In this document: positions 1 through 64,000 of the stretch, one piece after another
How the letters are laid out: each line of letters starts with the position of its first letter
Position numbering within the stretch: the first letter of the stretch is position 1
From: Natrinema ejinorense
Lineage (GTDB): Archaea > Halobacteriota > Halobacteria > Halobacteriales > Natrialbaceae
Length of the DNA: 64,000 nucleotides
Assembly (NCBI RefSeq): GCF_002494345.1
Contig: NZ_NXNI01000001.1
Location: forward strand, 496,001 to 560,000
Direction of reading: 5' to 3'
Program-made: the position numbers and the translations under genes
Notes under the pieces: generated by a model
What the model saw: only the letters and a program-made list of their open reading frames with translations
The model's database searches: none
What the model was told of the DNA's origin: nothing

Positions 1-187
1 TCTCGGTGACGACCTCGTTTTCGGTCGCGAACTCGACGGCCCACGGGTGGACGATCCCCCGTGCGCTGTCGCTCATCACCCCGCGAACGTCGGCCCCCTG
101 CCGTCGCAACTCGTGGGCCAATTCGACCGTCTTGACGGCCGCGATCGACCCCGTGATCCCGAGCGCGACGTTGACTCCCTCGAGCAT
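1..187 (-). CDS. coaBC: CoaBC (phosphopantothenoylcysteine decarboxylase / phosphopantothenate-cysteine ligase), N-terminal fragment
   Basis: Only the first 62 codons are inside the window; the gene runs off the left edge. The visible N-terminus (MLEGVNVALGITGSIAAVK, then a helix TVELAHELRRQGADVRGVMS) is the flavoprotein (HFCD) Rossmann-like start typical of Dfp/CoaBC, which in coenzyme A synthesis joins cysteine to 4'-phosphopantothenate and decarboxylates the product using FMN. The GITGSIAA loop is the FMN-phosphate contact region in this family. The ATG at 187 is chosen because it directly precedes the first beta strand. Whether the C-terminal ligase half is fused, as in most archaea, cannot be seen. 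A UbiX-type flavin prenyltransferase is the main alternative, but the sequence pattern fits CoaBC better. Confidence 0.75.
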   Translation of the reverse strand, partial: MLEGVNVALGITGSIAAVKTVELAHELRRQGADVRGVMSDSARGIVHPWAVEFATENEVVTE

Positions 188-321
188 ATGGATTTCACTT
201 CGGATGGGGACCTTTTAGGGTTACTGTCGGCCGGCGTCCGCGGGGCGTCTCCGCTCGCCACGGGACGGTACTCGAACCCCTCACCGTAAACTGTTAGTTG
301 CTGTGAGCGAACCTATCAGCA

Positions 322-720
322 ATGCAGTCGCGTCGCCTCCCGTGGGACGAGCGTGCGGTATCACCAGTGATCGGAACGGTACTACTCGTGGGGATCGTCG
401 CCATGACCATGACACTTCTCGGGACGGCGCTTTTCGGCGGCGGGCTATTCGAACAATCGTCGAGCGCCGAGTTCACGTACCAGACGGAGTCGGGAACGGT
501 GAAAATCGGCGTAACCGACGTTCGGGGCCTGTCGGCCGACGACACCGAGATCCGGATAAAGGGTGGACCTAGCTGTGGCACGTGGGACGGGAGCGGTTCG
601 ATCGAAAAGGGCGACGTGACGGAGATCGATAGTACCGATTGTTCGTTCAGCAACGGCGACGTGATTCAGATAGTCACCCCGGACAGACTGCTCGACACCT
701 ACGAGGTGCGCGGTACGTAA
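322..720 (+). CDS. Archaeal type IV pilin-like protein (pilin N-terminal domain)
   Basis: A 132-residue protein with the class III-like prepilin N-terminus of haloarchaea: a short basic leader, then RAVSPVIGTVLLVGIVAM, a single hydrophobic helix of about 22 residues (roughly 12-36). This matches the archaeal pilin N-terminal domain whose leader is cut by PibD/PilD prepilin peptidase and whose helix packs in the pilus core. The remaining ~95 residues are a small, acidic, beta-rich exported domain with three cysteines (GPSCGTWDG, STDCSF) and no recognised enzyme motif. It stands alone and converges with the FAD oxidoreductase downstream. It could be an adhesion pilin or a minor pseudopilin; the substrate or surface it binds is unknown. 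Confidence 0.8.
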   Translation: MQSRRLPWDERAVSPVIGTVLLVGIVAMTMTLLGTALFGGGLFEQSSSAEFTYQTESGTVKIGVTDVRGLSADDTEIRIKGGPSCGTWDGSGSIEKGDVTEIDSTDCSFSNGDVIQIVTPDRLLDTYEVRGT

Positions 721-793
721 CGAAGTCGACGAACGCGGAAGTTGACGGGCCGAACACCGTCAGTTACGTGCCCGACTGCATCCGTGAGACGAG

Positions 794-1576
794 CTATTTC
801 CCCTCGACGCTCGGATGCATCGTCGGTTCCTCGTCGAGCGGCTCCGAAAACGCCTCGAGCAGGCGCGCTCTCGCCCGTTCGTCGCGCTCGAGTCGCTCGG
901 CCTCGCCGATCTCTTCACAGCCCGGCGGCACCTCGCGGCCGCGGCCGGTGAAGTAGCCCTCGGGGGCGACCCAGTCGTGATAGAAGTTCGCGTCCGAATC
1001 GTGAATGACCGCGAGGCCGACCGTCGCCCCGTGGCCGGCCGCGACGATCGCCTGGTGGGGTTCGTCGGCGAGTCGGCCCGCAGCGTAGATGCCGTCGACG
1101 GCCGTTCGTCCCCCGCCGTCGACCGAGACGAAGTGTTTGCTCCCACGCTGGATCCGCCCGACGTCCAGCGGGACGAGATATTCGCTGTCGGCCCACGACG
1201 CCGCGATCACCCGCCGGGCCTCGAGTGGATCGCCACCCGCCGTCTCGAGGACGAACCCCGCCTCGAGAGCCGTCTCGTCGATGGGCTCGGTACTCGTCAC
1301 TCGCCCGAGTTCGAACTCGGCACCCGCGGTTCGGGCCTGTTCGCGGGTCAATCGCAGATACTGGCGGGCGTCGACCCCGTACGGAAAGCCGGGGTAGTTC
1401 TCGAGGCTGGCGTTCCGCGCGAGGATGGACTCCCCGCCGTCGCCGGACTGCGTCCGGCTGCTCGGAGGGCTTTGTCCCCCGGCGTCGATGACGAGGGTAT
1501 CCAGTCCCGCACGGGCGGTAAAGATCGAGGCGGCGAGGCCAGCGACGCCCCCGCCGACGATACAGACGTCTCGCAT
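794..1576 (-). CDS. NAD(P)/FAD-dependent oxidoreductase (thioredoxin-reductase fold)
   Basis: 260 residues starting MRDVCIVGGGVAGLAASIF, a GxGxxG/A FAD-binding Rossmann motif at residues 7-13. A C-terminal segment with VDGIYAAGRLADEPHQAIVAAGHGATVGLAV is the second FAD-contacting motif (GD/GR-type) of the thioredoxin-reductase family. The usual redox CxxC pair is absent, so it is not a true thioredoxin reductase; it probably transfers electrons to an unknown acceptor. The start at 1576 is chosen because the Rossmann strand begins at once and a TATA-like box (CTTCTATACG on the minus strand, 1599-1609) lies 23-33 bp upstream. The open frame continues upstream to 1996 but is antisense to grpE. 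Divergent from grpE. Confidence 0.8.
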   Translation of the reverse strand: MRDVCIVGGGVAGLAASIFTARAGLDTLVIDAGGQSPPSSRTQSGDGGESILARNASLENYPGFPYGVDARQYLRLTREQARTAGAEFELGRVTSTEPIDETALEAGFVLETAGGDPLEARRVIAASWADSEYLVPLDVGRIQRGSKHFVSVDGGGRTAVDGIYAAGRLADEPHQAIVAAGHGATVGLAVIHDSDANFYHDWVAPEGYFTGRGREVPPGCEEIGEAERLERDERARARLLEAFSEPLDEEPTMHPSVEGK

Positions 1577-1670
1577 GGGTCGTGGTTTGCCAGCGCCCGT
1601 ATAGAAGGTTGCCGTCGCCGGGCCCCGACCGCCAGCTACCACCGTCCACGTCGACCCGGGTACCTCAACC

Positions 1671-1679
1671 CTTTTATTA
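1671..1679 (+). promoter_or_regulatory. TATA box of grpE
   Basis: CTTTTATTA lies 22-30 bp upstream of the grpE ATG at 1701, the spacing expected for a haloarchaeal promoter giving an almost leaderless mRNA. No conserved heat-shock operator could be recognised by eye. Confidence 0.55.
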
Positions 1680-1700
1680 CCGCTGTTCGTTGACTGGGAC

Positions 1701-2804
1701 ATGAGCGAAGACGAGGGCACGAACACGTCCGCCCAGGGTGTCCCGTCCGAGGAGGAATCCGACGACGGCGAAGCGGCCGACGTGAACTCCGCGGAATCGA
1801 CGGCTGGGGAATCGGACCCGAGCCCCGAAACCGACGATTCGAGTTCGGAATCGCCCGCGCCGGATACCGACTCGAGCGGCGACACGGCCGGGGGTGCTGA
1901 GGCGGAAGCGACGGGTGACCCGGCGCCGGCCGACGGCGCGTCCGGTGACGGACCCGAAACGGGCGAGGACGTCCAGCGAGTGCTCGATCGGGTCACCGAG
2001 TACGACGACGAACTCGCTCACAAGGTCAACTCGATCGTCGAGGAAGCCCAAGCACTCAACGGGACCGTCGCCCACCAACGCGAGGAACTCGAGGATCTCA
2101 CGGAACGCATCGAGTCCCAGGCCGAGACCATCGGCGAACTCCAGGACGAACTCGAGGAGTACGAGCAGGCACTGACCGACCGCGACGACCGACTCGAGGA
2201 GTACGAAGCGGAGGTCGAGGACCTGAAGAGCCGGCTCAAACGCAAACAAGCGGACTTCCAGAATTACAAGAAGCGTGCGAAAAAGCGCCAACAGCAGATC
2301 AAAGACCGCGCCGCCGAGGACCTCGTCGAACGGCTCATCGGCGTTCGCGACAACCTGAAACGCGCACTCGAGGAGGACAGCGGCGATGCCGAGAGCTTGC
2401 GGGAGGGCGTCGAGATGACCCTCCGGGAGTTCGACCGCATCCTCGAGGACGAGAACGTTTCCGAGATCGATCCCCAGCCGGGTACCGAAACCGACCCGCA
2501 GCGCCACGAGGTCATGATGCAGGTCGACAGCGACCAGCCCGAAGGGACGATCGCGGACGTGTACACGCCCGGCTACGAGATGGGCGACAAGGTCATCCAG
2601 AACGCACAAGTGACCGTCTCGAACGGCGAACACGCCGACTCGAGCGGGGACGACGAGGACGCTGCTGAATCGACCGACCATGCCGGCGGTGCTGGGACCG
2701 ACGACAGTACGGCCGACGAGGACGACGCGGCGATCGAACTCGGCGGCGAAGTCGACAGCGACGACGAGAGCGTCGACACCCCGGCGGACGAAACGGACGA
2801 CTGA
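1701..2804 (+). CDS. grpE: GrpE, nucleotide exchange factor for DnaK
   Basis: 367 residues, well above the usual ~180-220. Three parts are visible: an acidic, low-complexity N-terminal tail (about 1-95, D/E/S/G-rich), a long coiled coil (about 100-200), and the GrpE head (about 195-315) with the signature DFQNYKKRAKKRQQQIKDRA, LIGVRDNLKRAL, a DP(Q)RHEVMMQVDSD stretch and VYTPGYEMGDKVIQNAQVTVS. A second acidic tail follows to the C-terminus. GrpE releases ADP from DnaK in the KJE chaperone cycle. dnaK is not adjacent here; the next gene on the strand is a permease. The acidic tails are typical of halophilic proteins but unusually long. Start is supported by the TATA box 22-30 bp upstream. Confidence 0.93.
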   Translation: MSEDEGTNTSAQGVPSEEESDDGEAADVNSAESTAGESDPSPETDDSSSESPAPDTDSSGDTAGGAEAEATGDPAPADGASGDGPETGEDVQRVLDRVTEYDDELAHKVNSIVEEAQALNGTVAHQREELEDLTERIESQAETIGELQDELEEYEQALTDRDDRLEEYEAEVEDLKSRLKRKQADFQNYKKRAKKRQQQIKDRAAEDLVERLIGVRDNLKRALEEDSGDAESLREGVEMTLREFDRILEDENVSEIDPQPGTETDPQRHEVMMQVDSDQPEGTIADVYTPGYEMGDKVIQNAQVTVSNGEHADSSGDDEDAAESTDHAGGAGTDDSTADEDDAAIELGGEVDSDDESVDTPADETDD

Positions 2805-2844
2805 TCGTCACAGTCGGCTCTCCGATTCTCGCCGACGAAGCGGA

Positions 2845-2927
2845 TATCGTAACCACTGAAACGATTGACACACTGACCGCACGACGGCCTGCGGTCAGGT
2901 GTGCAGTGACGTTCAGTGGCTACGATA
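2845..2927. repeat. Palindromic intergenic repeat, copy A (83 bp)
   Basis: Outer arms TATCGTAACCACTGAA (2845-2860) and TTCAGTGGCTACGATA (2912-2927) are inverted repeats matching at 15 of 16 positions; inner arms CACTGACCGC / GCGGTCAGGTG flank a short loop (ACGACGGCCT). It lies between grpE and the AI-2E-type permease. Three related copies occur at 20155, 53189 and 58660. Confidence 0.85.
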
Positions 2928-3061
2928 GCGCGATCGAATTCGGTTCCGACCCGACGGCTTGTGCTCGATCGTTCCCGCGTTCGCGGACCACCAGTTCGAA
3001 TCCGAACGGCCGTTCTGTTATGAATGTTAACACTTATGTTTTCGAGGGAAAACGTCGAGAT

Positions 3062-4132
3062 ATGAATGATCGGGCTGCGTTTTTCGCCCTCTCCGTGGCC
3101 GCTCTTTGCGGGCTCGCTGCCCTCCTGGTTCTCCCGCTGCTCGAGTACGTACTGGCTGCCGGCTTGTTCGCAGTCGTCCTCCGACCGGCGTACGACCGAC
3201 TCGAGCCATGGCTCGGTTCGCGGATCGCTGCCCTCGTTCTGACTGGGAGTACTGTCACTGCCGGGATCGTCCCGCTGGTTCTCATCTCGCTGGTCGTCCA
3301 CCGGTCGGCCGTCTCGGCGATCGAGTCGGTCGACGGCAGTCAGCTCCTCGCGAACGGCTACGAGATCGCTCGAGAGGACCTCGGCGTCTCCGACGAGTCG
3401 ATCGCTGCCGTCGAGGCTGCCGCCCGATCGGAACTCGACGGGACGCTCTCGAACGCCGTGGAGCTGACGCTGGCCCGGACGGTCGATGTCGTGGCGATCG
3501 GAATCGACGTCGTCGTCGGGGTGGTCGTCCTCGTCGCCCTGCTGTACTATCTATTGGTCGACGGCCCAGCGCTCGTCGACTGGCTGCGGAGGGTCACGCC
3601 GCTCGAGTCACGTGTGCTCGAGGTCCTGTTCGCGGAGGTCCACGGCGTCATCTGGGCGGTTCTCCGCAGTCACGTGTTCGTCGCGATCGTCCAGGGCGTA
3701 CTCGGCGGGGTCGGACTCGCGTTGCTCGGCGTCCCGTACGCGACCACGCTGGCAGCGATCCTCGTGTTCGCCGCGTTTCTCCCGACGATCGGCGTCTGGC
3801 TCGTCTGGGGACCGGTGACGATCGCTCACGGGGCTGCGAGCGATCCCGTGCGCGGCGTTCTCCTGTTGGGATACGGGATCGGCGTCCTCACCGTCGCCGA
3901 CAGCTACCTCCGGGCTGTTCTGGTCAACTGGGGGTCCGACCTTCATCCGGCGCTCGCATTGCTCGGCGTCATCGGCGGTCTTTCCCTGTTCGGGGTAATT
4001 GGCCTGTTCGTCGGCCCCGTCGTGCTCGCGGTCCTCAAAGCCACCCTGACGGTTTTCTATCGCACTGAGCGATTCGGCCCGGAGGGGGACGCCAGTCTCG
4101 AGCGAGCGAACGCGTTCGCGGAAACGGAGTAA
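3062..4132 (+). CDS. AI-2E family transporter (PerM/UPF0118 permease)
   Basis: 356-residue polytopic membrane protein with about eight predicted helices: two at the N-terminus (LSVAALCGLAALLVLPLL; VLAAGLFAVVLRPAYDRL), one at about 55-78, a soluble stretch of ~75 residues, then a cluster of hydrophobic helices to residue ~335. The N-terminal pattern and the long central extramembrane segment fit the AI-2 exporter/PerM family. Members export small molecules, sodium or signals; the substrate here is unknown. The ATG at 3062 begins just before the first helix; the frame is open further up to 2906, but that extension crosses repeat copy A and has no TATA box. A box-like AACACTTATG lies ~25-34 bp upstream of 3062. 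Confidence 0.8.
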   Translation: MNDRAAFFALSVAALCGLAALLVLPLLEYVLAAGLFAVVLRPAYDRLEPWLGSRIAALVLTGSTVTAGIVPLVLISLVVHRSAVSAIESVDGSQLLANGYEIAREDLGVSDESIAAVEAAARSELDGTLSNAVELTLARTVDVVAIGIDVVVGVVVLVALLYYLLVDGPALVDWLRRVTPLESRVLEVLFAEVHGVIWAVLRSHVFVAIVQGVLGGVGLALLGVPYATTLAAILVFAAFLPTIGVWLVWGPVTIAHGAASDPVRGVLLLGYGIGVLTVADSYLRAVLVNWGSDLHPALALLGVIGGLSLFGVIGLFVGPVVLAVLKATLTVFYRTERFGPEGDASLERANAFAETE

Positions 4133-4253
4133 TCGCTGCGCAAAAAGGGAACCGGCGTAATCCACCACGCTTCCCCTCGGTCCACTGGAATCGGTCCCAC
4201 GAGTACACAAAAGAGTCGGACGGACCACTAGCGGCGGCCCACGCCTCCACTGT

Positions 4254-4289
4254 AGGGTCGAATCCGGTGGTGTGATTCGATTCGACCCT
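4254..4289. terminator. Hairpin between convergent genes
   Basis: AGGGTCGAATC (4254-4264) and GATTCGACCCT (4279-4289) form an 11-bp perfect stem with a 14-nt loop. It sits 22 bp beyond the stop of the minus-strand membrane protein (4312) and ~120 bp beyond the stop of the plus-strand permease (4132), so it could end both transcripts. No T-tract follows on either strand. Confidence 0.4.
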
Positions 4290-4311
4290 GCAGTCGACGG
4301 GTGGAACGGTA

Positions 4312-4851
4312 CTAGGCGCCGGCCCTCCCGTCGGTTTCTGCGCTCCGTGACTCGGATTGGATGCCCCGGTAGGCCAGTGCGGCCCCGACCACGAACACGA
4401 GCGTTGCGAGGTAGATGGGGCCGAGGTGTGTCACCCAGTTGTGAGCGAAGAGATCGCCGTAGTGCATGGGAAGTGCGATTACCAACCCGACGACGGCAGC
4501 GACGATCGCCGTCGTCCACGCCCACAGTTGCCCGCTTCGGACGCCGTACCATGCAAGCGCCGTGATGGCGATCCCGGTGGCGATAATAAACCCCGCAGTA
4601 GCGACGTGGAGGTGGTTGATATAGTGCACGACGGCTGGATCGACCGCGTTGAGATCCGCCGGGGTGACCCCGTTCAGGGTCGCGACGCCGAGTTCGAAGC
4701 CGGTGCCGAAGAACGTTCTCGCGAGGAAGACGATCCCGTAGCCGACGAAGGCGATGCCCGCAAGCGCCATCAGGAGCGAGCCGATTCGCCCTCCCCGTTC
4801 GAGTTCCCGGGCAGTCCCGTGCCGGTCCGTCGTTGATCGATCGACGCTCAT
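4312..4851 (-). CDS. Hypothetical four-helix membrane protein
   Basis: 179 residues. After a polar N-terminus (MSVDRSTTDRHGTARELERG) there are four hydrophobic helices at about 25-50, 75-105, 112-135 and 145-168 and a short acidic tail. No family was recognised. The helices contain a few histidines (VVHYINHLHVATAG, MHYGDLFAHNWVTHLGP), which could bind metal or haem, but this is speculation. The start overlaps the stop of the upstream DUF1059 gene by the TCAT/ATGA arrangement (4848-4851), so the two are probably translated together. Confidence 0.7.
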   Translation of the reverse strand: MSVDRSTTDRHGTARELERGGRIGSLLMALAGIAFVGYGIVFLARTFFGTGFELGVATLNGVTPADLNAVDPAVVHYINHLHVATAGFIIATGIAITALAWYGVRSGQLWAWTTAIVAAVVGLVIALPMHYGDLFAHNWVTHLGPIYLATLVFVVGAALAYRGIQSESRSAETDGRAGA

Positions 4852-5078
4852 TCGCCCGTCCCGGCTTCGACCTCGATCTCGGTCACGTGTCGGTCGTCGA
4901 TTTCCTCGAGGGAGTATTCTTGGCCGTGTTGTTCTTTGACGTGTTCGCGCGCGATCTCCAACAGGCGGTCCTTGTCGTCTTCCTCGGTACGCATGCGGAA
5001 GACGCACCCGGAAACGGCTGTATCACACGCGACTTGTAGTGCTGTCCTCCTCTCTTCGGATTGTCCGTCGTTCGTCAT
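4848..5078 (-). CDS. DUF1059 domain small protein
   Basis: 76 residues. The segment VACDTAVSGCVFRMRTEEDDK followed by LLEIAREHVKEQHG matches the DUF1059 pattern (two cysteines about seven residues apart, then a helix ending HxxxxHG). The function of the family is unknown; the paired Cys and His residues suggest metal binding. The start MTNDGQ at 5078 is chosen; the frame is open further upstream but the sequence there loses halophilic character. It precedes and overlaps the four-helix membrane protein, suggesting an operon. Confidence 0.75.
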   Translation of the reverse strand: MTNDGQSEERRTALQVACDTAVSGCVFRMRTEEDDKDRLLEIAREHVKEQHGQEYSLEEIDDRHVTEIEVEAGTGE

Positions 5079-5346
5079 GGTTTCGTTCCCCGCTCGGCGA
5101 GAGAGGATACGGGACGGGAGGTTGTGTAAGCATCTAGTGATATCTGCGCAATCGCTGTCAGTCGTGCAACGGCTGCAACGTGGTCGTCGACTGCAATCGA
5201 GCGTCCCGTTCGCGTCCTGGATCATCGCGTCACCGGGACGGTGACGTCGTCGGGTGCCACTGACGGCACCACAGCTACCGAACAGAGCCACCGTGACTGA
5301 ATAATCGCCGGGAAGGTATCGGTTACGTCGACGACAGCCGTCCGAT

Positions 5347-6156
5347 TCACTCTCCGATCCGTTCGACCCGGAGCGGCCGGGCCTCACTGCGATACGACTC
5401 GTAGGTCGAGTCCGCCCACTCGCGGGCCGCCGGCGCGTCGGTATCGATCAGCACGCGAGCCGCTCCGCTCTCGGGATCGTGGCCGCTGACTCCGATTCGC
5501 CGATCGAAGATCCCGATCCCGTAGGGGGGCAGCTCGTCGTGTAGCCAGACCGAAACATTCCCGTTCTCGAGGGGTTCGGAACGGTGTTCTAGGTACGTCG
5601 AGAGGATGTGCCTGGCTACGTGTGGTGGGTCGATGATCTCCGTGTCCATCCCGTCGACGATTCGGCGGGCGAGTTCCTCCTTACACGGTTCGAGCAAGGC
5701 CAGGTCGAACCCGACGAACCGAAACCGGTCCGTCTCCCGGAGCAGCGACTCGAACCGGTTCACCGGGCGGTACGGATCGTCTGCCTCCGCGACCGTCACG
5801 ACCGCGTTGGATCCCATTTCGATCGTGAATCCGCTCGCCTCGGCCGGAAGCCACTGCCAGACGTCGCGGAGCTTTTGTTCGGTCTCGATCCGTTCGACTA
5901 GCTCTCGCATTCCCGAGGCGACGAAGGCTCCAAGCTGTGTCGCCTCGTACTGGTGTCCCTCCCGGCGGATCCAGTGGCGGTCCTCGAACTCGCGCAGCGT
6001 TCGCCCGATCGTCGACTGGGAGACATCGGTTAGCTCCCGGAGGTCCGCCCGGCTTTGGGGACTCCTCGCCAGCGTCTCGAGCGTGGTCACGCGGTGCTCC
6101 GACCGTGCGAGGAACTCGATGTCGTCGAGGGGCGAGCCTTTGGTATCTAGAAGCAT
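5347..6156 (-). CDS. Winged-helix transcriptional regulator (haloarchaeal ArsR/MarR-like HTH)
   Basis: 269 residues. Residues ~10-75 form a winged helix-turn-helix (EFLARSEHRVTTLETLA, then SRADLRELTDVSQSTIGRTL as the turn and recognition helix, then a wing WIRREGHQYEAT). The C-terminal ~180 residues are a haloarchaeal effector-like domain of unknown ligand, also seen in other haloarchaeal HTH proteins. ATG at 6156 is supported by a TATA-like box (AGCTATAGTG on the minus strand, about 6180-6189) ~27 bp upstream. It is monocistronic; its targets are not evident from its neighbours. Confidence 0.8.
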   Translation of the reverse strand: MLLDTKGSPLDDIEFLARSEHRVTTLETLARSPQSRADLRELTDVSQSTIGRTLREFEDRHWIRREGHQYEATQLGAFVASGMRELVERIETEQKLRDVWQWLPAEASGFTIEMGSNAVVTVAEADDPYRPVNRFESLLRETDRFRFVGFDLALLEPCKEELARRIVDGMDTEIIDPPHVARHILSTYLEHRSEPLENGNVSVWLHDELPPYGIGIFDRRIGVSGHDPESGAARVLIDTDAPAAREWADSTYESYRSEARPLRVERIGE

Positions 6157-6494
6157 GGTAATCGTACACGTGCCAGCACTATAGCTATGCTCCCCCGCCG
6201 TCGGCCGTCCGCTCGTGACCGAAAGGCGCCGAATCGGCGGCGGGCTTCGGACGACGCCTCGAATATCGTCGACGCGCTCGAGGACGGCGACGAAACTATC
6301 GCGTCCATCGAACCTCGGTCGGTCTACAGTTCGTCGCGACGCGAGTGAGCGATCGTGCCGTTTCGATGCCACCGAACGGGCCTCATCGTTGGAAGACGGT
6401 CGCCGACTCGCCGACGACGAGTTGGATCGCCCCATCGGGGGGTACTGGGCACCCACCACGAACGCCTCGGGCGTCCGCATCAGCGGGGACTCGC
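6157..6494. other. Intergenic region without a convincing gene
   Basis: 338 bp between the HTH regulator (start) and the SHOCT protein (end), both on the minus strand. It holds the HTH promoter near 6180. Open frames cross it, but their products are Arg/Ser-rich and lack the acidic composition of real halophilic proteins. Confidence 0.5.
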
Positions 6495-6962
6495 TCACTC
6501 GTACTCGCGCTCCCGATCGTCGGAGCGTTCCCGATTGCCCTCCCGGGTCCACTCCCGGGCGTCCTCGACGGTTTCCGTCCCCAGCAGTTGCTCGAGTTTC
6601 CGTTCGAACTGCTCGTCGGTCAACTCGCCCGCAGCGTAGCGTTCGCGGAGCGTCTCGAGCGCGTCGCGCGTGCCACCCGCATCGCTGGGGGAATCCGTCC
6701 TCGTCGGGTCGGATTCCGTCCTCTCCGACTCGTCGCTCCATTCGTGGCCCTCCGTCTCGTCGCCAAACAGAATTGCGACGACCGGGAGAACGACGGCGTA
6801 GCCGACGACCAGTACGGGGAGCCACCACGTTTGACCGGTAAGCAGCCCCCCGAGCCAGATCGCCGTCACGAGCAGGGAGACGATGCCGACCACGTTCTCG
6901 CGAAGTCGCGTCCACGGATCGTCCGCATCTCGTCGGTGATCCGTTCCCTCGCTTGCACTCAT
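6495..6962 (-). CDS. SHOCT-domain membrane protein
   Basis: 155 residues. Two adjacent transmembrane helices (VVGIVSLLVTAIWLGGLL and WWLPVLVVGYAVVLPVVAIL, about residues 25-65) are followed by an acidic linker and a C-terminal SHOCT motif: DALETLRERYAAGELTDEQF then ERKLEQLL. SHOCT (short C-terminal domain) is a small alpha-helical module found at the ends of many membrane proteins and thought to mediate oligomerisation. Such two-helix SHOCT proteins are very common in haloarchaea; no specific role is known. The charged, Arg/Glu-rich tail after SHOCT is ordinary for the group. Confidence 0.82.
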   Translation of the reverse strand: MSASEGTDHRRDADDPWTRLRENVVGIVSLLVTAIWLGGLLTGQTWWLPVLVVGYAVVLPVVAILFGDETEGHEWSDESERTESDPTRTDSPSDAGGTRDALETLRERYAAGELTDEQFERKLEQLLGTETVEDAREWTREGNRERSDDREREYE

Positions 6963-7087
6963 ACGATTCCTTTCGCTCGGACGTGGAAAGACGTTGATGG
7001 TCCGGGGTGTTGGCTCACCGGTCCCGGCCGCCGACGACCCACGGCGCTGTCGCTTGGCACCCAGCGGCCGACGGAGAAGAGCGAGCC

Positions 7088-9295
7088 CTACGCGAGCGTC
7101 TCGCCGAGCGCCTCGAGTGCGGCCTCCCGAACGGCATCGCGTTTGCCGGGCAGGAACTCGACGTGGCCGTCCTGACCGCCGACGACGCTGACCCCGCCGT
7201 TGGGAACGCCCTCGGCGATCGCGTCACCGAGGTCGCGCACGTTCACGGGTTCGGTCGCGCGGACGTGGAGTTCGTCGTCGCCGACGCCGAGCGTGACGTA
7301 GGGTGGGTCCGCCCGGTCGCGTTCGGTCCGGTGGAGCGCGTCCAGCAGCAGGATCGTCGTCGGGAAGTTGTACCGGTGGGTGAAGGCGTCCGTGTCGAGC
7401 ACGGAGACGGTAACGCCGTCGACGCCTTCCACCGTGAGGTTTTCGCGAGCCGTCTCGAGTTCGGTCTCGAGCTTGTCGCGGAACTGTTCGGAGACGTGGG
7501 CGGCCAGGTCGCCGTTTCGCGGCCGATCCGACTCCTCGCCGTCGCCGAACAGCAGGTCGATCACGAGTTCGCGTTTGTCCTTGTACGACTGATAGTAGGC
7601 CTCGAGCGCGACGGCTTCGCGGCGCTCGGAGACGCCGGTCTCGTCGTAGCCGGCCTCGGTTGCGAGCTCGAGATACGCCTCGGGCGTGTTCTCCCAGTAG
7701 CTAACCGCGGGGAGGTGTTCCAGATCGGCACGGACGTCGTCGTTGACGTGGGCGGCGACGTTGGTAGCCAGTGCGGTCGAGGTGACGTCGGTGACGTCAG
7801 CGCCGGCGAGCGACGGTGCGACGGCGACGTCGACGGCGTCGGCGACCTCTTCGTCGGCGCGACTGTCGTCGATGACGAGCGAGTCGGCGTCGTACACCGA
7901 GAGCAGGTCGTAGCCGTCGACGGATTCGACGGTCGAACCGGCGTCGACCAACACGACGAGGGGCAGCTGTTCGCCGTGGCGATCGCGGGCCTCGAGCATC
8001 GAGGTGACGTCGCCGGTGGCGGCGTCCATGTCGTAGACGCGGCCGTCGAGCGGGCGGCGCTCGAAGTAGTGGTACTCCGCGTCCTCGCGCGTGTGTTTTT
8101 CGCGAATCAGCGGGAGGACGGCGCGCTCGATGGCCGCCCCGGCGACGTAGCCGTCCGCGGTCGCACCGTGGCGGACGACGATCGGCCGTGCTTCCATGAC
8201 GGCCCGTCGGATCGCGGTCGCCGCGTCGGCGATGCCGTCTTCGACGGCTGCGACCGCTTCGTGGTCGGCCAGCAACGCGACCTCGGCCGGGCGAGCCTCT
8301 CGTTCGATCGCGCTCTCGAGGCGGTCGACGACCGTCTCCCGCTCCTCGCCGTCGAGGATGTCGAGGGATTCGGTTTCGACCTGCAAGTCGCCGTGGTGGC
8401 GTTCGACCTCGCCCTCCAGGGCGACGACGTCGTCGAGTTCGACGTCGGGGTAGGCGCGAACGCCGGCTTCCTCGAAGGCCGCGCATTCGACGGTCGCGGT
8501 CTCGTCGCGCAGTTCGAAGACCGTCGGGCCGCTGGTCTGGCGAACGCCGGTGATCTCGCCCTCGAGGCGGACGACGCTGCCGACCTGATTCTCGATGGCG
8601 TCGATGGTCGTCCGCTTGAGCGTGGGTTCCGATTCGGCCTCGGATTCGGCGTCGGCGGCATCGTCGGTTGCCGGCGCCGAGGCGGCGGCGGATCCGGTCG
8701 CGACGGAGCCGCTGCTCGTCACTGTCCCGGTGGGTTCCGCGGCCGCAGGCTGTCCCTCGTCGACGGACTCGGTCTCGGGTTCGGACGCGGGCTCGGTTTC
8801 CTCGGCGGCCGCCTGCAACTCGCCGGCTTTGGCCGCGCGGTCGTCGGTCGGCTCCCGGTCGCTTTCGTCGGCCGTCTCCGTCGCCGACTCGTCGTCAGTC
8901 GATTCGTCGTCGACGTCCTCGGGACGGTGCTCGTCGTCGGCCGTTTCGATCAGGTGGCCGCGGAACTCGCGTTCGCGCTGGCGGATCGACCAGCCGAGGT
9001 CGACGTTGCCGTTGTCCCGAACGTCGAGTACCTGGACGAAGACGTCGTCCCCCGGTTCCCAGTCGAGACTTTCGAGTCGTTGGTCGAGTTCGCTTCGATG
9101 CAACAGGCCGGTGACGTGGTCTCCGATGTCGACGAAGACACCGAAGTCGGCGTAGCCGTCGACGGTTCCCCGGTAGTAGCGACCGGGCGTAAGCTGCGAG
9201 GCGGACGTGCCGCGAAATTCGAAAACGGCATCCTCCTCGTGGCTCTCACAGATCTCGCCGTCAACGGGTGTGCCGCAGATGATACAGTTACCCAT
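7088..9295 (-). CDS. S1 / OB-fold / DHH-family (RecJ-like) phosphoesterase
   Basis: 735 residues. In order: an N-terminal zinc-ribbon-like stretch (CIICGTPVDGEICESH, residues 4-20); an S1 RNA-binding domain (about 38-105, GVFVDIGDHVTGLLHRSEL); an acidic linker to ~220; an OB-fold nucleic-acid-binding domain (about 235-320); and a DHH/RecJ-like catalytic region (about 345-560) with a DHHA1-like C-terminus. This layout is that of the haloarchaeal GAN/RecJ-like nucleases that associate with replication and repair proteins. The metal-binding motifs look changed: where RecJ has DHH this protein has VIDDSRADEE, and the first motif reads RHGATADGY. It may be a structural or weakly active homologue. 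Large open frames on the opposite strand are codon shadows. Confidence 0.85.
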   Translation of the reverse strand: MGNCIICGTPVDGEICESHEEDAVFEFRGTSASQLTPGRYYRGTVDGYADFGVFVDIGDHVTGLLHRSELDQRLESLDWEPGDDVFVQVLDVRDNGNVDLGWSIRQREREFRGHLIETADDEHRPEDVDDESTDDESATETADESDREPTDDRAAKAGELQAAAEETEPASEPETESVDEGQPAAAEPTGTVTSSGSVATGSAAASAPATDDAADAESEAESEPTLKRTTIDAIENQVGSVVRLEGEITGVRQTSGPTVFELRDETATVECAAFEEAGVRAYPDVELDDVVALEGEVERHHGDLQVETESLDILDGEERETVVDRLESAIEREARPAEVALLADHEAVAAVEDGIADAATAIRRAVMEARPIVVRHGATADGYVAGAAIERAVLPLIREKHTREDAEYHYFERRPLDGRVYDMDAATGDVTSMLEARDRHGEQLPLVVLVDAGSTVESVDGYDLLSVYDADSLVIDDSRADEEVADAVDVAVAPSLAGADVTDVTSTALATNVAAHVNDDVRADLEHLPAVSYWENTPEAYLELATEAGYDETGVSERREAVALEAYYQSYKDKRELVIDLLFGDGEESDRPRNGDLAAHVSEQFRDKLETELETARENLTVEGVDGVTVSVLDTDAFTHRYNFPTTILLLDALHRTERDRADPPYVTLGVGDDELHVRATEPVNVRDLGDAIAEGVPNGGVSVVGGQDGHVEFLPGKRDAVREAALEALGETLA

Positions 9296-9385
9296 CTACT
9301 CGAACCAAGCGGTTTCGCCCTAAAACTGTTGTCGAAATGCGTTCGCCACACGAGCCACGGTTCCACCCGCGAAAGAGCGCCGCCG

Positions 9386-9649
9386 TCAGTCGAAAACGGG
9401 CGAATCCTCCTCGAGCGACTCGATATCGTCGACGAGTTCCCGAACGTCCTCCGGGAACAGCGACACCTGGATCTCGTTGTCGTCCTCGTCCTCGAAGACG
9501 AGTTTCAGTCGCTTGTCGCCGAACTCCCTGGCCTCGGCCGAGTCGACGTCGAACAGTTTGACCGTCGCCGCCTTGTTGTTCGGACCGACGTTCTTGATCG
9601 CGCCGTCGTTTAGCTCTACCATGAACTCCTCGAGCGTGAGTGCGAGCAT
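9386..9649 (-). CDS. Conserved haloarchaeal small protein, function unknown
   Basis: 87 acidic residues (MLALTLEEFMVELNDGAIK ... VSLFPEDVRELVDDIESLEE). It reads as a small alpha/beta protein; no enzyme or binding motif was recognised. The start at 9649 is preferred over an internal ATG at 9622 because a TATA-like box (CGTTTTTTA on the minus strand, 9671-9678) sits 22-29 bp upstream, which fits a leaderless mRNA. It lies just upstream of the RecJ-like gene on the same strand, with its stop 90 bp before that gene's start. Confidence 0.72.
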   Translation of the reverse strand: MLALTLEEFMVELNDGAIKNVGPNNKAATVKLFDVDSAEAREFGDKRLKLVFEDEDDNEIQVSLFPEDVRELVDDIESLEEDSPVFD

Positions 9650-9973
9650 GGGTGTCGTACGGACCCCGGGTAAAAAACGGCACGGCATCGCCGGCCAGTG
9701 CGGCGACTGCGCGCGGACGCGAGTCCCGCAGTGGTGGGTCGCCAAACGGGATGCGATCCCGGACCGCATGCGTGATGTGTCAGGGCGCTTGCGGCATCCG
9801 GTCGTACCGAGTACGAACGTATAAATATTGGTGATCGTACACGTCCGCCCTGGACCGACAATCGATCATTGATTTCACTACGAGTGCGTCAGAAACCGGG
9901 TTGGCGGCCGCAGATCGGAGGTCGACGACCCCGCTCACTTTTATGGTGGATTCGCACAAACGCACGGGTGGTT
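9650..9973. other. Divergent promoter region with an orphan TATA box
   Basis: 324 bp between the minus-strand small protein and the plus-strand MBL hydrolase. Besides the box for the small protein (9671-9678) and a CTTTTATGG box for the hydrolase (9938-9946), a strong CGTATAAATATT sequence occurs at about 9818-9829 with no ORF starting 20-40 bp downstream on the plus strand. It may drive a long leader or a small RNA, or be chance. Confidence 0.4.
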
Positions 9974-10702
9974 ATGGAACTCACCTGGCACGGCCACTCG
10001 ACGTGGCACGTCACCGTTGGGGAAACGGCCCTGTTGATCGACCCGTTCTTCGACAACCCACAGACCGACCTCGAACCGGCCGACCTCGAGACGCCCGACT
10101 ACGTCCTGTTGACACACGGCCACGCCGACCACATCGCTCACGCGGGCGAGTTTGCCGACGCGACGCTGGTCGCGACGCCGGAGCTGGTTTCCTACTGTGA
10201 AGACGAGTTCGGCTTCGAGGACGCCGTCGGCGGGATGGGGATGAACCTCGGGGGGACCGTCGAGTGTGGCGACGCCTACGTCACCATGACCCGTGCCGAC
10301 CACACGAACGGGATCATGACCGAAAACGATGCGAGCGGCGGGATGCCGGCCGGCTTCGTCATCTCGGACACCAAACCGACGCAGGTCAGCGACGAGGAGT
10401 CGACGACGTTCTACAACGCGGGCGATACGTCCCTCATGACCGAGATGCGCGAGGTCATCGGCCCGTACCTCGAGCCCGATGCCGCCACGGTGCCGATCGG
10501 CGACCACTTCACGATGGGGCCGATGCAGGCAGCCATCGCCGTCGACTGGCTCGACGTCGATCACGCCTTCCCACAGCATTACGATACGTTCCCGCCGATC
10601 GAGCAGGATCCCGAGGACTTCGCCAGCGAGGTTCGCGGGACCGGCAGCGACGCCGCGGTCCACGCCCTCGAGGCCGACGAGCCGTTCGAACTCGAGTCCT
10701 GA
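9974..10702 (+). CDS. Metal-dependent MBL-fold hydrolase (UPF0173 type)
   Basis: 242 residues with the metallo-beta-lactamase signature THGHADHI (residues ~51-58, HxHxDH), preceded by [11 protein letters not shown] and followed by later ligands (a conserved His near 'RADHTNG', Asp in 'NAGDTSLM', His in 'GDHFTMGP' and 'HYDTFP'). The pattern WHGHSTWHV at the N-terminus and GDHFTMGP near residue 175 match the UPF0173 hydrolase family. The substrate is unknown. ATG at 9974 is preferred because the family starts with a 'M-L/T-WHGHS' strand and a TATA-like box lies 28-36 bp upstream. It is transcribed alone, converging with the membrane hydrolase downstream. Confidence 0.88.
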
Positions 10703-10770
10703 GCGTCGATATCGGATAGAACGGACGGCTTTCGACGGTTCGAGCGGACGAAAGCGTCTCCCGCGGGGCC

Positions 10771-11370
10771 TTACTCTTCACTCGGCGCACTGTACCGGCG
10801 CTCGCCGGTCTCCGTTCGGGCACCGATCCGATAGCGCGTCTCGAGTGGGTACCGCTCGTGTCGAGCGAGCATCAGATGGAGGCCGACGGCGACGGCAAGC
10901 AGTCCGAAATTCCAGATCGGCGAGTCGTAGTAGATGACGTCGACGATTATCGCCTCGGAATAGACGGGCCAGAACGGCGAGAGCGGGGCCGCGATATCGG
11001 GTGCGGACAGGATGTCAGCAAACAGGTGGCTGATTCCGCCGACGATCAATCCCGCCGTCGCGAAGACGAACACCGTCTCGCCCGCGATTTCGGAGCTTCG
11101 GATCCTGCGGTTGGCGTTGAACCAGTCGGTGAGGTACCTGGCAGCGAGTACCCCCGCCAGGATGCTCATCAGAACGACGAACAGGACGGTGTGGGTCACC
11201 CCGTGGTGGGTGACCGGGAGGTACCCCTGGAGGACCAAGTCGGTATCCGGGAGCATCGCCGTCGCTAACGCAAATCCCGTGAATGCGAGGGAGCCGCGTC
11301 GCCCCCAGACCATCCACGCCGGCGCGGCGAACAACAGCGCCATCCCGAGGTGGCCAGTGACGTCGACCAT
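10771..11370 (-). CDS. Membrane-bound metal-dependent hydrolase (YdjM/DUF457 family)
   Basis: 199 residues with about five membrane helices and the family signature DTDLVLQGYLPVTHHGVTHT (Asp-x-Asp then HHGxTHT), plus a second metal motif GGISHLFADIL. These conserved His/Asp residues define the YdjM/LexA-binding inner-membrane hydrolase family (DUF457). The biochemical role is not established in haloarchaea. The start is MVDVTGHLGMALLF at 11370, directly before the first helix. The preceding small hydrophobic gene (11383-11577) ends only 12 bp upstream, so the two are probably one transcript. Confidence 0.82.
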   Translation of the reverse strand: MVDVTGHLGMALLFAAPAWMVWGRRGSLAFTGFALATAMLPDTDLVLQGYLPVTHHGVTHTVLFVVLMSILAGVLAARYLTDWFNANRRIRSSEIAGETVFVFATAGLIVGGISHLFADILSAPDIAAPLSPFWPVYSEAIIVDVIYYDSPIWNFGLLAVAVGLHLMLARHERYPLETRYRIGARTETGERRYSAPSEE

Positions 11371-11382
11371 CGATCGCTCGAG

Positions 11383-11577
11383 CTAGCGGAGTCGCCGAAT
11401 CAGTCGGAGTAATAGCGAGGCGGCCGTCCCGAGACCGGGAATTCGGGACGAGAGCGCGGCTGCCCCGAGGAGCAACACGCCGCTCTTTCGATGCCCGCGC
11501 CGGAACTCGATCACGCCGTCTATCACCGTCGAAATCATGCTGAGCTTGGTCGCCGACTGCCTGTCGAGAGTCGTCAT
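11383..11577 (-). CDS. Small hydrophobic haloarchaeal protein
   Basis: 64 residues: MTTLDRQSATKLSMISTVID, then a basic stretch EFRRGHRKSG, then a hydrophobic segment VLLLGAAALSSRIPGLGTAA and a basic tail LLRLIRRLR. It could be a single-pass membrane protein. No family was recognised. The start at 11577 gives a compact product; the frame is open further upstream, but there it runs antisense to the OsmC gene. It is 12 bp upstream of the YdjM-type hydrolase and divergent from osmC. Confidence 0.6.
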   Translation of the reverse strand: MTTLDRQSATKLSMISTVIDGVIEFRRGHRKSGVLLLGAAALSSRIPGLGTAASLLLRLIRRLR

Positions 11578-11709
11578 CGTCCACGAGGGTTCCGTCGGGA
11601 CCGACAAATCGGATCGCGCTGCAAACGCAGGGCGTGGTACCCGTGCCATTCCGAGGACGGCGCTCGCCACCAAACGTTTACAGCACCGCTCGTGGACGTC
11701 TCGACTGCC

Positions 11710-12105
11710 ATGGCGAAACAGGTCACTACCGTTTCCGACGAGGGGTACAGCGCGACGAACGAGATTCGGGACTTCGAGACGACGATCGACGCCAACGGCG
11801 AGGACGCTCCCGACACGCTCGAGACGCTGCTGGCGGCGTACGGCTCCTGTTACGTACCCGCGCTGCGGGTCGGTGGCCAACAGCGCGGGGCCGACGACCT
11901 CGGGCGGATCGAGATCGAAACCAGCGGCGAACTCAACGACGACGACAAACTCGAGTCGGTCGCGTTCGACATCCGCGTCGAGGCGGACGTCGACGACGAG
12001 ACCGGCGAGGAGATCCTCGAGCGCGCGTTCGAACTCTGCAAGGTCCACGACGCGCTCAAAGAGAGCCTCCACGCCGACGCGAGCTTCGAGGGCAACGCGT
12101 TCTGA
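11710..12105 (+). CDS. OsmC family protein
   Basis: 131 residues. It has the OsmC-family layout: an N-terminal beta region, then a helix with the conserved cysteine (LLAAYGSCYVPALRVGGQQRG, Cys at about residue 48), a beta region, and the second reactive cysteine in LERAFELCKVHDAL (about residue 112). OsmC/Ohr proteins use the two cysteines to reduce organic hydroperoxides, with electrons from dihydrolipoamide or other thiols. The classic Ohr catalytic Arg/Glu pair was not checked in detail, so a general OsmC call is safer. ATG at 11710 is close to the first strand; longer frames run into the divergent gene's promoter. Confidence 0.85.
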   Translation: MAKQVTTVSDEGYSATNEIRDFETTIDANGEDAPDTLETLLAAYGSCYVPALRVGGQQRGADDLGRIEIETSGELNDDDKLESVAFDIRVEADVDDETGEEILERAFELCKVHDALKESLHADASFEGNAF

Positions 12106-12307
12106 GAGCGGCGACGCCGACTCCGAGCGGTCCGGATACCTGCGATGGGGGGTGGTGGGTCCCGTCCCTTTTTCACCCACTGGGCACCGTCGGCCGGCTT
12201 CCAATGATGCCCATCGACCCGGCCGCAATGTGTTAGAAAAAAGCACTTTCAGACCCTCGTGTGGGCCAAAACGAACATATCCACAGGGTGCCTCGGGCCG
12301 GAACACG

Positions 12308-13327
12308 ATGCGACGAACCGCGCTGGTCGTGGCGGTCGCCGGAGTACTCGTCCTCGCGGGCTGTAGCAGCGGGTTCGACGATTCGAGCGGCACCGCCTCG
12401 CCGACGAGCGATGTCAGCGGTGACCTCGAGATCCACCACATCGACGCCGGGCAGGCCGACTCGACGCTCGTCGTTACCCCCGCCGACGAGACGATCCTGA
12501 TCGATACGGGTTCGTACCGCGACGACGGACAGGCGGTCATCGACTACCTCGAGAGCCGCGATATCCAGCGGATCGATCATCTGGTCGCGACTCACGGCCA
12601 CGCCGATCACATCGGCGGCCACCCCGAGGTCATCGAATATCTCGAGGAAGAGGGCGAGGGAGTCGGCGCGGCCTACGATTCCGGCGTTCCCCACACGACG
12701 GCGACCTACGACAGTTATCTCGATACGATCGAGGCCTACGACGTCCGGCTCTTCGAGGTCGTCGCGGGCGATACCCTGCCTCTCGAGGACGACGCCCTCG
12801 AGGCGACCGTTCTGAACCCGCCCGAGGACGGGCAGGGAGATGGCGTCGACGAGAACGGCGTCGTGCTGTCGGTTGCGTTCGGCGGGTTCACGTACCTGAC
12901 GAGCGGCGACATCGGCGCGAAAACTGAACGACGGGTAGTCGAGGACCACGGCGACGACCTCGCGGCCGACGCCTACCAGGCGGGCCATCACGGCTCGTCG
13001 ACCTCCTCGAGCGCACCGTTCCTCGAGACCGTCGATCCCGCCGTTGCGATCGTCTCGAGCGCGCACGACTCCCAGTATGGCCATCCACACGACGAGGTCC
13101 TCGAGGCCTTCGACGACCGGGGGATCGAGACATACTGGACGGGCGTTCACGGCGATATCGTCCTCACGAGCGACGGGAGCGATATCTCGGTCGACACGGA
13201 ACGCGACGCGCCGACCGACCCGGGTGCCCTGCTCGAGCGAACGGAGACGCAGTCCGCACTCGAGGGGCCAGCGGTCGACCGCGACCGGCCATCGATTGAT
13301 GGCGCTGCCACTCCTATTGGGGGGTGA
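12308..13327 (+). CDS. Lipoprotein with ComEC/Rec2-like MBL-fold hydrolase domain
   Basis: 339 residues. The signal is MRRTALVVAVAGVLVLAGC, a lipobox (LAGC, Cys19), so the protein is probably anchored outside the membrane. The mature part is an MBL fold: HHIDAGQADSTLV (ComEC 'D-V-G-Q-G' loop), [15 protein letters not shown] (HxHxDH), TSGDIG, and AGHHGSSTSSS, the order found in the C-terminal nuclease domain of ComEC. It may degrade extracellular nucleic acid or an unknown phosphoester. The DUF3006 gene follows after 6 bp, a recurrent pairing in prokaryotes, so the two probably act together. A free-standing, secreted ComEC-type domain without the channel is typical of archaea and Gram-positives. 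Confidence 0.87.
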   Translation: MRRTALVVAVAGVLVLAGCSSGFDDSSGTASPTSDVSGDLEIHHIDAGQADSTLVVTPADETILIDTGSYRDDGQAVIDYLESRDIQRIDHLVATHGHADHIGGHPEVIEYLEEEGEGVGAAYDSGVPHTTATYDSYLDTIEAYDVRLFEVVAGDTLPLEDDALEATVLNPPEDGQGDGVDENGVVLSVAFGGFTYLTSGDIGAKTERRVVEDHGDDLAADAYQAGHHGSSTSSSAPFLETVDPAVAIVSSAHDSQYGHPHDEVLEAFDDRGIETYWTGVHGDIVLTSDGSDISVDTERDAPTDPGALLERTETQSALEGPAVDRDRPSIDGAATPIGG

Positions 13328-13333
13328 GAACCG

Positions 13334-13618
13334 ATGAGCGACACTCACATCGGGGTCGTCGATCGCATCATCGACGAGACGGCGGTCCTCCTGCTGGAGG
13401 ACGACGGCGACGTGATCGACGAGCAACTCGTCGCCCTCGAGCGCCTGCCCGAAGACGGCCGACACGAGGGTGCCGTCTTCGAGACGGTCACCGACGCGGG
13501 GACAGTACGCGAGACGACTTATCGCGCGGACATCGAACGGGAGCGGCGGGAATCGACCCGGGAGCGGTTCGACCGACTTTCCGAGCGATTGTCGGATCGG
13601 GATCGAACCGACGAATGA
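13334..13618 (+). CDS. DUF3006 domain protein
   Basis: 94 residues beginning MSDTHIGVVDRIIDETAVLL, the DUF3006 motif (a small beta-barrel: VDRIxxxxAVLLxE). The C-terminal third is a charged helix (ERERRESTRERFDRLSERL). It follows the ComEC-like lipoprotein by 6 bp. DUF3006 genes are often next to ComEC-like MBL genes, suggesting a partner or immunity-like role; the function is unknown. It overlaps a possible upstream start of the next gene (ATGA at 13615-13618). Confidence 0.82.
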   Translation: MSDTHIGVVDRIIDETAVLLLEDDGDVIDEQLVALERLPEDGRHEGAVFETVTDAGTVRETTYRADIERERRESTRERFDRLSERLSDRDRTDE

Positions 13619-13653
13619 GCAGTTTCAAGACGATTCTCGAGCCACCAACGGTT

Positions 13654-14154
13654 ATGCTACGATCGTTCGACGGGACCGAACCCCAGGTTGCCGACTCCGC
13701 GTACGTCGACGACGCCGCGGTCGTCATCGGCGACGTCGTCGTCGAAGCCGACGCGAGCGTCTGGCCAAACACTACCCTTCGTGGCGATCACGGGCGGATC
13801 GTCGTCGGCGAGGGAGCCAACGTCCAGGACAACGCCGTCCTCCACGAGACGGCCACACTCGAGCCCCACGCGACGGTCGGTCACAGCGCGATCGTCCACA
13901 ACGCCACCGTCGCCGAGCGCGCGCTGATCGGCATGAACGCGGTGGTCCTCGATGGCGCTCACGTCGGTGAGGGGGCGGTCGTCGCGGCCGGCAGCGTCGT
14001 CACCGAAGACACCGAGGTCCCGGCATCCACGCTCGTCGCCGGGACGCCCGCGGAACCGAAAACCGAGATCGACGACCCGGCCCTCGAGGCGACGGCCGAT
14101 CGCTACGTCGAACTCGCGAAAGAACACGCGGAGACGTCGGAACGCATCGACTGA
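13654..14154 (+). CDS. Gamma-carbonic anhydrase-like protein (left-handed beta-helix)
   Basis: 166 residues built of hexapeptide repeats (ADSAYVDDAAVVIGDVVVEA ... GANVQDNAVLHETATLEPHA). Histidines in NAVLHE, VGHSAIVH and VHNATV are in the positions of the zinc ligands of gamma-class carbonic anhydrases, which form trimers. The product may be an active carbonic anhydrase or a related transferase-like protein of the same fold. ATG at 13654 starts MLRSFDGTEPQVADSAYV, as is usual in this family; an alternative ATG at 13615 overlaps the DUF3006 stop and adds 13 residues without family match. It is probably co-transcribed with the two preceding genes. Confidence 0.82.
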   Translation: MLRSFDGTEPQVADSAYVDDAAVVIGDVVVEADASVWPNTTLRGDHGRIVVGEGANVQDNAVLHETATLEPHATVGHSAIVHNATVAERALIGMNAVVLDGAHVGEGAVVAAGSVVTEDTEVPASTLVAGTPAEPKTEIDDPALEATADRYVELAKEHAETSERID

Positions 14155-14250
14155 GACGGTCCCCTGTCCCGACGAACCGACGCACCCGCGACCCGCCCTG
14201 CGGTTGTGCCGTCACTGACTGACAGGAGTCCGTCTGACGCCGTGATCGGC

Positions 14251-15297
14251 TCACTCGACGTGCTCGCCGGCGGCGTCCGCACCGAAGACGACCTCGCGAA
14301 CGTCGTCGACGCCCGCTCGGCGAACCACGGCCCGGACCGGATCCCGTGCTCCGTCGAGGTTGTTCGAGTCGCCATCGAGGACGAGCAGCCGTGCCTCCCG
14401 TCCGGGTTCGACCAGCCCGTACTCGAGGTCCGCGATCTCGGCACCGTTGATCGTGGCCATCCGGAGGATCTCGTCGGCGGGGAGCGTCGAGAGCTTCGCG
14501 AGGAACTCCATCTCTCGGAACATCGACGGCGAGTTGAGCATCACGTTGTCCGTCCCCAGCGCGAGCGTCGTCCGCTCGTGGAGTTCCTCGTACGGCGACA
14601 GTCCGACGTCGGTCACGAGGTTCGAGCGCGGACAGACGACGATCGGGATCTCGCTGTCGGCGAGCCGCCCTAAGTGGACCCGTTTGGGGTGAACCATGTG
14701 CACCAGGAAGTCCGGGTCGAGGTCCATGGCCGGATTGATATCGCTTTCGTCGACCTCGCCGGCGTGGATGCCGAAGGGTTTCCCCGCCTCGCGGGTCGCC
14801 TCTCGTTCCCGATCGAAGTTCGCATCGTTCGCCCCGCTCGCGCCGAACCCGTCGCCCGCATACATCGCGTCGACGGATCCGCGAGCGAACGACAGGGAGT
14901 CGATCCCGAGCCCGTCAGCGGCGTCCTCAAGCATGCGAACGCCCGCGACGTCGCCCTCGCGAAAGTCCAGACAGGCGGCCGTGCCGGCGCGTTGCATGAA
15001 CCGCAGTGACTTGGTCATCGCGTCCACGAGTTCGTCTCGAGACGCATCCCGGAGCAGTCGGTGTTTCAGCCCGTCCGGCGGGGCGACGAGCTCCTCGAGC
15101 GTGAGGCCGCCGCCGGCTTCCTTGGCGATCGAGTCGCCGATGTGGGTGTGAGCGTTGACGAACGCCGGGAGAACGATGTCGTCGCTCTCGACTGCTACTT
15201 CTTCGATGGCCTCGATGCGGCCGTCGTCGTCGATGACCACTCGCCCCTCGACGGGCTCGAACTCGCGGCCCCGGAGAATGGTCCCCGTTCGTTCCAT
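14251..15297 (-). CDS. Amidohydrolase family protein (chlorohydrolase/cytosine-deaminase-like)
   Basis: 348 residues. Metal-binding motifs are in order: NAHTHIGD (HxH, residues ~48-51), IHAGEVDE (His ~180), HMVHP (~203-207) and LGTDN (Asp ~250), the amidohydrolase superfamily pattern for deaminases and chlorohydrolases. It hydrolyses or deaminates a small, probably nitrogenous, substrate; which one is not visible. The C-terminal part (GREARLLVLDGDSNNLDGA) returns to the flanking beta-sandwich. It is the third gene of a probable operon with the HD-domain gene (15443-16681) and a 47-codon ORF, all on the minus strand. Confidence 0.85.
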   Translation of the reverse strand: MERTGTILRGREFEPVEGRVVIDDDGRIEAIEEVAVESDDIVLPAFVNAHTHIGDSIAKEAGGGLTLEELVAPPDGLKHRLLRDASRDELVDAMTKSLRFMQRAGTAACLDFREGDVAGVRMLEDAADGLGIDSLSFARGSVDAMYAGDGFGASGANDANFDREREATREAGKPFGIHAGEVDESDINPAMDLDPDFLVHMVHPKRVHLGRLADSEIPIVVCPRSNLVTDVGLSPYEELHERTTLALGTDNVMLNSPSMFREMEFLAKLSTLPADEILRMATINGAEIADLEYGLVEPGREARLLVLDGDSNNLDGARDPVRAVVRRAGVDDVREVVFGADAAGEHVE

Positions 15298-15302
15298 ACG
15301 CG

Positions 15303-15446
15303 TCAGTTCGCGGTCAGTCCCTTCAACCGTTCGGGGTGAGGTCGATCCCGGACGAGAACGCGGTCCGAACCGTCGGCGATCTCGAGCAGTTCGGACGGAC
15401 GGCGATCCGGGGAGCGGGGGCGAACGAGCTCGAGTGGCGACGTCAT
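15303..15446 (-). CDS. Small ORF between HD-domain protein and amidohydrolase
   Basis: 47 codons (MTSPLELVRPRSPDRRPSEL, then LEIADGSDRVLVRDRPHPER, ending LKGLTAN). The start overlaps the stop of the HD gene in the ATGA manner (15443-15446) and its stop is 5 bp before the amidohydrolase start, so it fills the gap precisely and is probably translated by coupling. No family was recognised. The composition is mixed-charge rather than strongly acidic. It is below the size usually reported by gene finders. Confidence 0.5.
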   Translation of the reverse strand: MTSPLELVRPRSPDRRPSELLEIADGSDRVLVRDRPHPERLKGLTAN

Positions 15447-16681
15447 CCGTCCTCGAGGAACTGATCCAGCGTGGCGTCGAGCCCGTTTCGGACGTCGCTG
15501 ACCAGCGCACCGTCGATATCCAGGCCGAGGGTGTCGACGGCTGTTCGGCCGACCCGATCGCGCAGGTCGGGCGGCGAGTAGACGCCGAGTCGCCACTGGG
15601 AGTACTGGGCTGCACGCAGCGCCTCGACCAGCGGCGACTGCTGGTCGAGCCGACGGATCTCGCCGTTGACCATCACGCGCGAGGTCGACTCCGTCATCGA
15701 CGGGCGACTCGGCACGTCGAGGATCACGTGTTCCGGATCGACCGCCGCCGCGGCAGCGATCTCGCGTTCGAACTCGCGGATGGTCCCGTGATCGGACTCG
15801 ATGATTCCGCCCGGAACGTCGTCGATCTCGGCCCACACCGCCCGTTTGAACAGGTCGCGGTGGTCCAGCCGTCGGGAGAACTCGCTGGTCGCGTCACACG
15901 ACCGTAACGCGACGATCAGATCCGGGTCGTCCATCCGCTGGAGCGTCTCGGCGTCGGGAGCCGCGGCAGGGGAGTCGAGCAGCCGTTCGGACGCTCGCCG
16001 AAGCATCGCCTTGCTGATTCGGGCGACGCTGTGGCTGTAGACGGTCGGGTTCATCAGCGCCCGCGCGACCAGCAGGCTCTCGGCGGTCTGGACGTTCCCC
16101 TCGTCGAGAACGAGTTCGCCGTTGGCGAACGTGAGCTCCCGGACGAGTCGGCCGTGGTCGATCGTTCCGTAGGGAACGCCGGTGTGGTGGGCGTCCCGAA
16201 CCAGGTAATCCATCCGATCGACGTCGAGTTCGCCCGACACGAGCTGGCCGAACCGGCCTTCACCGGCGACCAGATCCGCGACCGCTGCCGGCTCGAGGTC
16301 GTGCGCTCGCAACACGTCGCCGACCGCCCCGTCCGCGAGCAGGTCGTGTACGTCGTCGTGGTAGCGTCCCGTCCGGCGGTAGGTCAGCGACTCGAGGTTG
16401 TGGCTGAAGGGGCCGTGGCCGACGTCGTGGAGCAAGGCCCCAGCGCGAACGCGCTCGGCTCGCTTCCCCTCGACCCCGAGTTGCTCGAGGGCTTCGCAGG
16501 CGAGGTGATAGACGCCGAGACTGTGCTCGAAGCGAGTGTGGTTCGCGGAGGGATACACCACCGAGACGGTGCCGAGCTGGCTAATGTGGCGTAACCGCTG
16601 TACCGCCGGCGTATCGAGGAGGTCGCGAGCGACGCCATCGACCTGGATGTGGTCGTGGACGCTGTCCTTGATAATCTTCAT
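15443..16681 (-). CDS. HD domain protein, SAMHD/dGTPase-like
   Basis: 412 residues. It begins MKIIKDSVHDHIQVDGVARDL and has the HD signature ALLHDVGHGPFSHNLE (about residues 68-83) with an earlier His in RFEHSLGVYHLA, so H..HD..D ligands are complete. This is the pattern of the YfbR/SAMHD1-type phosphohydrolases that cleave dNTPs or related nucleotides. C-terminal residues ~200-400 are the family-specific helical region. A start at 16681 is preferred over 16708 because the family begins with the 'IKDSVHDHI' strand. Divergent from the ThiR-like regulator. Confidence 0.85.
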   Translation of the reverse strand: MKIIKDSVHDHIQVDGVARDLLDTPAVQRLRHISQLGTVSVVYPSANHTRFEHSLGVYHLACEALEQLGVEGKRAERVRAGALLHDVGHGPFSHNLESLTYRRTGRYHDDVHDLLADGAVGDVLRAHDLEPAAVADLVAGEGRFGQLVSGELDVDRMDYLVRDAHHTGVPYGTIDHGRLVRELTFANGELVLDEGNVQTAESLLVARALMNPTVYSHSVARISKAMLRRASERLLDSPAAAPDAETLQRMDDPDLIVALRSCDATSEFSRRLDHRDLFKRAVWAEIDDVPGGIIESDHGTIREFEREIAAAAAVDPEHVILDVPSRPSMTESTSRVMVNGEIRRLDQQSPLVEALRAAQYSQWRLGVYSPPDLRDRVGRTAVDTLGLDIDGALVSDVRNGLDATLDQFLEDG

Positions 16682-16805
16682 TGGTCGCCATTGGGCCCGT
16701 TCCCACAAAAACCGTCGTCCGAGAGCCGCGTCTCCGGGTCGGGAGAGCGGTCGATCGTCGGCCCCGACAAGTTATCCCCTCGCCTGCCGTACGCTCGAGC
16801 AACGA

Positions 16806-17705
16806 ATGCAATTCGTCGAAGAAATCGTCGTAGACGAGTTCCTTCCGACCGTCCGGTCGCTCCTCGCCGGCGATCTCCGGGATCGGGGGTTCACGCAGAG
16901 CGAGGTCGCCGAGGTGCTCGGAATCAGCCAGAGTGCCGTCTCGAAATACGCCCACGGCGAGGTGACCGTCAACGATCGCATCGCCGCGGACGAGCGCGTC
17001 CAGGACCTCGTCGACGCGCTCGGAACGGGGCTAGCGGCCGGCGAGGTCTCGCCGGTCCAGGCGTTGATCGAACTCGAGATCCTGATCCGCGACCTCGAGT
17101 CCGGCGGTGACCTCCTCGCACAGCTCCACGAGGAGGCGGTGCCGGAACTCGCCGATCACGGCTCGAGCTTCCGGGTGCACGACCCCGAGAGCGACCTCCG
17201 GACCAGCGAACGGGTCCTCTCCTCGCTCCGGCGCGGGTTGGGCATGCTCGAGACCACGAGCGGATTTACGGGGCTGATCCCCGCCGTCGGATCGAACCTG
17301 GTCGCCTGCATCCCGGATGCGGAGGACGTCGACGACGTCGCGGGCGTCCCCGGGCGGATCTTCGACGTCAAGGGTCGGACGACCGTCCCGGCGGATCCCG
17401 AGTTCGGCGTCTCCGAACACGTCGCTCGAGTGTTGCTGGCTGCGCGCCGACACGGTGGGGCTGCCACGGCGGCGATCAACATCACCTACGAGCCCGAACT
17501 GGTCGACGAACTGATCGAGCGGGGCCACGTCGCTGCCGAATTCGACGAGTCCGGGGACGTCGCCTCGAGCGTCGGCGCGGCGATCGAGGACGAACGCGAC
17601 GCGACGGTGCTCTACCAGACCGGCGGGATTGGGATCGAGCCGCTGATCTACGTCCTCGGGCCGGACGCGGAGTCGGTCGCGGAGACGATTCGCTCGCTCG
17701 TCTAA
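16806..17705 (+). CDS. ThiR-like regulator: HTH domain plus thiamine-phosphate synthase (ThiN) domain
   Basis: 299 residues. Residues ~5-60 form a helix-turn-helix (FTQSEVAEVLGISQSAVSKY as turn and recognition helix). Residues ~125-295 are a ThiN domain (SGFTGLIPAVGSNLVACIPD, GRIFDVKGRTTVPADPEFG, ARRHGGAATAAINITY). In archaea, ThiN-fused HTH proteins act as ThiR regulators that bind thiamine phosphate and control thiamine genes; the enzymatic form lacks the HTH. The start at 16806 precedes the HTH directly. The Thi4 gene lies about 5 kb away (21840-22769) and is a likely target, but no operator was identified by eye. The next gene, a methyltransferase, starts 15 bp downstream. Confidence 0.83.
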   Translation: MQFVEEIVVDEFLPTVRSLLAGDLRDRGFTQSEVAEVLGISQSAVSKYAHGEVTVNDRIAADERVQDLVDALGTGLAAGEVSPVQALIELEILIRDLESGGDLLAQLHEEAVPELADHGSSFRVHDPESDLRTSERVLSSLRRGLGMLETTSGFTGLIPAVGSNLVACIPDAEDVDDVAGVPGRIFDVKGRTTVPADPEFGVSEHVARVLLAARRHGGAATAAINITYEPELVDELIERGHVAAEFDESGDVASSVGAAIEDERDATVLYQTGGIGIEPLIYVLGPDAESVAETIRSLV

Positions 17706-17720
17706 TGTGGTGAGTACTCG

Positions 17721-18407
17721 ATGGCCGAATCCACACAGGAGTTCTACGGCCGCTGGGCCCGCCTCTACGACCTGATCGCGCGCGAGACGCCGGGGATCGC
17801 CCGCCTGCGTCGACGGGCGGCTGCCGCTTGCCGCCTCGAGCCCGGCGACACCGTCGTCGAGATGGGCTGTGGGACCGGCGCGAACCTTCCGTATCTCCGC
17901 GAGCAGGTCGGCCCAGCGGGGACCGTGATCGGGATCGATTTCACCCGACCCGTGCTCGAGCGGGCGCGAGCCGCGACTGCCGACGACGACAACGTCCACG
18001 TCCTGCAGGGGGACGCGACGCGGCCGCCGGTCGATGCGTCCGTCTCGACGGCAACGGACGGAGCCATCGATGCCGTGCTGGCGACGTTCGTCGTGGGGAT
18101 GCTCGCGGACCCGGCCGGCGCGGTCGACGACTGGTGTGACCTCGTCGGTCCCGACGGCACCGTCGTCCTCGCGAACGCCGCCCGAAGCGAGGCGTGGTAC
18201 GCACCGCCGGTCAACGCCGTCTTCCGGGCGATCGTCGTCCTTTCGACGCCGCCGACGGCGAAACTTCGCTACACGGACGCCCCCCACGTGCGTCTCGACG
18301 AGAAGATCGACGCCGCACACGCCCGCCTCCGCGAGCGCGCCGTCGCCGTCGCGGACGAAACCCACGTCTTCGGCGTCGTCCGGCTGACCGGCGGGCGACT
18401 CGAGTAA
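17721..18407 (+). CDS. Class I SAM-dependent methyltransferase
   Basis: 228 residues. Motif I is GDTVVEMGCGTGANLPYLRE (residues ~44-60), motif II is the acidic residue in GIDFTRPVLERAR, and motif III/IV is in IDAVLATFVVGMLADPAGAVDDW. Methyltransferases of this kind accept small molecules or lipids; the substrate cannot be inferred. It begins 15 bp after the ThiR-like gene on the same strand and is probably co-transcribed; no thiamine role is known for it. Confidence 0.85.
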   Translation: MAESTQEFYGRWARLYDLIARETPGIARLRRRAAAACRLEPGDTVVEMGCGTGANLPYLREQVGPAGTVIGIDFTRPVLERARAATADDDNVHVLQGDATRPPVDASVSTATDGAIDAVLATFVVGMLADPAGAVDDWCDLVGPDGTVVLANAARSEAWYAPPVNAVFRAIVVLSTPPTAKLRYTDAPHVRLDEKIDAAHARLRERAVAVADETHVFGVVRLTGGRLE

Positions 18408-18611
18408 CGAGTCCTCGGACCGTCATCGAACGCTTCTCGGTTCCCGTCGTGCTCTCAGAGAGTCGGTCAGTACAGACGACGGCGTTACTCGAGTGGCGAT
18501 CTCCCTCTCCGATAGCCGGCAAAAACAGCGTGCTGAACACAGAGCGGCTATTCAGCGGAACGATTCCGACAGTAGAGTACAGTTATCAGTATCGGCAGTG
18601 TGTATCGATCC

Positions 18612-18899
18612 ATGCCCGAAGAAGTGCTGTTCAAATCGGAACGCGATCAGAGTCGAAAGGAGATCGCCGCGTATCTTCGCCGTGTCGCCGAGAAGTTGGA
18701 ACAAGGGGAACCGATCACGCTAACATCGGGGGCCGAGTCCGTGACGATGGAGCCACCGGCTCGTACGACGTTCGAGGTTAAAGCCGAACGTGAGGGGCCG
18801 ACAGGAGGATCCGGTGCATTGAGTATCGAGTTCGAACTCGAGTGGGACGAGAACGGCAGTGAGGGTGATAGCGGGAGCGGCCAGCTAGAAATCGAGTAA
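18612..18899 (+). CDS. Amphi-Trp domain-containing protein
   Basis: 95 residues: MPEEVLFKSERDQSRKEIAA, then a helix AYLRRVAEKLEQGEPITLTS and beta hairpins ending FEVKAEREGP...IEFELEWDE. This matches the amphi-Trp domain, a small domain named for an amphipathic helix and a conserved Trp, here in ELEWDE. The function is unknown. ATG at 18612 (Pro-Glu-Glu next) is chosen over an upstream ATG at 18600 because the family starts at 'MPEEVLF'. The C-terminal tail is acidic and Gly/Ser-rich. Confidence 0.8.
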   Translation: MPEEVLFKSERDQSRKEIAAYLRRVAEKLEQGEPITLTSGAESVTMEPPARTTFEVKAEREGPTGGSGALSIEFELEWDENGSEGDSGSGQLEIE

Positions 18900-18978
18900 C
18901 AAACGAGCGCCGTGTACGGGGCAGAGCCGCTGAAACCGAACACGGACTGAGGATCCAAATAACGCCATTCCGTTCGAG

Positions 18979-19848
18979 TTACTCGTCGTGTCTAACTGTG
19001 ATGACGGGAACCGGCGCTGAGCGGGCGGTCTTTTCGGCGACGCTCCCGAGTAGTATTCGATCACTTCCGCGCCTCCCGGTCGTTCCCATCACGACGGCGT
19101 GGATATCGTTCGATTCGATAGTGTCGAGTATCACCTCGATCGGGGATCCGCGTTCGACGTACCGGACAGCGTTCGAAATGCCGCGTGTCTCCGCCTCGGA
19201 CACGAGCTCGTCAACGGCATCGGTCCCAGCCTGTTCACTGTTCCGTCCCGAAACAGTCGAGCGAACGTCCAGTCCCAGCGACGTATCGTCGACGACAGAC
19301 AGCACGTGAACAGTCGCATCGAGAGCCGCTGCGAACGAGAGTCCATGCTCGGCGGCACGAGTTGCAGTAGCACTCCCGTCGGTCGGTAGGAGGATGTCCT
19401 CGTAGGGGAACGCCAATCGTTCATCGGGCTGCATCCGTGCCGTCAGAACGGGGACGGAAGACAGACGGATGACTTTCTCCGTGACACTTCCGATGAGGTA
19501 TCGTGACACTCCCTCCCGACCGTGCGTCGGCATTACGATCAGGTCGTGGTCGTATCGCTCAGCGTATTCGACGACCGTCGGCGCTGGATTCCCCTGGACG
19601 ACGTCGGAATCGTAGTCTACACCGAGTGTGTCCAGTGTCTTTTCTGCTTCTTCGACGATGCCCTCGCCTTCCCGAACAAGTGCGTCAACGACCCGTGTTT
19701 CGACGACGGTGACGCTATCGCGTGTCGTATCCGCGACGAACAGAACGTGGATCGTGGCGTCGGCCCAGTGTGCGATCTCAGCAGCGTGATGTAGCGTCTC
19801 CGCAGCACCATCGCTTCCGTCGAACGGGAGCAGAATGTCCTCGTACAT
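18979..19848 (-). CDS. Tandem universal stress protein (UspA)
   Basis: 289 residues with two Usp domains (about 1-143 and 147-289). Each has the start 'YEDILLPFDGSDGAA' / 'YEDILLPTDGSATAT', and the nucleotide-binding loop: GREGVSRYLIGSVTEKVIR in the first and GTTGRRGSDRILLGSVAEKT in the second, matching G-x(2)-G-x(9)-G(S/T). ATP-binding UspA proteins aid stress survival; tandem forms are common in haloarchaea. It is monocistronic. The start at 19848 is the first ATG and matches the usual MYEDIL. Confidence 0.9.
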   Translation of the reverse strand: MYEDILLPFDGSDGAAETLHHAAEIAHWADATIHVLFVADTTRDSVTVVETRVVDALVREGEGIVEEAEKTLDTLGVDYDSDVVQGNPAPTVVEYAERYDHDLIVMPTHGREGVSRYLIGSVTEKVIRLSSVPVLTARMQPDERLAFPYEDILLPTDGSATATRAAEHGLSFAAALDATVHVLSVVDDTSLGLDVRSTVSGRNSEQAGTDAVDELVSEAETRGISNAVRYVERGSPIEVILDTIESNDIHAVVMGTTGRRGSDRILLGSVAEKTARSAPVPVITVRHDE

Positions 19849-20306
19849 ATGTACGAGTAACTACGTGAATCACCGTCAAATGGTTTGTCACCCACCGGAT
19901 TTCGGCTCACGAACACACACCACCGGAACTGGTAACCGTTTGAGCGATCTCCATACCCACGCCACCCGTCATGTCTCGGTCGAAATCCGTCTCGCCATGC
20001 GTATCCACAATCGTGACCTGTGTCCGCGCGAGATACACAGCGCATATCTCACACGGCTCGGCGAATCTAACCAATATCTGCCAGAAACTCTGGCGTTTGG
20101 CTTGCACGCCTACGTATCGGTCGGTCCTCCGAAAACCGGACGAGACGAGCCGGTTATAGTAGCCACCGCAGGCCACTGTGCACCTGATCGCACGACGGCT
20201 GTGCGATCAGTGTGTAAACCGTTGCAGTTGTTACTTTCAGTTCGTTTTACGACACCCCCGACGGTCGACCCGAGTACTACGAGCGGTATCCCGCCGTTCT
20301 GACCGA
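19849..20306. other. Gap with palindromic repeat, no clear gene
   Basis: 458 bp between the USP start and the thioesterase stop. It carries repeat copy B (20155-20237). Short frames on both strands give basic, Ser/Thr/Arg-rich products. A minus-strand frame ending at 19907 (ending GGVGMEIAQTVTSSGGVCS) could be a fragment of a lost gene, but it has no recognisable family. Confidence 0.45.
20155..20237. repeat. Palindromic intergenic repeat, copy B (83 bp)
   Basis: Same length as copy A. The left arm TATAGTAGCCACCGCA matches the reverse complement of the right arm of copy A (TATCGTAGCCACTGAA) at 13 of 16 positions; the core is CTGATCGCACGACGGC, TGTGCGATCAGTGTGT, in which CTGATCGCAC pairs with GTGCGATCAG. 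The right end is GTTGCAGTTGTTAC. It lies between two minus-strand genes. Confidence 0.8.
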
Positions 20307-20717
20307 TCACGCTACGACCTCGAGCCCCTCGTACTCCCGAATCCGCTGGGCCATCGCGTCGGGAATCGGGCTCGGACGCTCCGTCTCGGGGTCGATGTGG
20401 ACGATCGTCGTCTCGGCCGTCGCCGCCACGTCGCCGTCGACGCGGACCTCGTAGTCCATCGTACAGCTCGAGTCGCCGAGCCGGGTGACCGAGAGCGCGA
20501 CCGTGGGGTCGTCGCCCTTGGTGATCGGCCGCTCGTAGGAGATCTCGAGGGAAACGATGACGAAGGAAATCTCCTCCTCGGCGAGTCCAGCCACGTCCCG
20601 GAGGTAGGCGGTCCGGCCGGCCTCGAGGTAGCTCGCGTAGACGGCGTGGTTGACGTGGTTCATCGGATCGAGATCGCGGAAGCGAACGGGTACGTCGACG
20701 GTAAACTCAGCACTCAT
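20307..20717 (-). CDS. Acyl-CoA thioesterase (hotdog fold, 4HBT family)
   Basis: 136 residues. The hotdog signature is VRFRDLDPMNHVNHAVYASY (residues ~11-31), with Asp16 (the D of RDLD) at the position of the catalytic acid in the 4-hydroxybenzoyl-CoA thioesterase family. Further on are EEISFVIVSLEISYERPI and the typical turn DGDVAATAETTIVHIDPET. It hydrolyses acyl-CoA thioesters; chain preference is unknown. ATG at 20717 gives MSAEFTVDVPVRFRD; the longer frame upstream loses this pattern. Confidence 0.87.
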   Translation of the reverse strand: MSAEFTVDVPVRFRDLDPMNHVNHAVYASYLEAGRTAYLRDVAGLAEEEISFVIVSLEISYERPITKGDDPTVALSVTRLGDSSCTMDYEVRVDGDVAATAETTIVHIDPETERPSPIPDAMAQRIREYEGLEVVA

Positions 20718-21057
20718 TGTACGTTGTCGAAGACGAGTGGGACAAAAGTACGCACCGATTCCATTGTGGAGACGCTGCTCGGGCGTACGCTGGGCGAGGC
20801 GGGCGCTACTCGGGGGAGCCACGAGAACGGAGTGGAGAGAGCGAGAACGGGACCGAATGGAACGAGCGCCCTGCTCTCGTGGCAACAGGGGCGTGCCGCG
20901 TCCTCCCCAGCCGATTCGTTCGCGACTCGAGGGGATTCACGCCGTTTACCCCCACTCGTCGCGCTCTCATCCACCGAAAGACGTGACGCGTCTTCCGAGC
21001 CGTCGCCCGCCGCGATTCAGCGCACGCCACCGGACTCGAGCGATCCAGCGGTGCGAC
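20718..21057. other. Intergenic gap
   Basis: 340 bp between two minus-strand genes. No convincing ORF. An inverted repeat GCCACGAGA (20818-20826) / TCTCGTGGC (20875-20883) brackets GAGAGCGAGAACGGG-like purine-rich sequence. The region might be a remnant. Confidence 0.35.
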
Positions 21058-21822
21058 TTACACCTCGTATAATCGCGCGTGCTCGGTGCAAAACGCCGGC
21101 TCGCGAAGCTGTGCGTCGATCAACTCCTCGTGGTAGTGGGCGTTGAACAGCCGACACACCTCCCGATCACAGAACGCCTCGCCCGTCTCGAGGTAGTGGT
21201 ACGTCTGCAGGACGTAGCCTTTCAGCGCGTCGGTCGTTCGCGGGTCGTCCTCGACCAGGAAGTCGCCCTCGACCTGATTCTCGAGGACCTCCCGCGGCGG
21301 GGCGTCGCCGGAGAGGAGGGCGTGTCGTTGCTTTTCCTTGTAGTAGGCCTCGGGCTTCGCGGGGGCCTCGTAGAGGCCGGGCACCGAGACGAGTCCCGGC
21401 TGTCCGAGGACGGTGACGCGCTTGTGCCAGCGGCCGTCGTGGTCGCCCCACGTTCCGATGGCCCGATCGAGGATCGGGACGTGTAGCGTCTCGAGGCCCC
21501 GTTCGTCTTCGGGGAGTGCGGCGTTGAGTGCCCGCTGGATCCCCACGCCGTCGTAGAGGACGCCGCCCTCCCGTTCGGGGTGCTCGAGGGCGCGCTCCTC
21601 GTACCGGATCGTCCCCAGCATCGTGGTGCCGGTTTCGCGCTCGTAGGGCGAGGGGACGCGCGCCTCGGCGAAGCGTTCCGGGAGGTCGTCGGTGCGGTGG
21701 ACAGCGAGGAACCGGTCGCGGACGGCTACGTCCGCGTCGATCCGCGCACCCAGCCAGTCGGCGACCTCGTCGACCTCGGCGACCGTCGACGGCGCGCGAT
21801 AGCAGATGATTCGCTCGACCAT
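21058..21822 (-). CDS. Uncharacterised conserved haloarchaeal protein, possible metallopeptidase-like (DUF6775?)
   Basis: 254 residues starting MVERIICYRAPSTVAEVDEV. The C-terminus has a Cys/His-rich stretch: EAFCDREVCRLFNAHYHEEL ... EPAFCTEHARLY (CxxxxC, HxHEE, CxxH), which could bind zinc. I associate this layout with the DUF6775 putative metallopeptidase family, but only from memory; no HExxH motif is visible. The middle has a structured alpha/beta region with LGTIRYEERALEHPEREGGV. It starts 17 bp after the stop of thi4 on the same strand and is probably co-transcribed with it. That context hints at a link to thiamine, but no function is established. Confidence 0.6.
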   Translation of the reverse strand: MVERIICYRAPSTVAEVDEVADWLGARIDADVAVRDRFLAVHRTDDLPERFAEARVPSPYERETGTTMLGTIRYEERALEHPEREGGVLYDGVGIQRALNAALPEDERGLETLHVPILDRAIGTWGDHDGRWHKRVTVLGQPGLVSVPGLYEAPAKPEAYYKEKQRHALLSGDAPPREVLENQVEGDFLVEDDPRTTDALKGYVLQTYHYLETGEAFCDREVCRLFNAHYHEELIDAQLREPAFCTEHARLYEV

Positions 21823-21839
21823 GCGAAACGGTACCGTGT

Positions 21840-22769
21840 TCAGTCGTCGGCCGGTGCGGCCCGCGACGTCAACTCGACGGGATCGGCGTCGACCTCGAGT
21901 TCGTCGAGTGCGACCTGCGCGGCGCGTTTGCCCGAGACGAGCATGGCACCGAAGGTCGGACCCATCCGCGGAAGCCCGTAGGTCGTCGCGGTCGCCATCC
22001 CGGTCGCGATGAGGCCGTCGTGGACGAGGCCGGTGTGCTCGACGACGGCGTCCTCGCTCTTGCCGACCCACATCGAGTCGTGACCGGGCGAGTCGTGGCC
22101 GGGTGCGCCGTACGTATCGGCGTCGGTCTGGTCCATTCCCGTCGCGGATTCCTCGGCGTCGGCGATGCCCGGCGCGTCGAGGACGCCCCGTTCGTCGAGT
22201 TTCTTGACCGCCATCGCGTCGTGGCCGGTGGCGTCGATGACCAGATCGGCCTCGACGGCGATCGGGTCGACGCAGGTAATCTCCCGGGGCAGCGCGTGGA
22301 CCGGCGTCCAGTTCATGACGATACCGGACACCTTGTGGTCCTCGCGGATGACGATGTCCGTGAACTCGGTCATGTTCTGCATCTTCGCGCCCGCGTCACA
22401 GGCGGCCTTGATGAGGCCGGAACAGGCCTCGGGGCCGTTGGCAACGTAGAGGTCCTCGCTGTCCTGGGACTCCTTGTAGGAGACGTCGAGTTCGTCGAGG
22501 ACCTGCTGGGCGGGATCCCGGACCGTGACCTTGTTCATCAGGAAGCCGCCGAGCCAGAACCCGCCGCCGAGGTAGTTGTTCTTCTCGACGACCATCACCT
22601 TCACGCCACGTTCGGAGAGTTCCTTCGCTGCGGTCAGCCCTGAGGGACCCCCGCCGACGATGATGACGTCCGAGTCCGAGAAGTCCATGAACTCCTCGGT
22701 CCACTCCTGTCCGATCGCACGAGTCACGTCGGCTTCGCCGACCTGGCTGAACTGCTCGAATTCGCTCAT
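21840..22769 (-). CDS. thi4: Thi4, thiazole (adenosine diphosphate thiazole) synthase
   Basis: 309 residues. The N-terminal Rossmann motif is [18 protein letters not shown] (residues ~34-51), followed by [17 protein letters not shown], typical of Thi4/THI1. The enzyme makes the ADP-thiazole precursor of thiamine from NAD and glycine. Residue Cys166 (in PREITCVDP) matches the position of the sulfur-donating cysteine that is essential in the yeast enzyme and in the Haloferax volcanii homologue; archaeal enzymes with His there use free sulfide instead. So this is probably the single-turnover (suicidal) type. The C-terminal [19 protein letters not shown] is the family end motif. Probably under the ThiR-like regulator at 16806. 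Confidence 0.92.
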
Positions 22770-22932
22770 ACAACTAGGTGGTATTACTCAGTAGTGTTAA
22801 GTCTATCGTAGCCAGTATCGGAGATATAATCAACTTTCGTGGGCTTCTCGCGCGGGAATACGTTCGGCGATGACCGCGTCGGCATCGTCGTCGGAGACCC
22901 GAGTTCCGCCGTCCGAGGACCGACTCGACGGT

Positions 22933-24396
22933 TCAGTCGTCGACGAAATCCGTCTCGCGCTCGGTGCCGGAGGCCGGCCCGTCTCGAGTCCCGTCACCAC
23001 TGGGGGGCTCGGTGCTGCCATCGTCGATGACGCCTTCGCTCCACGTTCCGAGCCGGAACCAGGCGACGGCCACGACGAAGGCCGCGACCATGCCGACGGC
23101 GAAGGCCCACCAGATCCCCGCGACGCCCCACCCGAGGGCGGCGACCGTCACGCCGGTTCCGGGGAGCGTCACGGACCACGAAAAGGCGAGGACGACGACG
23201 AGGGGGATCCGGAAGACCCACCGCGAGAGAATCGAGAGGGCCATGGCCTCGCGGGTGTTTCCGGCACCGCGGAACGCGCCCTGGATGACCATCACGCCGG
23301 CGAACAGCGCCCAGAAAGGGGCGGTGATTCGCAGGAAGTCGATCCCCTCGGTGACGACGGCGGGGTCGGCGACGAAGAGTCGCAGAGCTGCCGCCGGGAA
23401 CGCGTACAGAACGGCCGCGACGACGAAGATGAACGCCATCGTCGCCGCGGTGGCCGTTCGCGCGACGGCGACCGCTCGATCGGGCGTCTCCGCGCCGAGG
23501 TTCTGGCCGACGCCGGTCGCGGTCGCCTGGCCGACGGCTCCGGCGACGGCCCACGTCACCGACATCAGCCGGATGCCGATCCCGTACGCCGCGGTGGGCG
23601 CGGCCCCGAAGCGGGCGACGAATCCGGCCATCGCCACCGCCGCGAAGCTGCGGGCCCAGCCGTCGAGCGTGGCCGGGTAGCCGATGTCGACCAGTCGCGT
23701 GAGAAGTGTTCGATCGGGCGTGAGATCCCCGAGTCGTAGCCGAACGCCGAATCCCCCATCGAGGAGAATCGCGATCCCCGCGGCGGTCGCGAGCCCGCGC
23801 GAGAGGAACGTCGCGATGGCCGCGCCCCGCGTCCCCATCGCGGGGAACGGGCCCCAACCGAGGACGAGGAACGGATCGAAGACGACGTTGAATCCCGCCG
23901 AGACGAAGACGAGCCACATGGCCGTCTTCGTATCGCCCGCGCCCTGCAGCGAGGCCCGGAAGGCGAAGAAGAGGAAGGTAAAGGGCAAGGCGAGGAAGAT
24001 CACTTCGATGTAGGCGAGCGCCTCGAGGAAGACCGGGCCTCGAGCGCCGATCAGGGAGAGCAGCGGTCGTCGGGCGGCGAACCCGAGGAGGGCGAGGACG
24101 ATCGAGACGGCGAGCGTGAGGAGGATCGTCTGGGCGACGATGCGGTCGGCCGTCCGATCGTCGCCGGCACCGACGTACTGGGAGACCAGCGCGATGGTGG
24201 CGGCGGTAATCCCCATCGCGGTCGAGACGAACAGCCACGAGAGGGGAAACATCAGGGAGACGGCGGCGACGGCGTCGCTGCTCACGCGGCCGACCCAGAA
24301 CATATCGGCGAGGTTGTAAACGGTCTGGAGGAGGTTCCCCAGGACCAGCGGCCACGCGAGGCGGAGGAGTTTGGGGGAGATCGCCCCCGTCGTCAT
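22933..24396 (-). CDS. MATE family efflux transporter
   Basis: 487 residues with about 12 transmembrane helices in two matching halves: first LLRLAWPLVLGNLLQTVYNL, later LTRLVDIGYPATLDGWARSF. The pattern ADMFWVGRVSSDAVAAVSL is the family N-terminal motif. MATE proteins export drugs, dyes or metabolites in exchange for Na+ or H+. The frame is open upstream to a GTG at 24462, but a TATA-like sequence (CCCTTTTAC, minus strand, about 24466-24474) is too close to that codon, so the ATG at 24396 is preferred (MTTGAISPKLL). The acidic C-terminal tail is ordinary for haloarchaea. Confidence 0.85.
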   Translation of the reverse strand: MTTGAISPKLLRLAWPLVLGNLLQTVYNLADMFWVGRVSSDAVAAVSLMFPLSWLFVSTAMGITAATIALVSQYVGAGDDRTADRIVAQTILLTLAVSIVLALLGFAARRPLLSLIGARGPVFLEALAYIEVIFLALPFTFLFFAFRASLQGAGDTKTAMWLVFVSAGFNVVFDPFLVLGWGPFPAMGTRGAAIATFLSRGLATAAGIAILLDGGFGVRLRLGDLTPDRTLLTRLVDIGYPATLDGWARSFAAVAMAGFVARFGAAPTAAYGIGIRLMSVTWAVAGAVGQATATGVGQNLGAETPDRAVAVARTATAATMAFIFVVAAVLYAFPAAALRLFVADPAVVTEGIDFLRITAPFWALFAGVMVIQGAFRGAGNTREAMALSILSRWVFRIPLVVVLAFSWSVTLPGTGVTVAALGWGVAGIWWAFAVGMVAAFVVAVAWFRLGTWSEGVIDDGSTEPPSGDGTRDGPASGTERETDFVDD

Positions 24397-24625
24397 GTCG
24401 ACGCGCGTGCGGTCCCGATTCGGCGCTGCCACGAGTGACTCTCCGTCGAACCTCGATCGCACGCAGTAAAAGGGCTCGGCCCGCTGGCGTGGATTGCCGG
24501 CTCCGCACGGTCCTCGCGTACACGCGACCGCACCCGCTCACGCGAGCCCGCGACCGCACGCACACCCGCGCTGTCTGCCGGTTTTGGCGAAAACGTTATC
24601 AATAACTCAATCGTAACGGGCCACG

Positions 24626-24697
24626 ATGACCGACACTCGCCCGCTGTCGCTGCGACCGCAGACTCGAGGCCCGGGAGGTGAGCCGCGGTGGAGCTGA
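24626..24697 (+). CDS. Possible 23-residue upstream ORF overlapping topA
   Basis: ATG at 24626 opens a 23-codon frame (MTDTRPLSLRPQTRGPGGEP then RWS) whose stop TGA (24695-24697) overlaps the first codons of topA. It could be a leader peptide or a chance frame. TATA-like sequence ATCAATAA lies about 25-30 bp upstream, so the mRNA may start close to this ATG, making it the first start codon met by ribosomes. Confidence 0.3.
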   Translation: MTDTRPLSLRPQTRGPGGEPRWS

Positions 24698-27219
24698 TAA
24701 TCACGGAGAAGGACAACGCGGCCCGCCGGATCGCCGACATCCTGAGCGGCGGGACCTACGACTCGAGCCGCGAGAACGGCGTCAACGTCTACGAGTGGGG
24801 CGGCAAGCGATGCGTGGGGCTGTCGGGGCACGTCGTCGGCGTGGACTTCCCCTCGGAGTACTCCGACTGGCGGGACGTCGAGCCCGTCGAGTTGATCGAC
24901 GCCGACGTCGAGAAGACGGCGACGAAGGAGAACATCGTCGCGACGTTGCGGCTGCTTGCCCGTCGCGCCCAGCGCGTGACGATCGCGACTGACTACGACC
25001 GCGAAGGGGAACTGATCGGCAAGGAGGCCTACGACATCGTTCGGAACGTCGACGACGACGTCCCCATTCGCCGGGTTCGGTTCTCCTCGATCACGGAGAA
25101 CGAAGTTCAGAGCGCGTTCGACGAACCCGACGAACTCGACTTCGACCTCGCGGCCGCCGGCGAGGCCCGTCAGATCATCGACCTCATCTGGGGGGCCGCG
25201 CTGACTCGCTATCTCTCACTGTCCGCGGGCCAGCTGGGCAACGACTTCATCTCCGTCGGCCGGGTGCAGTCGCCGACGCTGAAGCTGATCGTCGACCGTG
25301 AGCGCGAGATCGAAGCCTTCGATCCCGAGGACTACTGGGAGATCTTCGCGGACCTCGCGAAGAGCGAGGCGCAACGCGCCTCGGAGACGTCGAGCGGTGA
25401 GGAACCGCGAGACGACGACACGCCCTTCGAGTCCCAGTACTTCTACCGCGACGAGGACGACAACGAGGCCGAGCGCGTCTGGGAGGAAGCCACCGCGGAC
25501 GCGGTCTACGAGACGCTCGCCGACCGCGAGGCCGCGACCGTCGTCGACGTCAATCGGCGGACCCGCACCGACACGCCGCCGGAGCCGTTCAACACGACCC
25601 AGTTCATCCGCGCGGCCGGTGCCATCGGCTACTCGGCCAAGCGGGCGATGTCGATCGCCGAGGACCTCTACACCGCCGGCTACATCACGTATCCGCGGAC
25701 CGACAACACCGTCTACCCCGACGATCTGGACCCCGAGGAGCTCTTAGACGAGTTCGTCGGCCACTCCTCGCTCGGGGAGTCCGCCGAGTCGCTGCTCGAG
25801 GCCGACGAGATCGTTCCGACGGAGGGCGACGAGGAGACGACCGACCACCCGCCCATTCACCCGACGGGCGAGATCCCGAGCCGCGGCGACGTGGGCGACG
25901 ACGAGTGGGAGGTCTTCGAACTCGTCGTCCGGCGGTTCTACGCGACCGTCGCCGAGGCTGCGGTCTGGGAACACCTCAAGGTCGTCGCCGAGGTCGACGA
26001 CTACCGGCTCAAAGCGAACGGCAAGCGCCTCGTCGAGCCCGGCTACCACGACGTCTATCCGTACTTCTCCACGACTGAGAACTACGTCCCCGACGTCGAC
26101 GAGGGTGAGGAACTGACGCTCTCCGACGTCGAACTCGAGGCCAAACAGACCCAGCCGCCCCGTCGCTACGGCCAGTCGCGGCTCATCGAGACCATGGAGG
26201 AGATGGGGATCGGGACGAAGTCGACCCGTCACAACACCTTGGAGAAGCTCTACGATCGGGGCTACATCGAGAGCGATCCGCCGCGCCCGACCAAACTCGC
26301 GATGGCCGTCGTCGACGCGGCCGAGAACTACGCCGACCGCGTCGTCAGCGAGGAGATGACCGCACAACTCGAGGCCGACATGGACGCCATCGCGAACGGC
26401 GAGGCGACGCTCGACGATGTGACCGACGAATCGCGCGAGATGCTCGAGGAGATCTTCGAGAACCTCGCGGACTCCCGCGAGGAGATCGGCGACCACCTCC
26501 GGAAGTCGCTGAAAGACGACAAGCGACTCGGCCCCTGTCCCGAGTGTGGCGAGGACCTGCTCGTGCGCCGGAGCCGCCACGGCTCCTACTTCATCGGCTG
26601 CGACGGCTATCCCGACTGTGAGAACACGCTGCCGCTGCCATCGACCGGCAAACCGCTCATCCTCGAGGAGGAGTGCGAGGAACACGGCCTGAACGAGGTC
26701 AAGATGCTCGCGGGTCGACAGACGTTCGTCCACGGTTGCCCGCTCTGTAAGGCCGAGGATGCCGGTGAGGGGCCGGTGCTGGGCACATGTCCGGAGTGTG
26801 GCGACGAGCACGACGGCGAACTGGCGGTCAAAACGCTCCAGAGCGGGTCGCGGCTCGTCGGCTGTACGCGCTACCCCGACTGTGAGTACTCGCTACCCCT
26901 GCCCCGGCGCGGCGAGATCGAGGTCACCGACGAGTACTGTGAGGAACACGACTTGCCCGAACTCGTCGTCCACAGCGGCGACGAGCCCTGGGAACTGGGC
27001 TGTCCGATCTGTAACTACCAGGAGTTCCAGGCCCGCGAGAGCGAGTCGGGCTCCGATCTCGAGGCGCTGGACGGCGTCGGCGCGAAGACCGTCGAAAAAC
27101 TCGCCGACGCGGGGATCGAGGACCTCGAGGATCTGACCGACGCCGACCCCGACGCAGTCGCGGACGACGTCGAGGGCGTCAGCGCCGATCGCATTCGCAG
27201 TTGGCAGGCGAAGGCGTAG
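24688..27219 (+). CDS. topA: DNA topoisomerase I (type IA)
   Basis: 843 residues, GTG start with an AGGTGAG-like Shine-Dalgarno (about 24676) and the family beginning 'ELIITEKDNAARRIADIL'. The TOPRIM part is at about 1-150 (TDYDREGELIG for metal). The active-site Tyr335 is in GYITYPRTDN. The central region includes GQLGNDFISVGRVQSPTLK. At the C-terminus there are several zinc-ribbon modules starting at about 615 (CPECGEDLLVRRSRHGSYF..CDGYPDC; then ECEEHG/CPLC, CPECGDEHDG/CTRYPDC, YCEEHD/CPIC) and a final helix-hairpin-helix (LEALDGVGAKTVEKLADAG). It relaxes negative supercoils by cutting one strand. Length and domain order are normal for haloarchaea. Confidence 0.93.
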   Translation: MELIITEKDNAARRIADILSGGTYDSSRENGVNVYEWGGKRCVGLSGHVVGVDFPSEYSDWRDVEPVELIDADVEKTATKENIVATLRLLARRAQRVTIATDYDREGELIGKEAYDIVRNVDDDVPIRRVRFSSITENEVQSAFDEPDELDFDLAAAGEARQIIDLIWGAALTRYLSLSAGQLGNDFISVGRVQSPTLKLIVDREREIEAFDPEDYWEIFADLAKSEAQRASETSSGEEPRDDDTPFESQYFYRDEDDNEAERVWEEATADAVYETLADREAATVVDVNRRTRTDTPPEPFNTTQFIRAAGAIGYSAKRAMSIAEDLYTAGYITYPRTDNTVYPDDLDPEELLDEFVGHSSLGESAESLLEADEIVPTEGDEETTDHPPIHPTGEIPSRGDVGDDEWEVFELVVRRFYATVAEAAVWEHLKVVAEVDDYRLKANGKRLVEPGYHDVYPYFSTTENYVPDVDEGEELTLSDVELEAKQTQPPRRYGQSRLIETMEEMGIGTKSTRHNTLEKLYDRGYIESDPPRPTKLAMAVVDAAENYADRVVSEEMTAQLEADMDAIANGEATLDDVTDESREMLEEIFENLADSREEIGDHLRKSLKDDKRLGPCPECGEDLLVRRSRHGSYFIGCDGYPDCENTLPLPSTGKPLILEEECEEHGLNEVKMLAGRQTFVHGCPLCKAEDAGEGPVLGTCPECGDEHDGELAVKTLQSGSRLVGCTRYPDCEYSLPLPRRGEIEVTDEYCEEHDLPELVVHSGDEPWELGCPICNYQEFQARESESGSDLEALDGVGAKTVEKLADAGIEDLEDLTDADPDAVADDVEGVSADRIRSWQAKA

Positions 27220-27447
27220 GTTCGGATCCGCGTTTTGACGGTTTGCACCCTCTCTAGGAGAAGACGGCGGGCAGTTGCGAGTAGCGGGACCGCGTCACCA
27301 TGACGAGGAACGCGGCCGAGCCGACGACTCCGAGCGCCTCGACGGTGTCTCGCCGGATGCGAGTCGATCGGCGCGCGAACCCAACGGGATCGCTGGGCCG
27401 TGACTCGAGCCGGGTGAACTAAGCGGATCTCGGCCGTGTTCGGACCC

Positions 27448-28095
27448 GTGACTGACCCACGCGACCGGTGGAACGAGCGATACGAAGCGCCCATCGCCGA
27501 ACTTCCCGACGATCCCGTTCCGGAACTCGAGGACCGAGTGTCGACGCTTCCGGACGGTCGCGCGCTCGACGTCGCGACGGGAACCGGCCGAAACGCCGTC
27601 TTCCTCGCCGAACACGGCTACGTGGTGGACGCGGTCGACGTGTCCGACGTGGCACTCGAGCGCGCCCGCGATCGGGCCGCCGACCGGGGCGTCGACGTGA
27701 ACTGGATCCGTGCGGACGTGGCGGATTTCGATCCCGGCTGCCAGCGCTACGACCTGATCACCGTGAGTTTCTTCGCCGCCCTCGAGTGGCTGCCCGATCT
27801 CAAGGACGCGCTCGCCCCCGGCGGCGTCTTGCTCACCGAACACCACCTCCGTTCGAGCGACCCCGTCGCCGGCCCCTCGAGCGATCGCTACCGGTATCGA
27901 TCGAACGACCTGCTGCGGGCGTGTCTCGACCTGACGGTCCTCTCCTACGAGGAACGACGGCGGCCGATCGCGGGCGACGGGGACGACGCCGACGAGACTG
28001 TCGCCGTGGCGACGCTCGTCGCGCGACGCTCGAGCGGTGGTCGGCAGTCGTATCCGAACGAGTCCGTCGCTGACTCGGACGGCACGTCCCGGTGA
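27448..28095 (+). CDS. Class I SAM-dependent methyltransferase (TehB-like)
   Basis: 215 residues from a GTG at 27448 (MTDPRDRWNERYEAP); an alternative GTG at 27436 adds four residues. The N-terminal RWNERYEAPIAELP is usual in tellurite-resistance-like (TehB) and thiopurine-type methyltransferases. Motif I is ALDVATGTGRNAVFLAEHG (residues ~39-57), motif II VDAVDVSDVALERARDRA, and post-I is YDLITVSFFAALEWLPDLKD. The substrate is unknown. It stands alone, followed by LysE in the same direction. Confidence 0.82.
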   Translation: MTDPRDRWNERYEAPIAELPDDPVPELEDRVSTLPDGRALDVATGTGRNAVFLAEHGYVVDAVDVSDVALERARDRAADRGVDVNWIRADVADFDPGCQRYDLITVSFFAALEWLPDLKDALAPGGVLLTEHHLRSSDPVAGPSSDRYRYRSNDLLRACLDLTVLSYEERRRPIAGDGDDADETVAVATLVARRSSGGRQSYPNESVADSDGTSR

Positions 28096-28255
28096 GACAC
28101 GCCGTTCCACGAACCAGTTTCCGGACGGCGAAGCGCTGGACCGTTCTTTCGAGAGCGCTCTCACGAGCGGAGACGCGACGATATTTCCGCCCCTAATGGC
28201 GTTCTCAGGGCAGTTCGCTGCGTTTTTCACACACCGGTGCCGAGATCGAGATCCC

Positions 28256-28936
28256 ATGGCGTCCCTCGTCGTCACGGCACTGGCTGGCGTGATCTTCGGC
28301 CTCGCACTCGCGGCCCCGCCGGGGCCGATGAACGCGATCATCGCCGAGGAAAGCGTCGTCCGGGGCTGGCGGGCCGGCTTCCGGGCCGGGCTGGGTGCGA
28401 TGCTCGCGGACGCGATCTTCTTCGTCCTCGCGCTGGCCGGCATCGTGGCCGTCCTCGATCGCGTTCCGGCCGTTCGACCCGCGCTCTACCTGGCCGGGGG
28501 CTGTCTCATGTTGTACTTCGCGGTCGGTGCGATCGGCGACGCGAGGGCTGCCACGTCGTTTACCGACGCCAGCCGGGCCGCAGCGACGGGGTTTCGCAAG
28601 ACGTTCGTCCTCTCGTTGACCAACCCCTACCAGATCGGCTTCTGGCTCACCGTCGGCGTCGGCCTCCTCGAGCCGGGAACCCTCGACGTCCTTGCGTACG
28701 CACCGGCCGTGGGGCAGGCGCTCGCCGGGACGTTGGTCGTCCGGACCGGGTCGCCGGCGCTACTGATCGGCTTCTTCGGCGGGATCGCCGTCTGGATCGT
28801 CACCTATCCGGCCGCCCTGGACGCGGCGGGTCGACGCGTCGACGCCTTTGCGCCGGCCGTTGCCGCACTGAGCGCGGTCGTCCTCGTCGGCTTTGGTCTC
28901 CTCTTTCTCGCGTTGGGGACGCTCAGACTCCTCTGA
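28256..28936 (+). CDS. LysE family amino acid exporter
   Basis: 226 residues with six predicted helices. The N-terminal signature is FGLALAAPPGPMNAIIAEESVVRGWRAG (first helix and the Pro-Gly-Pro loop, residues ~14-40), then MLADAIFFVLALAG, and later a SLTNPYQIGFWLTVG motif: this is the LysE/RhtB family of amino acid and small-metabolite exporters. ATG at 28256 is chosen because it directly precedes helix 1; a CGTTTTTCA box lies about 25-30 bp upstream. A 10-bp hairpin (28962-28990) lies just after the stop. Confidence 0.85.
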   Translation: MASLVVTALAGVIFGLALAAPPGPMNAIIAEESVVRGWRAGFRAGLGAMLADAIFFVLALAGIVAVLDRVPAVRPALYLAGGCLMLYFAVGAIGDARAATSFTDASRAAATGFRKTFVLSLTNPYQIGFWLTVGVGLLEPGTLDVLAYAPAVGQALAGTLVVRTGSPALLIGFFGGIAVWIVTYPAALDAAGRRVDAFAPAVAALSAVVLVGFGLLFLALGTLRLL

Positions 28937-28961
28937 TACGGTCTCCCGTCAGTCAGTGCCA

Positions 28962-28990
28962 GTGGGACCGCGACCGCCCTGCGGTCCCAC
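28962..28990. terminator. GC-rich hairpin between convergent genes
   Basis: GTGGGACCGC (28962-28971) and GCGGTCCCAC (28981-28990) form a perfect 10-bp stem around GACCGCCCT. It is 26 bp beyond the lysE stop and 63 bp beyond the stop of the minus-strand HD gene, so it may end both transcripts. Its core resembles the core of the ~83 bp repeats, but the outer arms do not match. Confidence 0.4.
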
Positions 28991-29053
28991 CGGTCGATCG
29001 GGACAGCAAACCGTATGAGCGGGACCGATGGCACGACCGACTGCGTCCGGCGG

Positions 29054-29728
29054 CTACTCGCCGAGCGCGGCGATCTCGTCCTCGAGCCACTCGCGGAACC
29101 ACTTGACGCGTTTCAGGCGCTGGTGGGCGATGCTCTCGGCGGTATCGCTCTGGACGCGCGAGGCGGCGTCGTACCCGCGTTCGAGGACCCGCTCGATCAT
29201 CTCGTCGCAGTCCATGTGGGTGCGTGACTCATACCCCATCCGCAACAGCATCAGTGCGGTGCCGTTCGCGCCGACCTTGTCGAGCATGTCGGCTTCGATG
29301 AGACACTGCGTCTCGAGTGCGACGTCGGTCAGATCGCCCTGATAGGAGTGGTGTTCGATGGCGCGACACACCTGCTGGATGAACGATTCGGGGTAGTTGG
29401 CACGGGACTCGAGGTACTCGCGGGCGACGCGAGCGCCGGCCTCGGCGTGGAGTTCCTGATCGGTCTCGAGTTTGGCGACGTCGTGGAAGAGGGCGGCGAC
29501 GCGGGTGACGTCGACGTCGGCACCCTCCTTCTCGGCGATCTCCGTCGCGAGATCGACCACGTTGAGGATGTGGTTGTGCCGGTATTCCGCGGAGTGCCAG
29601 GGGTACCAGCGCATGCGACCGCCTTCCTCTTCCTTTTCGACGCTGGCGGCGAGATACTCGAAGACGAACCCTTGCATCTCCTCGAACTCCGCGTCGGTCA
29701 CTCGGGTTTCCTTTATTTCAACGCCCAC
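29054..29728 (-). CDS. HD domain protein (phosphohydrolase-like)
   Basis: 224 residues. The HD motif is RVAALFHDVAKLETDQELHA (about residues 77-96) with an upstream His in RHNHILNVVDLA and a downstream AIEHHSYQG; H-HD-D ligands appear complete. Such proteins cleave phosphate esters of nucleotides or other substrates; which one is unknown. The start is a GTG at 29728 (MGVEIKETRVTDAEF). The 29729-29971 region upstream has a short inverted sequence CGTGATAGTCACG (about 29822-29834), which could be an operator. Confidence 0.78.
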   Translation of the reverse strand: MGVEIKETRVTDAEFEEMQGFVFEYLAASVEKEEEGGRMRWYPWHSAEYRHNHILNVVDLATEIAEKEGADVDVTRVAALFHDVAKLETDQELHAEAGARVAREYLESRANYPESFIQQVCRAIEHHSYQGDLTDVALETQCLIEADMLDKVGANGTALMLLRMGYESRTHMDCDEMIERVLERGYDAASRVQSDTAESIAHQRLKRVKWFREWLEDEIAALGE

Positions 29729-29971
29729 GATAGATCCCTCCGCAATAGACGAACGATAGTCATTAACGGAATGTTCGGTCGTTTCGTTCTTTAGCCTTTG
29801 GTTCGGGCCGGTTTCGATGAGACGTGATAGTCACGTATGAATATGTGACGTGGCCGACCGACAGCCACTCGCCGTCCAGTTGTCGGTTGGCACTCGAAAA
29901 CCCGCGGTCCGACCGTCGCAATCCCACCATTTTCCGTTAAAGTCAAACAGTCGGCTCTGGAACGGAGAGGT

Positions 29972-30388
29972 ATGAGCAGCGAACAGGAAGCGGAGTCGAT
30001 CCGATGTCTCGTCGCCAAAGTGGGTCTCGACGGTCACGATCGCGGTGCCCACGTCATCGCTCGAGCGTTCCGGGACGCCGGGTTCGAGGTCATCTACTCC
30101 GGATTGCACAAAGCCCCCGACGAAATCGTCCAGGCCGCGGTCCAGGAGGACGTCGACGTGCTCGGCATCTCCATTCTCTCGGGTGCCCACGATACGCTCG
30201 TCCCGAAGATCATGGACGGACTCGAGGAGTACGGTGCCAAAGAAGACACGCTCGTCCTCGCCGGGGGCGTCATCCCCGAGGAGGACCGTCCGGGGCTCAA
30301 GGAAGCCGGTGTCTCGGCTATCTTCGGCCCCGGCACCTCGATCGAGGAGACCATCGAGTTCGTCCGCGAGAACGCGCCCCAGCGATGA
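29972..30388 (+). CDS. Methylmalonyl-CoA mutase, cobalamin-binding (small) subunit
   Basis: 138 residues: a free-standing B12-binding domain. The base-off/His-on motif is KVGLDGHDRGAHVIARAFRD (DxHxxG, His ~22), followed by SGLHKAPDEIVQAA, VLGISILSGAH and a GG motif in LAGGVIPEED, which bind the lower ligand tail of adenosylcobalamin. The mutase interconverts methylmalonyl-CoA and succinyl-CoA. The catalytic large subunit is not in the window. It has a good Shine-Dalgarno-like GGAGAGG before ATG 29972 and is joined to MeaB downstream by an ATGA overlap, forming the usual chaperone pair. Confidence 0.9.
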   Translation: MSSEQEAESIRCLVAKVGLDGHDRGAHVIARAFRDAGFEVIYSGLHKAPDEIVQAAVQEDVDVLGISILSGAHDTLVPKIMDGLEEYGAKEDTLVLAGGVIPEEDRPGLKEAGVSAIFGPGTSIEETIEFVRENAPQR

Positions 30389-31482
30389 GCATGGATTCGG
30401 ACGACGAATCGTTGCTCGAGGCGCTACTGACGGGCGAACACCGCGCGCTCGCCCGCGTCATTTCGAAGATCGAGAACCGGGCGCCGGGATACCGCGACCT
30501 CGTCTCGGAACTGTACGCCCACACGGGCGACGCCGACGTGATCGGGATTACCGGCTCGCCGGGTGCGGGCAAGTCGACGCTGGTCGACAAGCTCGCAGAG
30601 GAGTACCGCGACCGCGGCGAGACGGTCGGAATCATCGCGATCGATCCCTCCTCACCCTTTACCGGCGGGGCCGTCCTCGGCGATCGGATCAGGATGGCCT
30701 CCACGGTCGGTGACATGGACGTCTTCGTCCGGTCGATGAGCGCCAGAGGCACCTTGGGCGGGCTCTCGACGGCGACGGCGGACGCGGTCAAGGCGATGGA
30801 CGCCTTCGGCAAGGACAAGATCATCATCGAGACCGTCGGTGCCGGGCAAAACGAGATCGACATCGTCCGGACCGCCGACACCGTCGCCGTGCTCGTTCCG
30901 CCGGGGTCGGGCGACGACATCCAGACGCTGAAAGCGGGCATCCTCGAGATCGCCGACGTCTTCGTCGTCAACAAGGCCGACCGCGATGGAGCCGACCGGA
31001 CCGTCCAGGAACTGCGGGAGATGGTCCACCTGGGCGAGGAAAGCGGTCCCGGCGGTGGCGGTGGCGGCCACCACGGCGTCGGTGCGATGGGCGGCGGTGG
31101 TGACGACTGGGGAGCCACCGACGGAGACGACGAAGACGAGAGCTGGACCCCACCAATCGTCGAAACGGTCGCGACGAAGGGGACCGGCGTCGAGCACTTT
31201 ATCGACGAACTCGCGAATCACCGAACGTACCTCGTGGATTCGGGCACCCGCGCGGAGAAGGTCCGCCAGCGCTACGCCGAGGAGATCCGCACGCTGCTGC
31301 GAGAGGACGTCCATTCCCTGCTCGAGACGGAACTCGCCGACAGCGGCGGCGTCGACGAACTCGCCGAAGCCGTCCGCCAAGGCGAGACCGACCCGTACTC
31401 CATCGCCAGCGACGTACTCGCACCCGTCGAGGCCTGCGTCGAGCGCCTCGAGACCGGCGTCGACGGCTCGAGCGTGGAGTAA
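30385..31482 (+). CDS. meaB: MeaB-like GTPase, methylmalonyl-CoA mutase chaperone
   Basis: 365 residues. P-loop GSPGAGKSTLVDKLAEEY (about residues 56-73), then AIDPSSPFTGGAVLGDRIRM (switch region), IIETVGAGQNEIDIVRTADT (switch II), and NKADRDG (NKxD) - the MeaB/ArgK family. MeaB protects the mutase and gates cobalamin loading. Between about residues 217 and 250 there is an unusual insert: a Gly/His/Asp-rich loop (GPGGGGGGHHGVGAMGGGGD then DWGATDGDDEDE), absent from bacterial MeaB, which could bind metal or simply be a flexible halophilic insert. Start codon overlaps the stop of the B12-binding subunit (ATGA). Confidence 0.9.
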   Translation: MSMDSDDESLLEALLTGEHRALARVISKIENRAPGYRDLVSELYAHTGDADVIGITGSPGAGKSTLVDKLAEEYRDRGETVGIIAIDPSSPFTGGAVLGDRIRMASTVGDMDVFVRSMSARGTLGGLSTATADAVKAMDAFGKDKIIIETVGAGQNEIDIVRTADTVAVLVPPGSGDDIQTLKAGILEIADVFVVNKADRDGADRTVQELREMVHLGEESGPGGGGGGHHGVGAMGGGGDDWGATDGDDEDESWTPPIVETVATKGTGVEHFIDELANHRTYLVDSGTRAEKVRQRYAEEIRTLLREDVHSLLETELADSGGVDELAEAVRQGETDPYSIASDVLAPVEACVERLETGVDGSSVE

Positions 31483-31549
31483 CGGTCCCGTCCAGACATC
31501 GATCACCGGGGATCACGCGCTCGAGCGTGCCCTGCTGTTTTCGCTGCCG

Positions 31550-32422
31550 TTATCGTCCGAGATCGAGCCCGAACGGGCGGGCGATGGACTCGGATGTTCG
31601 TTCCGGGACCAGTTCGTCCGGCAGGACGTCCCAGTCGAGTTCGTCCTCGCCGGGGACCCCATCGGTCTCGAACGCGGGGTCGTCCGCAGGCGGCAGGTCG
31701 CGGGCGTCCGTCGGGGGTGCGTCGTGTGCGTAGATGCTCGCTGGGTGATCGACGGTCCAGACATGTAACATACAGGGCGTCCGACAGGGAAACTCGAGGT
31801 CGCCCTCCTCGAAATCGCGTTCGTAGGCCTGTCGGTAGTACCACCACGCAAACCGTCCGGGAAGGCCCGTGTGTGCGTGCCACGGCGAACACAGCTCTTC
31901 GGACTCGTCCGTACCGTAGACCGCCGGCGGTTCGACCGGCTCCCCGCCATCGGTCGCAATGAACATGACGCCGATCGATCGCCAGGAGTCGTTGTCGACG
32001 AGGACCGACTCCGGCCGCTCGGGATCGAGCACCGCGTCGTCCCCGATGTACTCCGGACTGAGCCAGTGTGACCAGCTGTCGTCCCCCGTTTCGAGCGTGT
32101 CGAAATACGGCTTGAACCCCGCATCGATCAGCGCGTCCGCGTCGGGGTACCGACGCTCGAGTGCGTCGGCGACCGCCGACTGAAGTTCGACCGTCGCCGG
32201 GTGGTCGTCCGCACAGCCGTCCATGCTCGCCCCCTCGCAGTGGGTCATTCCGGGCTCGATGGTCGCGTCCGGGCAGTCCCCATCGAACCGTCGGGCCGTC
32301 TCACCTCGGCCCGCACCGTCGTCGGCCCGGACACTGTCGACGGCCCCAAGTGCGGCCGTTCCCGCCGACGCCCGCAACAGTGCCCGTCGGGACACGATCG
32401 AATCGTCGCCGCTGTCGTACAT
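31550..32422 (-). CDS. Tat-exported protein of unknown function
   Basis: 290 residues. The signal has a twin-Arg motif: SIVSRRALLRASAGTAALGA (Arg at ~11-12), so it is exported folded by the Tat pathway. The mature part is acidic and has several Cys and Trp residues (GMTHCEGASMDGCADDHP; WSHWLSPEYIGDDA; CSPWHAHTGLPGRFAWWYYR; CRTPCMLHVW). The cysteines might form disulfides. No domain is recognised. ATG at 32422 is chosen so that the signal is close to the N-terminus; an upstream ATG at 32452 adds ten residues. It is monocistronic. Confidence 0.72.
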   Translation of the reverse strand: MYDSGDDSIVSRRALLRASAGTAALGAVDSVRADDGAGRGETARRFDGDCPDATIEPGMTHCEGASMDGCADDHPATVELQSAVADALERRYPDADALIDAGFKPYFDTLETGDDSWSHWLSPEYIGDDAVLDPERPESVLVDNDSWRSIGVMFIATDGGEPVEPPAVYGTDESEELCSPWHAHTGLPGRFAWWYYRQAYERDFEEGDLEFPCRTPCMLHVWTVDHPASIYAHDAPPTDARDLPPADDPAFETDGVPGEDELDWDVLPDELVPERTSESIARPFGLDLGR

Positions 32423-32522
32423 ACCAGCACGTCCCACACCGACGACCGGCATGAAACCATGTTGCCGGTCGGACTGACAGTCCCTCAGCGGGACACAGCC
32501 GGCACCTCGCGGATCGGCTCCG

Positions 32523-32897
32523 CTATGACAGCGTCGACTCGAATTCCGCTGCGATCCAGACGGCCGGAGGTACGTCCTCCTCCTCGACGAAGCGAGTGAT
32601 CTCCCGGCCGTCGTCGTCTTCGACGACGATCGTCGGGATCAACTCGATGTCGTACTCCTCGACGCCGGGTCCTTGTTTGTCCTCGTCGAGGGCGAACTCC
32701 TCGATTCGGTCGTCGGGGACGGCGGCCGCCTCGAGGGCAGCGCCGAAATCGGGTAACAGGGCGCGACAGTCCTTACACCAGTCGCCGCCCCATATCTTGT
32801 ATCGCAGTTCGTCGTTGTGTGCCGTGAGCGTCTCGACCGCCGCCTCGTAGGACGCCGCGTCCCAGGTCGGGTTTGGCCGCATCGTCTCGAGACTCAT
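32523..32897 (-). CDS. Thioredoxin-like protein (WCKDC motif)
   Basis: 124 residues with the redox motif GGDWCKDCRALLPDF (Cys41 and Cys44), and a cis-Pro in ELIPTIVV, as in the thioredoxin fold. The N-terminus (MSLETMRPNPTWDAASYEAA) and the WCKDC variant mark the TlpA/DUF953-like small thioredoxins of haloarchaea rather than classical WCGPC thioredoxin. It probably reduces disulfides in the cytoplasm. It is transcribed alone. Confidence 0.85.
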   Translation of the reverse strand: MSLETMRPNPTWDAASYEAAVETLTAHNDELRYKIWGGDWCKDCRALLPDFGAALEAAAVPDDRIEEFALDEDKQGPGVEEYDIELIPTIVVEDDDGREITRFVEEEDVPPAVWIAAEFESTLS

Positions 32898-33039
32898 ACG
32901 GCGTCGTTACGGACGGACGGGCTTAACAACCGTGTTCCGGGCCGTTCGTATTCTTGTACGTCTTCGGACGGTCGCCTCCAGCCCTTGGCACGCACCGGGA
33001 ACGCACGCCCCGTCGACGGAGAAAAACCGTTTCGTCGCG

Positions 33040-33963
33040 TTATTCGGCCGGCTGTATGATGCTCTGGCCGCTCTCGAGTGCGAGCCCTCCCTCGAGCGTC
33101 CGGACGGGGTAGGGGATGTCGATTCCTTCCTCGTCGAACCGGCGTTTGACTGCGGTGACGTACTCCCCGCGTGTCCGAACGAAGTCGGCGCGGGAGGGAT
33201 TCGAGATCCAGAACCGCGACTGGAGGCCGACGTCGGAGTCGCCGAGTTCCGTCAGCCGGACTGAGGGTGCGGGATCGTCCATGATATCCGGATGGCGCTT
33301 GGCTTCGTCGACGATGATTTCGGTTGCGCGGTCGATGTCGTCGTTGTAGCCGATCCCGAAGACGAACTTCAGACGGAGCTTGTTGGCGTCGACGGGGTTC
33401 TTGAGAACGCCGTCGGTCAGCGCCGAGTTCGGGACGGTCAGCAGTTCGTTGTCGAACGTTCGCACGCGGGTCACGCGGAGGCTGATGTCCTCGACGGTGC
33501 CAGAGTACGTGCCGTCGTCCCACTCGATCCAGTCGCCGATGCGGAACGGCTTGTCGGTGTAGATGAACACGCCGGCAACGAAATTAGCGATCACGTCCTG
33601 CATGGCGAACCCGACCGCGAGCGCCCCGGCCGCCGCGATGCCCGCCATCGAGACGAGGAAGTTCCCGTAGCCAGCGAAGCTGAACGCGACCGCGAACGCG
33701 AGAAACGCGATGCCGAACTTGGTAAGCATCAACAGCGGGTTCTGGGCGTGTTCGTCCAGCTCCCGCCTGTTCATGGCCCGCGTGACGAGTGGCACGACGA
33801 GGAGCCGGCCGACGACCCAGATCGCGACCAGCGCGATGACGAACCGGATCGCTCCCTCGGCCGTTCCGGCCTGTGCTGCGGTCAGCCCCGCGTTCTCGAG
33901 TGCGCTGCCGATCGGACCGAGCTCCGTCGCCTGCAGCGGGGCGGACCCGGCCCCGACGCTCAT
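33040..33963 (-). CDS. MscS-type mechanosensitive ion channel
   Basis: 307 residues: three transmembrane helices (about 25-50, 70-95, 95-125). The third, pore-lining, helix reads AGIAAAGALAVGFAMQDVIA, followed by NFVAGVFIYTDKPFRIGDWI, the MscS signature (GDxIxW). The cytoplasmic vestibule follows, with VPNSALTDGVLKNP. MscS opens under membrane tension to release osmolytes. Its start overlaps the stop of the YhbY-like RNA-binding gene by 4 bp (33960-33963), so the two form one transcript. Confidence 0.9.
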   Translation of the reverse strand: MSVGAGSAPLQATELGPIGSALENAGLTAAQAGTAEGAIRFVIALVAIWVVGRLLVVPLVTRAMNRRELDEHAQNPLLMLTKFGIAFLAFAVAFSFAGYGNFLVSMAGIAAAGALAVGFAMQDVIANFVAGVFIYTDKPFRIGDWIEWDDGTYSGTVEDISLRVTRVRTFDNELLTVPNSALTDGVLKNPVDANKLRLKFVFGIGYNDDIDRATEIIVDEAKRHPDIMDDPAPSVRLTELGDSDVGLQSRFWISNPSRADFVRTRGEYVTAVKRRFDEEGIDIPYPVRTLEGGLALESGQSIIQPAE

Positions 33964-34208
33964 CGGTAGACCACTGCCGTGTGGCCGCGCGTCTCGAACA
34001 GTTCGGCATTGACGCGGTCAGCGAGGTCGGCCGCCTTCTCCTCGGTCGAACTTCCCGCTCGAGCGGCACGGAGGAATTTTACTTTGACGAGGTCCCGATC
34101 CGAGAGTTGAGCGTCGAGCTCGTCGACCACCGACTCGATGCCGCTTTTCCCGACCCAGACGGTCACATCGAGATCGTGTGCTCGTTGCTTGCGCTCCTGT
34201 GTATCCAT
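33960..34208 (-). CDS. YhbY (CRM domain) RNA-binding protein
   Basis: 82 residues: MDTQERKQRAHDLDVTVWVG, then KSGIESVVDELDAQLSDRDL, and VKVKFLRAARAGSSTEE - the CRM/YhbY fold (GxxG-type loop with KSGIE). The domain binds ribosomal RNA during ribosome assembly. The start at 34208 is preferred to the upstream alternative in the frame. It overlaps mscS by 4 bp and follows rnp4, an arrangement common in archaea. Confidence 0.87.
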   Translation of the reverse strand: MDTQERKQRAHDLDVTVWVGKSGIESVVDELDAQLSDRDLVKVKFLRAARAGSSTEEKAADLADRVNAELFETRGHTAVVYR

Positions 34209-34302
34209 GGCCCCGAGTAACGAATCAAGCGGCTTCAATCTTCCCGATTCGGACGCTTCAACTCGAGAGACCGATCACGTCGACACCGACCGGACGCGTG
34301 GC

Positions 34303-34581
34303 TCACTCCTCGTAGGGGTATCTGGCGTGGGCACCGCAGTCACAGGTGATCACGACGTGGCCGTCCTGCAATCTGACGCGAGCGTTCGCTCCCGGCCGGA
34401 GGTACGCATCACACCGATCGCAGGTGAATCGGCGGAACTCCCGTGGGAGCGTCAGCCGGTTTCGCTCCGCGACTCGCCGCGCGAGACGGACGTAGTAGCG
34501 AGCCCGATCGTCCGCGCCGTCGGCTGCCGCCGCTCGAGCGAGGTCGTGAAGCCGATCGATTCGCTCGGCGGCAACCTCCAT
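34303..34581 (-). CDS. rnp4: Ribonuclease P protein component 4 (Rpp21/Rpr2)
   Basis: 92 residues. The zinc ribbon reads RFTCDRCDAYLRPGANARVR ... VITCDCGAHARYPY with C-x2-C and C-x-C ligands; the N-terminal helices (EVAAERIDRLHDLARAAAAD) complete the archaeal Rpp21 fold. It partners Rpp29 to support the RNA subunit of RNase P in trimming the 5' ends of tRNAs. yhbY follows downstream, as is typical. Confidence 0.9.
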   Translation of the reverse strand: MEVAAERIDRLHDLARAAAADGADDRARYYVRLARRVAERNRLTLPREFRRFTCDRCDAYLRPGANARVRLQDGHVVITCDCGAHARYPYEE

Positions 34582-34900
34582 ACCCGTCTTTTCGTCGGTC
34601 CCCGTATTGATGTTGCGCTCCCGGGACGAAATCGGATCGCTGTGGAGAACCGACGGTGAGGAGCAAGCGTCTCCCCGTAACCGGCAGCGTCGGCAACGGG
34701 CGCCGTTCGCCCCGCTTCGTTTATTACGCCTTTCCGCCGGGCGGTTCGAGGACGGTAGGTGCCGTGGGACCTAATATCAGGCGGTAGTCGGTATTAAGGC
34801 GATGTCATCAGTGAGTGAAAACTTTCATTACCCTATACGTCGCTGTTCGTAGTACGCAATATTGATATATATAATATGAATGGAGGTGCTACAACCCGCT
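34582..34900. other. Divergent promoter region of rnp4 and the permuted binding protein
   Basis: 319 bp without an ORF. AT-rich sequences include ACCCTATACG (about 34838-34847) and GATATATATAATATG (about 34865-34879) before the binding-protein gene at 34901. GGAGGTG at 34882-34888 is a strong Shine-Dalgarno 12 bp before ATG 34901; it is transcribed only if the upstream TATA is used. Confidence 0.45.
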
Positions 34901-36697
34901 ATGAATTGGACCCCCTCTCCACCTGATGCCGGTATCAGCAGACGCTCGTTCCTCGCTGCCGGAGCGACGGGAGCCGCCGTTACCGCGGGCGGCTGTGTCG
35001 ATCGCGTCCAAAGCGTCGTCGGTCAGGCCGGGAGCAATCAACTCTCGGTGTCTATCACGACGGTTCCGGCGGACGCGGACAGACAGAACGTCAGAATCGC
35101 CAATCGACTCAAGGACCACCTCGAGCAGGTCGGCATCGGCGTCTCGATGGATATGCGGTCCCGATCGGAGATGTTGAGCGCGGTCCTGATCGACCACGAT
35201 TTCGATATCTACGTCGGGCTCCATCCGGCGGATTACGACCCCGACTTCCTCTACGAGGCCCTCCACTCGACGTTTGCCAGCGAGGCCGGGTGGCAAAACC
35301 CCTTCGGCTTCACCCGTCTGTACTTCGATCGGCTCCTGGAGGAACAGCGCCAACTCGATGGCGAGAAACGGAACCGACGCATCGAGTCGATCCTGTGGGG
35401 ACTGGCACGCGAGAAGCCGTTCGAACCGATCTGCGTTCCCGACGAATATCGCGTCGCCAGCACCGATCGGTTCGAGGGCTGGGAAGACGGTGATCTCGCC
35501 ACCCGATACGGCTATCTGGGGCTCGAGCCGGCCGAGGACGTCGACGACCTCCACGCGCTCGTGACCGACAGCCGGCTCACGACGAACCTCAATCCGCTTT
35601 CGGCGCCGTACCGGAACCGTGGGACGACCATCGACTTGCTCTACGATTCGTTGGGAACCGAACACGGCGGCGAGGTGACACCGTGGCTCGCCACGTCCTG
35701 GGAGTGGACCGAGGAGTCGAGGGACGCAGCAACCGCCACACCGGATCGAGCGGCAACGCGGACGGCGACGATCACGCTTCGCGAGGGGTGTCAGTTCCAC
35801 GACGGCGAACCCGTGACCGCCCACGACGTTGCGTTCACGTACCGATTCCTCGCGGACACGTCGCTGGGACGGGCCCCGATCCAGTCACCAGCGCCGCGGT
35901 ATCGGGGTCACGTCGACATCGTCGACGAGATCACGGTCGAGAGCGACAACGAGTTGACGATCACGATCGCCGGCGAGCAAGCGGTCGGCGAACGGGCATT
36001 TACCGTTCCGATCTTGCCCGAACACGTCTGGAGGAAGCGAGTCGATCAGTACGCCAGTGACAGCGAATTCACCGCACCGCAGGGGGAGTGGGCCGTCGTT
36101 ACTGCGGACAATATTCCGCCCGTCGGCAGCGGCCCCTTCCAGTTCGACGAGCGGACCGAAGAGGAGTCCCTCGTTCTCACGCGATTCGACGATCACTTCA
36201 CGCAACGGGACGACGTCGCGTTGCCCGAGGCAACCGTCGACGAACTGCGCTTTACGGTCGATCCGGGCAGCGCCGCTTCGATCGGTCGGGTAGCGGACAG
36301 CAATGCAGACGTGACCGCATCGATGCTGAGTACCCACTCGCTCCCTGCAATCCCCGATTCACCGGCCGTCAAACGACTGCAATCGCCGTCTCGACGGTTC
36401 TATCACGTCGGATTTAACGTTCGCAATGCGCCGTTCAGTAACTCGCATTTCCGCCGGGCGATCACACAGTTGATCGACAAAGAAGCGATCGTCGAGGAGG
36501 TGTTCTACGGGAACGCGACCCCCGCCGCGACGCCGGTCACCGGCGAGTGGATCCCGTCGAGTCTCGAATGGGGCGGTGAAGATCCGGTGACGCCGTTCCC
36601 CAGCTCGGATGGCGACCTCAACGTCGAAGCAGCGAAGGCAGCGTTCGAGCGCGCCGGGTTTCGGTACGATGATAACGGGCGGCTGCTTGAGGACTAG
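34901..36697 (+). CDS. Tat lipoprotein, circularly permuted SBP_bac_5-like substrate-binding protein (1)
   Basis: 598 residues. The signal has ISRRSFLAAGATG (Arg14-Arg15) and a lipobox ending at Cys32. The body belongs to the peptide/nickel-binding protein class, but the order is unusual. Residues ~47-195 look like the C-terminal part of an SBP_bac_5 protein (ITTVPADADRQNVRIANRL; YDPDFLYEALHS; FDRLLEEQRQLDGEKRNRR; RFEGWED). Residues ~218-598 then follow with the family's normal N-terminal and middle parts (TNLNPLSAPYRNRGTTIDLL; REGCQFHDGEPVTAHDVAF; VGSGPFQFDE; FNVRNAPFSNSHFRRAI; AKAAFERAGFRYDDNG). This indicates a circular permutation. No ABC permease or ATPase is nearby. PAP2 starts 8 bp after its stop. 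Confidence 0.8.
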   Translation: MNWTPSPPDAGISRRSFLAAGATGAAVTAGGCVDRVQSVVGQAGSNQLSVSITTVPADADRQNVRIANRLKDHLEQVGIGVSMDMRSRSEMLSAVLIDHDFDIYVGLHPADYDPDFLYEALHSTFASEAGWQNPFGFTRLYFDRLLEEQRQLDGEKRNRRIESILWGLAREKPFEPICVPDEYRVASTDRFEGWEDGDLATRYGYLGLEPAEDVDDLHALVTDSRLTTNLNPLSAPYRNRGTTIDLLYDSLGTEHGGEVTPWLATSWEWTEESRDAATATPDRAATRTATITLREGCQFHDGEPVTAHDVAFTYRFLADTSLGRAPIQSPAPRYRGHVDIVDEITVESDNELTITIAGEQAVGERAFTVPILPEHVWRKRVDQYASDSEFTAPQGEWAVVTADNIPPVGSGPFQFDERTEEESLVLTRFDDHFTQRDDVALPEATVDELRFTVDPGSAASIGRVADSNADVTASMLSTHSLPAIPDSPAVKRLQSPSRRFYHVGFNVRNAPFSNSHFRRAITQLIDKEAIVEEVFYGNATPAATPVTGEWIPSSLEWGGEDPVTPFPSSDGDLNVEAAKAAFERAGFRYDDNGRLLED

Positions 36698-36705
36698 TAG
36701 ATGCG

Positions 36706-37569
36706 ATGCTCGCCGAGGTGCTGACTCAGCTCGTTATCGTTATCGGGCTACTGCTCCCGATTTCGATCGCCGTTTTCATCGGTCGTGAGCGCCTCGTCCG
36801 GACTCACGCCGAGTGGCGAAGCCGACTCAGGACGTCCGCGCCGACGATCGCCGTGTTGCTCGTGGTCTTGCTGATCAATCGGGTCGCCAGACAGCGAGCG
36901 CCGCGACTCTCCCGAGAGATCGGACGCCATCTGACGGCGACGTTCTACAATATCGAGGGGGAGTTCATCCTGATCTTCCAGTCGATCGCGAACCCGGAGA
37001 CGACCGCATACTTCTCGAGTATCTACGTCTATGGCTATACGTTCCTGCTGATCTTCCCGATCATCCTCTACTTTACCCTCTCCGATACACGGATATTCCG
37101 GCGGTTGTTGACGGCATACGCGCTCAACTACGCAATCGGGCTCGTCCTCTATATTCTCGTCATCGCGTACGGTCCCCGAAACGTAATGCCATCCGAAGTC
37201 GCGGAAACGATGCTATACGATACGAATCCGCAATATCAGTACCTGACCCGGGAAGTCAACAGCAACACCAACGTCTTCCCGTCATTGCACACCTCGCTGT
37301 CGGCGACGGTCGCGACGTTCGCAGCGATCACCCGATCGACGTTCCCGAAGTGGTTCCTGCTCGCTGTCGTACTGGCAGCCAGCGTCGCGATTTCGACGAT
37401 GTTCCTGGGGATTCACTGGGGGATCGACGTGGTCGCAGGACTGTTGCTTGCGGCGCTCTGTGTCGTGCTCTCGGATCGACTCGTCGGTCGCTGGTCGCTG
37501 TCGGAACTGCTCAGGGACCGGTTACAGCAGTTCGAGGATCGGATACGTGGGCTGAACGGAAACGAGTGA
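36706..37569 (+). CDS. PAP2 superfamily membrane phosphatase/phosphotransferase
   Basis: 287 residues with about six helices. PAP2/Ipt motifs are YGPRNVMPSEV (KxxxRP-like loop), FPSLHTSLSATVATFA (PSxH, His ~197) and STMFLGIHWGIDVVAG (SRxxxGxHWxxD, His ~239). It probably dephosphorylates or transfers a lipid headgroup, as do inositol-phosphoceramide-synthase-like PAP2 proteins. It lies 8 bp downstream of the first permuted binding protein, so it shares that transcript. The link to a lipid or peptide substrate is unclear. Confidence 0.85.
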   Translation: MLAEVLTQLVIVIGLLLPISIAVFIGRERLVRTHAEWRSRLRTSAPTIAVLLVVLLINRVARQRAPRLSREIGRHLTATFYNIEGEFILIFQSIANPETTAYFSSIYVYGYTFLLIFPIILYFTLSDTRIFRRLLTAYALNYAIGLVLYILVIAYGPRNVMPSEVAETMLYDTNPQYQYLTREVNSNTNVFPSLHTSLSATVATFAAITRSTFPKWFLLAVVLAASVAISTMFLGIHWGIDVVAGLLLAALCVVLSDRLVGRWSLSELLRDRLQQFEDRIRGLNGNE

Positions 37570-37680
37570 CGACCGAGCCTCACCATCGGCGTCCGTTACG
37601 GCCGTCGACTCGAGCGAGGGCACCTCGAGTCGAGCGCAATACTGTTATATCGCGGCACATCACTATGATAGACGAACGAA

Positions 37681-39459
37681 ATGAACAGGAGACGGGTCGC
37701 CCCGAGCCACCGTAGTCGCAGCGACGACCGCGGCCCCCTCAGTCGGCGGGCGATGCTGGCGGCGACGGCCGGAGCGACACTCTCGACCAGTGGCTGCCTT
37801 CGACAGGTTCGAGACGTCGTCGTGCCGGACAATATCAAACAGCTCTCCGTGACGATCACCACGCTTCCAGCGGATGCCGACAGACAGGGCGTTCGGATCG
37901 CCGGTCGACTCGAGGACGCCTTCGAAGCGGTCGGAATCGACGTCTCCATCGACGTCCGCTCGGAAATCGAATTTCGTCGCACGGTCCTGTACGACCACGA
38001 GTTCGACATCTGCGTCGGTTGTCATCCGGGAGGAACCGATCCCGACTTCCTCTACGAAGCGTTGTACTCCCGGTATGCCGACGAATCGGGGTGGCAAAAC
38101 CCCTTCGGATTCGCCGATCAGGATGTCGATGAACTCCTCGATGCACAACGGAACGCCGACGGGGACGACCGTCGCAAGGTCGTCACCGAGGTTCTCGACG
38201 CGATCGCAACTGACCAGCCGTTCGTTCCGATTTGCATCCCCGAAGAACATCGGGTGGTCAGAACGGATCGATTCGACGACTGGGAGGCGGGTCATCTCGC
38301 GACACGCCACGGCTATCTCGGCCTCGACTCGATAGCGGCCGCCGAACAACTGAACGTTGCACATACGGACTCGAGACCGACTGAAAACCTCAATCCGATC
38401 GCAGCCGACTACCGCGGTCGCGGGACGATCATCGAGTTGCTCTACGATTCCGTGGCGACACAAAACGGGACGAACGCACTCCAGCCGTGGCTGGCCAGTT
38501 CCTGGGAGTGGGACGGCAACACGGTTAGTATCGACCTGCGCGAGAACTGTACGTTCCACGACGGTGAACCCGTCACTGCAGGCGACGTCGCCTTCACCTA
38601 TCAGTTCCTGCAGGACATTTCCCTCGGGAATCACGAAGTTCCCTCTCCGGCCCCTCGGTTCCGAGCCCAAGCCGACGCGATCGAGACGATCGACGTCGTT
38701 CATGCCAACCGCCTCGAGATGACGATGGATACGAACCACACGGTCGGCGAACGCGCGTTTCTGGTGCCGATCCTGCCTGCACACGTCTGGCGAGAGCGGG
38801 CGAGTGACGTGATGGGTCCCGGTGGACCGACTATTGCCCAGGGCACTACCGAAGGCGTCGTTGCCAACAACGTTCCCCCAATCGGGAGCGGCCCCTTCCG
38901 ATTCGAACGGCGAACCGAGGGTGACTTGCTGGTACTCACGCGGTTCGACGACCACTTCACCCGCCGCCTGGACATCGATCTTCCGGAGCCGACGGTCGGC
39001 GAGTGCCGCTTCAGGATACATCCGGACAGCACGGGGGCGACTCGGGTCGTCCAGGAGGGTACTGCCGACGTCACGAGTCTGCCGCTGCGTGCGTCCCTCG
39101 TCGATACCGTCTCCGAATCGGACGACGTTCGGTTGCTCGAGTCCCCCTCGTGGACGTTCTACTTCCTCGGGTTCAACACGCGCAAAGCGCCGTTCGGGAA
39201 CTTTCAGTTCCGTCGCGTCGTCGCACAACTGATCGACAAGGAGTGGCTCTGCAACGAGATATTCGACGGTCGTGCCCGCCCCATCGCGAGCCCGGTCCCC
39301 GACGAGTGGACGCCGGCTGAGCTCGAGTGGGATGGATACGACCCGGAAACGCCGTTTCTGGGCTCGGATGGGGAGGTCGACGTCAGTTCGGCCAAAGCCG
39401 CGTTCGAAGCGGCGGGGTTCAGATACGACGATCGGGGCCGGCTTCGGGCCAGACAGTGA
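37681..39459 (+). CDS. Tat lipoprotein, circularly permuted SBP_bac_5-like substrate-binding protein (2)
   Basis: 592 residues, a clear paralogue of the protein at 34901. A Tat motif (GPLSRRAMLAATAGATL, Arg22-Arg23) is followed by a lipobox with Cys39. As in the first copy, the segment that normally ends SBP_bac_5 proteins (ITTLPADADRQGVRIAGRLE; TDPDFLYEALYS; DELLDAQRNADGDDRRKVV; RFDDWEAG) comes first, and the family's usual beginning (TENLNPIAADYRGRGTIIEL; RENCTFHDGEPVTAGDVAF; IGSGPFRFER; FNTRKAPFGNFQFRRVV; AKAAFEAAGFRYDDRG) comes after. It has its own promoter region (TTATATCG at about 37645-37652). No transporter partner is adjacent. Confidence 0.8.
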   Translation: MNRRRVAPSHRSRSDDRGPLSRRAMLAATAGATLSTSGCLRQVRDVVVPDNIKQLSVTITTLPADADRQGVRIAGRLEDAFEAVGIDVSIDVRSEIEFRRTVLYDHEFDICVGCHPGGTDPDFLYEALYSRYADESGWQNPFGFADQDVDELLDAQRNADGDDRRKVVTEVLDAIATDQPFVPICIPEEHRVVRTDRFDDWEAGHLATRHGYLGLDSIAAAEQLNVAHTDSRPTENLNPIAADYRGRGTIIELLYDSVATQNGTNALQPWLASSWEWDGNTVSIDLRENCTFHDGEPVTAGDVAFTYQFLQDISLGNHEVPSPAPRFRAQADAIETIDVVHANRLEMTMDTNHTVGERAFLVPILPAHVWRERASDVMGPGGPTIAQGTTEGVVANNVPPIGSGPFRFERRTEGDLLVLTRFDDHFTRRLDIDLPEPTVGECRFRIHPDSTGATRVVQEGTADVTSLPLRASLVDTVSESDDVRLLESPSWTFYFLGFNTRKAPFGNFQFRRVVAQLIDKEWLCNEIFDGRARPIASPVPDEWTPAELEWDGYDPETPFLGSDGEVDVSSAKAAFEAAGFRYDDRGRLRARQ

Positions 39460-39537
39460 GTCCCGTCGATCCCGCACCGAACCCCGGCTGTCTCACTGGT
39501 CGTGAGCGAAAACGCTGAAAAACGGAACGGGTCGTCG

Positions 39538-39930
39538 TTACTGATCCTCAAGCGCGTCGGCGATGCGCTTTAGCGCGCGGGTCTGGTCGCGCATTTCGTC
39601 CCGGAGCTGTCGGACTTCGCGGACGAGTTCCTCGTTGCTCTCCTCCTGAGCGCTGGGACCGCCCGCACCCGGGCCGCCCGCGCCTGGACCGCCCGCACCC
39701 GGACCACCGGGGCCACCGCCCATCATCCCGCCCATCATCTGAGCGAACGGGTTCCCACCCATGCCACCGGGGCCGCCACCGCCGCCGCCGAACGGGCTTT
39801 CGGGAGGCTCTCCCTCGCCCTCTCCTTCTTCGGCTCGCTTCTCGCGGATTTCCTCGACTCGCTCGCGGAAGGATTTCTCCTCGCTGTCGTCGCCTGCGTC
39901 TTCGTCGGTGGATTCGTTTTCGTCCGTCAT
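39538..39930 (-). CDS. Acidic Gly/Met-rich low-complexity protein with coiled-coil C-terminus
   Basis: 130 residues. An acidic N-terminus (MTDENESTDEDAGDDSEEKS) and charged helix (FRERVEEIREKRAEE) are followed by a Gly/Met/Pro-rich middle (FGGGGGGPGGMGGNPF, AQMMGGMMGGG, then repeats of GPGAG/GGPGA) and a C-terminal coiled coil (ELVREVRQLRDEMRDQTRAL). The repetitive Gly-Pro-Gly-Ala stretch is encoded by short direct DNA repeats. No function is known. ATG at 39930 is preferred to one at 39969 because a CCTTTTCCC box (39953-39962) sits 23-32 bp upstream of it. Confidence 0.7.
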   Translation of the reverse strand: MTDENESTDEDAGDDSEEKSFRERVEEIREKRAEEGEGEGEPPESPFGGGGGGPGGMGGNPFAQMMGGMMGGGPGGPGAGGPGAGGPGAGGPSAQEESNEELVREVRQLRDEMRDQTRALKRIADALEDQ

Positions 39931-40058
39931 ACCAACGGATTCTGTTGCGTCGGGGAAAAGGGTTGCCATGTCTTAGATGACCGTGACGGTTGCTATCGTG
40001 ACACGATGGCCGTCGGGGACCGCCGTCGGAAACGATCGGCACGAGTCGACTCCTCGGA

Positions 40059-40823
40059 CTATGGCCGTGATCCGAACGATCCCAGCGACGACTGGAGGTC
40101 GCGATCCGTCCGTCCCGCTTCGAGGTCGTGGCCGACCAGCTCCCGCATGTCGACGGCGTAGGTCGTCCCGCCGTTCTCGAGGACCAACAGCCGTCCCTTG
40201 ACGCCGACGACCCGTCCCGACGCGATCGTCTCACGGACCGGCCGAGCCTCGAGGTCGATCCCGTAATCGAATCGGAACCGTTCGATCACGTCGAACTCCG
40301 CGAGAACGGACGTCCAGGCGGGCTCGTCGACCGTCGCCGCGAGCGACGCGACCTTCGGGCCCGTTCGAACGCGGTCGGTCAGCCGCGTCGCGATTTCGCC
40401 CTCGAGTTCCCGGGCGATTCGGCCGTTCGAGACGGTATGGACGTGGGCTCCACGATCCGCTCCCTGTTCACGCAAGCGGGTCTCGAGGCGCCGGTGCTTC
40501 GTGACGCCGACTTTGAACGTGTCGGGTGCGAAGGCCGCGATGTAGACCGCGTGGTCCTCGTAACAGTCCATCTCGTCTTTCAGGCAGGTGCCGGTACACC
40601 GGGCACAGACCCACGTGCTCGTGTGATACTCACAGTAGGGAGTCGACGGCCGGTCACAGGAGACGTGTTCGCCGTCGTCGATGGTCCCGGCACAGTGACG
40701 GTCCCCGAAGGCGTAGGCGAGGTCGTTTCCGGGCTCGAGCGGGCGGCGGTCGATGTCGCCACTGCCGGCGCTCGTCAGCAGCGACGATCCCCGACCGCTC
40801 GGCTCGTAGCCGACCAGTTGCAC
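40059..40823 (-). CDS. DUF2797 protein
   Basis: 254 residues from a GTG start at 40823 (the frame is open further upstream). It has a Cys/His-rich part: HCAGTIDDGEHVSCDRPSTP, YCEYHTSTWVCARCTGTCLK, a likely zinc-binding module (several C-x2-C and C-x-H), followed by a conserved region YIAAFAPDTFKVGVTKHRRL resembling the GIY-YIG-like core (Y-x-F-K-V/I-G) of DUF2797. The C-terminus has an OB-like region (VVGVKGRLLVLENGG). The family function is unknown; the layout suggests nucleic-acid binding. Confidence 0.78.
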   Translation of the reverse strand: MQLVGYEPSGRGSSLLTSAGSGDIDRRPLEPGNDLAYAFGDRHCAGTIDDGEHVSCDRPSTPYCEYHTSTWVCARCTGTCLKDEMDCYEDHAVYIAAFAPDTFKVGVTKHRRLETRLREQGADRGAHVHTVSNGRIARELEGEIATRLTDRVRTGPKVASLAATVDEPAWTSVLAEFDVIERFRFDYGIDLEARPVRETIASGRVVGVKGRLLVLENGGTTYAVDMRELVGHDLEAGRTDRDLQSSLGSFGSRP

Positions 40824-40929
40824 GGGGGCAGGTAGGGACCAGGGACGGATAGACGTAGCGCTCTCCAGCGACGGCTGGCCGATCACGGCCGAGGGAAGAC
40901 CTATCCGCGAGGGAGTCGAACGTCCCGAT

Positions 40930-41274
40930 ATGACTCTCGAGGGAACGCTCGAGACGGCCGGCGACGATCCCAGAGACGCCGTGTTGTTCGTCTTCACTGT
41001 CACCAACTCGGGCAGCGAACGAGTCACGCTCCAGTTTTCGGACGCTTGCAACGCGGAGTTCGTACTCGAGGACGGCGACGAGGAAATCTGGCGGTTCAGC
41101 GACGGGCGAGTATTCGCACAGATGCTCAGTTCCGAAACCCTCGCGCCGGGTGACGAGACGACCTACGAGGCGGAGTGGTCCGATCCAGTGCCAGGGGAGT
41201 ATACCGCCGTCGCGGCGTTGCGAGCGCGAGACGGGACCTGCGAGGCGAGGACCGACGTGTCCGTCCCGTCGTAG
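40930..41274 (+). CDS. BsuPI-related beta-sandwich protein (putative proteinase-inhibitor fold)
   Basis: 114 residues, entirely beta: VLFVFTVTNSGSERVTLQFS, then DACNAEFVLEDGDEEIWRFS, AQMLSSETLAPGDETTYEAE and PGEYTAVAALRA. This order (FxxxNxGxxxVxLxFxxGCxxEFxV...ExWRWS) matches BsuPI, the intracellular proteinase inhibitor of Bacillus. The role in haloarchaea is not established. Cys residues at DACN and GTCE might pair. It stands between the divergent DUF2797 gene and the peroxiredoxin. Confidence 0.82.
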   Translation: MTLEGTLETAGDDPRDAVLFVFTVTNSGSERVTLQFSDACNAEFVLEDGDEEIWRFSDGRVFAQMLSSETLAPGDETTYEAEWSDPVPGEYTAVAALRARDGTCEARTDVSVPS

Positions 41275-41477
41275 TATCGACGCTTGCACGCACCCGTCAG
41301 GGGAACGCACACACGTCGTCGCGTCTCGACGGCCCACAGGGAGTACGGTCACGGGGCAGTGGATCTGGCGCGAGTCCCGTCACGGTTCCAGTCAACTCTA
41401 CCGACAGGTGTCTCGTCGAGCCCCGAACTGTTCCGCAAACGAAACTGTCTTTCCGGCTTGCACACAACGATCGGTCG

Positions 41478-41957
41478 ATGGTAACAACTGGAGACGCTGC
41501 CCCCGACTTCACCGTACCGCTCGCAAACGGCGACATCGAGGAGTTTTCGCTGTCGGAGCGCCTCGAGGCGGAAGCACCGATCGTCCTCGCGTTCTTCCCC
41601 GGTGCGTTCACCAGCGTCTGTACGACCGAGATGTGTGCGTTCCAGGACAGACTGACCGGCTTCAACGATCTCGATGCCACCGTCTACGGCGTCAGCCGTG
41701 ACTCGCCGTTCACGCTCAACGAGTTCCGCGAGCAAAACGACCTCGAGTTCGGCCTGCTCAGCGACTACAACCAGGACGTCATCGACGACTACGGGATCGC
41801 GATGGACTTCGCCGATCTCGGCGTCTACGGCGTCTCCAAGCGATCGGTGTTCGTCGTCGACGGCGACGGCCAGATCGCGTACTCGTGGGTCAGCGACGAC
41901 CCCGGCGTCGAACCCGAGTACGACGAGGTCCAGGCTGCAGTCGAGGACCTCTCCTAA
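41478..41957 (+). CDS. Peroxiredoxin (PrxQ/BCP type)
   Basis: 159 residues. The peroxidatic motif is FFPGAFTSVCTTEMC: PxxxTxxC with Cys48, and a second Cys53 five residues later, the resolving position typical of the PrxQ/BCP group. The rest follows AhpC/TSA: DATVYGVSRDSPFTLNEF and a conserved Arg in SKRSVFVVD. It reduces hydroperoxides, probably with thioredoxin. ATG at 41478 starts MVTTGDAAPDFTVP, the family beginning. The upstream frame extension to 41175 overlaps the BsuPI-like gene and is not used. Confidence 0.9.
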   Translation: MVTTGDAAPDFTVPLANGDIEEFSLSERLEAEAPIVLAFFPGAFTSVCTTEMCAFQDRLTGFNDLDATVYGVSRDSPFTLNEFREQNDLEFGLLSDYNQDVIDDYGIAMDFADLGVYGVSKRSVFVVDGDGQIAYSWVSDDPGVEPEYDEVQAAVEDLS

Positions 41958-42033
41958 CGCAGCACCGATACCGACGACCACCTTTCCCCGCCCCCGTCGC
42001 AGGGCTTTTTTAGTCAGCAACCGAGGGTCACGT

Positions 42034-42849
42034 ATGAGCGACTCTGCCGCCGATGAGGCCTCCCGCCGCGTCTATGCTCCCGACGCCGATCACAATTTTC
42101 CCGACGACAAATTGAATACCGTTCTCGAGTTCATCGAAGACGACGAGGAGATCGCGACCTACCTCGAGGCACAGAACGTCAACGCGGTCGATCGGATGCA
42201 GTACAACGATCACGGGACGAAACACATCGAGATCGTCCGCAACCGGGCGCTGTGTCTCTACGACCTGCTCAAGGCGGGCGACGTCGATTTCAACGGCGCG
42301 CGCCAGCAGGGGCTCGACGAGGAGGACGAATCGGTCATCATCGCGCTCGCGGCCACCTTGCACGATGTCGGCCACGTCGTCCACCGCGATAGCCACGCGT
42401 ACTATTCGATCCCGCTGGCTGCGGACATCCTCGATCGAGTCCTCCCCGAGTTCTACGACGTCGCCGAGACCGTCCGAATGAAAGGCGAAGTCCTCCACGC
42501 CATCCTCTGTCATCACACGGCCGAGACGCCACTGACCACCGAGGCGGGCGTCATCCGCGTCGCCGACGCCCTCGACATGGAAAGCGGTCGCTCGCGGATC
42601 CCCTACGAGTACGGCGGTCGCGGCATCAACACCCTCTCGAGTCAGGCGATCAAGCGCGTCTCGCTCCAGCCCGGCGACACCACCCCCGTCATGGTCGAGA
42701 TCGCGATGACCAACGCCGCCGGCGTCTACCAGGTCGACAACCTCCTCAAGGCCAAACTCGAGGACTCCGGGCTCGAAGACCAGATTCGCATCGTCGCGCT
42801 CAACACGAACGAAAACCACGAGCAGTTAGTCGAGCGGATCGAACTCTAA
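42034..42849 (+). CDS. HD domain phosphohydrolase
   Basis: 271 residues. The HD motif is ALAATLHDVGHVVHRDSHAY (about residues 108-127) with an earlier His in DHGTKHIEIVRNRAL and later CHHTAETPL and VADALDMESGRSRI, so all metal ligands are present. This belongs to the YpgQ/RelA-like HD superfamily. The product and substrate are unknown. ATG at 42034 starts MSDSAADEASRRVYAP. Two hairpins follow its stop (42869-42889 and 42932-42950). Confidence 0.83.
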   Translation: MSDSAADEASRRVYAPDADHNFPDDKLNTVLEFIEDDEEIATYLEAQNVNAVDRMQYNDHGTKHIEIVRNRALCLYDLLKAGDVDFNGARQQGLDEEDESVIIALAATLHDVGHVVHRDSHAYYSIPLAADILDRVLPEFYDVAETVRMKGEVLHAILCHHTAETPLTTEAGVIRVADALDMESGRSRIPYEYGGRGINTLSSQAIKRVSLQPGDTTPVMVEIAMTNAAGVYQVDNLLKAKLEDSGLEDQIRIVALNTNENHEQLVERIEL

Positions 42850-42868
42850 AGCAACGAAATTATACCGA

Positions 42869-42889
42869 GAGCGCGACGTAGTCGCGCTC
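42869..42889. terminator. Hairpin after the HD phosphohydrolase gene
   Basis: GAGCGCGAC (42869-42877), loop GTA, GTCGCGCTC (42881-42889): a 9-bp perfect stem beginning 20 bp after the stop codon. Followed by GCAGCGTAAAATTTC. A plausible transcript 3' end. Confidence 0.4.
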
Positions 42890-42931
42890 GCAGCGTAAAA
42901 TTTCGATCAAAAGCACTCCTCCTTCCGTTCC

Positions 42932-42950
42932 AGGCGCTCGTCGAGCGCCT
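42932..42950. repeat. Second short palindrome
   Basis: AGGCGCTC-GTC-GAGCGCCT is an 8-bp perfect inverted repeat with a 3-nt loop, 43 bp after the first hairpin and within a 288-bp gene-free stretch. Function unknown. Confidence 0.35.
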
Positions 42951-43137
42951 TCCACATCAGTCGTCGGCCCGCTTGCTCCCCTCTGGTCGCTCGCGGTAAT
43001 GGTAGATGCCTGCCCTCCCCCGTTGAGCGGACACTTCGTTTCCGCGATGTTCGGAAGGGCTTGCTCTTCCGTAGAGTCGCGAGTTCCTCGCACTGCTCGG
43101 AACTCGCACCCGGCCGTTCGGCGTGGGTACTTTCCTC

Positions 43138-43362
43138 TCAGGCGATCTCGTATCGCCCGTTTTGCCGCTCGAGATACCCGTGGTCCCGAAGCGTGCCGGT
43201 AATCGAGAGGACGGTTCCCTTCGTCACCGCCAGATCGTCACGGAGCTCGTCCGCGGTTGCACCGTTTCCTGCAGCCACGTACAGGTAGACGAGTTTCGCT
43301 CGTGCGGAATCGAGATCGGTTGGAATCGATACGTCGAGGTCCGTCGTCGCTGTTCGATTCAT
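43138..43362 (-). CDS. Small winged-helix DNA-binding protein (MarR/TrmB-like)
   Basis: 74 residues: MNRTATTDLDVSIPTDLDSA, then helices ARAKLVYLYVAAGNGATADEL / RDDLAVTKGTVLSITGTLRD and the wing HGYLERQNGRYEIA. A complete winged helix-turn-helix with no effector domain, as in many short haloarchaeal regulators. Its targets are unknown. ATG at 43362 is preferred to a start 12 codons upstream. The XapX-domain gene at 43633 is divergent and a candidate target. Confidence 0.78.
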   Translation of the reverse strand: MNRTATTDLDVSIPTDLDSARAKLVYLYVAAGNGATADELRDDLAVTKGTVLSITGTLRDHGYLERQNGRYEIA

Positions 43363-43632
43363 ACTCCACGCCTGTCCTTCGACGATAATAAAAGTCATCT
43401 ACAACGATCGTCGAAAACCGGGCAGGACAACGGCTTCTTCGCGCGTCGATACGAGATGCGTCAATCGTCGAATGTCCGCCGGAACTGCGAGCGGGCCTCT
43501 CGAGTGGCCGGTCTCGGGTATAGGCAATCGTCGTGAGGAGGCAATTCGTGCTAACTCATCACAATCCCACTGTACGGGGGTGACTCGGACGGACTGCTTT
43601 TGTGGACTCACTCGAGAACACTAGCGCACGCA

Positions 43633-43827
43633 ATGTCGACCCAAATCACTGTTCTCGCGCTGCTGACTGGGTTGCTGACCGGCGCACTGTTCCGGTTCTT
43701 CAACGTTCCGATCCCTGCCCCACCTGAACTCCCCGGAATCATGGGTATCGTCGGGATCTACGTCGGCTACAGGATAATCGAGTATTTCGATATCGGCGTC
43801 GATCTGCTCGAGGTGCTCGGACTGTAG
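43633..43827 (+). CDS. XapX domain small membrane protein
   Basis: 64 residues, almost all hydrophobic: MSTQITVLALLTGLLTGALF, then RFFNVPIPAPPELPGIMGIV and GIYVGYRIIEYF. The PIPAPPELPGIMGIxGIxxGY stretch is the XapX (DUF1427) signature, usually two helices separated by this loop. The function is unknown. ATG at 43633 follows GCGCACGCA. Confidence 0.85.
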   Translation: MSTQITVLALLTGLLTGALFRFFNVPIPAPPELPGIMGIVGIYVGYRIIEYFDIGVDLLEVLGL

Positions 43828-43865
43828 GGATCGAGTGGTGTCCGCTGGCCGCGTCCTCAGGCTGC

Positions 43866-44015
43866 TTACTCGCTACTGAAAAAGAATTGCATGAGCATCC
43901 AGAGCGTCAGCAGGACCGCCGCCGGCGAGAACACTACCGCTATGAACAGCAGCGGGCCGGCCAGAACGGAGTTGCCCAGGAAAGACGCGACGACGAGCAG
44001 TGAGACGGTACTCAT
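43866..44015 (-). CDS. 49-residue membrane protein downstream of sdhA
   Basis: A short reading frame: MSTVSLLVVASFLGNSVLAG, PLLFIAVVFSPAAVLLTLWM, LMQFFFSSE. It contains two probable transmembrane helices (about 4-19 and 22-44). It starts 91 bp past the stop of sdhA on the same strand and could be its last transcript member, or a separate small gene. It faces XapX convergently. No family was recognised. It resembles small integral proteins often left unannotated because of length. Confidence 0.6.
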   Translation of the reverse strand: MSTVSLLVVASFLGNSVLAGPLLFIAVVFSPAAVLLTLWMLMQFFFSSE

Positions 44016-44106
44016 ACGGATGGCATGAGTCGGGAACGGTTTAAGGGATTCTACTCGCAGCGAGCACCGGTTCGATTACTGGAAAACGAAAACGGCTGCG
44101 CCGTCG

Positions 44107-45945
44107 TCAGTAGCTGCGCTCTTTCGGCTCGTAGGTCTTGTTCTGGCCCTCGAGAATGACCGGGCGGTAGAAGATCGAGGGTTCGCCGTCGTCCCAGGAG
44201 ATGAGCGTGTGCTTGAGCCACTCCTCGTCTTTGCGTTCCTGGTGTTCCTTGCGCCAGTGTGCGCCGCGGAACTCGTCGCGCACGAGCGCGCCGAGTGCGA
44301 TCGACTCCGCGACGTCGATCAGGTTCCGTGTCTCGATCGTCTGCTGGAGGTCCGTGTTGAAGGTCCGCGAGGGGTCGTCGACGTAGACGTCCTGGTACTC
44401 CTGGCGGCACTCGCGGATGATCCGCAAGGCTTTCTTGACGCCCTCCTCGGTCCGGAAGACGTTGACGTAGTCGGTCATCGCCTGCTGGAGCTTCGCGCGG
44501 ATCTCGGCGTGTTGGACGCCGTCGTCTTTGTCCATCAGGCGGTCGACGCGCTGACGTGCGGTTTCGACGGTTCGTTCGAGAATCCCCTCGGCGTCGGCAG
44601 TGACGCCACCGTCCGCGGCGACGCCACCGCTCGTTCCGAGTCCCGCTTCGCCGGGCGCGACGGGGAGTTCGGTCTCCGTTTCGTCCTCGACGTCGTCGCC
44701 GTAGCCGGTCCGAATCTTCGGCTCGCCGAGGTCGTCGCCGGCGGCGTGGCGGCCGGCGCGCTTGCCGAAGACGATCAGTTCCGGCAGGGCGTTCCCGCCG
44801 AGTCGGTTGCCGCCGTGGACGGAAACGCAGGCACACTCGCCGGCGGCGTAGAGGCCGTCGACGCAGGTCTGGCCGTTCTCGTCGACTTCGATGCCGCCCA
44901 TCGCGTAGTGCTGGCCGGGCTTGACCGGCATCGGCTCGACGAGGCCGTCGACGCCCTCGAAGTCCTCCGCGAGGTGGAGGATGTTCTCGAGGCGGTCCAT
45001 GATGCGTTCCTCGCCGAGGTGGCGCATGTCGAGGTGGACGTACTCGTCCTCGACGCCCCGGCCCTCGTCGACCTCGGTGAGTTCGGCGCGGGCGACGACG
45101 TCCCGCGAGGCGAGTTCCCCGGAGTTGTTCGCGTAGCCGTGTTCGAACATGAACCGCTCGCCCTCGCTGTTGTAGAGGATACCGCCTTCCCCGCGGACCC
45201 CCTCGGAGATGAGGACGCCCGTCGACGGCAGCGAAGTGGGGTGGAACTGGATGAATTCCATGTCCTCGAGCGGTGCACCCGCCCGATAGGCCATCGCGTG
45301 GCCGTCGCCGGTACAGGAGACGGCGTTGGTAGTGTGATCGAACGCCTGCCCGGGGCCGCCGGTCGCGAGGACGACGCCCTGATTCGCTTTGAAGCCCTCG
45401 ATGTTGCCGGATTGAACGTCGTAGGCGACGACGCCGTGGCACTCGCGGTCGTTCGGGTCCGCCTCGTCGGTCGTCGCGAGGTCCATTACGTACCACTCGT
45501 CGTAGACCTGAATGCCTCGCTTGACGACCTGCTCGTACATGGTGTGTAGCAGGTGGTGTCCCGTCTCCGCACCGGCGTAGGTCGTCCGCGGGTACGAGAG
45601 GCCGCCGAACGGTCGCTGGGAGACCCGGCCGTCCTCCTCGCGGGAGAAGGGCATCCCCCAGTGCTCTAAGTTGATCGTCTCTTCAGGGGCGTCCTGGGCG
45701 AGGGTCTCGACTGCCGGCGCGTCGCCGAGGTAGTCCGACCCCTTCATCGTGTCGTAGGCGTGGAGTTCCCAGTCGTCGCCCTCCTGGAGCGCGGCGTTGA
45801 TGCCACCTTCGGCCGCGCCAGTGTGGCTGCGGACGGGGTGGAGCTTCGAGACCATCGCCACGTCGGCTCCCGCTTCGTGCGCTGCGATCGCGGCTCGGAG
45901 GCCGGCGCCGCCGGCGCCGACCACAATAACGTCGTGTTCGTGCAT
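44107..45945 (-). CDS. sdhA: Succinate dehydrogenase flavoprotein subunit SdhA
   Basis: 612 residues. FAD-binding start HDVIVVGAGGAGLRAAIAAH (GxGxxG, residues 10-15), covalent-flavin region SHTGAAEGGINAAL (His40 region), active-site stretch QFHPTSL and RGEGGILYN, RHLGEE, and GGNRLGGNALPE near the C-terminal FAD site. Near residues 440-475 there is an acidic, Gly-rich insert (DDVEDETETELPVAPGEAGL), which is normal in haloarchaea. It oxidises succinate to fumarate and passes electrons to SdhB. It ends the operon sdhC-sdhD-sdhB-sdhA. ATG at 45945 directly precedes the FAD strand. Confidence 0.96.
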   Translation of the reverse strand: MHEHDVIVVGAGGAGLRAAIAAHEAGADVAMVSKLHPVRSHTGAAEGGINAALQEGDDWELHAYDTMKGSDYLGDAPAVETLAQDAPEETINLEHWGMPFSREEDGRVSQRPFGGLSYPRTTYAGAETGHHLLHTMYEQVVKRGIQVYDEWYVMDLATTDEADPNDRECHGVVAYDVQSGNIEGFKANQGVVLATGGPGQAFDHTTNAVSCTGDGHAMAYRAGAPLEDMEFIQFHPTSLPSTGVLISEGVRGEGGILYNSEGERFMFEHGYANNSGELASRDVVARAELTEVDEGRGVEDEYVHLDMRHLGEERIMDRLENILHLAEDFEGVDGLVEPMPVKPGQHYAMGGIEVDENGQTCVDGLYAAGECACVSVHGGNRLGGNALPELIVFGKRAGRHAAGDDLGEPKIRTGYGDDVEDETETELPVAPGEAGLGTSGGVAADGGVTADAEGILERTVETARQRVDRLMDKDDGVQHAEIRAKLQQAMTDYVNVFRTEEGVKKALRIIRECRQEYQDVYVDDPSRTFNTDLQQTIETRNLIDVAESIALGALVRDEFRGAHWRKEHQERKDEEWLKHTLISWDDGEPSIFYRPVILEGQNKTYEPKERSY

Positions 45946-45947
45946 AG

Positions 45948-46826
45948 TTACCAGAATTTCAGGTTCTTCTTGACTGCTTCCCGCTTGAGCTCCTGAATGT
46001 GCTCGGTGAGCGGAATGTCTTTCGGACACACCTCGGTACAGGAGAACTGGGTCTGGCACCGCCAGACGCCGTGTTCCTGCTCGAGAATGCGGAGTCGGTG
46101 CTCTTTGATCTCTTCGCCCTCGCGGTCGTCCATCGCGAACTTGTAGGCCTTGTTGATCGCTGCGGGGCCCAGATACTCGTTGTCGCCGGCCGCGATGTTA
46201 CAACTAGACATACACGCGCCACACCAGATACACCGGGAGGACATCTTGATCTTCTCGCGGTTTTCCGGGGTCTGGCGCTGCTCTTCGAGATCATCGGTCG
46301 GGGGGGTGTCCTCGTCCTGGAAGTAGGGTTCGACCGTATGCATCTGATCGTAGAAGTGGTCCATGTCGACGACCAGATCCTTGACGACCTCCTGGTGGGG
46401 AAGCGGCTCGATGCGAACCGGCTGCTCGAGGTCCGAGATCTGGGTCTTGCAACCCAGCCGCTGCCTGCCGTTGACGAAGAAGGCGTCGGAGCCACAGACG
46501 GCCTGCCGACAGGAGTGTCGGAAGGTAAGCGAAGAATCGTACTCGTCACGCGCGTACATGACCGCGTCGAGGACGGTCATCCCCTTCTCGAAGGGGACGT
46601 GGAAGTCGTCAAACCGGGGCTCTTGCTTGTCCGCGACCTCCGGATCGTAGCGGAACACCTTGATGAGGACCGTCTCCCCCTCGAGTTCGGCCGTTTTCTC
46701 GGCGCGTTCGTCAATCATCCCGTCGTCTTTCTCCTCGAGTCGCCGCTCCTGGGGCGACTCCGCGCCTTTCATCTCCGGGTCTTCCGGTGCTTCTTGGCTT
46801 TCGGGTTCGGCTTGTTGTGTACTCAT
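45948..46826 (-). CDS. sdhB: Succinate dehydrogenase iron-sulfur subunit SdhB
   Basis: 292 residues. It has an N-terminal acidic extension (about 1-50). The [2Fe-2S] ligands are in RHSCRQAVCGSDAFFVNGRQ (C-x4-C-x2-D/C) with a further Cys in RLGCKTQ. The second cluster binding region is CIWCGACMSSCNIAAGD, then CQTQFSCTEVCPKDIP, which bind [4Fe-4S] and [3Fe-4S] clusters. In the first 2Fe site one ligand position is Asp (GSD), as in some SdhB proteins. It links SdhA to the membrane anchors SdhC and SdhD. It is separated from sdhA by 2 bp and from sdhD by 1 bp. Confidence 0.96.
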   Translation of the reverse strand: MSTQQAEPESQEAPEDPEMKGAESPQERRLEEKDDGMIDERAEKTAELEGETVLIKVFRYDPEVADKQEPRFDDFHVPFEKGMTVLDAVMYARDEYDSSLTFRHSCRQAVCGSDAFFVNGRQRLGCKTQISDLEQPVRIEPLPHQEVVKDLVVDMDHFYDQMHTVEPYFQDEDTPPTDDLEEQRQTPENREKIKMSSRCIWCGACMSSCNIAAGDNEYLGPAAINKAYKFAMDDREGEEIKEHRLRILEQEHGVWRCQTQFSCTEVCPKDIPLTEHIQELKREAVKKNLKFW

Positions 46827-46827
46827 A

Positions 46828-47193
46828 TTAGATCATCCCGTTCATCGTGAGTGCGACGTAGGTTCCCTGCGCGACGAGTCCGACGCTGACAACGACCAGC
46901 ACTGCCAGAACGGCCTTCTTTTGCGTTCCCTCCAACCCCTGGTTGACCAGCGCGTTGTAGACGCCGTTGACACCGTGGAAGGTAGCGGTGATCAGGAACA
47001 ACACCATTGTCAATAGGTACCCAACGTTTTGCATTCGGGCCTGAGTACCCAAGAAGCTTACCTCGTAGGCGTGGTTGACGAAGTGTAAGAGGAAGAAGTG
47101 GAAGGCGAGAACGATCACCAGAAACGCCGCCGTGACCCGCTGGAGGAACCAGCGCGTGCCGCCGGGCGTAAACGAGGAGTAGCGTTCCGCCAT
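46828..47193 (-). CDS. sdhD: Succinate dehydrogenase membrane subunit SdhD
   Basis: 121 residues with three transmembrane helices: FLQRVTAAFLVIVLAFHFFL, NVGYLLTMVLFLITATFHGV, and AVLAVLVVVSVGLVAQGTYV. His residues in LAFHFFLLHFVNH and ATFHGVNGVYN are candidate haem or quinone ligands. It anchors the complex with SdhC. Its start overlaps the sdhC stop by one base (47193). Confidence 0.88.
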   Translation of the reverse strand: MAERYSSFTPGGTRWFLQRVTAAFLVIVLAFHFFLLHFVNHAYEVSFLGTQARMQNVGYLLTMVLFLITATFHGVNGVYNALVNQGLEGTQKKAVLAVLVVVSVGLVAQGTYVALTMNGMI

Positions 47194-47621
47194 CAGATTC
47201 CCACCCCGGAGACGAAGGTCGGGACGCTCGCGACGGTAATCGCACCCGTCAGCATCACCGAGGCATAGAAACTCTTGTCTTGACTGTCCAGACCGACACC
47301 TAAGTCGACCATCAACAACCGGACACCGTTCAAGATGTGGAAAACAGCGACAGAGAGTAACCCGACCTCCATCAGTCTGATTATGAAGAGGCCCTCGAGT
47401 CCCCGGACTGTCTGCGTGTAGACGTCAGTCTGCTGTTGGATCGCCGCTGGATCGCCGTTTACAGCGCCGATAGACGTGCTCAACACTGGAATATGCATAA
47501 AAAGATAACCAATGAGAATCCACCCACTGAACTTATGAAGAATCCATGCCCACATTCCAGCGGAAAATTCTTTCCACCTGCCGAAGTCCTCAACCACTCC
47601 GCGGTTGTAAGAATTACTCAT
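47193..47621 (-). CDS. sdhC: Succinate dehydrogenase cytochrome b subunit SdhC
   Basis: 142 residues. Three helices: [20 protein letters not shown] (with the HKFSG family motif), [20 protein letters not shown] (with [10 protein letters not shown], a haem-binding-type His), and [20 protein letters not shown]. It is the first gene of sdhCDBA. The promoter must lie in the 340-bp region upstream shared with P450-1. Confidence 0.9.
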
Positions 47622-47961
47622 GCGCTCTATCCGGGGTTTGGCGTGGAAGTAGTATAGTAGTTACTGTTCGCACTACTCGTAAAGACGTTACTATCGGAAT
47701 ATCGACCGCCAGCGCCCATCTAGCAGCATCGGATTAAACTCGTTTTGTCTGCCTGTTCGAGGCCGGTTTCCACGGGCTAACCGGTCGGAACTTTCACTGA
47801 TTCGGTGACTCAATTTCGTTCGAACGGTTCGGGCGAGACCGGTCGTTTTCGTGGGGTCGAGCGCGTATCGGTCAGCCGGCTTGCCACATATTGTACTCCT
47901 CCCCTAATAAATAAACTAGGCCAAATATTTATTTATTCAATCAGTACAATGTGTTAACAGA
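47622..47961. promoter_or_regulatory. Divergent control region of sdhCDBA and P450-1
   Basis: 340 bp, turning A/T-rich beyond 47885. The P450-1 box is AAATATTTATTTATT (47923-47937), 25-39 bp before ATG 47962. Imperfect inverted half-sites CACATATTGTACT (47885-47897) and AGTACAATGTG (47943-47953; reverse complement CACATTGTACT) flank this box, the second covering the likely transcription start. This could be an operator for a repressor. No other gene is seen here. Confidence 0.5.
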
Positions 47962-49323
47962 ATGCGTAACGAGATACCGAACCCCAGCACGTTGCCCGAA
48001 CCACCACAACCGAACGGCTATCCTGTGATCGGAAATGCGCTTGATTTTGTCGGTGCAAGCGATCCGATTCAGTTCCTAAACGACGCGTGCAGAGATCACG
48101 GCGATCTCGTCAAATTAGAGATGTTCGGCAACGAAGTCTACATCACTCGCAGTCCTGAGGACGCTAAACGGGTATTCGACACGAACAACGCCAATTATGA
48201 AAAATCGTCTGCACAGCAGGAAGGGTTCAAGCGGATTATGGGGGAAGACATTATTATCAGTGAAGGAGAGCTCTGGCGACACCAGCGAAACGTCCTCTTA
48301 CCGGTAATTTCCCGCGACCGAGTCGCCTCTTTCAGTCCCGATATAACCGACTACACCGAAGAGATGTTGGACTCCTGGACGGAGGGGGAGGTAATCGACG
48401 TAAACAGGGAGATGATGGGACTCACCGCTCGAGTAATGTGTAAGGTGATATTCAACTGGGAAGCCGACGGCTACGGCGAGACGATAAGTGAGAACCTGCG
48501 AACCGTAACTACCTATCTGTTCAAGGACTCAGTTGGAGTCACTGCGCCAGAGTGGCTCCCAACGCCACAGAACCGCCGCTTCAAGGACGCACTCGAGACG
48601 TTGAACGCTATCGCAGACGAGATCATCGCGACTCGTCGCCACGCCGACGACGACGTCGACGACCTCATCACTCGAACTCTCGAGATGAGAGACGACAGCG
48701 ACAGGGAACTTACGAACGACATCTTGCGGGGAAAAGTGATGACGATGTCCTTCGCGGCACACGAAACGACGGCACAGGGGCTGACGTTTACGCTCTATTT
48801 GCTCTCGCAACATCCGCACATACGCCAGCGGCTCCAGGAGGAACTCGATGCCGAGCTCGATGGTCGAAGTCCGACAGCGGAGGATCTCTCCGAGTTGGAC
48901 TTCCTCGAAGCCGTTATCAAAGAGTCGTTCCGGGTGTATTCACCGGGGTACAGCATAAATCGAGAGGTGATCAACGACGACGAACTCAGCGGCTACCACA
49001 TCCCCGCAGGTTCAATGGTCATCGTTTACCAGTGGGGAATTCACCGGAACCCCCGCGTGTGGGACAGACCGCATACATTCGATCCGGATCGGTGGCTGGA
49101 AGACGGTCAGCCGGCGGATAACGAGTTCGCCTATATACCGTTCGGAGCGGGTCCTCGACGCTGTGCGGGACAACAGTTCTCACTCCTCGAATCGAAACTG
49201 GTTCTTGCGACAATCCTTCAGGAGTGCGATCTCGAACTCGTCACGGAACCCCCGATCGATTTCGACCTCGCCGTCACGACCCGGCCGAAAAACGGAATCG
49301 ATATGATTCCGCACTCGCGGTGA
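47962..49323 (+). CDS. Cytochrome P450 (1)
   Basis: 453 residues, typical P450 length. I-helix oxygen motif AAHETT (SFAAHETTAQGLTF), K-helix ExxR in KESFRVYSP, meander and haem loop FGAGPRRCAGQQF with the haem-ligating Cys401. The N-terminus has no membrane anchor, so it is a soluble haemoprotein needing ferredoxin-type partners, which are not in the window. It probably hydroxylates or epoxidises the terpenoid made in this cluster. It is paralogous with the P450 at 55185 (same length, same start PEPPQPxGxPVIGNAL, same ending TTRPKNGIDMIP). Codon use is less G/C-rich than in the upstream core genes. Confidence 0.93.
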   Translation: MRNEIPNPSTLPEPPQPNGYPVIGNALDFVGASDPIQFLNDACRDHGDLVKLEMFGNEVYITRSPEDAKRVFDTNNANYEKSSAQQEGFKRIMGEDIIISEGELWRHQRNVLLPVISRDRVASFSPDITDYTEEMLDSWTEGEVIDVNREMMGLTARVMCKVIFNWEADGYGETISENLRTVTTYLFKDSVGVTAPEWLPTPQNRRFKDALETLNAIADEIIATRRHADDDVDDLITRTLEMRDDSDRELTNDILRGKVMTMSFAAHETTAQGLTFTLYLLSQHPHIRQRLQEELDAELDGRSPTAEDLSELDFLEAVIKESFRVYSPGYSINREVINDDELSGYHIPAGSMVIVYQWGIHRNPRVWDRPHTFDPDRWLEDGQPADNEFAYIPFGAGPRRCAGQQFSLLESKLVLATILQECDLELVTEPPIDFDLAVTTRPKNGIDMIPHSR

Positions 49324-49418
49324 TCCCGCAAACGGGTCCCAGACGCCCGTCTGGATACGGAACAGTCCGAATCACGGCCGATGCGGTAGTCGCTAACTCG
49401 ATGTATGGCTGTCAGAGC

Positions 49419-50759
49419 CTAGAACAATGTTCGTCGGATCACGCTGGGGCGTACCAATGAGAGCGGGTCTTTCTCCATCGTCGATACCCGCAGAAAGGCG
49501 TCGGTCAACGTCCCATCCGATTGCGCTCCCTGCCGTAATCGAGACAGGTACCAGCCGAGTAGTTTCGCTTTCCGGGGCGTTGGGTCGTTCGCCTGTGGAT
49601 ACTCCAGATCGGCACCGATCGCGATCGTCCAAGCCGTGTCGATAACTGACGCGACGCGGCGAAAGAAACGGGATGACAGCGATTCACGCTGGCCTGCAGC
49701 GAGCGCGTGGTGAAGTTCCAACGCATCCAGAGCGGCTACTGACATCCCCTGGCCGTAGAGCGGATTGAAACTAGCGATCGCATCCCCGGTAACGAGAAGG
49801 CCGTCCGGAAACCTGTCGAGCGCTTCGTATCGCCGCCGAACGTTCGATGGGAACGGATAGTGACGGACTTCGTCGCCGAGCCACTCGTGGGTCTCGAGCA
49901 GTTGTGCCACTTCGTCGTTCGGCAGGCTGTTCGCAAACGACACGACCTCGTCGGGATCGGTCGGGGCTCTCTCACCGTGTATTCCCTGAACGGTCACGAG
50001 CCACCGGCCGTCTTCGATCGGAAGAACGGCCCCACCTCGAGTGCGAGGTGGGGACGGAGGAACGATGATGGCATGTCGTTCATCGGTCGGCCGGTCGATG
50101 ACGACGGTGCTGTAGGTCACGTCGACCTGTATTTCCTCGACTGGCGGGGGACGGTAGCCGTGCTCTTTCAGCCAATTCGGTGTTCGGGACGTTCGTCCAG
50201 TTGCGTCGACAATCAGGTCGGCGTCGAGTTCCGTTTTCTCGGCGTTCTGGCCGCGTACTTCGACACCGTGAATTCTCGTCGTATCTTCGGTGAGATAGTC
50301 GATGAGGGTCGTCCTGGTCCGGACGGTGATCTCGTCGATGGCCGTGACGCGGGTGCGAAGCGTCCGTTCGAACAGCGGTCGGCTTGCACAGTACATCGGT
50401 ATTCGCTTCGGTCCATTGGCCAGATATCCACCGTCGTAGTAGTAAGAGAGGTCACTGGCTGCGTCGATCAATAGTCCGCCGGTCGAAAGTAACGCTTCAC
50501 CGTAGTCTGGAAACAGATCTTCGAGCGTGGCTCGACCTGCCTCTTGAAGTACGTGAGGCTGGCTCGCCTGAGGGACGCCCCGTCGTGTGCTTGGCTCGTC
50601 GGGTAGCGGATCCTGTTCGATGACGATGACCTCCGTGAACCGGTCGGCCAGAACGCGGGCCGCACACAGCCCGGCGACACCGCTTCCGACGACGATTGCT
50701 CTCCCCTGTTTCTGAGAAACCCGACTATCATCGTACCGAGTAACGGCTTCCAGTACCAT
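49419..50759 (-). CDS. FAD-dependent monooxygenase (1)
   Basis: 446 residues. Rossmann start AIVVGSGVAGLCAARVLADR (residues ~20-39), then RRGVPQASQPHVLQEAGRAT, the substrate-side region of group A flavoprotein monooxygenases and epoxidases. LIVDATGRTSRTPNWL is the second dinucleotide motif region, and GDAIASFNPLYGQGMSVAAL is the GD motif that contacts the FAD ribityl. The family hydroxylates aromatics or epoxidises alkenes with NAD(P)H. The ATG at 50759 gives exactly the same length as its paralogue at 61447. A TATA box on the minus strand (GTTTTATAATA, 50784-50794) is 25-35 bp upstream. It is divergent from the C-methyltransferase. Confidence 0.87.
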   Translation of the reverse strand: MVLEAVTRYDDSRVSQKQGRAIVVGSGVAGLCAARVLADRFTEVIVIEQDPLPDEPSTRRGVPQASQPHVLQEAGRATLEDLFPDYGEALLSTGGLLIDAASDLSYYYDGGYLANGPKRIPMYCASRPLFERTLRTRVTAIDEITVRTRTTLIDYLTEDTTRIHGVEVRGQNAEKTELDADLIVDATGRTSRTPNWLKEHGYRPPPVEEIQVDVTYSTVVIDRPTDERHAIIVPPSPPRTRGGAVLPIEDGRWLVTVQGIHGERAPTDPDEVVSFANSLPNDEVAQLLETHEWLGDEVRHYPFPSNVRRRYEALDRFPDGLLVTGDAIASFNPLYGQGMSVAALDALELHHALAAGQRESLSSRFFRRVASVIDTAWTIAIGADLEYPQANDPTPRKAKLLGWYLSRLRQGAQSDGTLTDAFLRVSTMEKDPLSLVRPSVIRRTLF

Positions 50760-50783
50760 TAAATCGCACTGTATTCGCGGTTG

Positions 50784-50825
50784 TATTATAAAACCAACCA
50801 TAACTTTTGATGGAAAATTTTAAAT
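50784..50825. promoter_or_regulatory. Divergent TATA boxes for FAD monooxygenase 1 and C-methyltransferase
   Basis: TATTATAAAAC (50784-50794), read on the minus strand as GTTTTATAATA, serves the monooxygenase (25-35 bp from ATG 50759). TTTTAAAT (50818-50825) serves the methyltransferase (24-31 bp from ATG 50849). Confidence 0.55.
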
Positions 50826-50848
50826 GGTCTCTATATGATATTACTAAT

Positions 50849-51709
50849 ATGGGAAACTCGAAAAAAACGAACGAAGAGATACAGAAATTCTTCACTGATG
50901 CAGGTGACGTATTTGACACGTATATGGAGGAGAAGGGTCATAGCAACATTCATTACGGCTACGCCGCCGAGAACGGCAATGCGAAGACCGACGGTGATGG
51001 GACGAACGAGTTGAACAGGAAACTCGCCGAAACGGTCGATATCAGCGCCGATAACCGAGTGCTATTCTGCGGGTGTGGCGTTGGCGGACCCGCGATCTGG
51101 GCCGCGAAGAACCTCGGAACTGAGTCGATCGGAATCAACATCGTCGGACACCAACTCGAACAGGCCCGGGAGAATGCGAGGGAAGAAGGTGTCGCGGACC
51201 GGACGGAGTTTCGGTACGACGATCTAACGAAAATGCAGACCGTCGAGGACGACTCGATCGACGTCGTTTGGGCGATCGAAGCCGTCGTATACGCCGAAAA
51301 CAAGGGGGATTTCCTTACGGAAGCACGGCGCGTTCTCGGTGACGATGGTCGCCTCGTGATCGCCGAGGGGTTCAAAGCGAAGCGATATCCCTCAACCGAG
51401 GAAGAACAGATGTTGAGACAACTCGAAGAGGGATGGTCCGTCCCAAATATCGTCTACATCGACGACTTCACTCGAGATATGGAATCCAAGGGCCTCCAGA
51501 ACGTCGAGGTCGAGGACATTACGGAAAACATCATGCCGTTCGCAAAATCGAACGCCCTCGGTCGTCACTATCTCTACTTGATAAAGTTACAGAAGAAACT
51601 CAACCTGATGCCGGAAAAGAAGGCGAACCACCTCCTAAACCTTGCTAACCAGTATCACGTCTTCAGGCGACGTATCTTGACGTACAATATCGTCTCGGCT
51701 ACAGTTTAG
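50849..51709 (+). CDS. Sterol/prenyl C-methyltransferase-like SAM enzyme
   Basis: 286 residues. Motif I is VLFCGCGVGGPAIWAAKNLG (about 71-90); the GCGVGGPA loop is characteristic of sterol C-24, tocopherol and geranyl-diphosphate C-methyltransferases. Later motifs: GINIVGHQLEQARENA, and IDVVWAIEAVVYAENKGDFL with EARRVLGDDGRLVIAEGF. It probably adds a methyl to an isoprenoid carbon. ATG at 50849 (MGNSKKTNEE) is chosen because TTTTAAAT lies 24-31 bp upstream; an in-frame ATG at 50810 adds 13 residues (MENFKWSLYDITN). The gene is noticeably A/T-rich at third positions. Confidence 0.85.
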   Translation: MGNSKKTNEEIQKFFTDAGDVFDTYMEEKGHSNIHYGYAAENGNAKTDGDGTNELNRKLAETVDISADNRVLFCGCGVGGPAIWAAKNLGTESIGINIVGHQLEQARENAREEGVADRTEFRYDDLTKMQTVEDDSIDVVWAIEAVVYAENKGDFLTEARRVLGDDGRLVIAEGFKAKRYPSTEEEQMLRQLEEGWSVPNIVYIDDFTRDMESKGLQNVEVEDITENIMPFAKSNALGRHYLYLIKLQKKLNLMPEKKANHLLNLANQYHVFRRRILTYNIVSATV

Positions 51710-51831
51710 TTCGGATGACAGTTCAATCTAGCTTTCGTGTCCCGTTCAACTCCGAATCGCGTATTCGTCCCGAGCGAACGGGGACCTGTTCCGATTTGGA
51801 ATGAGATGTCCATTGCTCCTCCCGCCTCGAC

Positions 51832-52728
51832 TCAGTTCTCGAGGTGTCTTAAAAGAAGGTCGGTGACGCGGTCTGGGATTTCGTGGTGGAGCCAGTGCGT
51901 CGCAGTGGGGATTCGGACGAGAGAACCGTTGTTGCAGTACTCGATACTTTTAGAAGCCAGTTCTGGTAGCAATGCCCGATCGTTTTTTCCCCAGATTACC
52001 AGCGTCTGATTCGAAATTCGATCGCGAGGTGACCCTTGATCGTGGCGTATCCATGCACGATACCAGTTAATCATCGCTGTGGGGGCTCCATCTTGCTTCC
52101 ACGCGACACGGTACAACCGCTCGTCCGCGTCGGTAAACTCCTCCGGGCCGAGGTCGTCACGAATCGCGTTACTCCACATCCGGTAATCGTTTCGCCGTCC
52201 GATCCATTCGGGGAGTCGGGGTAACTGGAAAAAAAAGACGTACCAGCTCTTACCGAGCTGTCGGACGTTCGAACGGAGGTGTTGCCAGTACGCGGCTGGG
52301 TGAGGCGCGTTCAGAATAGCGAGCCGATCGACGCTGGCCGGATATCGATGTGCGACGTTCCATGCTACCATCCCGCCCCAATCGTGTCCGATGACGTGAG
52401 CGGATCGATGCCCCGTCGACTTGATCAGCCCCAGGATATCCCGTGAGAGTTCCGTGAGTCGATAGGATCGGACACGTGGTGGCTTTTCACTCAAGTTGTA
52501 TCCCCGTTGATCCGGGATGAGCACTCGATATCCAGCGTCGACGAGTGGGTCAACATAGCGGTGCCAGCAGTACCAGAATTCAGGGAATCCGTGAAGGAGT
52601 ACGACGGGCGGATCCTCTTGGTGTCCTGCTGTGACTACATGTAACGTGGTACCGTTGACATCCCTGTATGTGGATTCGGCTGAGCGGGTATCCACCAACG
52701 ATGCGTCGACCGATGGGTGATCAGCCAT
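51832..52728 (-). CDS. Alpha/beta hydrolase of the epoxide hydrolase type
   Basis: 298 residues. The oxyanion-hole motif is HGFPEFWYCWHR (residues 46-57). The nucleophile elbow reads VIGHDWGGMVAW, with Asp116 at the nucleophile position, as in epoxide hydrolases and haloalkane dehalogenases, rather than Ser as in esterases. The catalytic His is in ATHWLHHE near residue 280. A lid domain lies between about 140 and 215. Together with two FAD monooxygenases it suggests epoxide opening to a diol. ATG at 52728 is preferred to a GTG at 52737. Confidence 0.87.
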   Translation of the reverse strand: MADHPSVDASLVDTRSAESTYRDVNGTTLHVVTAGHQEDPPVVLLHGFPEFWYCWHRYVDPLVDAGYRVLIPDQRGYNLSEKPPRVRSYRLTELSRDILGLIKSTGHRSAHVIGHDWGGMVAWNVAHRYPASVDRLAILNAPHPAAYWQHLRSNVRQLGKSWYVFFFQLPRLPEWIGRRNDYRMWSNAIRDDLGPEEFTDADERLYRVAWKQDGAPTAMINWYRAWIRHDQGSPRDRISNQTLVIWGKNDRALLPELASKSIEYCNNGSLVRIPTATHWLHHEIPDRVTDLLLRHLEN

Positions 52729-53529
52729 CGTAGTCACCGCCCCAGTCCTCTACCGTCGGTATCATTTCTTCGGACGAATCCGTTTCCGTCTCGAACGGTA
52801 CCGTTTCTGACCGGTGACGAGCCGCCGGTGCCGACTTCTTTCAGAGAACGTTCACATTCCGGTCGAAGTGATGACGCTTCCGAGTTGGCTCTTTCCAAGA
52901 CGTCCCTATCTAGCCCGGGACGAAAGGGGCTATCGACCAGCGTTAGACGGTGCCAGTGTATAGAACACGTATCGTCCTGCAACTCACTGTCTCCAGAGCC
53001 GAGGTCTGTCGTCCACCACGCGAAGTCCGGTATCGGGATCATTGGTCTCTGCCAAAAACCTCATCTTGATCCTACTTAAACTCATATATAATATCATAAA
53101 GATATTATTAATAGAGAATTGGAAAACATAGCTCGTTCGCCGGGGAGAGAGCGCCGCGTCAACGGATAGGTACCGTTCGACACTGTGGTATCGTAATCGC
53201 TGAAACGAGTGATACATTGACCGCGATGTCGCCGTGCAATGACTTCCAGTGAGTACTATAGCGATGCCAGATCCAAACGGTCTGATCGGCGAAAGAACCG
53301 AACGCACTCCTCGAGCTCGAACGGCCTGCCCACAGCACCTGAGATTCGAGCGCTCTGGCTAGTGGGAAGCGACAATCAACGAGGACAGGTCGGTAATCGT
53401 ACTCCCTACCGCCATCTCAAAAGGCTGCTGCCTGCCAACTCTCATCAATACTAGCTTCCCTTATTTAACATCTCTACGTACTTTTTATATGAACAAAGAG
53501 TTGAAATAGATAGGGTACGATCTGATGTT
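52729..53529. other. 800-bp gap with repeat copy C and AT-rich promoter DNA
   Basis: No convincing gene. The left half (to ~53045) has frames with no family resemblance. An A/T-rich block at about 53076-53125 (TCATATATAATATCATAAAG) looks like a promoter, but no start codon for a good ORF follows. Repeat copy C is at 53189-53260. CTTTTTATAT at 53481-53490 is the likely TATA box for the aminotransferase at 53530. The gap may mark a lost gene or an RNA. Confidence 0.45.
53189..53260. repeat. Palindromic intergenic repeat, copy C (72 bp, shortened core)
   Basis: Left arm TATCGTAATCGCTGAA and right arm TTCCAGTGAGTACTATA match the outer arms of copies A and D. The inner right arm (GCGGTCAGGT in copy A) is missing, leaving an 11-bp deletion. 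The same intergenic setting: between cluster genes. Confidence 0.75.
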
Positions 53530-54897
53530 ATGGGACAACAACCGGCGTACACGGAACCACACTTCGATGGATTGTTCCCACAGAATTTCCACACCCCAAA
53601 TATAGATTTCGAGAAGGGAGTGGGAGAAACGATAATCGATGCTAACGGCAACACGTACATCGACGTTGCCTCCGGTAACCAGAACGTCACTATCGGACAT
53701 GGGAGAGAAGAAATCGCAGAAGCCGCATACGAACAACTCTCCAGCCTCGAGTACATACCGATGCAGCAAACCACGGAGTCCGTTCGCTCCTTCGGTGAGA
53801 CGATAACGGGTTTCATGCCCGACGGGTTCGAACGTGCGTGGCTCGTTTCAGGCGGATCGCTCGCGGTCGAAAGTACGATTGCGATGGTTCGACAGTATCA
53901 CACAGAACGAGGAAACGAACGGAAGCACAAATTCATTACTCGGCGAGGGAGCTATCACGGAACTACACTCGGTGCCCTGTCTGCGACGGGATTCGAGATG
54001 TATACCACTCATATGGATCCATTGCTACAGGATTTCCCAAAAGCTCCTCGAGGCAACCAGTATCGATGTACGCTATGTGGTGGTGGTGGCGGAAGCGAAT
54101 GTGGAAGACGATGTGCGGACATGTTCGAACAGCTCGTACTGGAACACGGACCGGAAAACGTAGCCGCATTCATGGCCGAACCGGTCGGTGGCAGCCAGAG
54201 TCAGGGTGAACGGCCCCACCCGGAGTACTTCGAACGGGTCCGAGAAATCTGCGACGAGTACGATATATTGTTCGTCGTCGACGAAATTCTCACCGGTATC
54301 GGGCGAACCGGAACCAATTTCGCGATCGAGCAGTACGATATCACTCCGGATATTATCGTCACTGGGAAGGGGGTAACAGCAGGATACGCCCCTGCCGGTG
54401 TCGTTATGCCCCACAACCGAGTTGTAGAAGTGTTCCGAGAAATCCCGCACGGATTTGCACACGGGTACACGAATTGTTTCCATCCGGGAACCGCCGCAAT
54501 CGCCAAAGCCGTTCTCGAATTCACTCGTCAAAACGAACTCGTCGAGAACGCCGCTACTGTGGGCAGTTATTTGGGTGAGCGATTGACATCGCTCTACGAT
54601 TATGATGCGGTTGGTGACGTCCGTGGCGTTGGACTGTTACACGGGGTTGAGTTCGTTGCGGACCGAGAAACGAAAGAGCCACTCGATGTTGATTTCGAGT
54701 TGCAACAGGCGCTCGTTGAAGCAGGTCTTGACAACGGCGTCCTGTTGTCGACCGAGGGTGGCCACCTCGACGGAAAGAACGGGGATCTCCTCGTTATCGC
54801 CCCACCACTCACGATCGAAGAAACGCAGGTAGATGACATGGTCGACCGGATCTATACCGCCGTCGGCGACGCATTAGCTCGAGTCGGTGTTGCGTAA
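53530..54897 (+). CDS. Class III PLP-dependent aminotransferase
   Basis: 455 residues. It has the class III features: DANGNTYIDVASGNQNVTIG at the start, SGGSLAVESTIAMVRQYH (PLP phosphate), a SYHGTTLGALSATG region, VVDEILTGIGRTG, then TGKGVTAGYAPAG with Lys280 as the PLP Schiff base. Around residue 175-195 a Cys-rich insert (YRCTLCGGGGGSECGRRCAD) occurs in a subgroup of these enzymes; its role is unknown. The amino donor and acceptor cannot be told; within the cluster it could aminate an aldehyde or ketone of the terpenoid. It is divergent to the EH gene and followed by P450-2 convergently. Confidence 0.88.
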   Translation: MGQQPAYTEPHFDGLFPQNFHTPNIDFEKGVGETIIDANGNTYIDVASGNQNVTIGHGREEIAEAAYEQLSSLEYIPMQQTTESVRSFGETITGFMPDGFERAWLVSGGSLAVESTIAMVRQYHTERGNERKHKFITRRGSYHGTTLGALSATGFEMYTTHMDPLLQDFPKAPRGNQYRCTLCGGGGGSECGRRCADMFEQLVLEHGPENVAAFMAEPVGGSQSQGERPHPEYFERVREICDEYDILFVVDEILTGIGRTGTNFAIEQYDITPDIIVTGKGVTAGYAPAGVVMPHNRVVEVFREIPHGFAHGYTNCFHPGTAAIAKAVLEFTRQNELVENAATVGSYLGERLTSLYDYDAVGDVRGVGLLHGVEFVADRETKEPLDVDFELQQALVEAGLDNGVLLSTEGGHLDGKNGDLLVIAPPLTIEETQVDDMVDRIYTAVGDALARVGVA

Positions 54898-55184
54898 CCG
54901 ACCAGTCGGAGACAGCAACGACTCGGTAGAATCGGAAGACGGCTACTTCTCTGCAGTTGTTTCGTTCGGTGAGCAGCGGACAGTTGCCTACGAGTCGGTT
55001 CCGCCGACCAATGTCGACACTGAACGACCGAGTGGGAGGGACACGCTCTTCGCTGATCAGGATCTCGTACCGGACAGACGTTATCCGATGTCCGTCACTG
55101 TCGTCGTTCGCCCGAAAACGGACTTCGAAGCGGCCCCAGCGCCTCTTCCTATAGTTCGAGGGGGTAAATCGATCAAAACGCTAT

Positions 55185-56546
55185 TCAGCGCCGGTATGGG
55201 ATCATATCGATACCGTTTTTCGGCCGAGTCGTGACAGCCCAGTCTAACTCGATCGGAGGCTCCGTGTCGAGTTCCAGATCGTACTCTTGTAGAACTTTTG
55301 CCAGAATCAATTTCGATTCGACTTCTGCGAACCCTTGGCCCAGACAGCGGCGCGGACCCATGGCAAACGGCACATAGCCGTACTCGTGATCGCACGGATT
55401 GCTTTCTTTCATCCACCGATCTGGGTCGAACGCGTAGGGGTCGTCCCACACGCGTGGATTACGCTGAATCCCCCACTGGAAGACGATGACTGGTCTGCCT
55501 GCGGAGATGTGGTAGCCGCTGAGTTCATCGTCGTTGAGCGGCTCTCTGTTCACGCTGTACGCCGGCGAATACAATCGCAATACTTCTTTGAAAACGGCAT
55601 CGAGGTACTCTAAATTCGGCAGATCATCCGGTGACGGCTCCTGACCGTCGATCTCTTCGTCGAATTCGTTTCGGAGCCTTCGTACCACTTTCGGATGACG
55701 TGCCAGAAGATAGAGCGAAAACGTCAGCCCCTGTGCCGTCGTTTCGTGACCGGCAAAGAGCATCGTTTTGACCTTTTCCCGTAGCACGTTGTGGTTGATA
55801 TTTCGGTCCACTTGGTCTCGCATGTCGAGACTCCGAGTGATGAGATCGTCGGCGTCGTCGTCGGCCAACTTGCGAGTTCGAATGATTTCGTCGGCAATCG
55901 AATCCAACGTCTCAACAGCGTTCTGATACCGTCGATTCTGTGGTGTTGGAACCCACTCCGGAACGGATACGCCCATAGAGTTCCTGAATAGATGGCTAGT
56001 CGCGACTTTCAGGTTGTGTCCGATGGATTCGCCATACTCACTGGCATCCCAGTTGAAAACCGCCTTACACACTACTCGAATAGTCAGCGCCATCATCTCT
56101 TTGTGAATATCGACGACTTCCCCATCGTTCCATGACGCCGTCATTTCTTCCGTGTATTCCATTATATGGGGGCCGATAGACTTCGCCTTTCCTTTAGAAA
56201 TAAGCGGTGTGAGGACGTCTCGCTGGTGTTGCCAGAGGTCGTCCTCGCTACTCAATATGTCCTCTCCCCAGAAATTTTCGAAGACTTTCTTTTGCCTCTC
56301 GGACTTCATATAATTGTCGTTGTTGTCGTGGAATATGCGTTGGGCATCGTCTGGATTACGCGTGATGTAGTATTCGGACCCAAACATTTCCATTTTGAGT
56401 ATGTCCCCGTGCTCTTGGCACATTTTGTTCAAGAATCGGACTGGATCGTTCGCTCCGACAAAGGTAAGTGCATTTCCGATGACGGGATGTCCGTCGGGCT
56501 GTGGCGGTTCGGGGAGAGCACTCGAATTCGAATTACTAAGTGCCAT
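55185..56546 (-). CDS. Cytochrome P450 (2)
   Basis: 453 residues, the paralogue of P450-1. I-helix LFAGHETTAQG, ExxR in KEVLRLYSP, haem loop FAMGPRRCLGQGF with Cys401. The start, MALSNSNSSALPEPPQPDGH, and the ending TTRPKNGIDMIP match P450-1 almost residue for residue. The pair probably arose by duplication in the cluster and may act at different positions or stages. ATG at 56546 has an A/T-rich TATA region (GGTTTTTATTTTATG, minus strand, 56564-56577) upstream. Confidence 0.93.
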   Translation of the reverse strand: MALSNSNSSALPEPPQPDGHPVIGNALTFVGANDPVRFLNKMCQEHGDILKMEMFGSEYYITRNPDDAQRIFHDNNDNYMKSERQKKVFENFWGEDILSSEDDLWQHQRDVLTPLISKGKAKSIGPHIMEYTEEMTASWNDGEVVDIHKEMMALTIRVVCKAVFNWDASEYGESIGHNLKVATSHLFRNSMGVSVPEWVPTPQNRRYQNAVETLDSIADEIIRTRKLADDDADDLITRSLDMRDQVDRNINHNVLREKVKTMLFAGHETTAQGLTFSLYLLARHPKVVRRLRNEFDEEIDGQEPSPDDLPNLEYLDAVFKEVLRLYSPAYSVNREPLNDDELSGYHISAGRPVIVFQWGIQRNPRVWDDPYAFDPDRWMKESNPCDHEYGYVPFAMGPRRCLGQGFAEVESKLILAKVLQEYDLELDTEPPIELDWAVTTRPKNGIDMIPYRR

Positions 56547-56948
56547 GAAAGTGCTATTGTGCTCATAAAATAAAAACCTATTCGTATAATAAATGTGCTT
56601 AGCAATATAAAATAAATACTGAGACGATAGGATTCATAGTAGCGAGATCCGTAGCCGAGTAAACTCTGAAGGGAGATCTACCACTGATCTCTAGGAAATA
56701 GAACGTCTACGTCAAGACGAGGATCGGTCCGAGGATCCCGAGCTATCTCCGGTGTGTTTTCCAGTCTCTGAACAGAAACTCGAACCGGTGGCTCTTGTGA
56801 TGATTTCAGCGCAGAACGTGAGCTACGAGTTGTCGATGAGAGGGAATACTCTGCTAAGAACGTTGTACAAAACCGGAGTAACGGTTGAGTAGGGTAGCTC
56901 ACCCGGGTTGTGATGCACCGAGAGGGCTATCCTCCCGGTGTGGGGCGG
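56547..56948. other. Gap upstream of P450-2
   Basis: 402 bp. The first ~90 bp are A/T-rich and contain the P450-2 promoter. From ~56690 to 56900 there may be a decayed frame on the minus strand (RFEFLFRDWKTH-like words interrupted by stops), possibly a transposase remnant, but this is not secure. No intact gene. Confidence 0.35.
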
Positions 56949-57389
56949 TTACCCCCACGAAACTGCATCGATAGCAGTGACCATTTTCAGTGTGTCCTGC
57001 TGGGGCCAGATATCCACGAGTTTCCCGTTGGAGGTTCTGTGGATGTTGTTTCCTCGGAGTTCAATCTCGGCACCCGTTCCACCATCGATCTCGTTCGGAA
57101 GCCATTCGCCCTCGTGCGTGGCAGTCATGGTCCACCGGACTGCGACAAGATCATCCTCGGTGAAGATATCGTGGATGGTGAATTCGGCGTCGGGCCATGC
57201 ACTGTTGAACGATTCCGCGAACCATCGCGCACCTTCACGCCCCTGTTTATCGCTCGCACCGAGGCTTTCGGGGCCGTGGAACGTACAATCCTCTGCGATT
57301 ATTTCGTCGATTACGTCGGGGTTGTTCTCGTTGAACACTTCGACAAACCATCGCTCTGTCGCTTCGAGGGCTGAATCAGCTTCTGACAT
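56949..57389 (-). CDS. SnoaL-like / ester cyclase family protein
   Basis: 146 residues, one domain of the NTF2-like fold: WFVEVFNENNPDVIDEIIAE, FHGPESLGASDKQGREGARW, then VAVRWTMTATHEGEW, ending GNNIHRTSNGKLVDIWPQQD. This is the SnoaL/polyketide cyclase-like and ester-cyclase family. In biosynthetic clusters they close rings or hydroxylate without cofactor, but many have no known role. The TATA box TTAATAATTA (57411-57420) lies 22-31 bp upstream of the ATG at 57389. It is on the same strand as the terpene cyclase, 166 bp after that gene. Confidence 0.83.
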   Translation of the reverse strand: MSEADSALEATERWFVEVFNENNPDVIDEIIAEDCTFHGPESLGASDKQGREGARWFAESFNSAWPDAEFTIHDIFTEDDLVAVRWTMTATHEGEWLPNEIDGGTGAEIELRGNNIHRTSNGKLVDIWPQQDTLKMVTAIDAVSWG

Positions 57390-57410
57390 GATCCATTCTC
57401 TAGTACTACG

Positions 57411-57420
57411 TTAATAATTA
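57411..57420 (-). promoter_or_regulatory. TATA box of the SnoaL-like gene
   Basis: TTAATAATTA at 22-31 bp before the start codon at 57389, in an A/T-rich stretch. Confidence 0.5.
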
Positions 57421-57555
57421 AAAGTTTTTCTATAGTTAATATATTGTTGAAGCGGTAGTAATCTCGGAGGTTGCTGAGACATCCATTCGCGGGAGGGTCG
57501 GGGTTCGTCCGAACCCGAAAAGCGGCACCGAAGAAACTCGTCGCTCGGCCGCACT

Positions 57556-58587
57556 TTACTTATAGCCCTCGCTGATTAGATGGTAGATCATTACCATCTT
57601 CATTCCCTCGAGGAGTTCGTCGAGGTCAACTGAGGCGGCCGTTAGCTCGTTGTCCGTGAGTTCTTCGTACGACGAGATCCACCGATCCATCAACTCGGTT
57701 TCGACCTCGCTGTGACGAATCGCCTCGATCGCGGATTCGGGCCGTTCTCTGAGGTCCTCCGGCTCGACGATTCCGTCTCGCAGCGCCCAGACGACGACTC
57801 CCGACGAGAAGTCACCTTCCCGAATTTCGCGTTCCCATGTAGAGACCCAGTTTCCGATCCGTGCCAATCGTTGGATCTTCCAGAGGAGTTCCCGGAGCGG
57901 TGCGAGATCGCTTCGTTCGAATGTCGGCGAAGCCATCAGATCGATGCCGATGTACGGAAAGACGACCATGTTATGGGGGCCGTAATGAATGGCACCGCTC
58001 CGTGTCGCCGTTTCCGGCTGTTCGATAAGAAGCCGTGAGTAGTCTATCGAATTAATAGACTGCCTCGTGTCGTAACGGAAGAGTTCGGTAAACTCGTCGG
58101 CACGTGGCGCGTCGTGAATCTCTCGACGTAACTCATCCCAAACGTTCCGTGCCATAGACACCGATGCCGAGTCGACACCGTCAGTAGTGACAGTCTCGTC
58201 AGGAAACGGAATCTTTCGCGCCTGTCTGAATGTCGTCCGATCGTGATTTACCTCTGCGATGTCGTCGAGGATCGTGATGAACATCGTGAAGAGGGTCTTT
58301 CGCGTCCGTGTGGCCTCGAACAGTTCCTCGGATACGGTATCTAGCGTACAGTATGGGAACAATTCGTAGATCCACTTCCAGACGAATTCGTTTCGGATTC
58401 CGATCCGGTCGTCGTACTCCGCCGCAAGTGACTCGACCGGCGATGGAAGCGTAGTGTTATTGATTCTGTCTATAACTGTGTCGGGATCTAGCGTATCAAC
58501 CGCGTTCTCGTCGACAGAATCATATAAACATTCTAATAATACGGTTGGTGTCTTTCTATCAGCCTCCTCTAATTCATGTACATCCAT
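57556..58587 (-). CDS. Class I terpene cyclase (isoprenoid synthase fold)
   Basis: 343 residues. The Asp-rich motif is LDDIAE (DDxxE, Asp108-Glu112) and the NSE/DTE motif is NWVSTWERE (residues 246-254), which fits N-x-(L/I/V)-x-(S/T)-x3-E. Their spacing of 138 residues equals that of bacterial class I terpene cyclases such as pentalenene synthase. Other helical landmarks: FVWKWIYELFPYC, KTLFTMFITIL and GDFSSGVVVWALRDGI after the NSE motif. It would cyclise a prenyl diphosphate (C10-C20) by ionising the diphosphate with three Mg2+. The C-terminal RY motif of some cyclases is not seen. The start ATG 58587 has a TATA box (TTTATATCC, 58611-58619 minus). Confidence 0.85.
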   Translation of the reverse strand: MDVHELEEADRKTPTVLLECLYDSVDENAVDTLDPDTVIDRINNTTLPSPVESLAAEYDDRIGIRNEFVWKWIYELFPYCTLDTVSEELFEATRTRKTLFTMFITILDDIAEVNHDRTTFRQARKIPFPDETVTTDGVDSASVSMARNVWDELRREIHDAPRADEFTELFRYDTRQSINSIDYSRLLIEQPETATRSGAIHYGPHNMVVFPYIGIDLMASPTFERSDLAPLRELLWKIQRLARIGNWVSTWEREIREGDFSSGVVVWALRDGIVEPEDLRERPESAIEAIRHSEVETELMDRWISSYEELTDNELTAASVDLDELLEGMKMVMIYHLISEGYK

Positions 58588-59053
58588 AGTATTTATTACC
58601 CAGTAATGGATATAAATTTGATGGTAGTGTGTCAGTCTGTGACATAGTTGGTGCTGTTCTATAGGAGTGCCTGAAAGGCATTGCACACCTGATCGCGGGG
58701 CAGCGTCGCGATCAGTGTGTCACTCGTTTCAGCAGCTACCATAGCGACTCGACAGTTCCGTAATCTCGGTTCTCGAGCGCAAAAGACGAGGTGGGTGATG
58801 TGCACTAGCCCGTGTTGCCGGATATCCGACGATACCGGTGAATCTATAGTTCGGAAATTTGATGTTTGGCGCTCCGGTCCTGGAACGGCGTCGGATGTGT
58901 TCCAGCGAGCGTGAGGTTTGCGGTTAGGCGTCAGTTTGCATTCGTGAGGATCCGAAACCGGCTCGAATGCTCTCCTTGCGGCTACGGAACGGGAGTGACC
59001 GTCGGAGACTGGAACGGAATCGGTCGGAGACGACGTAAACCGAATCCCGGAAA
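58588..59053. other. Gap with repeat copy D and terpene cyclase promoter
   Basis: 466 bp. It contains the cyclase TATA box (AAATTTATATCC on the minus strand, 58609-58619) and repeat D (58660-58743). The rest holds only frames with Arg/Ser-rich products. Confidence 0.45.
58660..58743. repeat. Palindromic intergenic repeat, copy D (84 bp)
   Basis: Left arm TATAGGAGTGCCTGAA, core CACACCTGATCGCG / CGCGATCAGTGTGTC, right arm TTCAGCAGCTACCATA followed by GCG. The inner stem CTGATCGCG/CGCGATCAG is perfect over 9 bp. Confidence 0.82.
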
Positions 59054-59758
59054 TCAGTACAGGACGGCACCGAGAAACGAACGTAACTGGGCCCATCCGT
59101 TCGTGCGAAGCGCTTGCGTGAAATTGCGGCGTGCGTTCGCTCGGAGATGGTACAGTTCGGCGGACGCGCGGGAGTCAATCCCGCGACCGTGACCGACGAT
59201 GATTCGAGCAGGTTCGACATCAGCCAGCGGCTCTAACCATTTTCGCAATCGGACCAGCAGGTGCATTCCGATTCGCTCTTTCGCAACCGTGTACAGTGTC
59301 GCCGTTCCCAGAACGTCCGGCACGTAGAGCGTCCTATCTGATTTTCGGAACGCGATCCCCTCCCGCCAGCCCGGGAGTGGCTGACACCCATCTACGATAA
59401 AACCCGAGTTACCGAGTCGGGCGTCGTACCTCTCTATAGAGTGAGAAATGCGTGGTTCGACACGACTCATCCACGTCGGAAGGTAGACCGGGACATCATA
59501 TCGATGTGCAAATATGTCGGCGTCACGAGAGTGGTAGTTCGAGAGGACAGCGACGCCAACTACGTCTCCGAGTTCGTCGATCTCTTCGTCGATCCCCGAT
59601 GCGTCGATCGGATCGAAGAGCCAGACGCCGTCGTCACCCAGGAGTGCGTGACTCGCTCTTTGTGTCAACTCTTCTGGATGAGCGATCCATCCGAACCCCT
59701 CTGGCCATTGATCGATCACCTGATAGCGGTCCGAACGATTCCTTACGTACGGATCCAT
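59054..59758 (-). CDS. Degenerate MBL-fold-like protein
   Basis: 234 residues. It resembles metallo-beta-lactamase proteins (ALLGDDGVWLFDPIDASGID, then LSNYHSRDADIFAHRYDVPV, later LYVPDVLG and IIVGHGRG), but the HxHxDH motif is replaced by YHSRDAD, so metal binding is probably incomplete. Such proteins are known in haloarchaea without assigned function. In this cluster it could bind or hydrolyse a thioester or an intermediate. It follows the 66-residue membrane protein and UbiA on the same strand. ATG at 59758. Confidence 0.7.
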   Translation of the reverse strand: MDPYVRNRSDRYQVIDQWPEGFGWIAHPEELTQRASHALLGDDGVWLFDPIDASGIDEEIDELGDVVGVAVLSNYHSRDADIFAHRYDVPVYLPTWMSRVEPRISHSIERYDARLGNSGFIVDGCQPLPGWREGIAFRKSDRTLYVPDVLGTATLYTVAKERIGMHLLVRLRKWLEPLADVEPARIIVGHGRGIDSRASAELYHLRANARRNFTQALRTNGWAQLRSFLGAVLY

Positions 59759-59792
59759 ACTGATTTCTGTCGGCGTTTTTTCCTCCGACAGC

Positions 59793-59993
59793 TCATTCTG
59801 ACAACAGGGGATTGAGGGCCGCTCTCAGCGAGAGGAACCCGAGCAAGCCCGTGGCTACTGCAACCAGTAACACACCGATTGTGAGAAAGATCGCAGAGCT
59901 CGGTAAAAATGTCGCCACGTCCCACAACAGTTCGCGTAAGTCATTGATGTTCTCGACGACAATATTCAGACCGAATTTCCACTGGCCGGGCAT
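59793..59993 (-). CDS. Small membrane protein in the UbiA transcript
   Basis: 66 residues: MPGQWKFGLNIVVENINDLR, then a hydrophobic helix TFLPSSAIFLTIGVLLVAVA / TGLLGFLSLRAALNPLLSE. One long or two short helices. No family was recognised. Its start has a strong TATA box (AAATATATAAACC on the minus strand, about 60018-60030) 25-37 bp upstream. It lies between UbiA and the MBL-like gene. Confidence 0.6.
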   Translation of the reverse strand: MPGQWKFGLNIVVENINDLRELLWDVATFLPSSAIFLTIGVLLVAVATGLLGFLSLRAALNPLLSE

Positions 59994-60129
59994 AATATTC
60001 AGTTCGGTACAACATGGTTTATATATTTTGGATTTGCGAACGAAGGTTCGCCAGTGAGGAGCCAAACCGGATCAAAACAGCGGCTATTCCGTCGATCAGT
60101 TTAACCTCGCTGGTGCCACCTTTGGGTAG

Positions 60130-61044
60130 TCAGAAGAACCCGCCAGGTAATCCGGTCAGGAAGTCGGCTCCGGCGACCACAATACCCATCAGGACGAACG
60201 ATACGTCCCAGGAGATGCTGAGATATTCTGCCCACCCTTCGCGACAGAACAGGTACTCGGCGGTTGCTGTATAAACCAGTATCGGCAGCACCACGAGGAC
60301 TGCGATTGGGGTTTCGACGGTGACGAGGAGATACGAAAGTACGAGTGCCGAAAGTATCTCGAGGCCGTACATGATCCGTCGAGTACCATCGATTCCGTAC
60401 TTGATCGGAACCGAATCGACGTTGGCGGAAATGTCGCCGTGTATGTCGGGAACGTTCGCGACCTCCACGGACATGAACCATCTGACGAAAATGAACAGTC
60501 CGGCGGCAATAGCGGTGTCAAGTGGTACGTGATTGGTCGTGAGCGCGATAGGGAGCGCAACGACTTTCACTACCCACGCCCCGGCGACGATGAACGAATT
60601 GAGTACGAGCACTTGCTTCAAGCGTTTTATTTCCTTGAACGGAAGCCAGGCGCTCGAATAAACCAGCTGTGCGGTCAGCGGGATGAGACTGAGCAACCCA
60701 GCGACGAGGCTGCCGTAGTAGAACGCGATTCCGACGCCGACGAAGTGGAGGACAACGCTCAGAACCCCAATGAATCGATTCCAGCGGCGGGAGTACTGTG
60801 AGTTCCACGGTTGATTCACGAAGTCCTCTTCGCTGTCAGTGAGGTTGTTGATCCCATAGACCCCAAACGCTAGCAGCGGAGCGATACCGACGGCGGCGTT
60901 GAGTTGGATCGAAAGAAAGACGCTGATGACGTATACCTGTGCGATAGCTGCTAACGATACGATGAACGTTCCGTTTTTGAGAAATAACGATAACTGTTTG
61001 ACTGTACTAACATCCTGGGCTAGAATTTCGTTTGTGTAACTCAT
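60130..61044 (-). CDS. UbiA family prenyltransferase
   Basis: 304 residues with about nine transmembrane helices. First motif NNLTDSEED (Asn66, Asp70, Asp74; the NxxxDxxxD group) and second motif VPDIHGDISANVD (Asp200-x3-Asp204, later Asp210) bind Mg2+ and prenyl diphosphate. UbiA enzymes move prenyl chains onto aromatic or other acceptors. The acceptor here is unknown; the setting next to a terpene cyclase suggests a meroterpenoid or a modified quinone/lipid rather than archaeal core lipid synthesis. A few UbiA members act as terpene cyclases themselves. The start at 61044 overlaps the stop of a 66-codon ORF. Confidence 0.9.
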   Translation of the reverse strand: MSYTNEILAQDVSTVKQLSLFLKNGTFIVSLAAIAQVYVISVFLSIQLNAAVGIAPLLAFGVYGINNLTDSEEDFVNQPWNSQYSRRWNRFIGVLSVVLHFVGVGIAFYYGSLVAGLLSLIPLTAQLVYSSAWLPFKEIKRLKQVLVLNSFIVAGAWVVKVVALPIALTTNHVPLDTAIAAGLFIFVRWFMSVEVANVPDIHGDISANVDSVPIKYGIDGTRRIMYGLEILSALVLSYLLVTVETPIAVLVVLPILVYTATAEYLFCREGWAEYLSISWDVSFVLMGIVVAGADFLTGLPGGFF

Positions 61045-61241
61045 TTCACGTTCACCCCTCGCTGTGACCGACAGCCGTCCGAGCGATCATCGTATTCTGC
61101 GGTCGTTCCCGTGTCGAGTACAGGCTTGACCGACCCGATTCGTCGATAGGGACCGTGGTAGCTGCCGCAATCGAGCGCCCGGTATTTCGGCTCAACTGCA
61201 ACTCGACTCGAGGCTCGCTTTAGGATTTGATTTCTCCCCAT
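61041..61241 (-). CDS. Small ORF coupled to UbiA
   Basis: 66 codons (MGRNQILKRASSRVAVEPKY, then RALDCGSYHGPYRRIGSVKP, ending DGCRSQRGVNVK). The stop overlaps the UbiA start in the ATGA form (61041-61044). The TATA box CATATATTATAACG (61261-61274, minus strand) lies about 20-33 bp upstream of the ATG at 61241, so this ORF would be the first of the UbiA transcript. It is basic and has two Cys residues; no family was recognised. It may be a leader ORF only. Confidence 0.4.
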   Translation of the reverse strand: MGRNQILKRASSRVAVEPKYRALDCGSYHGPYRRIGSVKPVLDTGTTAEYDDRSDGCRSQRGVNVK

Positions 61242-61260
61242 CACATCTAAAATTTTATTG

Positions 61261-61274
61261 CGTTATAATATATG
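61261..61274 (-). promoter_or_regulatory. TATA box of the UbiA unit
   Basis: CATATATTATAACG (minus strand), A/T-rich and 20-33 bp before the first ATG at 61241. Shares the 205-bp region with the promoter of FAD monooxygenase 2 (TTAATTAAATTTTA, 61407-61420). Confidence 0.5.
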
Positions 61275-61446
61275 TGTTATGGTAAAGGAAAATGGAATGC
61301 AGCTCAGGGACCGATGGATTCTCCGAAGGCTTTAGCCGTGGGTAGCTCAACCTGCAGCAATTGAAGACGAGATACTGCTACGGGAAGGGTACTATTCTGA
61401 GATGTATTAATTAAATTTTAGTCTCTAGAATTTATACCTGCCCTGG

Positions 61447-62787
61447 ATGACGCTATCGAAATTCGGGCGATATGACGGCAACCGCGTCGACGAGAGTGGT
61501 GGGAAGGCAGTCGTTCTCGGCGCGGGTATCGCCGGACTGTGCGTGGCCCGCGTGGTAGCCGATGCGTTCGATCAGGTCATCCTCGTCGAACGCGACTCGT
61601 TGCCTGAGAACGCGGTGAAACGCGGAGGTGTTCCTCAGAGCGCTCATCCACACGTGCTTTGGGAAGCGGGACGGGCGACGTTGGAGGACTTCTTCCCAGG
61701 GTACGGGGAAGAACTCGTCTCCGCCGGCGGGCTGTTCATCGACGTTACTACTGATTTCAATTATTACATCGAAGAGGGTTTCGTTGCAGACGGGCGAAGC
61801 AGCCTCCCGATGTACGCCGCGAGCCGGCCGCTCTTCGAACATCTCGTCCGCCGGCGTGTTGTTGCACGAGATGACGTAGAAGTATGGTCGAACTGCCAGT
61901 TCGTCGAGTACCTGCTCAGCGACGATGCAACGGCAGTCACGGGGGTGGTGGTTGAGGACGAATGTGGGCAAACTACACTATCCGCTGCTCTCGTCGCAGA
62001 CGCCACCGGCCGCACGTCCCAGACACCCACATGGCTGGAAAACCACGGTTACCCATCGCCACCTGCCGAGGAGATTCGCGTTGACGTCTCTTACAACACG
62101 GTCGCGATCGAACGGCCGCCGACCGACCGCCGACTATTCGTCGTTTCTCCCTCCCCGTCCCGAACCTCTTACGGCGGACTCTTTCCCGTAGAGGACGGTC
62201 GGTGGCTTGCGATCCTCGGAGAGATGCATTCCGACGGGCCACCGCCGAACGCTGAGACGATCACGTCGATCGCCGAGAATCTCCCAATCCCTCACGTCGA
62301 GCGACTCCTCACTACCCAGCCGTGGATAGATCGCGAGGTCCGGAGTTACTTCTTCCCGTCGAACGTTCGCTGGCGTTACGAGGATATCGATTCGTTTCCC
62401 GACAATCTCGTCGTCGTCGGCGATGCGATAGCGAGCTTCAACCCTATTTACGCACAAGGCATGTCAGTGGCGGCGCTCGAAGCGCTACTGTTACACCACC
62501 TCCTCGCAGACGGGATACCTGACGACATCGGGCTTCGATTCTTCGAGCAGGTCACGGCGGTCGTCGATATCGCGTGGCAGTTGGCGGTCGACAGCGACCA
62601 CCGGTTCCCCCAGACATCCGGTCCGTCGCCCAGAGGTTCCGGGTTCCGCAACCGATACCGTTCTCGAGTAATCCGTAGCGCTCACTCCGACCCGACGGTA
62701 GCTGACGCGTTCTATCGGGTACTCGCGATGCAACACTCCCCTACGTTACTGCTACGCCCTGGTATCTTGTGGCGTGTCTTGACGTAG
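61447..62787 (+). CDS. FAD-dependent monooxygenase (2)
   Basis: 446 residues, same length as monooxygenase 1 and about half identical by eye. The Rossmann motif is AVVLGAGIAGLCVARVVADA, then KRGGVPQSAHPHVLWEAGRA, LVADATGRTSQTPTWL and GDAIASFNPIYAQGMSVAAL. Like the first copy it fits group A flavoprotein monooxygenases/epoxidases. The two probably act on different double bonds or intermediates of the same pathway. ATG at 61447; a TATA-like TTAATTAAATTTTA lies 27-40 bp upstream. It converges with the O-methyltransferase (16 bp between stops). Confidence 0.87.
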   Translation: MTLSKFGRYDGNRVDESGGKAVVLGAGIAGLCVARVVADAFDQVILVERDSLPENAVKRGGVPQSAHPHVLWEAGRATLEDFFPGYGEELVSAGGLFIDVTTDFNYYIEEGFVADGRSSLPMYAASRPLFEHLVRRRVVARDDVEVWSNCQFVEYLLSDDATAVTGVVVEDECGQTTLSAALVADATGRTSQTPTWLENHGYPSPPAEEIRVDVSYNTVAIERPPTDRRLFVVSPSPSRTSYGGLFPVEDGRWLAILGEMHSDGPPPNAETITSIAENLPIPHVERLLTTQPWIDREVRSYFFPSNVRWRYEDIDSFPDNLVVVGDAIASFNPIYAQGMSVAALEALLLHHLLADGIPDDIGLRFFEQVTAVVDIAWQLAVDSDHRFPQTSGPSPRGSGFRNRYRSRVIRSAHSDPTVADAFYRVLAMQHSPTLLLRPGILWRVLT

Positions 62788-62803
62788 ACGTCGTTCAGTA
62801 TCG

Positions 62804-63814
62804 CTACTTCGTCGCGACCACCATCGTTTCGGGGGTCGGAAGGTCCCGCACTTCCGTCTTCGAGAATCCCACCTCTCGAAGCCAGGTCTCACACTCCTGT
62901 GGCGTGTAATCGAAGCCATCCGCCGTCTCGACGAGCGTGTTCAGACTCACCAGCAGCCCCATCTCGTTTTCGCGACGTTCGTTATCGATCATGGTCCCGT
63001 AGACGAGGAGCACACCGCCCTCCGGCAGGGCCTCGTAGGCACGTTCGAGTATCTCTTTTTTACCAGATAGTCCCCAGTCGTGGATGATACGGCCCAAAAT
63101 GAACACGTCGTGTTCCGGGAGGGGGTCCTCAAGGAAGTTACCGCCGTGAAACGAGACCCGGTCGTCCATTCCGCGTTCCGCGATGAACTCCATCGATATC
63201 GGTTCGAGTTTCGGAAGGTCGAACGCGGTCGCCTCTATATGGGGATTTTTCTCAGCGATTGTCACCGGCACCTGCCCCTCGGCAGTTCCGAGGTCACACA
63301 CCGTCTCGTACTCTTCCCACTCGAAGGTTTCCGCGATAACGGTGGCGACCGCGAGACTGAATCCCGTCATCGAACTGGCGAACCGCTCGAGACGCTCGTC
63401 CGCTTCGTAGAGCGCGTTGAAATACTCGTCGTCGTCATCGAGGTCGACTTGAGGTTCCCCGGTTCGAACTGCGTCCGCGAGGTTCATCCACGCCGGATAC
63501 ATTCGATTGTTTCCCAGAGCGAGCGCATCTCCCACGTAGGTTTCCTTGTTCTGGTCGAGGTACAGATCGGCATCGGGCGCGTTTCGGTACAGTCCGTCGT
63601 CACGTTCGAGAAAGCCCAACGCGACGAGGGCATCGAGAAAATCGGCCGATGCTCGCGGATGGAGATCGAGCCGCTCTTCGAGCGCCTCTCGCGTCAGCGG
63701 TTCTTCCGCTAACTCGGTAAATACCCCCAGTTCGACGGCGGCAAAGAGCGCTTTTGATGCGAGGAATCTGAATCCCGTCTGAATGATACGATTCGGCGTG
63801 ACGTCCCCAGACAT
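62804..63814 (-). CDS. SAM-dependent O-methyltransferase (COMT/acetylserotonin type)
   Basis: 336 residues. The N-terminal winged helix dimerisation domain (about 10-85: FLASKALFAAVELGVFTELA, LTREALEERLDLHPRASADF) is followed by the Rossmann part: VCDLGTAEGQVPVTIAEKNP (motif I), FDLPKLEPISMEF, and DVFILGRIIHDWGLSGKKEI, where the His of HDW is the likely general base. The end is TPQECETWLREVGFSKTEVR. These enzymes methylate hydroxyls of phenols, polyketides and terpenoids. A TATA box TAAATTATTAATGG (minus strand, 63837-63850) lies 23-36 bp upstream of the ATG at 63814. Confidence 0.87.
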   Translation of the reverse strand: MSGDVTPNRIIQTGFRFLASKALFAAVELGVFTELAEEPLTREALEERLDLHPRASADFLDALVALGFLERDDGLYRNAPDADLYLDQNKETYVGDALALGNNRMYPAWMNLADAVRTGEPQVDLDDDDEYFNALYEADERLERFASSMTGFSLAVATVIAETFEWEEYETVCDLGTAEGQVPVTIAEKNPHIEATAFDLPKLEPISMEFIAERGMDDRVSFHGGNFLEDPLPEHDVFILGRIIHDWGLSGKKEILERAYEALPEGGVLLVYGTMIDNERRENEMGLLVSLNTLVETADGFDYTPQECETWLREVGFSKTEVRDLPTPETMVVATK

Positions 63815-64000
63815 AAACACAACAAATTATCGAAGCCATTAATAATTTACTGAAGTATATAATATTTACTTATACTATCGCTACATAATATGCAGAGCGC
63901 GATCCCACTCCCGCCTTCATCGAATAACTAGGTTGTCCCCTGATTATCTCGACGCATCGACGGACGTGTCGTGTGACCGATTCACTGTCTCTGTTACTAA
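63815..64000. other. Right edge of the window
   Basis: 186 bp with the O-methyltransferase promoter and no ORF. The cluster may continue beyond the window. Confidence 0.5.

Follow-up and report, generated by a model that had tools for sequence, protein, structure and literature searches.

Does the open reading frame at positions 57556-58587 of the window (the whole stretch of 64,000 nucleotides of Natrinema ejinorense DNA that was analyzed) encode a class I terpene synthase, and what does its genomic setting say about its role? An initial annotation, made from the sequence alone, had called the product an archaeal class I terpene cyclase. Our reading is that the protein is likely (about 0.82) a class I terpene synthase of an archaeal family that has not been annotated; its catalysis, its substrate, and a cyclic product are inferred. 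The fold, the motifs, their conservation, the gene cluster, and the acquisition of this cluster are established computationally.

Gene and Metal-Binding Motifs

The features of the gene are as follows.

57556..58587, minus strand: class I terpene synthase-fold protein of 343 aa with an ATG start (AlphaFold2 pLDDT 93.1, pTM 0.91; PDB fold matches all class I terpene synthases)
58616-58611, minus strand: TATA-like element TTTATA, about 26 bases 5' of the ATG at 58587; a putative leaderless promoter, inferred by eye
58252..58266, minus strand: DDIAE, Mg-binding aspartate motif, residues 108-112 (D109 invariant and D108 at least 90% conserved in 38 family members)
57826..57852, minus strand: NWVSTWERE, NSE-type motif N246/T250/R253/E254, residues 246-254 (N246, W251, and E254 invariant, T250 and R253 at least 90% conserved in 38 members)

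The coordinates of the initial annotation held, as did its placement of DDIAE at residues 108-112 and NWVSTWERE at residues 246-254 with a spacing of 138 residues; the gene lies on the minus strand (58587-57556), and the plus-strand frame is full of stops. The position of the TATA-like element, as read by eye, fits a leaderless haloarchaeal transcript beginning at the ATG. No Pfam or NCBIfam model matched the protein, and its RefSeq relatives are unannotated, six plasmid-borne ones being labeled "hypothetical protein".

The whole protein contains one DDxx[DE] and one NxxxS/TxxxE motif, and a second aspartate-rich motif is absent from it. Such a pair, 110-160 residues apart, occurred in 161 of 20,000 composition shuffles of the synthase (0.8%), and thus the pattern alone is mildly surprising and would not settle the identity of the protein. 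Conservation is more telling. Among 38 family members with 18-45% identity to the window protein, the invariant columns are R65, W72, D109, P161, D216, N246, W251, E254, and D259, with D108, T250, and R253 conserved at 90% or more in the same set, and both motifs are kept in 83 of 84 full-length relatives. At this distance very few columns are invariant or nearly so, and those of the motifs are among them; with both motifs so widely retained as well, the doubt about them is removed. The columns conserved down to 18% identity include the residues expected, by inference, to bind the Mg-diphosphate complex, namely D108, D109, N246, T250, R253, and E254. In addition, a profile aligned the NSE motif in register with those of Sat1646 and AtTPS18, albeit with weak scores.

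Predicted Fold and Comparison with Known Synthases

The AlphaFold2 model, computed with 40 family members as input, consists of helices throughout (pLDDT 93.1, pTM 0.91). The first 50 Foldseek matches in the PDB were class I terpene synthases only, with an E-value of 1.4e-4 to Cop4 and moderate TM-scores of about 0.5-0.6. With VIA-align, taxadiene synthase scored Z 22.1 (266 residues, 3.2 Å) and selinadiene and epi-isozizaene synthases Z 21.8, the three alignments covering about 265-280 residues at 3.0-3.2 Å; these scores are well above the level at which the tool cautions for helical bundles. The top matches as a group had Z of about 22 over 260-298 residues. In the model DDIAE is the last part of helix 87-113, and the NSE motif is found close to where helix 225-256 stops; by inference from known folds these are the places of helices D and H of class I synthases, the geometry of the pocket being likewise inferred. 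A Methanosarcina-type relative with about 18% identity, modeled separately, has the same class I terpene synthase fold (pLDDT 91.4) and Sat1646 as its best structural match (Z 23.2). In a viral fold library the sole match was the Orpheovirus terpenoid synthase (E 6.7e-3). Searches of solved structures by sequence profile yielded no significant E-value for the window protein, only weak in-register matches.

According to the initial annotation, its claim would be refuted by a fold other than an all-alpha terpene synthase or by motifs lying outside the active site, and it had called for comparison with structures such as selinadiene synthase. The predicted fold is all-alpha class I; the motifs are not misplaced as far as helix positions show, their location in the pocket being inferred; and the comparison returned selinadiene synthase at the Z-score given above, with class I terpene synthases at every top PDB match. 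It had also held that the protein is a cyclase rather than a chain-elongating enzyme, as a second DDxxD is missing and an NSE motif is present, and this is supported, the top folds being cyclases too. The alternative, a chain-elongating isoprenyl diphosphate synthase or a squalene/phytoene-type synthase, can appeal to the fold shared across the superfamily and to the DDxx[DE] motif. Against it stand the single DDxx[DE], the near-invariant NSE motif, the lack of a PF00348 match, the terpene synthases among the top folds, and three separate PF00348 synthases elsewhere in the genome; we regard it as very unlikely. A UbiA-type membrane cyclase was also considered and rejected, for the synthase has no UbiA match and has a class I fold, and the UbiA protein of this locus is the product of a separate gene (60130-61044).

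The class I terpene synthase thus predicted shares with bacterial class I enzymes (Sat1646 and the selinadiene, epi-isozizaene, and hydropyrene synthases) the all-alpha fold over its full length, the DDxx[DE] and NxxxS/TxxxE motifs, and a catalytic domain of about 310 aa, but the identity is only about 10%, and the archaeal family differs in several respects. A Trp follows the motif Asn where the bacterial motif has Asp; it is invariant in the member set A1, whereas a few members from methanogens have Thr, Ala, or Cys at this position. The conserved sensor Arg is missing from its usual place: no Arg is conserved in the region upstream of the NSE motif where the Arg-Asp-Gly effector triad, which includes the diphosphate-sensor Arg (as described in PMC11234867), is expected (sets A1 and A2, judged on sequence only, without coordinates). 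Instead of the C-terminal Arg-Tyr pair, most family members have a conserved YHxxSxGxK. The conserved R65, R232, R243, and K343 are candidates for the missing roles, which is an inference. Finally, the window protein has a HalOD1-like N-terminus, and its relatives a neighborhood of sensor genes, both described below. The non-canonical class IB-IF terpene synthases, which lack the DDXXD and NSE/DTE motifs (PMC11234867), resemble the archaeal family in having been found by structure, not sequence, and in having been hidden among hypothetical proteins; in contrast to them, the archaeal family retains both motifs.

Family and Distribution

Relatives were found in 119 of 391 Halobacteria genomes, in 39 genera; a phylum-wide profile search added further relatives outside Halobacteria, including methanogens, and two Patescibacteria MAGs also carry family members. 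Pfam PF19086 (Terpene_syn_C_2) is matched by 29 of 40 relatives at E of 0.1 or less, the best at 1.8e-7, and the better matches span both motifs. The relatives with listed scores reach 17-22 bits, so that the curated cut-off of 23.7 bits is not attained, and the window protein itself has no match to this model. Because of the fold, the near-invariant motifs, the Methanosarcina-type model, and the PF19086 matches of the relatives, class I identity is inferred: a class I fold with the associated metal chemistry is very likely, and actual terpene synthase activity, for which there are no activity data, is likely with less assurance. Here we describe what appears to be a large, overlooked family of archaeal terpene synthases, unannotated in the RefSeq records examined, whose fold and motifs are shown and whose activity is inferred.

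In the tree the window protein stands alone on a long branch next to the Bat-linked clade (support 87/86), and its own family's clade is distant from it.

A second terpene synthase, 38% identical, is encoded in the same genome (G000:C1:587203-588156; loci L041 and L062), divergent from a metallo-beta-lactamase gene, an arrangement common across its family.

The Acquired Island

The synthase gene lies in an island with the following features.

47628..64000, continuing to about 64114 beyond the window: acquired island, absent from another genome of the same species (G005), GC about 0.54 versus about 0.65
47962..49323, plus strand: second cytochrome P450, inverted relative of the first at 55185..56546 (Pfam p450 1.7e-90; inverted repeat 74%)
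49419..50801, minus strand: second flavin epoxidase, 50% identical to the epoxidase at 61447..62787
50807..51709, plus strand: SAM methyltransferase related to the sugar O-methyltransferase and GPP C-methyltransferase families (6uv6 7e-26; GPP 2-C-methyltransferase 2.9e-16, below cut-off)
51832..52737, minus strand: alpha/beta epoxide hydrolase (PDB 5ng7 epoxide hydrolase, E 1.7e-64)
53530..54897, plus strand: class III aminotransferase
55185..56546, minus strand: cytochrome P450, nearest to terpene-oxidizing P450s among named models (NCBIfam albaflavenone monooxygenase 7e-66 and pentalenene oxygenase 3e-59, both below cut-off; PDB 3dbg E 1.7e-49)
56949..57389, minus strand: SnoaL-like protein, the next gene 3' of the synthase (Pfam SnoaL E 1.4e-25)
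59054..59758, minus strand: unannotated 234-aa protein 5' of the synthase (no Pfam match)
60130..61044, minus strand: UbiA-family prenyltransferase (Pfam UbiA 1.1e-15; best haloarchaeal relative 33% identical)
61447..62787, plus strand: flavin epoxidase of the MonCI/Lsd18 (LasC) type (PDB MonCI E 4e-48, Lsd18 6e-44)
62804..63820, minus strand: O-methyltransferase (Pfam Methyltransf_2 1.2e-32)

From 47 kb onward the GC content drops from about 0.65 to about 0.54. The G005 genome is contiguous across the site: its positions 769704-774277 correspond to window positions 43054-47627 (92%), and its positions 764000-770503 match the genome of the window from position 560360 (95%), the overlap of the two matches being an 800-bp sdhC-sdhD stretch. 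The sdhC-sdhD pair is present once in G005 and twice in the genome of the window, where the two copies, about 85% identical, flank the island (window 46828-47627 and G000:C1:560358-561159, that is L061:1361-2154). About 16.5 kb thus entered along with a second, foreign copy of sdhCD and 246 bp that match the sdh region next to it. The likely route, by inference, is homologous recombination at this locus, with the duplicated sdhCD as its probable footprint.

By its gene content, the island is a terpenoid-type cluster. A SnoaL gene adjoins the relative of the synthase in Haloferax marinum as well; an epoxidase gene adjoins a synthase in the halophilic archaeon SHRA6 (locus L033), where an epoxide hydrolase gene accompanies it, and at two further loci (L107 and L110). 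Both island epoxidases are MonCI/Lsd18-like polyene epoxidases; members of their family were found in 118 of 391 haloarchaeal genomes, where the function is unassigned, and mostly away from synthases; thus the pairing with the synthase is not general. A relative of the methyltransferase gene at 50807-51709 lies next to the synthase in a Patescibacteria MAG as well as in a Methanosarcina-type genome. C-methylation of the substrate by this methyltransferase is not claimed, its best PDB match being a sugar O-methyltransferase.

Two pairs of inverted relatives were observed within the island. The segments 48643-49323 and 55185-55865 of the P450 genes are 74-75% alike in DNA, and the pair possibly arose by duplication during the history of the island. 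The other pair, of 52-base segments 75% alike, lies at 53189-53240 (5' of the aminotransferase gene) and at 58692-58743 (5' of the synthase gene), and may be what is left of a small gene or element.

The content of the cluster bears on a second alternative, in which the class I fold and metal chemistry operate without cyclization, giving a linear terpene alcohol or olefin, or transferring the prenyl group to an acceptor in the cluster, as a terpene synthase-like prenyltransferase would. In its favor, the conserved residues argue only for diphosphate binding and ionization, the sensor Arg and the C-terminal Arg-Tyr features are replaced, and enzymes of the acceptor type, UbiA and SnoaL among them, are encoded in the cluster. 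However, the closest folds are those of cyclases, and tailoring by P450s and epoxidases suits a terpene scaffold, so that we consider this alternative unlikely and retain the cyclizing terpene synthase as the preferred reading.

Signaling Genes near the Relatives

Around the relatives, genes for Bat/HTH_10 regulators, for PAS or receiver histidine kinases, and for HalOD1 proteins occur at 0.132 per kb within 3.5 kb of the synthase, versus 0.013 farther away. With one locus taken per genus, 12 of 26 genera have a signaling gene no more than two genes away from the synthase, versus 1.2 expected, and 5000 draws never gave more than 4; the gene calls here rest on our own heuristic, and the genera are not independent samples. 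PAS histidine kinase genes directly adjoin the synthase in six methanogen loci (L146:5928-8683, L147, L148, L149, L141, and L142). In a Patescibacteria MAG (L040:4393-7849), three genes stand in a row: one for a methyltransferase related to that at window positions 50807-51709, one for a terpene synthase, and one for a histidine kinase whose N-terminus is of the 7TM type. In other clades the synthase has as its neighbor a FilR1-type regulator or a divergent metallo-beta-lactamase gene.

In SHRA6 (L033:9446-10963), one open reading frame joins response-regulator receiver, HalX, and terpene synthase domains. This fusion is the only one among 86 frames and rests on one assembly; the long open frames 5' of many other relatives were rejected as fusions, all but that of SHRA6 being, by eye, non-coding read-through. 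A 2018 census of archaeal response regulators with enzymatic output domains, HalX, HalOD1, and Bat (PMC5847659) offers a likeness in the joining of a receiver domain to an enzyme, but its main text contains no terpene or prenyl term, and thus the receiver-HalX-terpene synthase is not described there. More broadly, no description of sensor-linked terpene synthases in archaea was found in the literature searched, most subscription journals being outside its scope.

The window protein carries a trace of the same association.

58489..58563, minus strand: probable remnant of a HalOD1 signaling output domain, residues 9-33, fused to the synthase (local alignment to the L043 HalOD1 protein, z 7.1, 0 of 300 shuffles)

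The L043 HalOD1 protein is encoded by the gene preceding a synthase. In the simplest history, which is an inference, a regulator-HalOD1-synthase unit was the ancestor of the window gene, and recruitment into a biosynthetic cluster followed.

These observations underlie a third alternative, that the family is primarily a signaling module, in which the neighboring PAS kinase or Bat-type regulator reads an isoprenoid signal that the synthase either produces or detects, with the window copy recruited or decaying. The excess of sensor and regulator genes, the kinases of the methanogen and Patescibacteria loci, the SHRA6 fusion, and the HalOD1-like N-terminus speak for it. On the other hand, tailoring enzymes surround the window copy and no sensor gene was observed in its island, the motifs of this copy are intact, the sensor neighbors may just regulate expression, and other clades instead adjoin the metallo-beta-lactamase gene or FilR1-type regulators. 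We hold this alternative to be improbable; for the window protein, a biosynthetic class I terpene synthase remains the preferred reading.

Discussion

The class I terpene cyclase proposed by the initial annotation is thus supported as a class I synthase, with catalysis and a cyclic product still inferred. The genome context, absent from that annotation, changes what the synthase gene means. In the proposed mechanism, a prenyl diphosphate supplied by housekeeping synthases, most likely GGPP or GFPP and possibly FPP, would bind in the helical barrel, where D108/D109 (perhaps with E112) and N246/T250/E254, aided by R253, would hold three Mg ions. These would pull off the diphosphate to leave a carbocation; the pocket would fold this cation, and its quenching would yield a hydrocarbon or an alcohol that is probably cyclic. 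The synthase would thereby provide the scaffold step of an acquired pathway, in which the P450s and MonCI-like epoxidases would oxidize the remaining double bonds, the epoxide hydrolase would open the epoxides (the order of these steps is inferred), and the methyltransferases and other island enzymes would decorate the scaffold. As to the earlier suggestion of a new scaffold, there is no evidence on the product, and the conversion of a prenyl diphosphate to a probably cyclic terpene is inferred only.

Several observations count against this reading. Among them are those given above: the window protein has no Pfam or NCBIfam match and no significant sequence match to a solved structure, an Arg is not conserved at the usual sensor position, and the Foldseek TM-scores are moderate. 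No prenyl diphosphate synthase is encoded inside the island; the three PF00348 synthases lie elsewhere on the chromosome, and may supply the substrate. Most relatives adjoin signaling or regulatory genes, not biosynthetic clusters. Moreover, given the long lone branch of the window protein, its function could possibly have drifted. A preprint by Samusevich et al. (bioRxiv 10.1101/2024.01.29.577750; cited in PMC12797696), which by its title deals with terpenoid biosynthesis in archaea, may already cover part of this family.

A bolder reading, which we consider unlikely, is that archaeal and Patescibacterial synthases work with sensor kinases and Bat/HalOD1 regulators, their terpenoids acting as signals or being controlled as such, and that a descendant was captured into an epoxidase/P450 cluster making a new oxidized terpenoid.

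There is hardly any record of cyclic terpenes in archaea other than carotenoids and lipids. The synthase family considered here is present in about 30% of the sampled haloarchaeal genomes, with its catalytic residues conserved, and is "hypothetical" in the RefSeq records examined. The acquired cluster is compact and could be expressed whole, and the association with sensor kinases prompts a question that can be tested, whether terpenoid signals are made by archaea.
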